Shown here: positions 1-23,154 of the stretch, in pieces
How positions within the stretch are numbered: position 1 is the stretch's first letter
Layout of the letters: every line of letters starts with the position of its first letter
Virus record (IMG/VR): IMGVR_UViG_3300020160_001161
Span: 1-23,154 of that record
Source of the DNA: a virus
Length of the DNA stretch: 23,154 bases
Direction: 5' to 3' (one strand)
Made by a program: the position numbers and the translations under genes
Notes under the pieces: model-generated
What the model was told of the DNA's origin: nothing
Database searches by the model: none
The model's input: the letters and a program-made list of their open reading frames with translations, nothing else

Positions 1-3000
1 CTTATATCAGGATCAGTAACTGTATCAGCTGCTACCCGTATGTCAGGTCTTAAAATGACTAATTTAATAGTTAGTTCATCTGCTCCTGTTTATATAAATG
101 ATTGCGCTGTAGATAAACAAATGACAGTATCAGGTAGTGGTTATTTAGAAGTACAAAATACATCTCTACAATGCACATCGGGCATCCAAGTAGTAGGCCC
201 GGCATCGTCTGGAGTAATTTTTGAAAATTGCTTCCTATATCCTTTAACAGTTAATAATGCGTCTGCTGCTGTATACGTAATTAGTTGCAATCAAGCTATA
301 ACACCAACTTTAACTGCTGGAGCTTTAACAATAACTCGATCTACTATTAGCTCTCTAACATCCGGAGCTACCTCTACAGCCCTAACAACAGCCGCTGGAA
401 GTGTATTAGTTTTAGAAAGTTGTAACGTGTATAATAGTTTATTAACATCTCACGCAGCTATAACAGCAAATGGATTCTATTCAATAAAAAACGTTATATA
501 CAACAAACCAGCATCAACACTTGCTTCTTTATCTGGTACTGGAGGCCCACTAGCAACAATATCTCAGTTTCAATACATCAATGCTGATAACATTACTACA
601 AGTGGACTAACAGTAACAGGTTCCTTAAACATAACTGGATCAACAACACAAATAGGTAATATAAATTTAACTGGTTCATTAAATGTAACAGCTGGTATAA
701 CCGGATCTTTATTTGGAACTGCTAGTTGGGCTAATAATGCTACAAGTGCTTCTTATGCACTTAATGCTACATCAGCATCTTATGCATTAAATGCTGACTT
801 ATTAGATGGTAAAGATAGTTCTACATTTGCTACTACTGGTTCAAATATCTTTATAGGTAACCAAACAGTAACTGGTAGTTTATTTACTACTGGCTCAAAC
901 ACATTAGTAGGTTCAACTACATTAACAGGTAGTTTAAATGTAAGTGGTTCTACTACTCAAGTAGGTAATAATACATTATTAGGTACTACTACATTATCAG
1001 GTAGTGTAATTATATCAGGATCAGCTAATGCTAGTGCTAATTTTACTTTACAAGGACATTTAAGATTAGACCCAGGGCAAGATCCAGGTAACGCTAATGT
1101 TACAGCATCATATCTATTTACTTCTGGTTCTAATACACAAACTGGATTTGATTTATATTATCGTCAAAATAATAGTTTAGTTAAGTTTAAGTGGCTAGAG
1201 GGTATGTTAAATACCGGAGTATTGTATGGTGGTGTGTTATCATATTCTGGAAGTTTCTTCTACCTCACCTCAGGTTCAGGTATTATTGTAAATCACAATG
1301 CTGTAACATCATCTGAGATTAATCCTATTATTACATATGTTACCTGGAATGCTACTACTCAAAGTATTGCAAATACAGGATCTCAAAACACATATGTTTA
1401 TATTGATGCTACTGGTAGTTTACAACAACAAACATCTTTCTTTACTGCTGAACAATATCATGAGCTTATTCCTATAGGTAGGGTATCACATTATGGAGCT
1501 AATAGCTCTACTATTACTGGTGTAGGTAATAATATGGTTACCTCTTATGATCAATCTTCACAATTAGGTGAGTTTGTTAGAGCTTTTGGACCTTTAAAAG
1601 TAAGTGGTCTTACTATTACCCCTCAACCAGGTTCTTTAAGTATTAATATTGGATCAGGTACATCATATAATTTAGGAGGATTTTATCAATACTCTCCTGA
1701 TTTACCAAGTATCTATAATTCATCTACATACTTAACCTCAAGTATTATCCGAATATATCGCTCAGGTTCAGGATATGATTTTGATAATAATGGAGGATCT
1801 TATTATACAGCAGTTGACCCAACCCAATGGGATAATGGATCTGGAACTTTACAAACTGTTGGAAATAGTAACTGGTCAATTCAACGTGTATTTGTAAACC
1901 CAGTTTCAGGTAGATCTCACATTTATTATGGTCAAACAATATATGCTACTTATCTTGATGCTATAGGAGCTATATCAACAGATGATTTTGAAGAAAGTGA
2001 TGTAACTAAAAACGCTTACGTGTTTGCTGGTTACTTAGTAATGGAAGGTGGAGCGGGTAATACTAACTTAGCAGTAAGTGGATCAACAAACGCTATCATT
2101 CAATCAGGCCTATTTAGAAACTCAGTAGGAGGTTCTGGTGGTGCTAGTGCTGCAGCTATTAATTTAAATGATTTAGCTGATGTTAATATTACTACTCCAT
2201 CAAATGGTCAAGCATTAATTTATAGTAGTGGACTTTGGATTAATGGAACCCCGTTAAATGCTACTAGTGCTTCATTTGCAACTACAGCATCTTATGTATT
2301 AAATGCAGTATCAAGTTCGTTTGCATCAACTGCCTCATTTGTACAAAATGCCCAATCAGCATCTTATGTATTAAATGCAGTAAGTGCTTCATTTGCTACA
2401 ACATCATCACATGCAATTAGCTCTTCTTACGCAATAAGCGCATCATATGCAATGAGTGCTTCATACGCTGAAAGTTCTTCATATGCTATTAGTGCATCAT
2501 ATGCTATTAGTGCATCATATGCTATTAGTGCATCATACGCTGAAAGTTCTTCATATACTATTAGTTCTTCATATGCTATTAGTGCATCATACGCTGAAAG
2601 TTCTTCTTTCCTTAAGGGACAAGAAATATATGTAAATGACATTTACCCTACTACTGGAAATTCAGCAAACCGTATTTTTACAGAAAATGTAAATTTAGGA
2701 TTTGGAGGAATAGGAGACACAGTAATATACACTAGCATTAGCGACATTAATCTTTATGCTGGTGCTGGTACTAAAGCAGTTAAAGTAACGGGCTCATTAG
2801 GAGTAACAAATGGTATTACAGGATCATTATTCGGAACAGCATCATACTCTATTTCTTCATCACTTGCTACCTCAGCATCATATGCTGATAACGCAACAAC
2901 AGCTTCATATGCACTAACATCTTCATATTCAAACAATATAGTAGGTGCTACAAATTATATTCCTAAATTTACTGGGGATAATACTTTAAGTAGCAGCATG

Positions 3001-4002
3001 ATGTATGAAAATGCTAGTGGTATTGGTATTAATGATATTTCTCCAACACACAAATTACAAGTAAGTGGGGATGTATCTGTAGCCAACACTAACAGTACTT
3101 TAAATACAACTAAATATTCTTTATTATCTGGACTTAATCTCACAACCACCGGTACAGAATCAAACCAATATGCTAATGTTGGTGTGTATGGAGTATTAGG
3201 CTACTCAGCAACTACTGGAACGTTTACACCATCAGATAAATCGTTTACAAGTGCAGTCTTTGGTCAATTTGGTAAAAGTGGAAATGGAAGTATTTCTGGT
3301 AAGGTATCTTCATATGCTGCTGGAATTAACCTTTCAGGTGCTGGTAACGTAACAACAATAGCTGGATTTAGAGCTTATGCTCCACTTCAATCATATGCTT
3401 TACCATCATTTAGTGGTACTGTAACAAATTATATTGGTCTATTAATAGATGATATTACTGGAACTACAGATGTAAGTTCTCAAATCACTAACAAATATGG
3501 TATTTTCCAATCAGGATCTCTTGATAAAAACTACTTTGCAGGTGCAACAACATTCGCAGGTGGTGTTACCGGATCTTTACTTGGAACTGCAACAACAGCT
3601 TCGTATGTTTTAAATGCTGTTTCTGCTTCAAACGCTGCAACGGCATCTTATTCACAAAATTTAGTAGTAGGAAGTACATTAACTATTGATCAAACATTAA
3701 CTGATTATGCTACAGTAGCATCATCAATTGCTGGATCAAATAATGTATTTACTCAAGATACAGGCTCTTATACATCAGCATTCTTTAAATACACCGTATC
3801 AAATGGTGGTAACACAAGAGCTGGTGAAGTAATAGCAGCTTGGAATGGTACTACAACAGAATTTACAGATTTCTCAACAGTAGATATAGGTAATACTACA
3901 GCAGTAACTGCTTCAATATCAATAATATCAGGACAAGTACAATTCAACGTTCAAACTAATAGTTCAGGATGGAGAATTAAATCATTAGCAACATTCATGT
4001 AA
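1..4002 (+). CDS. Large tail-fibre/adhesin protein, 5'-partial
   Basis: The frame is open from base 1, so the gene starts upstream. An ATG at 40 exists but is probably internal. The visible 1333 codons show, in order: a region to about base 600 with short alternating beta-type repeats that looks like a right-handed beta-helix; TGSL/SGS repeats with an ADLLDGKDSSTFAT-type motif (to about 1040); a globular region (about 1050-2140); a LNDLADVNITTPSNGQ motif common in phage fibres (2161-2262); Ser-Ala-Ser-Tyr-Ala repeats (2263-2604); and a C-terminal part with a NYIPKFTGDNTLSSSMM-type motif that I associate with Bacteroidetes tail-fibre proteins. The composition is rich in Ser, Thr, Ala and Gly with few charges, as in virion fibres. 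Similar GITGSLFGTAS stretches recur three times, suggesting internal duplication. No S74 chaperone or enzyme motif is visible at the C-terminus. The role as a host-adhesion fibre is inferred from composition, motifs and neighbours. Confidence 0.85.
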   Translation, partial: LISGSVTVSAATRMSGLKMTNLIVSSSAPVYINDCAVDKQMTVSGSGYLEVQNTSLQCTSGIQVVGPASSGVIFENCFLYPLTVNNASAAVYVISCNQAITPTLTAGALTITRSTISSLTSGATSTALTTAAGSVLVLESCNVYNSLLTSHAAITANGFYSIKNVIYNKPASTLASLSGTGGPLATISQFQYINADNITTSGLTVTGSLNITGSTTQIGNINLTGSLNVTAGITGSLFGTASWANNATSASYALNATSASYALNADLLDGKDSSTFATTGSNIFIGNQTVTGSLFTTGSNTLVGSTTLTGSLNVSGSTTQVGNNTLLGTTTLSGSVIISGSANASANFTLQGHLRLDPGQDPGNANVTASYLFTSGSNTQTGFDLYYRQNNSLVKFKWLEGMLNTGVLYGGVLSYSGSFFYLTSGSGIIVNHNAVTSSEINPIITYVTWNATTQSIANTGSQNTYVYIDATGSLQQQTSFFTAEQYHELIPIGRVSHYGANSSTITGVGNNMVTSYDQSSQLGEFVRAFGPLKVSGLTITPQPGSLSINIGSGTSYNLGGFYQYSPDLPSIYNSSTYLTSSIIRIYRSGSGYDFDNNGGSYYTAVDPTQWDNGSGTLQTVGNSNWSIQRVFVNPVSGRSHIYYGQTIYATYLDAIGAISTDDFEESDVTKNAYVFAGYLVMEGGAGNTNLAVSGSTNAIIQSGLFRNSVGGSGGASAAAINLNDLADVNITTPSNGQALIYSSGLWINGTPLNATSASFATTASYVLNAVSSSFASTASFVQNAQSASYVLNAVSASFATTSSHAISSSYAISASYAMSASYAESSSYAISASYAISASYAISASYAESSSYTISSSYAISASYAESSSFLKGQEIYVNDIYPTTGNSANRIFTENVNLGFGGIGDTVIYTSISDINLYAGAGTKAVKVTGSLGVTNGITGSLFGTASYSISSSLATSASYADNATTASYALTSSYSNNIVGATNYIPKFTGDNTLSSSMMYENASGIGINDISPTHKLQVSGDVSVANTNSTLNTTKYSLLSGLNLTTTGTESNQYANVGVYGVLGYSATTGTFTPSDKSFTSAVFGQFGKSGNGSISGKVSSYAAGINLSGAGNVTTIAGFRAYAPLQSYALPSFSGTVTNYIGLLIDDITGTTDVSSQITNKYGIFQSGSLDKNYFAGATTFAGGVTGSLLGTATTASYVLNAVSASNAATASYSQNLVVGSTLTIDQTLTDYATVASSIAGSNNVFTQDTGSYTSAFFKYTVSNGGNTRAGEVIAAWNGTTTEFTDFSTVDIGNTTAVTASISIISGQVQFNVQTNSSGWRIKSLATFM
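2407..2604 (+). repeat. 18-bp tandem repeat, 11 copies, encoding SYAxS(A/S) hexapeptides
   Basis: Eleven consecutive in-frame 18-bp units encode Ser-(Tyr/His)-(Ala/Thr)-x-Ser-(Ala/Ser), with x being Ile, Met or Glu. Several neighbouring units are almost identical at DNA level, for example around 2490-2540. Looser versions of the same hexamer extend upstream to about 2263. Copy-number change would keep the frame and only alter rod length. Confidence 0.9.
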
Positions 4003-4016
4003 TAAAAATAAAAATT

Positions 4017-4190
4017 ATGTATATAGTACAAATGCAATTCATTCCAGGAAACGATCAGATTTGGGTAGAAAAATTAAACCCAACAGATCCAGTCCATCAG
4101 TATAATAATGAAGCTGAAGCACAAGCTGAAGCAACTGAATTACAAAATGTTGATACAACAGGTAGAAAATATAGAGTAGTTAAATTATAA
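4017..4190 (+). CDS. Small hypothetical phage protein (57 aa)
   Basis: An ATG at 4017 opens a 57-codon frame ending in TAA at 4188-4190. It lies 14 nt after the large fibre gene and 12 nt before the first LamG gene, so it fills what would otherwise be a 200-nt gap. The leader is A-rich (aaaataaaaatt), like other starts in the window. The protein begins MYIVQMQFIPGND, has an acidic/Ala helix (NEAEAQAEATELQ, residues 31-43) and ends in TTGRKYRVVKL. From memory, this resembles short uncharacterised proteins in tail regions of other marine phages. The fit to the gene spacing and the balanced composition support a real gene. Its function is unknown. Confidence 0.7.
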   Translation: MYIVQMQFIPGNDQIWVEKLNPTDPVHQYNNEAEAQAEATELQNVDTTGRKYRVVKL

Positions 4191-4202
4191 ATTAATAGTG
4201 TT

Positions 4203-4916
4203 ATGGGATTGAATTATGGACCTACTATAATAAGAAATGGTTTAATACTATCATTAGATGCTGCTGATATAAATTCATATCCAGGATCAGGTACCACGTG
4301 GTTTGATATTAGTGGAAGAGGAAATAACAGCTCATTAATCAATGGAATAACGTATAGTTCTGCTAATAGAGGAACTATGGTATTAGATGGAACAAATGAT
4401 TTAATATTTGCTCCCCCTACTAGTACAATAGGTGCTATTCCTAATCCTACTTGGGAAATTTGGGTTAAAAGTTCTGGACTAGGACCTGGTAAAAGCATTG
4501 GTGGATTAATATGCCCTGACTACGGTCAAATATCTTATATTAATGGAGATGGAAATATAACTTACTATCTATACAGTACAGATGCTGGATACCCAGGTAC
4601 ATACGTAATATCTATAGGTACATCAGGAGTAAATTGTTTTGATAACCAATGGCATCATGTTGTATGTACGAGAGGATATGGTATTGGAGCTTACATATAT
4701 GTTGATGGAGTTGTTAGAGCATCTAGTGGTGGAGGAGCTTCATGGTCCGGATTAACTATATGGAGCGGAATGAATACTCAAATAGGAAATAATCCAAATG
4801 ATGCTTATTATCATTTACTTGGAAATATAGCTGTAGCTAAAATATATAATAGATATTTTACAGCAGACGATGTTTTAAGAAATTATAACTTAACAAAAAC
4901 AAGATTCGGAAAATAA
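4203..4916 (+). CDS. LamG/concanavalin-fold adhesin, paralogue 1 (237 aa)
   Basis: This is a single LamG-like (Laminin_G_3 type) jelly-roll protein, probably binding glycans or proteins on the host surface as part of the adhesion apparatus. Recognisable parts are the N-terminal LSLDAADINSYPGSGTTWFD motif (residues 17-36), VLDGTNDLIF (60-69), the core QWHHVVCTRG strand with YIYVDGVV (149-171), and the C-terminal IYNRYFTADDVLRNYN plus KTRFG ending (214-236). The ATG follows the 57-aa gene by 12 nt. It has four close paralogues downstream and is most like the proteins at 8180 and 8904, which also lack a large insert. There is no signal peptide, as expected for a virion protein. Family membership is judged from motifs; the ligand is unknown. 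Confidence 0.85.
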   Translation: MGLNYGPTIIRNGLILSLDAADINSYPGSGTTWFDISGRGNNSSLINGITYSSANRGTMVLDGTNDLIFAPPTSTIGAIPNPTWEIWVKSSGLGPGKSIGGLICPDYGQISYINGDGNITYYLYSTDAGYPGTYVISIGTSGVNCFDNQWHHVVCTRGYGIGAYIYVDGVVRASSGGGASWSGLTIWSGMNTQIGNNPNDAYYHLLGNIAVAKIYNRYFTADDVLRNYNLTKTRFGK

Positions 4917-4917
4917 T

Positions 4918-6255
4918 ATGCCATCATCATCAGGACCACATATAACAACAGATGGATTAATATTATCATTAGATGCAGGTGATAGGAAAAATTCCTTTTT
5001 ACCTTTTTCCACATTTCTGAATATGACTACTTGGGGTTTAGGTTCAGGAGGTGCTACAGGATATGGTCAAAATGGTAATACAAATGAAAATGAAAGAGTT
5101 AATGGAACTGATCCTTGGGGTAATAGTGCTATTGTTTGGGAGTCTAGACCATCTGGGGATGGAAATGCTGATGGAGGATGGAATACAGATTGGTATAATA
5201 TAGATAATACAAAATTATATAGATTTTCAGTTTGGGTAAAAAGAACAAGTAGTTCAACAGGAGGAACATCTTATTTAGGATTATACGGAACTGGAGGAAC
5301 ATGGGGAGTTGAAAGATTAGATAATGGAGCTAATGAAGGTAATCCATATTGGGAATGTAACGGCACTGGAGCTTATACTCAAAACCAATGGTATTTACTT
5401 GTAGGACATTGTTACCCAGCAGGAACAACAGGTATTTCAGGAAATAAACATCCTGATACTGGACGTTATACTATAAATGGAAGAAATAGTGACTTAAACT
5501 ATTGTAATATTGGTGGAGATGTTAGGTGGTTATCAAACTCAACTCAAACTCTTCATAGAACATATCATTATTATTGTGGGGATAATACAACTCGTTTACA
5601 GTGGTTTGATCCAAGAATTGATTTATGTGATGGAACAGAACCTTCAATACAAGATTTATTAACGGCGGCTACAAATAGTTGGAGAAGTACAACTAAAGTA
5701 CCAAAAGTAGGAACTCTTATTAATGGAACATCATATACTAAAGACAATGTAGGTACTTTATCATTTGATGGTACTGATGATTATGTAAATATATCATCTA
5801 ATTCTGATTTTGCTTTAGGAACAGGAAATTTTACACTTGAGGTGATGATATATCCTCAATCTTTTTCAAGTTATACTCATATGGTAGCTTTACCATTACA
5901 AAATACTTTTGCTTTAAAAGCTAATGTGAGTGATGGAGTAATATATTACTATGATCCTTCATTCACAACATATGGATCAACATCAGGATGGACATTAACA
6001 TTAAACCAATGGAATCATGTTGTTTTAGTAAGACAAGCTAATATAGCATATGCTTATTTAAATGGTACATCTAAAGGTTCAGTAAGTGGATTTAATACAA
6101 ATATGGGAACTCAAGCTATGAATATTGGTTGGGGATGGGGAAGTGAATTTACTTCTAAAAAAATATCTACTGTTAGAATGTATAATAGAGCTTTATCATC
6201 AATAGAAATTCAAAATAATTATAATCAATTAAAATCACGTTTTAATTTACCATAA
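4918..6255 (+). CDS. LamG adhesin with inserted CBM-like module, paralogue 2 (445 aa)
   Basis: The ATG starts one nucleotide after the previous stop, suggesting translational coupling. The protein opens with the family motif GLILSLDAGDRKNSF (residues 13-27). About 220 residues follow (30-250) that the short paralogues lack. The LamG core then resumes with LSFDGTDDYVNI (281-292), QWNHVVLVRQ (364-373), and MYNRALSSIEIQNNYNQ plus KSRFNLP (421-445). The insert is rich in Gly, Trp, Tyr and Asn and contains LYRFSVWVKR (100-109), which resembles carbohydrate-binding beta-sandwich modules of the CBM4/9 kind. That assignment is tentative. The gene overlaps its small partner at 6255 by one base (TAATG). 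The two-gene unit is repeated at 6597-8166 with a different insert. Confidence 0.85.
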   Translation: MPSSSGPHITTDGLILSLDAGDRKNSFLPFSTFLNMTTWGLGSGGATGYGQNGNTNENERVNGTDPWGNSAIVWESRPSGDGNADGGWNTDWYNIDNTKLYRFSVWVKRTSSSTGGTSYLGLYGTGGTWGVERLDNGANEGNPYWECNGTGAYTQNQWYLLVGHCYPAGTTGISGNKHPDTGRYTINGRNSDLNYCNIGGDVRWLSNSTQTLHRTYHYYCGDNTTRLQWFDPRIDLCDGTEPSIQDLLTAATNSWRSTTKVPKVGTLINGTSYTKDNVGTLSFDGTDDYVNISSNSDFALGTGNFTLEVMIYPQSFSSYTHMVALPLQNTFALKANVSDGVIYYYDPSFTTYGSTSGWTLTLNQWNHVVLVRQANIAYAYLNGTSKGSVSGFNTNMGTQAMNIGWGWGSEFTSKKISTVRMYNRALSSIEIQNNYNQLKSRFNLP

Positions 6256-6587
6256 TGGAAGATATTTTAGACAATAAACGATGGTTAGTTATACCAACAA
6301 CATTAACTTCATCAATTAATTTTAGTGAGGTTGAGGAAACATCTATTAATACTTTACGTTTATCAATTAATGGTTCTGAAACTTTTGTAAAATATACTAT
6401 AAATGTAGTGACTGCTTCTTATACTCAATCTTATTGGGATCAAGAAACAGATAAATTAGTTAATTATATAGTTGAACCTGGAGTTTATGGAAGACCATCA
6501 ATATACTCTCCAATATATCCAGAATATGGATATTTAGAAATAACAGAACTTTTAGCAACATCATTATGGACAAAAATAGATAATTAA
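6255..6587 (+). CDS. Small partner protein of LamG adhesin, paralogue a (110 aa)
   Basis: This start overlaps the stop of the upstream LamG gene by one base. The protein belongs to a family of three in the window (also 7819 and 9640). Shared features are an N-terminal RWLVIPT block (residues 9-15), the central INFSEVEETSINTLRLSI and ETFVKY (about 21-47), YIVEPGVYGRP (70-80), and a C-terminal LLATSLW (98-104). Similar short proteins with FVKW and LATPEW motifs occur near tail genes of marine phages, as I recall, without known function. Each copy directly follows a LamG gene, which suggests an assembly chaperone, an adaptor or an accessory virion protein. This is inferred from position only. 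Confidence 0.8.
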   Translation: MEDILDNKRWLVIPTTLTSSINFSEVEETSINTLRLSINGSETFVKYTINVVTASYTQSYWDQETDKLVNYIVEPGVYGRPSIYSPIYPEYGYLEITELLATSLWTKIDN

Positions 6588-6596
6588 TTATTAATT

Positions 6597-7817
6597 ATGG
6601 GAGTATCACAAGGATATAGTAGTATTGTAACAAATGGACTTACATTTGCTTATGATGTAGCAGATACTAGAAATTCTTATTTAGGACGACCTACATCAAA
6701 TGTTTTAGCAAATTATGGAATGTCAACATATAATAACGTTCCAGGTAGTGTATCTTCAAATTTATATACTACAGGTGAAACATATAGAGGAGCCGCTGTT
6801 TATAGACAAGACTTAACAGCATTAGATGGGTCAGGTGCTTCTTGGCTAAGCGGATGTAACAATCCAGGCATAGGTGTTGTGACAGGTGGTGGTGGAGGAA
6901 CAGGAGGTGTTTATACAGGCCATTCTATATTTTTTAAAACAACTGTTCCAATGTGTGGTAGTCCAATTTACACACATTATTCAAATATTGCTGGTTGGCA
7001 AACATGCTGTAATTATGAAGATATGGGAGATGGTTGGTATAGAGCATATGTATTATGGTATGACACAGTAACAAGATCAGATGGAAAATACTGGGCTATA
7101 AATCCAGCTTCAACATCAGTAGGACAAACAGTAACAATATACTGGGCAGGACCATTTAGAGAGGATTTAAATAGTCAAACTATATCTCAATTTGTAAATG
7201 GGTCTAGAAGCACATCTCAAGCGGTAATAGATATAGCTGCTAGTCGCACTATGACTGTGAATAATAATCCGTTTACAACTCCAGCTATTAACCCTCAATT
7301 AACATTTGATGGTTCTGATGACTATTTAAATTTAGATGTAAATTCAATTCCAACTGGAAATCAAATAACAGTTGAATTTATAGCTGCTTGGAATGGAGGT
7401 CTTCAACCTAATTCTATAATAGCAGGGGGAGCTGGAGGAAATCAAGATTTAAGTTTACACTTGCCTTGGAGTGATGGAAATGTATATTGGGATGCTGGAA
7501 GACCATTTAATAGGATTTATAAAGCAGCTAGTTCATCAGAATATCTAGGAAACCACCATTGGGTATGTACTAAAAATGCCAATACAGGTGTGATGGAAAT
7601 TTATTTAGATGGAAATTTATGGCATTCTGGAGGTGGATTAACTTCAGCAATGCCTTCATTATCCTCAGCTAGTATTGGAAGATATGATAATGGCTCATTT
7701 CAAGGTTATTACTATAAAGGTAATATATATGTAGCTAAAGTATATAACAGAGCTTTATCAGCAGGTGAAGTGAAACAAAACTATAACCATTATAAAACAA
7801 GATATAATTTACCTTAA
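6597..7817 (+). CDS. LamG adhesin with inserted module, paralogue 3 (406 aa)
   Basis: The family start motif appears as GLTFAYDVADTRNSYLG (residues 14-30). About 200 residues then intervene, and the LamG core resumes at LTFDGSDDYLNLD (235-247). It continues through HHWVCTKN and MEIYLDGNLW and ends with YNRALSAGEVKQNYNHYKTR. The insert (31-230) contains a run of Gly residues (97-103), Cys pairs (C137, C138), and GDGWYRAYVLWYD (144-156), typical of a beta-sandwich carbohydrate-binding module. It does not obviously align with the insert of the 4918 gene. The gene follows a small partner by 9 nt and precedes another by 1 nt (TAATATG), so it forms the second copy of a LamG-plus-partner unit. A receptor-binding role is inferred. 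Confidence 0.85.
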   Translation: MGVSQGYSSIVTNGLTFAYDVADTRNSYLGRPTSNVLANYGMSTYNNVPGSVSSNLYTTGETYRGAAVYRQDLTALDGSGASWLSGCNNPGIGVVTGGGGGTGGVYTGHSIFFKTTVPMCGSPIYTHYSNIAGWQTCCNYEDMGDGWYRAYVLWYDTVTRSDGKYWAINPASTSVGQTVTIYWAGPFREDLNSQTISQFVNGSRSTSQAVIDIAASRTMTVNNNPFTTPAINPQLTFDGSDDYLNLDVNSIPTGNQITVEFIAAWNGGLQPNSIIAGGAGGNQDLSLHLPWSDGNVYWDAGRPFNRIYKAASSSEYLGNHHWVCTKNANTGVMEIYLDGNLWHSGGGLTSAMPSLSSASIGRYDNGSFQGYYYKGNIYVAKVYNRALSAGEVKQNYNHYKTRYNLP

Positions 7818-7818
7818 T

Positions 7819-8166
7819 ATGGATAATTTATACCCAAACAGGCGTTGGTTAGTAATACCAACCTCAGTCACTAACTCAATTGACTTTAGTCAAGTAGCAG
7901 AAATATCTTCAGCAACTTTACGTCTATCAATAGATCAAACAGAAACATTTGTAAAATATGATACCACAGAAATAACAGCTTCATATAGTGCCTCTTATAT
8001 AAATGCTACTACAGGACAAACAGTATATTATATAGTAGAAGCAGGAGTATATGGACGTCCAGACATATATTCTTCATCATATTCAGAATATGAATATCAA
8101 CCAATGCTTGATTTATTAGCTACACCTGCTTGGACATCAGGTAGTATGCCAACATTAGAAATATAA
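7819..8166 (+). CDS. Small partner protein of LamG adhesin, paralogue b (115 aa)
   Basis: This is clearly related to the 110-aa protein at 6255. It shares RRWLVIPTSVTNSIDFSQV (residues 8-26), TLRLSI and ETFVKYD (about 33-48), YYIVEAGVYGRPDIY (71-85) and LLATPAWT (98-105). The start lies one nucleotide beyond the stop of the LamG gene at 6597. As with the other copies, the C-terminal aliphatic-Ala-Thr-x-x-Trp motif is kept while the last residues diverge. No transmembrane segment or catalytic motif is seen. The function is unknown; an adaptor or assembly role for the neighbouring adhesin is the simplest reading of the repeated gene pairing. Confidence 0.8.
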   Translation: MDNLYPNRRWLVIPTSVTNSIDFSQVAEISSATLRLSIDQTETFVKYDTTEITASYSASYINATTGQTVYYIVEAGVYGRPDIYSSSYSEYEYQPMLDLLATPAWTSGSMPTLEI

Positions 8167-8179
8167 AAATTGTTTTAGT

Positions 8180-8890
8180 ATGGCTTTTAGTAATGGACCT
8201 ACAATAGTGAGAGATGGATTAGTATTAGCATTAGATGCTAGTGATAGAAATTCTTATCCTGGATCTGGTACTACATGGTTTGATATGAGTGGAAATGGGT
8301 ATAATGGTACTTTAACAAATGGACCAACATTTAATTCTTCTAATGGTGGAAGTATTGTATTTGATGGAGTAGATGATTATACTAGTTTAGGTAATTTAGG
8401 AACTATTGGAAATGCTTACAGTATTGAATGTGTATTTTATTCTACAGCTGTTCAAAGCTATAAGAACGTCTATGATATGAATTATAGTACCTATAATCCA
8501 AACACTGGAAATGTAGGTCCAAGAATGGAACAGTTTTCAGATAATACATTTAACTGGGTTTGGTCTGGGAATACTTCCAATAATGGAATATATAATTATA
8601 CAACACCATCAGCTTTACTTGCAAATAGATTTTATCACACAGTATTTACTCTTAATTCTGGAACAGTTAATACGTATAAAAACGGAGTAATTCAAGATAG
8701 TAATGTAGCTAGTCCAAATGGATATATTACTACTTTTGGAGATGTAAATATAGGAAGAGGATTTATATTAGATCCAAGTAGATATTTTGCAGGAACAGTG
8801 CCTGTATTCAAAATATATAACCGAGCTTTATCAGCTGCTGAACTTACACAAAACTACAACGCAACAAAATCTCGCTTTGGACTAAAATAA
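8180..8890 (+). CDS. LamG/concanavalin-fold adhesin, paralogue 4 (236 aa)
   Basis: This short, insert-free family member has GLVLALDASDRNSYPGSGTT (residues 13-32), SIVFDGVDDYTSLG (58-71), a middle strand region (FYHTVFTLN and TYKNGVI), and the C-terminal IYNRALSAAELTQNYNATKS followed by RFGLK. It closely matches the proteins at 4203 and 8904 at both ends, while the middle is more variable, as expected where the ligand-binding loops differ. It lies 13 nt after the partner gene at 7819. Unlike paralogues 2, 3 and 5 it has no small partner gene behind it; another LamG gene follows directly. The role in host binding is inferred. Confidence 0.85.
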   Translation: MAFSNGPTIVRDGLVLALDASDRNSYPGSGTTWFDMSGNGYNGTLTNGPTFNSSNGGSIVFDGVDDYTSLGNLGTIGNAYSIECVFYSTAVQSYKNVYDMNYSTYNPNTGNVGPRMEQFSDNTFNWVWSGNTSNNGIYNYTTPSALLANRFYHTVFTLNSGTVNTYKNGVIQDSNVASPNGYITTFGDVNIGRGFILDPSRYFAGTVPVFKIYNRALSAAELTQNYNATKSRFGLK

Positions 8891-8903
8891 TATTTATACC
8901 AGT
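8888..8903 (+). promoter_or_regulatory. Candidate phage late-promoter motif (TAATATTTATACC)
   Basis: The 9-mer AATATTTAT/ATATTTATA at 8889-8898 recurs upstream of several genes in the window. Here it overlaps the stop codon of the 8180 gene and ends only 5 nt before the ATG at 8904. A transcript from it would have a very short leader or none, so chance is a real alternative. Confidence 0.3.
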
Positions 8904-9629
8904 ATGGCAACACAATTCGCAAATGGTAAAATAGTAACTGATGGATTAGTATTAGCTCTAAATGCAGCTGATAAAAATTCATATCCTGGATCAGGTACAA
9001 CATGGACTGATCTTAATCCATTTTACACTAACAGTACTTTAACTAATGGACCTACATTTAGTCCAAACAATTCAGGATTAGTAGTTTTAGATGGTACTAA
9101 TGACTGGATATCAATACCAGGAAGTACAACATTATACACTTCAAACTTTACCTGGCAATCTTTTCACTATATTAGATCAGCTAATGGTAGTGATTTAGAT
9201 GGAATGTGGTGGTCTGAAGCTGGTTCTAAAAACTTTTTAACAGGATATAGAAATACAAATTTAGTCAATCCATATTTTAGAATTGACACTCCATCATCTG
9301 TTTATCAATCCCCATCAGTTGGAACTCAATATAATGGATTAGGTACTAACGCTGGATCAGTGACAGGAAGATGGTTATTAACTACTATAGTTAAAAATGG
9401 TACTACATTTTCTCTATATTGGAATAATGCTATTATAATGTGGCAAGTGACTATATCAGATTGGAGCATACCAGCTACATCTCAAGCTATAGCTTTTGGA
9501 GCTAGAAATGATTCATCTTTTGCTACAGCGATGAATATATCTAGTATTCTAATGTATAATAAAGCTTTATCAACACCTGAAATAATTCAAAATTATGAAG
9601 CTCAAAAAACACGCTTTAATTTAATATAA
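8904..9629 (+). CDS. LamG/concanavalin-fold adhesin, paralogue 5 (241 aa)
   Basis: The last of the five LamG proteins. Family motifs are GLVLALNAADKNSYPGSGTT (residues 14-33), LVVLDGTNDWISI (59-71), a WLLTTIVKNGTTFSLYWNN strand pair in the second half, and the C-terminal MYNKALSTPEIIQNYEAQKT followed by RFNLI. The first acidic position of the LDA(A/G/S)D motif is Asn here (LNAAD). The middle is Trp- and Ser-rich and differs from the other copies. The gene is followed after 10 nt by the third small partner (9640), restoring the LamG-plus-partner pattern. Binding specificity cannot be read from sequence. Confidence 0.85.
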   Translation: MATQFANGKIVTDGLVLALNAADKNSYPGSGTTWTDLNPFYTNSTLTNGPTFSPNNSGLVVLDGTNDWISIPGSTTLYTSNFTWQSFHYIRSANGSDLDGMWWSEAGSKNFLTGYRNTNLVNPYFRIDTPSSVYQSPSVGTQYNGLGTNAGSVTGRWLLTTIVKNGTTFSLYWNNAIIMWQVTISDWSIPATSQAIAFGARNDSSFATAMNISSILMYNKALSTPEIIQNYEAQKTRFNLI

Positions 9630-9639
9630 AAATAATAAC

Positions 9640-9924
9640 ATGCTAGTAGAACAATTACAAGACTATGAAAACAGAGAATTCATGATATTTAATGTATCTG
9701 AATTACCAGATATTGATTTTACACAAGTATTAGAAACATCAATTGATACTGTTCGTAAATCAGTAGATAAAACAAAAACATTTGTTAAATGGGATGGCAC
9801 TATTATTCCATCATCAATAACTGCCTTAACTACAAAAGAAGGACCTTATACATATGAGGAAATTCTTTCTATACTAGCTACACCAGAATGGTCAGATCCT
9901 GATGTGACTAATGTAATATCTTAA
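9640..9924 (+). CDS. Small partner protein, paralogue c (94 aa)
   Basis: The most divergent of the three partner proteins. It keeps IDFTQVLETSIDTVRKSVD (residues 25-43), the following TKTFVKWDG (45-53), KEGPYTYEEILSILATPEW (66-84) and a short acidic tail. It lacks the YIVExGVYGRP segment of the other two. Proteins with the KTFVKW...KEGPYT-EE...TPEW pattern are, to my knowledge, common uncharacterised members of tail clusters in marine T4-like phages, so this copy may be closest to the ancestral form. It follows the LamG gene at 8904 by 10 nt and is the last gene before a promoter-like motif and the collagen-like fibre. Confidence 0.8.
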   Translation: MLVEQLQDYENREFMIFNVSELPDIDFTQVLETSIDTVRKSVDKTKTFVKWDGTIIPSSITALTTKEGPYTYEEILSILATPEWSDPDVTNVIS

Positions 9925-9935
9925 TATTTATACCA
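9922..9935 (+). promoter_or_regulatory. Candidate late-promoter motif before the collagen-like fibre
   Basis: TTAATATTTATACC (9921-9934) starts at the stop codon of the 9640 gene and is nearly identical to the motif at 8888-8900. Forty nucleotides of unusually GC-rich, non-coding leader follow before the ATG at 9975. The spacing suits a promoter with a short 5' leader. Confidence 0.4.
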
Positions 9936-9974
9936 AACCCTTGCCTTGGGGACAGTGAACTAAGGTAATTGAAT

Positions 9975-12900
9975 ATGGCTAATGAATTTGTTGCTCGCAA
10001 TGGCATCATTGCGCTTGATAACTCTCAAATAACTGGCTCATTAAGTATTGGCAGTAATGTTACTGCCTCTAATGCGCTTATAACAGGTACAATAACTGCC
10101 CAAACTCTTTTAGTACAGGATATCACCTCGTCTAGAGATTTTGTAACTGGATCTACCAGATTTGGAAGTGTACCTTCTAACACACATCAGTTTACTGGTT
10201 CAGTTTCTATAAGCGGCAGTTTAGCCGTCCCTACAATACCTCAAGGTACAACAGAAACTAATATTGTTGTGACTGATACTTCAGGCAACTTTAGATATAG
10301 ATCAAATTTAAGTTTAACAGGTGCCCAAGGTGCAACTGGCCCTCAAGGTGCTCAAGGCGCTGTAGGACCTCAAGGTATACAGGGTATCCAAGGTATACAG
10401 GGTATTGAAGGTGCTCAAGGAGCAACAGGTCCTCAAGGTGCTCAAGGAGCCCAAGGTGCGCAAGGTACCCAAGGCGCTGTTGGACCACAAGGTGCTCAAG
10501 GTATTCAAGGTATTCAAGGTGATCCTGGAGCTCAAGGTGCCCAAGGTGCAGTTGGACCACAAGGTATTCAGGGTATTCAGGGTATCCAAGGTGCTCAAGG
10601 AGCAACAGGTCCTCAAGGAGCCCAAGGCGCTCAAGGTGCGCAAGGTGCAACTGGACCACAAGGTGCACAGGGAGCTGTTGGACCTCAGGGTGCTCAAGGT
10701 GCTCAAGGAGCAACTGGCCCACAAGGTGCTCAAGGAGCTACAGGCCCACAAGGCGCTCAAGGCGCTACAGGACCTCAAGGTGCTCAAGGTGCCCAAGGTA
10801 TTCAAGGTGCCCAAGGTAGTCAAGGTATACAAGGTATACAAGGAGCCCAAGGCTCTCAAGGTATTCAAGGAGCACAAGGAGCTCAAGGTGCTGCAGGACC
10901 AAATGCTGGAATTTTATCATATACAAATCCTGGTGACAACAGAGTAATTACCTCTGTTGACTCAACAACTATAAACGGTGAAACTAACTTCACATTTGAT
11001 GGCTCTACTTTAAAAATAACAGGTTCATTAATACAATCAGGTTCATCATTAGCTGCTTCATTGCGTGGTAGTGGTTCAGCAGTATTTTCTGTTGATGGTA
11101 CAGTAGGTAGATTATTCCAAGTAGATGACAGCTTAACAGGCTCATTATTCAGTGTAAATACAGCTGGTGGATTGCCTGTGATTGAAGCATTCTCAGATAA
11201 TACAGTTAAGATAGGTAAATATGGAGCTGAAGCAATTGTAGTTTCTGGCTCAGGAGGACAATTACAGTTAAGTGGTTCAATAGCAATGCCTTCATTAGCA
11301 TCTACTAGTGACACTACTGTAGTGACATTTAATACAACAACAAAAACAATAGGATTTAATACTGTAGCTGGTCCAAAAGGAGCTAAGGGTGCTATAGGCC
11401 CTCAAGGTGCCCAAGGTGCTCAAGGCGCTACAGGTCCTCAAGGTGCTCAAGGAGCAACAGGTCCTCAAGGAGCTCAAGGTGCTGTTGGACCACAAGGTGC
11501 TCAAGGCGCCCAAGGTATTGGTGCTCAAGGAGCCCAAGGAGCAACAGGTCCTCAAGGTGCTCAAGGTGCTGTTGGGCCTCAAGGAGCCCAAGGCGCTCAA
11601 GGTATTCAAGGAGGACAAGGAGCTCAAGGTATACAAGGAGCCCAAGGCGCTCAAGGTATTCAAGGAGGACAAGGAGCTCAAGGTATACAAGGTGCCCAAG
11701 GAGCTACAGGCCCACAAGGGGCTCAAGGAGCCCAAGGAGGACAAGGTGCTCAAGGCGCACAAGGCGCAGTTGGACCTCAAGGTGCTCAAGGCGCTCAAGG
11801 TGCTCAAGGAGCCCAAGGTGCTACTGGCCCAAATGCTGGTATAACTTCTTATACAAACCCAGGTGATAATAGAGTATTAACTTCAGTTAACTCATCTACT
11901 ATCAATGCTGAGGCATTTATGACATTTGATGGTTCTAAATTAATAGTATCAGGTACAGCCGATGTAGCTAACTTTAGAGGATCAGGATCAGTATCAAACA
12001 CAACAATATTTTCAGTAGATGGAGCTAATGGTAGATTATTTGAAATAACAGATGATTTATCTAACTCAATATTCTCAGCTAACACAATAGCAGGTGTTCC
12101 TGTAATTGAAGCGTTTGCTGACAACACAGTTAAAATTGGTAAATTTGGATCAGAAGCTATTGTAGTTTCTGGTTCAGGAGGTCAATTACAACTGAGTGGT
12201 TCAATTAAGATGCCTTCACTATCGTCTACAGGTGACACAACAGTTGTAACTTTCAATACATCAACTAAAACAATAGGATATAATACAGTTGCTGGCCCTC
12301 AGGGAGCTCAGGGTGCTCAGGGTGCTCAGGGTGCTCAGGGTGTTCAAGGCGCTACAGGCCCACAAGGGGCTCAAGGAGGACAAGGCGCTCAAGGAGCCCA
12401 AGGAGGACAAGGTGCTCAAGGCGCACAAGGCGCTGTCGGCCCTCAAGGCGCTCAAGGTGCCCAAGGTGCTCAAGGTGCCCAAGGTGCAGTTGGACCTCAA
12501 GGCGCTCAAGGAGCCCAAGGAGGACAAGGAGCCCAAGGAGGACAAGGAGCCCAAGGTGCTCAAGGCGCAGTTGGACCTCAAGGTGCCCAAGGAGCACAAG
12601 GTGCCCAAGGTGCATCTGGAGCTACTATCTTAGGTAATACTAACACATGGACTGGTATTAACTACTTTAGAAGTAATCTTGGTGGATATTTAGGTAGTTT
12701 ATCTAACCCACCTTTACAAGCCTATTCAGATAGTAATAACTCAGCATTTATGTCATTCCATAAGGGAAGTCAATATGCTGTGAATATGGGATTAGATGCT
12801 GATAATGTGATGCGTATTGGTGGATGGTCTGCTAGTGCTAATAGATGGGAACTTGATATGTCAGGTAATAACTGGGTAGCTAGTTCATTTAGAGCTCCTA

Positions 12901-13835
12901 TTTTTTATGATTCAGCTAATACAGGATATTACACTGACCCAGCTGGTTTGTCAGTACTTAGTAGTCTTAAATTAATTGGTAATGTAAATAATAACCCACG
13001 TTGGGACTTCACAGCATATGTAGTTGAAGCACAACACTGGTATGGTAATAACTCATCTATGACAATGTATATGGGTGAGGGTAGTAATACAATTCAAATA
13101 CCAGGTAGTGGAGGTATTAGACCTACTATAATGTATGATTATAGTAATACAGGATATTATTGTGATCCAGCAAGTAGTTCTAATCTTAATACTTTATATG
13201 TAAACGATTGGTATTATTTAAATGGTGCTGGTGGTTTATATTGGAATTCATACGGATATGGTATAAGACCACCAACACCACAAGGAGCATCTTATGGTAA
13301 TGCTTGTACATATGGTAATGGACCTAATGGATATAATGGATGGATGGTTCTTGATCCAGGCAACTGGATTCAAGGATATATGTGGTCAAGTGGAGGAAAT
13401 GGTGGTAGTTATGGACAAACAAGAGGAGATTGGCACTGGTATTGGAGCCAAGGTAATGGATGTATGGGTATTGGTGCATCATCTACTTCTGCTTCTTATA
13501 GATTATATGTGAGTGGAGCTATTTATTCTACAGGTAATATATGCGCTTACTCAGATGTTCGCAAAAAAGAAAATATTAAAACTATAGATAACGCCTTAGA
13601 CAAAGTAAATAAAATGAGAGGTGTTTATTATAACAGAACAGATGATGAAACTAAGAGAAAACAAACAGGGGTTATCGCACAAGAAATAAATGAAATATTA
13701 CCTGAAGTAGTTACATACGCTGCTGATGTAGATGAATATAGTGTAGCATATGGTAATATAGTAGGTGTATTAATTGAAGCGATTAAAGAACAGCAACAAC
13801 AAATTGATGAATTAAAAGCTTTATTAAACAAATAA
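9975..13835 (+). CDS. Collagen-like tail fibre with C-terminal S74 chaperone domain (1286 aa)
   Basis: I chose the ATG at 9975; the in-frame TTG at 9969 adds only two residues. The N-terminus ([20 protein letters not shown]) is followed by TGSL-type repeats. Three Gly-X-Y blocks follow at residues 116-310, 466-620 and 774-884, separated by two homologous ~155-residue modules that begin NAGI(L/T)[10 protein letters not shown]. Residues ~885-1190 contain fibre motifs such as [17 protein letters not shown] and two copies of an NTGYY(T/C)DPA motif. The last 94 residues match the peptidase S74/endosialidase intramolecular chaperone: [32 protein letters not shown], then a coiled-coil end ([16 protein letters not shown]). 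By family knowledge this domain drives trimer folding and cleaves itself off before the Ser of the SD motif (Ser1193). The protein is predicted to be a trimeric, rod-like virion fibre. Confidence 0.92.
10320..10904 (+). repeat. Collagen-like block 1: 65 uninterrupted Gly-X-Y triplets
   Basis: Gly is at every third residue for 65 triplets. The main triplets are GAQ, GPQ, GIQ, GAT and GAV, with Gln dominating the Y position. Pro is almost always at X (GPQ), with one GDP. GGQ is absent, unlike blocks 2 and 3. Synonymous codons for Gly and Ala vary freely between units. Confidence 0.95.
11370..11834 (+). repeat. Collagen-like block 2 with one interruption
   Basis: About 51 triplets begin [10 protein letters not shown], the only place in the collagen blocks with Lys at Y positions. 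A Gly-Ile-Gly interruption at 11514-11522 shifts the triplet register by one residue. GIQ and GGQ triplets are both present. Ends GATGPN, like block 1 (GAAGPN). Confidence 0.95.
11580..11692 (+). repeat. Exact 54-bp tandem duplication inside collagen block 2
   Basis: Bases 11580-11638 are identical to 11634-11692, giving a period of 54 bp. This equals 18 codons or six Gly-X-Y triplets, so the frame and triplet register are kept. Identity extends to synonymous positions, while most other units in the block differ at these, which points to recent duplication. Confidence 0.9.
12294..12626 (+). repeat. Collagen-like block 3: 37 uninterrupted Gly-X-Y triplets
   Basis: Thirty-seven perfect triplets, mostly GAQ, GGQ, GPQ and GAV, with no GIQ. 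A 47-bp stretch (12387-12433) is identical to 11721-11767 in block 2, and 12351-12378 is identical to 11703-11730, so blocks 2 and 3 share recent ancestry or gene conversion. Confidence 0.95.
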
Positions 13836-13839
13836 TTAA

Positions 13840-14370
13840 ATGGCAACACCAAGTTCTGGACAAATATGTTGGTCTGATATTCAAGCTGCAACAGGAGGAA
13901 GTTATTGTATGGATAACTTTAATTCTGTGAGTGGTAGAGGATATTGTGCTGGTGATTATTATAATTATCCAACATCTACTCCTACTCCAACGCCTACCCC
14001 AACACCTACACCTACCCCAACACCTACACCTACACCAGCTGCAGTAGATGTATATATAGATTATTGGCTTCCTAGTTCTATGATTTGTTATGGATCCTAT
14101 ATCTTCTCAGCCAATGTCTCAGGCTTAACTCCAGCGGTTAATACTAATGTATTTGTAGATATATTTTGGTATGGAGACTTAGGTGGATATGCTTTTGGAC
14201 AAGTAACTATATACCAAAACTCCACTTGTAATACTACTAATGTATATCCTGGAGGACTTATAGACTGTATGGGAGAAAACTATAGTTATTCCTTCGTTAG
14301 TATATCTCCAGGAACTAGTGGAAACCAAACATTTATTGAAGGCAGTCAACTAACAAGCGCTAATTGTTAA
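13840..14370 (+). CDS. Small Cys-containing protein with (Thr-Pro)10 linker (176 aa)
   Basis: The ATG lies 5 nt after the fibre stop. A short N-terminal domain (residues ~1-45) has Cys at C10, C23 and C36 and a YYNYP end. Ten Thr-Pro repeats follow (13978-14037, residues 47-66), then a ~110-residue beta-rich domain with Cys near VNTNVFVDIFWYG and several SxT/NxT-like surface stretches, ending in Cys. The TP stretch should form a stiff extended spacer and resembles linkers that are O-glycosylated in other bacterial and eukaryotic proteins. There is no signal peptide, so the Cys residues would meet oxidising conditions only after virion release. Likely a minor virion or adhesion protein; the function is not recognised. 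Confidence 0.8.
   Translation: MATPSSGQICWSDIQAATGGSYCMDNFNSVSGRGYCAGDYYNYPTSTPTPTPTPTPTPTPTPTPTPAAVDVYIDYWLPSSMICYGSYIFSANVSGLTPAVNTNVFVDIFWYGDLGGYAFGQVTIYQNSTCNTTNVYPGGLIDCMGENYSYSFVSISPGTSGNQTFIEGSQLTSANC
13978..14037 (+). repeat. (Thr-Pro)10-encoding hexanucleotide repeat
   Basis: Twenty alternating ACN CCN codons. Third positions vary (act cct act cca acg cct acc cca ...), so the array is not a pure DNA microsatellite. Slippage in steps of 6 bp would keep the frame. Confidence 0.95.
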
Positions 14371-14382
14371 AATTTTTAATTT

Positions 14383-14616
14383 ATGATAAAATATTATTTA
14401 AGACCTGATCAGGCACTCATCAGAATTGATGAAGAAAATAAAGTAGCTACTAATGTACGTAATTTAGGAGTACATAAATTTATTGGACATATAACTGATG
14501 TTAACTATGTTAATAATATGATTAATATGGCTAATAGCGGAAGTTTAACTCCTAGTGATGAAACAGCTTTTAATGCTGTTTTAGCTGAAGCTAAAGCATT
14601 TATAAATAATATCTAA
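14383..14616 (+). CDS. Hypothetical protein (77 aa)
   Basis: The ATG at 14383 follows the TP protein by 12 nt of pure A/T leader. The product begins MIKYYLRPDQALIRIDEENK, has a middle HKFIGHITDVNYVNNMINMA and ends with a helix (SDETAFNAVLAEAKAFINNI). The composition is that of a small soluble alpha/beta protein, with no membrane segment. A codon pattern like its neighbours and the tight spacing support a real gene. I do not recognise the family; its place among fibre-cluster genes hints at a structural or assembly role. Confidence 0.7.
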   Translation: MIKYYLRPDQALIRIDEENKVATNVRNLGVHKFIGHITDVNYVNNMINMANSGSLTPSDETAFNAVLAEAKAFINNI

Positions 14617-14680
14617 TTTTAAGATAAAATTTGGCTATTAAATAAAACTAACATATATTCATATATAATAAAAAGTAAAC

Positions 14681-15139
14681 GTGAAAAAAGTTATATTAAA
14701 GTTACATGAAATTTATGCACTACATGGTGAATTAAATGGTTTTATAAATAATCAAACTGGTGAGATTATTTCAAAAGGTATATTAGGTGAAAAACTAAAA
14801 TTAAGTACTAAATACTGGATGACAGAATTAGCTAAAACTATTGATGAAGAAAGAGAAAAAATTGATAAAGTAAAAGAAGAATTAATAAAAAAATATGGTG
14901 AAACTGATACAAATGGAGGTATTTTTCTCTCACGTTTTATCAACACTGTAAAAAATGAAGAAGGAAAAATCATATCAGGTGATATTAATCCTAAAGTTAT
15001 AGAATTTGAAAAAGAATTTGATAAATTTCTTCAAGATGAAAAAACCATTGAGTATAAAGAATTTAAACTATCTGATTTTGATGGTATTGAAACTGAGGGT
15101 ATTTACACTACTTTTTTCAAACTTGTAAAACCTGAATAA
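14681..15139 (+). CDS. Hypothetical charged helical protein, GTG start (152 aa)
   Basis: The best start is GTG at 14681, giving MKKVILKLHEIYALHGELNG. An in-frame TAA at 14669-14671 rules out a nearby upstream ATG, and the next in-frame ATG would remove 46 residues that look coding. The protein is rich in Lys and Glu, with a probable helix or coiled coil at about residues 47-70 (MTELAKTIDEEREKIDKVKE) and an ELIKKYGE segment at 67-74. The helix-loop layout, with a closing IEYKEFKLSDFDGIE, recalls small uncharacterised proteins of phage tail regions, but I cannot name the family. It stands between two AT-rich gaps (14617-14680 and 15140-15174) and may be separately transcribed. Confidence 0.75.
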   Translation: MKKVILKLHEIYALHGELNGFINNQTGEIISKGILGEKLKLSTKYWMTELAKTIDEEREKIDKVKEELIKKYGETDTNGGIFLSRFINTVKNEEGKIISGDINPKVIEFEKEFDKFLQDEKTIEYKEFKLSDFDGIETEGIYTTFFKLVKPE

Positions 15140-15143
15140 TTTT

Positions 15144-15160
15144 AAAATATTTATAACTAT
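15144..15160 (+). promoter_or_regulatory. Candidate late-promoter motif upstream of 15175
   Basis: AAAATATTTATAACTAT at 15144-15160 contains the recurring ATATTTATA core and lies in a 35-nt gap, 20 nt before the ATG at 15175. Position and match are good, but the gap is nearly all A/T, so chance matches are possible. Confidence 0.4.
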
Positions 15161-15174
15161 AAAATAAATAAAAA

Positions 15175-15531
15175 ATGTCTTTAACTTACACATTTAGTAT
15201 TACACAATTAGAAATTGCTCCAACTGGAAGCGATGATCATAATGATGTTGTAACTCTTGTTAGATATAATTATAAAGGAGTAAATGAAAATGGATACAGT
15301 GGATCATTCATGGGTGCTACTCCAATGCCTACTCCATCTGGAAGTTTTATTCCATTTGAAGATTTAACTGAGGAAGAAGTTATTGATTGGTTAGAAGTTG
15401 TAACTGTTAGTGCTCAACCACATATGCAGCAACAAATTCAAAAACAAATTAGTAATCAAGTTAATCCACAATACGTACCAGTCCCATTACCATGGTCAAC
15501 TGGTTCAGTGAATCCAACACCAGCTCCTTAA
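15175..15531 (+). CDS. Small phage protein of tail-cluster type (118 aa)
   Basis: The product begins MSLTYTFSITQLEIAPTGSD, followed by a VVTLVRYNYKGVNENGYSG beta region and FIPFEDLTEEEVIDWLEVV (residues ~57-75). A Gln-rich stretch and a Pro-rich C-terminus (PVPLPWSTGSVNPTPAP) follow. A short beta domain giving 'GATP...F...LTEE.VI.W' is, as I recall, a frequent uncharacterised protein in marine T4-like phages. There are no catalytic motifs and no membrane segment. It follows a promoter-like motif by 20 nt and precedes the oxygenase/glycosyltransferase block by 16 nt, so it may be the first gene of that unit. Confidence 0.75.
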   Translation: MSLTYTFSITQLEIAPTGSDDHNDVVTLVRYNYKGVNENGYSGSFMGATPMPTPSGSFIPFEDLTEEEVIDWLEVVTVSAQPHMQQQIQKQISNQVNPQYVPVPLPWSTGSVNPTPAP

Positions 15532-15547
15532 TAAAAAATAATAAGTT

Positions 15548-16456
15548 ATGGCTCATGAATCTAATAATGAAAATATACTATGGTATATTGATTCAATTCA
15601 ACCATTAGGAAATACTTATAAAGTCACAGGTTGGATTTCTCATAAAACATCAGAAATTACTAGTTTATTGTTAGGTGATCAAGACATTAAATATAGTATT
15701 ATTAACAGACCTGATGTAAAAGCAGTTTATCCATCTTTTGATATTTTAGGTTTTAGTTTTACTATAAGTGAAGATAATATTAAAAAACCAATAAGTGTTA
15801 TTTCAAAAAATGAAATAACAAATAATATTGGCAGTCTTGAATCTTGGTTTATCATAAAATCAGGATTTACAAATGCTCCAAAAAGTTTAATTGTTGTAGA
15901 TAATTTCTATAATGATCCTGACGCAATCAGAGATTATGTCATAAAAAACATAGAATTTGATTTTTCAACATATCATACAGGAAGAAGAAGTTTAAATCGT
16001 TTTATATTAGAAGGTACAAAAGAAAAGTTTGAAGAACTTTTAGGTAGACCAGTTCTTAATTGGAATTACCCAACATATGCAAATGGTAAATTTCAATATT
16101 GTACTTCACATGACCGTGTTGTATATCATATTGATACTCAGAATTATGCAGCAATGGTATATCTCACACCAGATGCTCCATTACAAACAGGTACTGCCTC
16201 TTATAGAAGTAAATTAACAGGAGCTACTCGTTTTGATAATGGAGAAACAGGAGAACTATATCAGAAAACATTTAAAGGTGTAAGCAATGAGTTAAACTTC
16301 TATGACAAATCAACTTGGGAAGAAGTAGATAGAATAGCAAATGTATATAATCGTTTAGTTATGTTTGATGCTAAAAGATTACACTCAGCAACAGAATATT
16401 TTGGTGATGCTCTAGAAAATGCTAGACTGTTCCATTTATTCTTCTTCGACATTTGA
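15548..16456 (+). CDS. Putative 2OG-Fe(II)-oxygenase-like protein (DUF6445-like) with N-terminal beta domain (302 aa)
   Basis: Residues ~1-100 form a separate domain (WYIDSIQPLGNTYKVTGWIS ... RPDVKAVYPSF ... GFSF) of the type I associate with beta domains attached to glycosyltransferases. Residues ~110-302 begin KSLIVVDNFYNDPDAIRDYV and contain YHIDTQNYAAMVYL, which supplies a His-x-Asp pair (H194, D196). A distal LHSATEYFG (H279) and a downstream ARLFHLFF (R293) follow. This spacing fits the double-stranded beta-helix iron-site pattern HxD...H with a co-substrate Arg. It resembles the DUF6445 family as I recall it, whose substrate is not known to me. It is the first gene of a four-gene block with two glycosyltransferases and a second oxygenase, suggesting a shared modification job. 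The fold call is moderately confident and the activity is inferred. Confidence 0.7.
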   Translation: MAHESNNENILWYIDSIQPLGNTYKVTGWISHKTSEITSLLLGDQDIKYSIINRPDVKAVYPSFDILGFSFTISEDNIKKPISVISKNEITNNIGSLESWFIIKSGFTNAPKSLIVVDNFYNDPDAIRDYVIKNIEFDFSTYHTGRRSLNRFILEGTKEKFEELLGRPVLNWNYPTYANGKFQYCTSHDRVVYHIDTQNYAAMVYLTPDAPLQTGTASYRSKLTGATRFDNGETGELYQKTFKGVSNELNFYDKSTWEEVDRIANVYNRLVMFDAKRLHSATEYFGDALENARLFHLFFFDI

Positions 16457-16475
16457 TTGATACTTAAAAATTGTT

Positions 16476-17612
16476 ATGACAAATCCAACTATTTGTTTTG
16501 CTACTATTTGCAAAAATGAATCTCACATCATTAAAAGAACCTTAGAATCTGTATACAAGTATATAAGTTACTGGGTTATATGTGACACTGGCTCTACAGA
16601 TAATACTAGAGAAATAATTACTGAGTTTTTTAAAGAAAAAAACATACCAGGAGAACTCCACATTGATGAGTTCAAAGATTTTGGTTATAATAAGAGCTTG
16701 TTAATGAAACGAGCTCAATATAAAGCAGATTACATTTTACAAATTGATGCTGATGATCCTCTAATTGGTGAGTTTAAATTCACTCAACAAGATGTTGGTC
16801 ATGATGTTTATCTAGCTAATGTAAAAAGAGGTACAACTAATTATAAAGCATTTACTTTATTTAATGCTAAACGTTTATGGAAATTTTGTAGTGTAGCTCA
16901 TACAGTTATTAAAACTATAGATAATCCTTATTTTACAACAGGTGACTTAACCTATTATGATTTTTATGTTTCATCTGAAGATATAGGAGCTAGAAAAGCA
17001 GATCCAGAAAAATATCTTAAAGATGCTAAGAAACTCAAAAAACAATTTTTTGACACTTTATTTGATGATCCAGATGATTTAAATCTTCGATCTGTTTTTT
17101 ATACAGCTCAGAGTTATATGGATTATGGAATGTTTGAAGAAGCAATTAAGTGGTATAGGTTATATACTAAAATGAAAGATAGTTGGATTGAAGAACATTT
17201 TGAAGCTCAAATGAGGATAGCCAATTGTTATATTAAAATAGAAGGTGATTCTAATTTGATAGAATATGAAATGAAAAAAGCTATCAATATACATCCAGAT
17301 AGAGCAGAACCATATTTTATTTTAGGCAATTATTTTAATAATAAAAAACAATCAGAAAAAGCATATCAATATCTTAAACAAGCTCAATCTAAAGATGTAG
17401 AGTTAGCTAAACAAAAATATTTACTATTCATAAATGAGTTTAACTATGGAAAATATGTAAATGATGAATTATCAGTAGCTTGTTATTGGACAGATAGATA
17501 TGATGAAGGAATAAAACTAATAGAAGAAATTATTGATGATCCTAAACACAATCATGATAAAAAACGACTATTAGATAATTTGAATTTCTTAAAACAAAAA
17601 ATTAATAAATGA
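16476..17612 (+). CDS. Family 2-type glycosyltransferase with C-terminal TPR-like repeats (378 aa)
   Basis: The N-terminal GT-A domain (residues 1-~165) has the canonical start TICFATICKNESHIIKRTLE (5-24), CDTGSTDNTREII (36-48) and the metal/nucleotide-binding DADD (91-94). Residues ~200-355 hold about four TPR-like helix pairs, for example SVFYTAQSYMDYGMFEEAIK (206-225) and AEPYFILGNYFNN (277-289). GT2 enzymes with TPR tails usually transfer sugars to proteins or cell-surface glycans, the TPRs serving to bind partners. The gene follows the DUF6445-like gene by 19 nt and overlaps the next glycosyltransferase gene by 4 nt (ATGA), so the two are probably co-translated. Acceptor and donor cannot be read from the sequence; virion fibres or host glycans are both possible. 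Confidence 0.88.
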   Translation: MTNPTICFATICKNESHIIKRTLESVYKYISYWVICDTGSTDNTREIITEFFKEKNIPGELHIDEFKDFGYNKSLLMKRAQYKADYILQIDADDPLIGEFKFTQQDVGHDVYLANVKRGTTNYKAFTLFNAKRLWKFCSVAHTVIKTIDNPYFTTGDLTYYDFYVSSEDIGARKADPEKYLKDAKKLKKQFFDTLFDDPDDLNLRSVFYTAQSYMDYGMFEEAIKWYRLYTKMKDSWIEEHFEAQMRIANCYIKIEGDSNLIEYEMKKAINIHPDRAEPYFILGNYFNNKKQSEKAYQYLKQAQSKDVELAKQKYLLFINEFNYGKYVNDELSVACYWTDRYDEGIKLIEEIIDDPKHNHDKKRLLDNLNFLKQKINK

Positions 17613-19429
17613 TAAAGTTACATTTATTAACTCGTTGCACTAGATTAAGTAATTTAAGAATCATTAGAGACACTGTATTCCCTAGTCCCTTAGATGTGAC
17701 CTGGCATATAATTTTTGATACTAGCATTGTAAAAAGTTTTAATAAGGTTTTAATAAGTGAATTAGAACAACTACCAACAAAAATTTATTACATAGAAAGT
17801 AATGGTACAGATTACTTGTATCCACAACTAAGTGATATTATAGATACTATTGATAAAGGATTTGTAAGTATATTAGATGATGATAACATATTACATTCTG
17901 ATTTTTATACCAGTATTGAAAAAGCAATAAAACAAAACCCAGATAAAAAAGCATTTGTCTATAAACAATATATTGGAGGTAAAGATTTTACAGGCTTAAA
18001 AGTTAGAGATATAGGTCCTGAACATATGAAACTTCAACATATAGATTCAGCTCAATATATAATTGAAGCTAATTTATATAAAACAAGACGATATGAGGAA
18101 GGATATGATGCTGATGGTAGATTTATAGAACCATTTTATAAAGAACATGCTGATAAATTTCATTTTGTAGATGAAGTATTATGTTATTATAATCATTTAA
18201 CATTTTCTAGGAAAGCTAATTTACCAAGAATATTATATATAGGCCCAGGTTTACCAGAACTTAGATCTAAGCAACTTTATAATTTTGAAGAAGATAAGTT
18301 AGATATTTTCTATACTACAAATGACAATAACATTGATTCTATTTTAATAAATTATAATCCAAATGCTATTGTTACTGTAGGCGAAAGTGATAAAGATTTT
18401 CCTAACTTATATAGACAACCAGCTGAAATAAGAAAAAAATGGATTCATGTAAAAGATGTTGATCTAGATTTAGGTACTAAAGCATATTATTGCGCTATGG
18501 TTCAAATGTTAGAAGATAATACATCTGAATTAATTTCATTTTTTACCCCAATTTATAAAACCGGAGAAAAGTTATATAGAACATATCAATCCTTAGTAGA
18601 CCAGACTTATATAAACTGGGAATGGGTTTTAGTAGATGATTCTACAGATGAATTAACAACAAAAATAGCTGAAGAATTAGCAGCTAAAGACTATAGAGTA
18701 AAGGTATATAGCTTTAAAGAAAAAAGTAATGGTAATATTGGTGATGTAAAATATAAAGCCGCTATGTTATGTAGAGGTTATTTATTAGCTGAACTAGACC
18801 ATGATGATATTTTAACTGAAAGATGTACTGAATATCTACATATGGCTAGCCAAGCATATCCAGATGCTGGTTTCTTTTTTACAGATTGGGCTGAAGTAAG
18901 TGAAAAAATGGACTCATATGTTTATGAGGAAGGATTTGGTCTTGGATATGGAAAATATAGAGAAGAAAATTATAAAGGACACACAATAAAAGTTTGTGAT
19001 CAACATAATATAAATCCAAAAACAATTCGTCATATTGTTGGAGTACCAAATCATATTAGAGCTTGGCGTAGAGATGTTTACTTAAGTTTAGGTGGACATA
19101 ATAGAAATTTAACAATAGCAGATGATTATGAATTAATTATAAGAACATTTTTAAAAACTAAGTTTTGTAAAATACCAATTCTTGGTTATCTTCAATTTAT
19201 ATATCTTCATCAAAATAAAACAGATGAAAATAGCCAGGCTGATTCAAGATCAGATATTCAAAGACGTATTAGAACTATAGCTAATTTCTATAATGATATT
19301 ATACATAAAAGATTTAAAGAATTAGGTGTTGAGGACTGGGCTTATTTAACTAATGGATGTGATATACAAGACATACCTAGTAGATATGGTGATCAAGAAA
19401 ACTATGTAAATTATATATTTAAAATTTAA
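17609..19429 (+). CDS. Double-domain glycosyltransferase (606 aa)
   Basis: The start overlaps the preceding gene (ATGA). The N-terminal part (residues 1-~200) is a GT-A-like domain with FVSILDDDNILH, giving an Asp triad (D90-D92). A middle segment (~205-300) starting RILYIGPGLPELRS looks Rossmann-like and may be a nucleotide-sugar or linker domain. The C-terminal part (~308-560) is a typical GT2 domain: ISFFTPIYKTGEKLYRTYQS (309-328), WVLVDDSTDE (339-348), AELDHDDIL (394-402) and a late ADDYELIIRTF motif. Two GT-A modules in one chain suggest either two sequential transfers or one catalytic and one regulatory domain. It is followed after 3 nt by a clear 2OG-Fe(II) dioxygenase gene. Substrates are unknown; modification of virion proteins or of host surface glycans is inferred. 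Confidence 0.88.
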   Translation: MIKLHLLTRCTRLSNLRIIRDTVFPSPLDVTWHIIFDTSIVKSFNKVLISELEQLPTKIYYIESNGTDYLYPQLSDIIDTIDKGFVSILDDDNILHSDFYTSIEKAIKQNPDKKAFVYKQYIGGKDFTGLKVRDIGPEHMKLQHIDSAQYIIEANLYKTRRYEEGYDADGRFIEPFYKEHADKFHFVDEVLCYYNHLTFSRKANLPRILYIGPGLPELRSKQLYNFEEDKLDIFYTTNDNNIDSILINYNPNAIVTVGESDKDFPNLYRQPAEIRKKWIHVKDVDLDLGTKAYYCAMVQMLEDNTSELISFFTPIYKTGEKLYRTYQSLVDQTYINWEWVLVDDSTDELTTKIAEELAAKDYRVKVYSFKEKSNGNIGDVKYKAAMLCRGYLLAELDHDDILTERCTEYLHMASQAYPDAGFFFTDWAEVSEKMDSYVYEEGFGLGYGKYREENYKGHTIKVCDQHNINPKTIRHIVGVPNHIRAWRRDVYLSLGGHNRNLTIADDYELIIRTFLKTKFCKIPILGYLQFIYLHQNKTDENSQADSRSDIQRRIRTIANFYNDIIHKRFKELGVEDWAYLTNGCDIQDIPSRYGDQENYVNYIFKI

Positions 19430-19432
19430 AAC

Positions 19433-20017
19433 ATGTATTTATTTTCAAAGGAACAAAATGATCCTCAAAATTATTATTATTTTACAAATGGTTTTAATAA
19501 TGAAGAATTAGATAAAATTTATAAAGATGTAGCTACATTGAATTTTGAAAAAGCATCCACTATAAATTCAAAGTCAAATGGTAAAGAAATTAGATCATCA
19601 TCTGTTAAATGGATACCAAACAATCAACAATGGAGTTGGTTATATCTTAAATTAATGGATATGGCTGTTCAAGCCAACAACGCGTTATGGCATTTTGATT
19701 TATACTCAGTGCCTGATTTAATCCAATATACAGAATATTATGCTACAGAGAATGGACATTATACATGGCATCAAGATTTTGGACCAGGTACTCCATCATT
19801 AAGAAAAGTATCAATTACAGTTCAATTATCAGGACCAGATGAATATGAGGGTGGTGATTTAGAATATTGGAAAGGAGGAAATGATATTATTAAAGCACCT
19901 AGAGATAAAGGTTTAGTATTTATATTCCCATCATATATGATGCACCGTGTTACACCAATAACTAAAGGTACACGACGCTCATTTGTTTTATGGGTAGGAG
20001 GAGAACATTATAAATAA
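19433..20017 (+). CDS. 2OG-Fe(II) dioxygenase, prolyl-4-hydroxylase-like (194 aa)
   Basis: The catalytic signature is clear: YTWHQDFG supplies the His-x-Asp (H113, D115), SYMMHRVTPI supplies the distal His (H171), and KGTRRSFVLWVGG supplies the 2-oxoglutarate-binding Arg (R181 or R182). The YEGGDLEYW segment (138-146) between them is typical of the PKHD/P4H-like subgroup. These enzymes use Fe(II), O2 and 2-oxoglutarate to hydroxylate proteins or small substrates, giving succinate and CO2. Length and motif spacing suit a minimal single-domain enzyme. It lies 3 nt after the double glycosyltransferase. Small dioxygenases of this kind also occur in marine T4-like phages, with unknown substrates. 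A virion-protein substrate here, for instance the collagen-like fibre, is a hypothesis from context. Confidence 0.9.
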   Translation: MYLFSKEQNDPQNYYYFTNGFNNEELDKIYKDVATLNFEKASTINSKSNGKEIRSSSVKWIPNNQQWSWLYLKLMDMAVQANNALWHFDLYSVPDLIQYTEYYATENGHYTWHQDFGPGTPSLRKVSITVQLSGPDEYEGGDLEYWKGGNDIIKAPRDKGLVFIFPSYMMHRVTPITKGTRRSFVLWVGGEHYK

Positions 20018-20040
20018 ATTTGGTTGTTTTCTTAAATTTA

Positions 20041-20056
20041 TATATATTTATATCAA
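20041..20056 (+). promoter_or_regulatory. Candidate late-promoter motif upstream of 20069
   Basis: TATATATTTATATC (20041-20054) contains the exact ATATTTATA core and lies in the 51-nt gap before the ATG at 20069, ending about 15 nt upstream of it. A T4-type TATAAATA also occurs at 20009-20016 across the previous stop. One or both may start the short operon 20069-20553. Confidence 0.4.
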
Positions 20057-20068
20057 ATAAAAAAAATT

Positions 20069-20320
20069 ATGGTAACATTTTTAATTATTGCTGCTGTTAT
20101 AAGCGTTATTGTTGGATTTTGGATTTTAAACAAACAACAAGCTGAAGATTTAAAAGAAGTAAATGCTGATACTCATCCATTTATTGATGATTTAGCCCCT
20201 GAAGTAACACCAGCTCCAATTGCTGAAATTATCGCTAAGAAAAAAGCAGCTAAGAAAAAATCAACAGATACTAAAAAAGCTCCAGTTAAAAAACCAGCTA
20301 AAAAAACCGCTAAAAAATAA
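20069..20320 (+). CDS. Membrane-anchored lysine-rich small protein (83 aa)
   Basis: Residues 3-20 (TFLIIAAVISVIVGFWIL) form a single hydrophobic transmembrane segment with almost no charge before it. An acidic/Pro stretch follows (ADTHPFIDDLAPEVTPAPIA, residues 33-52), then a tail made mostly of Lys, Ala, Pro and Thr (residues ~56-83). The tail resembles histone-H1-like or nucleic-acid-binding tails. By the positive-inside rule the tail should face the cytoplasm, with the N-terminus outside. The motif-bearing gap upstream and the gene 2 nt downstream make this the first gene of a two-gene unit ended by a strong terminator. It is not obviously a holin or spanin. A role in tethering DNA or virion components to the membrane is speculative. 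Confidence 0.75.
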   Translation: MVTFLIIAAVISVIVGFWILNKQQAEDLKEVNADTHPFIDDLAPEVTPAPIAEIIAKKKAAKKKSTDTKKAPVKKPAKKTAKK

Positions 20321-20322
20321 TT

Positions 20323-20553
20323 ATGAGTGTTATCGCAAAAAAATTAACAGCGGATGAATTACAAACTGTTAAAGATCTTAGACAAGAATATACTAATTTA
20401 GCTCAAGCTGTAGGTGATTTAGAATTACAAAAATCATCTTTATTAGAAATGCAAAAAGAATTAATTAGTAAGGAAAAACAAATTGCTAAACAGTTGCAAG
20501 AAAAGTATGGTCAAGGATCTATTGATCTTGATACAGGAGAAGTAAAACCGTAA
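20323..20553 (+). CDS. Short coiled-coil protein (76 aa)
   Basis: The ATG lies 2 nt after the preceding stop. Nearly the whole chain (residues ~8-62) is a helix with heptad-like hydrophobic spacing: LTADELQTVKDLRQEYTNLA, then LELQKSSLLEMQKELISKEK and IAKQLQEKYG. A short loop end (SIDLDTGEVKP) follows. Such small coiled-coil proteins are frequent near tail and neck genes of large phages, and are usually unannotated. It probably forms a dimer or trimer, or acts as a structural or assembly partner. The strong terminator at 20585-20624 lies 32 nt after the stop, so this is the last gene of its transcript. Confidence 0.75.
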   Translation: MSVIAKKLTADELQTVKDLRQEYTNLAQAVGDLELQKSSLLEMQKELISKEKQIAKQLQEKYGQGSIDLDTGEVKP

Positions 20554-20584
20554 TATGTATTGTTAGGTGTTAGGAGTTAATATA

Positions 20585-20624
20585 GAAGAAAGCCTCGACA
20601 GCAATGTCGGGGCTTCTTCGTTTT
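20585..20624 (+). terminator. Rho-independent terminator before the tail sheath gene
   Basis: The left arm GAAGAAAGCCTCGACA (20585-20600) pairs with the right arm TGTCGGGGCTTCTTC (20605-20619) around a GCAA loop, a GNRA-type tetraloop. The stem has one bulged A and one T-G wobble. TTTT follows at 20621-20624. This is the strongest and most GC-rich hairpin I saw in the window, and it sits between converging evidence of an operon end (20553) and a new start (20671). Confidence 0.92.
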
Positions 20625-20633
20625 ATAACACAC

Positions 20634-20650
20634 TCTATATATTTATCATT
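20634..20650 (+). promoter_or_regulatory. Candidate late-promoter motif for the tail sheath operon
   Basis: TATATATTTATC (20636-20647) matches ATATTTAT but ends in C instead of A. It lies just after the terminator and 23 nt before the sheath ATG. A highly expressed gene directly behind a strong terminator needs its own promoter, so this is the best-supported member of the motif set by context. Confidence 0.5.
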
Positions 20651-20670
20651 AGACAAAATCTATTCAAAAC

Positions 20671-22827
20671 ATGGCGCAAGAAACATTAATTTCTCCAGGT
20701 GTTCTAACACGCGAGAATGACTTATCTCAAATAACACAGAATCCAGTTACTGTTGGTTTAGCCTTAGTAGGTCCAACTGTTACTGGCCCCGTTAACGTAC
20801 CAACTGTAGTTACTTCTTATAGTGACTTCAAAAACAAATTTGGTGGCTTGTTCACTAGTGGTGGTGCTAATTATGAGTTCCTAACATCAATAACTGCTAG
20901 AAACTATTTCCAACAAGGTGGTACTACAGCTTTAATTACAAGAGTAACTGATGGAACTTATACTTCAGCTACATCTAGTATTATTCCAAACAGTATAAGT
21001 GGTGGAACTAGCGCTTATGCTACTATGAGCATGGTGTTAACTAATGATATGTTTAATGATTGGAACAAAGGTGTTATATTCACTTTAGGTGGATTTGATG
21101 ATGTTAGAATAGGTGCTTCAAGCTGGCAAGGATATGATGATTTTAGTAGCACATATTTTATAAACACTTATAATGGTGGAGCATGGGGTGCTGATGCTTT
21201 TGGAGCTGGTGCTGTATCAATAATCAACAATACAACAACTATTAGTTCTAAATTAAGTGCTAGCTATGATTCATCAACTAATTTATTAGTTGTATCAGCT
21301 TCAAGTCCAGGTAATTCTCTTAATGGTACTGCTGTTTATGGTGGACAATATCTTTATTACAATGTTGCTTCATTCCCTTCATCTTCAGCATTTGGAGGTG
21401 GTGGTACTGCTTTAAGTACTATCCCAACATTTGTTTTAGAAACTCTATCTACTGGTATTTTAATGAACAACTCAGGATCTGGAGCTAATGCTGTTTTATC
21501 TGATGGTGCTCTACTTAGTGGTTCTAATATGAATGTAAGATGGGAAATCCAAAATGCTAACACTTCAAGTGGTACATTCACATTATTAGTTCGTCAAGGT
21601 GATGATAATGATAATAGTAAGACTGTTTTAGAAACATTTAGTAACTTATCATTAGATCCAAATCAACCAAACTACTTAGAGGCGGTTATAGGTAACCAAA
21701 GAAAATTAGCTATTAAAGATGCTGATGGTCAATACTATATTCAAACTATAGGTGATTATGCTAATAATAGTCGCTATGTTCGTGTGAGCCAAGTTAACTA
21801 TACAACTCCAAATTATTTTGATAATGCTGGAAATGCTAAAAACGAATACACACAATCAATTCCATTAAATGGTAGTGGTTCTAAGGGTGGAGCTTTTGGT
21901 GGCGCTTTAGGAGATGATTTAGCTACTATTGGAAATACATTATTTAATAATATTGGTTCAACAACTCAAGGTTTACTTCAAGGTAGCTATGTTACAGCTT
22001 CTGCTTTATTAAATAATAAAGATGAATTTGATTTCGCCTTATTAGCAACTCCAGGTTTGATCCAATCATTACACTCTTCAGCTGTAGGTAATTTTATCAG
22101 TTTAGCTGAAAACAGAGGTGATTGTTTCTATATCACTGATTTATCACCATACAATGTTACACTTAAAACTGTGACTAATCAAGCGGCTGGTTTAGACACT
22201 AACTATGCTGGTGCTTATTGGCCTTGGGTTCAAGTAATATCTCAAGAAACTGGTAAACGTGTATGGGTTCCAGCTTCAACAATCATGCCGGGTGTATATG
22301 CTTTCAACGATAATGTAAGTGCTGAATGGTTCGCACCAGCAGGTTTAACAAGAGGTGGATTAGGTAATGTATTACAAGCTGAAAGAAAATTATCTCCAAC
22401 AGATCGTGATAATTTATATGCTGGTAAAGTTAATCCAATCTCTACTTTCCCTAATATTGGTGTAGCTGCATTTGGTCAGAAAACATTACAGAAAAAAGCT
22501 AGTGCTTTAGATCGTATCAATGTTCGTAGATTATTAATTGCGCTTAAGAGATACATTGGTAACGTAGCTGAAAACTTAGTATTTGAACAAAATACAGCTA
22601 CTACAAGAAATGCTTTTATAAACACAGTTACCCCATATCTTGAATCAGTACAACAAAGACAAGGTTTATACGCCTTCAGAGTTGTAATGGATGATACAAA
22701 CAATACTCCAGATGTAATTGATCGTAATCAATTAGTAGGACAAATTTACTTACAACCAACTCGTACAGCTGAATTTATCTTATTAGACTTCAACATCTTA
22801 CCAACTGGTGTAGAATTTGGAAGTTAA
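20671..22827 (+). CDS. Contractile tail sheath protein (gp18-like, 718 aa)
   Basis: The N-terminus (MAQETLISPGVLTRENDLSQ) and the next block (VGLALVGPTVTGPVNVPTVV) match the start of tail sheath proteins of T4-type myoviruses. The C-terminal conserved domain (about residues 570-718) includes KKASALDRINVRRLLIALKR, ENLVFEQNTATTRNAFINTV and the terminal TRTAEFILLDFNILPTGVEF pattern typical of the family. The middle (about 90-420) is a variable Gly/Ser-rich region likely exposed on the sheath surface. At 718 residues it is somewhat longer than T4 gp18 (659). The protein forms the contractile outer tube of the tail and identifies the phage as a myovirus. It starts a new transcription unit after a terminator and promoter-like motif; no Shine-Dalgarno precedes its ATG. 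Confidence 0.93.
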   Translation: MAQETLISPGVLTRENDLSQITQNPVTVGLALVGPTVTGPVNVPTVVTSYSDFKNKFGGLFTSGGANYEFLTSITARNYFQQGGTTALITRVTDGTYTSATSSIIPNSISGGTSAYATMSMVLTNDMFNDWNKGVIFTLGGFDDVRIGASSWQGYDDFSSTYFINTYNGGAWGADAFGAGAVSIINNTTTISSKLSASYDSSTNLLVVSASSPGNSLNGTAVYGGQYLYYNVASFPSSSAFGGGGTALSTIPTFVLETLSTGILMNNSGSGANAVLSDGALLSGSNMNVRWEIQNANTSSGTFTLLVRQGDDNDNSKTVLETFSNLSLDPNQPNYLEAVIGNQRKLAIKDADGQYYIQTIGDYANNSRYVRVSQVNYTTPNYFDNAGNAKNEYTQSIPLNGSGSKGGAFGGALGDDLATIGNTLFNNIGSTTQGLLQGSYVTASALLNNKDEFDFALLATPGLIQSLHSSAVGNFISLAENRGDCFYITDLSPYNVTLKTVTNQAAGLDTNYAGAYWPWVQVISQETGKRVWVPASTIMPGVYAFNDNVSAEWFAPAGLTRGGLGNVLQAERKLSPTDRDNLYAGKVNPISTFPNIGVAAFGQKTLQKKASALDRINVRRLLIALKRYIGNVAENLVFEQNTATTRNAFINTVTPYLESVQQRQGLYAFRVVMDDTNNTPDVIDRNQLVGQIYLQPTRTAEFILLDFNILPTGVEFGS

Positions 22828-22840
22828 TAAAAAATAACAA

Positions 22841-23131
22841 ATGATAAAAGATAAAAAATTATATGAGTTTAAAGACGACGCAGCAGCCGATACTTCGGTT
22901 GCTGGCGTTGGTCCTTCTTTAACTAAGTTGTCATCAGCAGTAACTAATGCGAAAGATTTTGCTCGAGTAATCGAAGCTGTAGCTAAATGGATACAAAGAA
23001 AAAAAGGATCTCAATTAAGCAGTCTTGAAGGTAATCAAAACTATAAAATGATGTTAAGTTACTTAAACAAAATGCAATCTGATGTTGACACAAAACAAAA
23101 ACCAGCTGAACAACCAGTTGCGCAAAAATAA
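22841..23131 (+). CDS. Hypothetical protein following tail sheath (96 aa)
   Basis: The ATG lies 13 nt after the sheath stop in an A-rich leader. The product starts MIKDKKLYEFKDDAAADTSV and has an amphipathic helical middle (VTNAKDFARVIEAVAKWIQR, residues 34-53). A second helix (NYKMMLSYLNKMQSDVDTKQ) and a Pro/Gln-rich end (KPAEQPVAQK) follow. In T4-like phages the sheath gene is normally followed by the tail tube gene, but this protein is too short and too helical to be the tube, so it is an inserted or lineage-specific gene. Possible roles include a sheath-associated or assembly factor. I do not recognise the family. Confidence 0.75.
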   Translation: MIKDKKLYEFKDDAAADTSVAGVGPSLTKLSSAVTNAKDFARVIEAVAKWIQRKKGSQLSSLEGNQNYKMMLSYLNKMQSDVDTKQKPAEQPVAQK

Positions 23132-23138
23132 TAACTAT

Positions 23139-23154
23139 TAATATTTATATAAAA
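23139..23154 (+). promoter_or_regulatory. Candidate late-promoter motif at the right edge
   Basis: TTAATATTTATATAAA begins 8 nt after the stop of the 22841 gene and contains the exact ATATTTATA core. The gene it would serve lies beyond the window, possibly the tail tube gene. Confidence 0.4.

Follow-up and report, generated by a model that had tools for sequence, protein, structure and literature searches.

A tandem LamG gene array as a putative host-recognition cassette with exchangeable cores in a T4-like myophage

At the T-even gp37/gp38 locus, adhesins are swapped between conserved motifs (Tetart et al. 1998 J Mol Biol 282:543, as summarized in PMC11414711). Ackermannviridae encode several receptor-binding proteins, TSP1-4, together. 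The conserved 5' ends of these genes are recombination sites, and a gene added in the laboratory led to recombination or deletion (PMC11414711). The tail fibers of jumbo phages contain LamG3/concanavalin-fold lectin domains, for which carbohydrate-directed adhesion has been proposed, and LamG3 domains are reported on fibers and on other virion components (PMC7824862). In an Alteromonas phage, a tail fiber and its cognate chaperone form a module that is common to distant phages (PMC10579305).

We analyzed 23,154 nucleotides of viral DNA (positions 1 to 23,154 of IMG/VR record IMGVR_UViG_3300020160_001161), referred to here as the window. It contains a tandem array of LamG genes interspersed with small partner genes. 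On balance, and with moderate confidence, we think that this array serves a T4-like myophage as a host-recognition cassette, encoding putative binding proteins with shared ends and exchangeable cores that are probably displayed on the tail.

Organization of the array

The five LamG and three partner ORFs at 4203-9924 are all on the plus strand and nearly gapless. Their order is LamG, LamG+partner, LamG+partner, LamG, LamG+partner, and the first-pass annotation had given the same order and coordinates for these eight ORFs. The array and its neighbors are:

40..4002, +, long tail-fiber-like protein with SASYA repeats (ORF); left neighbor of the array
4017..4190, +, 57-aa ORF between fiber and array, absent from the earlier listing
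4203..4916, +, LamG1, single-domain LamG_3, slot tag MGLNYGP (Pfam PF13385, 49.7 bits)
4918..6255, +, LamG2, N-terminal strand, inserted ~200-aa domain and LamG_3 (PF13385, 66.4 bits, residues 284-432)
6255..6587, +, partner 2, 110 aa, one-base overlap with the LamG2 stop codon
6597..7817, +, LamG3, N-terminal strand, inserted domain and LamG_3; 81% identity to a gene of contig G001
7819..8166, +, partner 3, 115 aa (ORF), similar to partner 2
8180..8890, +, LamG4, single-domain LamG_3 (PF13385, 67.8 bits)
8904..9629, +, LamG5, single-domain LamG, slot tag MATQFANGKIVTDG, common to the last slot of contig G006
9640..9924, +, partner 5, 94 aa, 82% identity to the last-slot partner of G006
9969..13835, +, collagen-like tail fiber with C-terminal S74 chaperone (Pfam Collagen and Peptidase_S74); right neighbor of the array
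20671..22827, +, tail sheath protein (PHROG 23 tail sheath, E 9e-75)

The array sits between the long fiber and the collagen/S74 fiber, upstream of the tail sheath gene. The sheath protein is 48% identical to its counterpart in Flavobacterium phage immuto, and its gene identifies the surroundings of the array as the tail region of a contractile-tailed phage. Immuto, an isolate whose host is Flavobacterium LMO8, has the same arrangement with three LamG genes, gp049-gp051, and one partner, gp048. Two of its LamG proteins are annotated as structural, an annotation that may rest on similarity. In related contigs, a homologous fiber gene holds the same position as 40..4002. The 57-aa ORF is conserved at the same location in a relative and has no Pfam or PHROG match. 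A search with the neighbor gene 14681 as query returned only four loci. Promoters and terminators within the array showed no excess over shuffled sequences.

Four of the five LamG proteins pass the PF13385 Laminin_G_3 gathering score of 27.6 (49.7, 66.4, 45.3 and 67.8 bits). LamG5 lies just under it at 25.3 bits and aligns with LamG4 over the full length. Alignment of all five, proposed earlier as a check, gave a mean pairwise identity of 48% at positions 1-38, 22% at 66-205 and 48% at 206-236 (numbered by LamG4). Direct repeats at the gene starts and gene ends are also seen at the DNA level in the window. The first-pass annotation had described five genes with common N- and C-terminal motifs. 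The relatedness and the conserved ends hold, but the motifs are looser than it proposed: LamG3 reads YDVADTRNS and LamG5 LNAADKNS at the N terminus, and the C-terminal ending of LamG1 is YNRYFTADDVLRNYNLTKTRFGK, off the motif as written. The N-terminal motif is typical for phage LamG proteins (PHROG 24074), and the C-terminal one partly reflects how Laminin_G_3 domains end in general.

In LamG2 and LamG3, the N-terminal motif is separated from the LamG body by an extra domain of ~200 aa. The AlphaFold model of LamG3 (mean pLDDT 76.7) matches concanavalin-fold domains. Its best solved match is the arabinan-binding domain (domain 4) of AbnA (Z 21.0, 190 residues, 2.6 Å). This match uses model residues 13-398, indicating a single domain that includes both the N-terminal strand and the C-terminal part. 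The inserted second domain is possibly carbohydrate-binding; CBM_4_9 matches in 4 of 48 relatives that carry it are a hint only.

The partners form one small family, as the first-pass annotation had recognized; the first shares 55% identity with the second and 33% with the third. We looked for a known family that would include the partner in Pfam, PHROGs, PDB sequences and PDB folds, with no reliable hit. The structure model is confident (pLDDT 93.5), with no PDB match at E<0.001 and weak BFVD matches that are all unnamed viral proteins. The family has at least 410 confirmed relatives, and the bacterial genomes with a partner are two MAG contigs only. A LamG gene lies directly upstream of 48 of 69 distinct partners, with a median gap of 3 nt. 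In some phages the partner follows another fiber or precedes LamG, and many LamG genes have none, so pairing is not one-to-one. Covariation between partner and LamG is weak (Spearman 0.18-0.25). The idea that partner specificity is for the tag of the LamG protein, and not for its core, was rejected, as the correlations were equally weak (0.25, 0.24, 0.18).

Core exchange among related phages

Uncut runs in related records contain 1-6 LamG and 0-3 partner genes each, and the 8-gene run of the window is the longest among 53. Gene number and order vary between contigs whose flanks are 96-99.6% identical. In DNA, contigs G001 and G006 are 96.4% identical along 3.8 kb of left flank and 97.5% identical along 15.5 kb of right flank. 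Between these flanks, the array of G001 is LamG, LamG, LamG+partner, and that of G006 is FReD, small gene, LamG, LamG+partner, LamG, LamG, LamG+partner. The proposal of an expandable multi-adhesin cassette is supported at the genetic level, by contents of 1-6 LamG genes and by differing arrays between near-identical flanks. The comparison of copy number that was suggested with it revealed no fixed set among relatives.

One LamG core occupies different slots in G001 and G006, with amino-acid identities of 68% in the N-terminal part (N40), 96% in the core and 67% in the C-terminal part (C30). The reverse is found in L048 and L050, where ~42 N-terminal residues are identical and the C-terminus nearly so, and the core is diverged. 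L038 and L039 likewise have the same ends and a replaced core. L053 and L070 start to be 99.6% identical within the last 25 codons of their final LamG gene. A moved core with different ends, together with replaced cores between the same ends, suggests recombination inside the conserved ends. Across 62 LamG proteins, the ends covary mutually (Spearman 0.40-0.49) and not with the cores (-0.15 to 0.09), although core divergence is so high that the latter could partly be noise. The tag MGLNYGP is found in LamG1 of the window and in slot 1 of both G001 and G006; in G006 the slot-1 gene is fibrinogen-like, and the tag runs on into the fibrinogen-like domain. These comparisons point to recombination in the ends as the process that shifts cores between genes in the relatives.

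For 130 of 140 LamG proteins, the best non-self match is in another record, and for 10 it is in their own. This argues against recent in-situ duplication. As most LamG proteins are closer to those of another phage than to their siblings, the array looks to have been assembled mainly by exchange between phages. Recombination between copies had been proposed earlier, and cores do appear to move between genes through the ends.

Proposed function and alternative explanations

We propose that each LamG gene encodes a small concanavalin-A-like putative binding protein, probably tail-displayed. The first ~40 and last ~30 residues would meet in the folded domain as a shared base, and the core between them would be the variable binding part. 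As the sequence comparisons show, cores are exchanged and whole genes gained or lost by homologous recombination within the conserved ends, from one phage to another and from slot to slot. The phage could thereby change its set of binding specificities while the flanking tail genes stay constant, and core swapping probably lets it alter host-cell binding. Translation of the partner follows directly on that of some LamG genes; our best, though weak, suggestion for its role is assembly factor or adaptor of the putative adhesins. In the literature searched, we found no virion proteomics for this phage or a close relative, including immuto.

A more tentative extension is that the ends are slot-specific virion addresses and the cores exchangeable binding modules whose fold may even differ (fibrinogen-like), with the partner as an undescribed adaptor or assembly factor whose fold has not been seen in the PDB. 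Read as addresses, MGLNYGP would denote the position after the long fiber and MATQFANGKIVTDG that before the collagen fiber.

The LamG proteins could instead decorate the virion (capsid, sheath or fibers) and mediate general attachment to surfaces, polysaccharide or particles, without being primary receptor-binding proteins. We regard this as rather unlikely. Related proteins in PHROG 8510 are labeled head and packaging, virion structural, so capsid display is conceivable; S-PM2 proteins that share the N-terminal motif carry no annotation beyond virion structural protein, and the single-domain proteins lack an obvious trimerization stalk. However, the array lies between two tail-fiber genes upstream of the sheath gene, and its core swapping matches that of receptor-binding genes in strength. 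It is less probable still that conserved ends and diverged centers are the normal LamG_3 pattern of structural termini and fast loops after old duplications, with no special exchange. The ends are structurally central, and the C-terminal YNRxLS..E lies inside the Laminin_G_3 model, matched to its last position. Point mutation alone, however, does not explain a core nearly unchanged between clearly different ends in G001 and G006 and the reverse in L048 and L050, nor does the normal pattern fit differing gene number and order between 96-99.6% identical flanks. For the relatives, sequence comparison already contradicts it.

Least probable of all, and very unlikely, is a dedicated diversifier, whether a site-specific invertase or a diversity-generating retroelement. 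In other phages, such systems target receptor proteins of the LamG-like and C-type-lectin kinds. Here, ten related records, of which five exceed 110 kb, gave no reverse transcriptase (RVT_1) match (the window itself is a fragment), which makes a diversity-generating retroelement unlikely. The core differences are many substitutions and indels and not adenine-directed point changes. An inversion cassette was likewise rejected: all copies in the window are on one strand, and its inverted repeats are short and imperfect.

The favored reading, a host-recognition cassette with exchangeable cores, would make this locus a natural example of a putative receptor-binding set that is rebuilt by exchangeable cores in several tandem slots, with flanking tail genes 97% identical. 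It also draws attention to a family of small uncharacterized proteins encoded alongside these putative adhesins in hundreds of viral contigs. The isolate immuto offers a way to test host-range change in those relatives of Flavobacterium phages that are uncultured.

Comparison with described systems

As in the T-even locus outlined in PMC11414711, recombination between conserved segments in the related contigs replaces a variable segment and keeps the flanks. Unlike the single adhesin at the T-even fiber tip described there, several stand-alone LamG genes stand in tandem here, with cores of a different fold flanked on both sides by conserved ends. Pfam and PHROG searches with the LamG and partner proteins gave no gp38 family, although such searches could overlook remote homology. 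The Ackermannviridae TSP genes resemble the array in that receptor-binding genes (putative here) lie together and conserved ends serve as recombination sites. However, the TSPs are large enzymes that form trimers and carry a separate linking domain at the N terminus, whereas the LamG proteins are small (235-445 aa) and have no separate Gp10-like linking domain. Their conserved N-terminal ~40 residues form part of the LamG sandwich, and conservation is also seen at the C-terminal end; both conserved ends are built into the binding domain.

The jumbo-phage LamG3 domains are of the same family as this array; we found no tandem arrays with partners or core exchange described in that survey (PMC7824862). 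The partner, a small gene directly downstream of an adhesin, resembles the Alteromonas chaperone in position, but it has no detectable sequence or fold match and is not one-to-one with LamG. The array would be a variant of the known adhesin-exchange and multi-adhesin kind, in a phage related to one that infects flavobacteria.

Gene order and phage type

The array lies in a virus record of 23,154 bases, in which plus-strand genes follow each other almost without gaps. LamG genes are named here by their start coordinates.

Features of the window
40-4002, +, long repeat-rich fibre, left of the array
4017-4190, +, 57-aa ORF, between the long fibre and the array
4203-4916, 4918-6255, 6597-7817, 8180-8890 and 8904-9629, +, five LamG genes; 6255-6587, 7819-8166 and 9640-9924, +, three partner genes; all between the 57-aa ORF and the collagen-like fibre
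9969-13835, +, collagen-like fibre with C-terminal S74 chaperone, right of the array
Between the collagen-like fibre and the tail sheath, +, small genes, two glycosyltransferase-family-2 genes and oxygenase-like genes
20671-22827, +, tail sheath

Over its full length, the tail sheath shares 48% identity with the sheath of Flavobacterium phage vB_FspM_immuto (immuto), a Baltic Sea isolate. In immuto, the genes stand in the order of the window: first a tail-fibre-like gene, next two LamG genes, then a longer LamG and its one partner, and after them a tail fibre, a lysozyme and the sheath. Its first two LamG genes are annotated as 'structural proteins'. Given the sheath identity and the same gene order, the window phage is most probably a T4-like myophage, whose host would be a related one.

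The collagen-like fibre repeats (10000-13000) have a GC content of 44-48%, against ~32% in their surroundings. The overlapping ORFs called mechanically in this stretch are artefacts of the repeats. In a 176-aa protein (13840-14370), a (TP)n linker joins a MATPSSGQICWSDI start to the C-terminal domain; similar-looking starts sit directly upstream of partner genes in four related contigs (L053, L059, L064 and L070). The DUF6445 protein and two family-2 glycosyltransferases of 15548-19429 are 86-94% identical in two related records, G001 (IMGVR_UViG_3300002835_000249) and G006 (IMGVR_UViG_3300042386_001406). They are better conserved in this lineage than the sheath (78%).

LamG family and fold

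As judged by profile and alignment, the five window LamG proteins form one family. All but 8904 score above the curated Laminin_G_3 cut-off, and 8904 aligns with 8180 over its full length. The first-pass annotation had described the genes as paralogues with conserved ends and diverged centres, and both points hold. Identity among the five is 48% over the first 38 positions, 22% in the middle (the core) and 48% over the last 31. Among 45 short LamG proteins from many phages, pair identity is 0.36-0.58 in the first 50 residues, 0.10-0.28 across most of the middle and 0.41-0.59 in the last 26 residues. In the window DNA, direct repeats span 200 nt at the gene starts (77% for the pair 4202 and 8179) and 96 nt at the gene ends (60-72%). 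In Synechococcus phage S-SKS1 (L166, 3031-9626), a 960-aa protein with repeated LamG stretches and five profile matches looks like a fused array, and a partner gene comes after it.

For 6597, the predicted model (mean pLDDT 76.7) matches domains of the concanavalin fold; among solved structures it is closest to domain 4 of AbnA, which binds arabinan (Z 21.0, 2.6 Å, 190 residues). This alignment covers model residues 13 to 398, so the N-terminal motif is predicted to join the C-terminal part in one sandwich, and 4918 and 6597 to carry an insertion of ~200 residues between the two. The LamG fold is common to many binding domains and itself points to no ligand. CBM_4_9, a carbohydrate-binding family, matches 4 of 48 relatives. 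Cyanophage S-PM2 encodes related proteins that carry the annotation 'virion structural protein'. In jumbo phages, LamG3 domains are found on tail fibres, and host-carbohydrate binding was proposed (PMC7824862). The window LamG proteins are probably exposed binding proteins of the tail.

Array content and exchange of cores

Array content varies between related phage genomes, in keeping with the expandable cassette suggested earlier. The 70 distinct records that carry these genes contain uncut runs of one to eight genes. The window run (LLPLPLLP, eight genes) is the longest of 53 uncut runs, and only four contain five or six LamG genes. In records with several LamG genes, the closest relative is in another record for 130 of 140. 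Window gene 6597, for example, shares 81% identity with a gene of G001 but only 30% with its best sibling.

The flanks of G001 and G006 are 96.4% identical over 3.8 kb on the left and 97.5% over 15.5 kb on the right. The G001 array has three LamG genes and one partner, whereas that of G006 has five LamG genes, two partners, one fibrinogen-like gene and one further small gene. The G006 array does not come from one assembly alone, since a second metagenome (L007) contains it too. Comparison of the first G001 LamG with the fourth of G006 gives 96% identity in the core, 68% in the first 40 residues and 67% in the last 30, with mismatches concentrated at both gene ends. The start of this G001 gene is closest to the start of the first LamG in the window (79% over 174 nt) and, as far as codon 7, also to the fibrinogen-like gene in the first slot, or gene place, of G006. 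Core identity this high, diverged ends and a start closest to first-slot genes indicate that a LamG core moved between slots and that the slot-specific start stayed behind.

The G006 slot after the long fibre (L171 8001-8711, contig 48001-48711) encodes a fibrinogen-like protein (PF00147, 25.6 bits) that begins with MGLNYGP, as the window's first LamG does. A 74-aa gene without family match follows. This slot holds a different adhesin fold, perhaps with a partner of its own.

The opposite pattern is seen in other pairs of contigs. L048 and L050 (shared DNA 97.4%) have a LamG with about 42 identical N-terminal residues, nearly identical C-termini and a diverged core. In L038 and L039 (95.1%), the difference lies in the core of the last LamG. 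A stretch of 4.7 kb, beginning within the final 25 codons of the last LamG, is 99.6% identical between L053 and L070; their LamG numbers differ, with L053 cut short close to the left end. Between L050 and L057, the order of LamG and partner is reversed. In the last slot the window and G006 agree, with identities of 85% in the start and 82% in the partner, and 27% in the core.

Among 62 short LamG proteins, N- and C-terminal similarities co-vary (Spearman 0.40-0.49) and neither tracks the core (-0.15 to 0.09). Part of this missing correlation may be saturation noise, because the core halves correlate weakly with each other (0.18). The comparisons of L048/L050, L038/L039, L053/L070 and G001/G006 are independent of this statistic.

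At the level of sequence, these arrays have changed by gene gain or loss, by core replacement and by transfer of a core from slot to slot, and the borders of the changes lie in the conserved ends. The changes would come about by homologous recombination in mixed infection, through the conserved LamG ends. A diversity-generating retroelement is not supported, as a search for RVT_1 in ten related records found none.

Partner genes and comparison with known systems

The partner is predicted with confidence to be a small alpha/beta protein (pLDDT 93.5). The PDB gave no match by fold or by sequence, searches of Pfam and PHROG found no family for it, and a viral-structure library returned unnamed phage proteins only. 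Three residues, K46, L100 and W105 (numbering of 7819), do not vary among 51 relatives. The gene directly upstream is a LamG for 48 of 69 distinct partners (median LamG-partner gap 3 nt); other partners are preceded by another fibre-type gene and have LamG downstream. Mean conservation is higher in partners (45%) than in their LamG (about 27%), and partner similarity correlates weakly with that of any part of its LamG. Long partners are mostly behind long LamG (22/26 versus 8/22), a difference confounded by lineage. We tentatively suggest that the partner is an assembly factor or adaptor.

Other fibre-type genes seem to have small companions of their own, such as the 57-aa ORF behind the long fibre and the 74-aa ORF behind the fibrinogen-like gene of G006. 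The 57-aa ORF (4017-4190) has no family match and is kept at the same place in G006. It may be the companion of the long fibre.

Similar principles are described in known systems. In T-even phages, according to a passage of PMC11414711 citing Tetart 1998, adhesin segments are exchanged between conserved motifs. Ackermannviridae include multi-receptor phages with recombining 5' ends (PMC11414711). What is new in the array is that the LamG genes are tandem and stand-alone. Also new here are conserved segments that flank both sides inside one putative binding domain, slot-specific LamG ends, and a partner family without earlier description.
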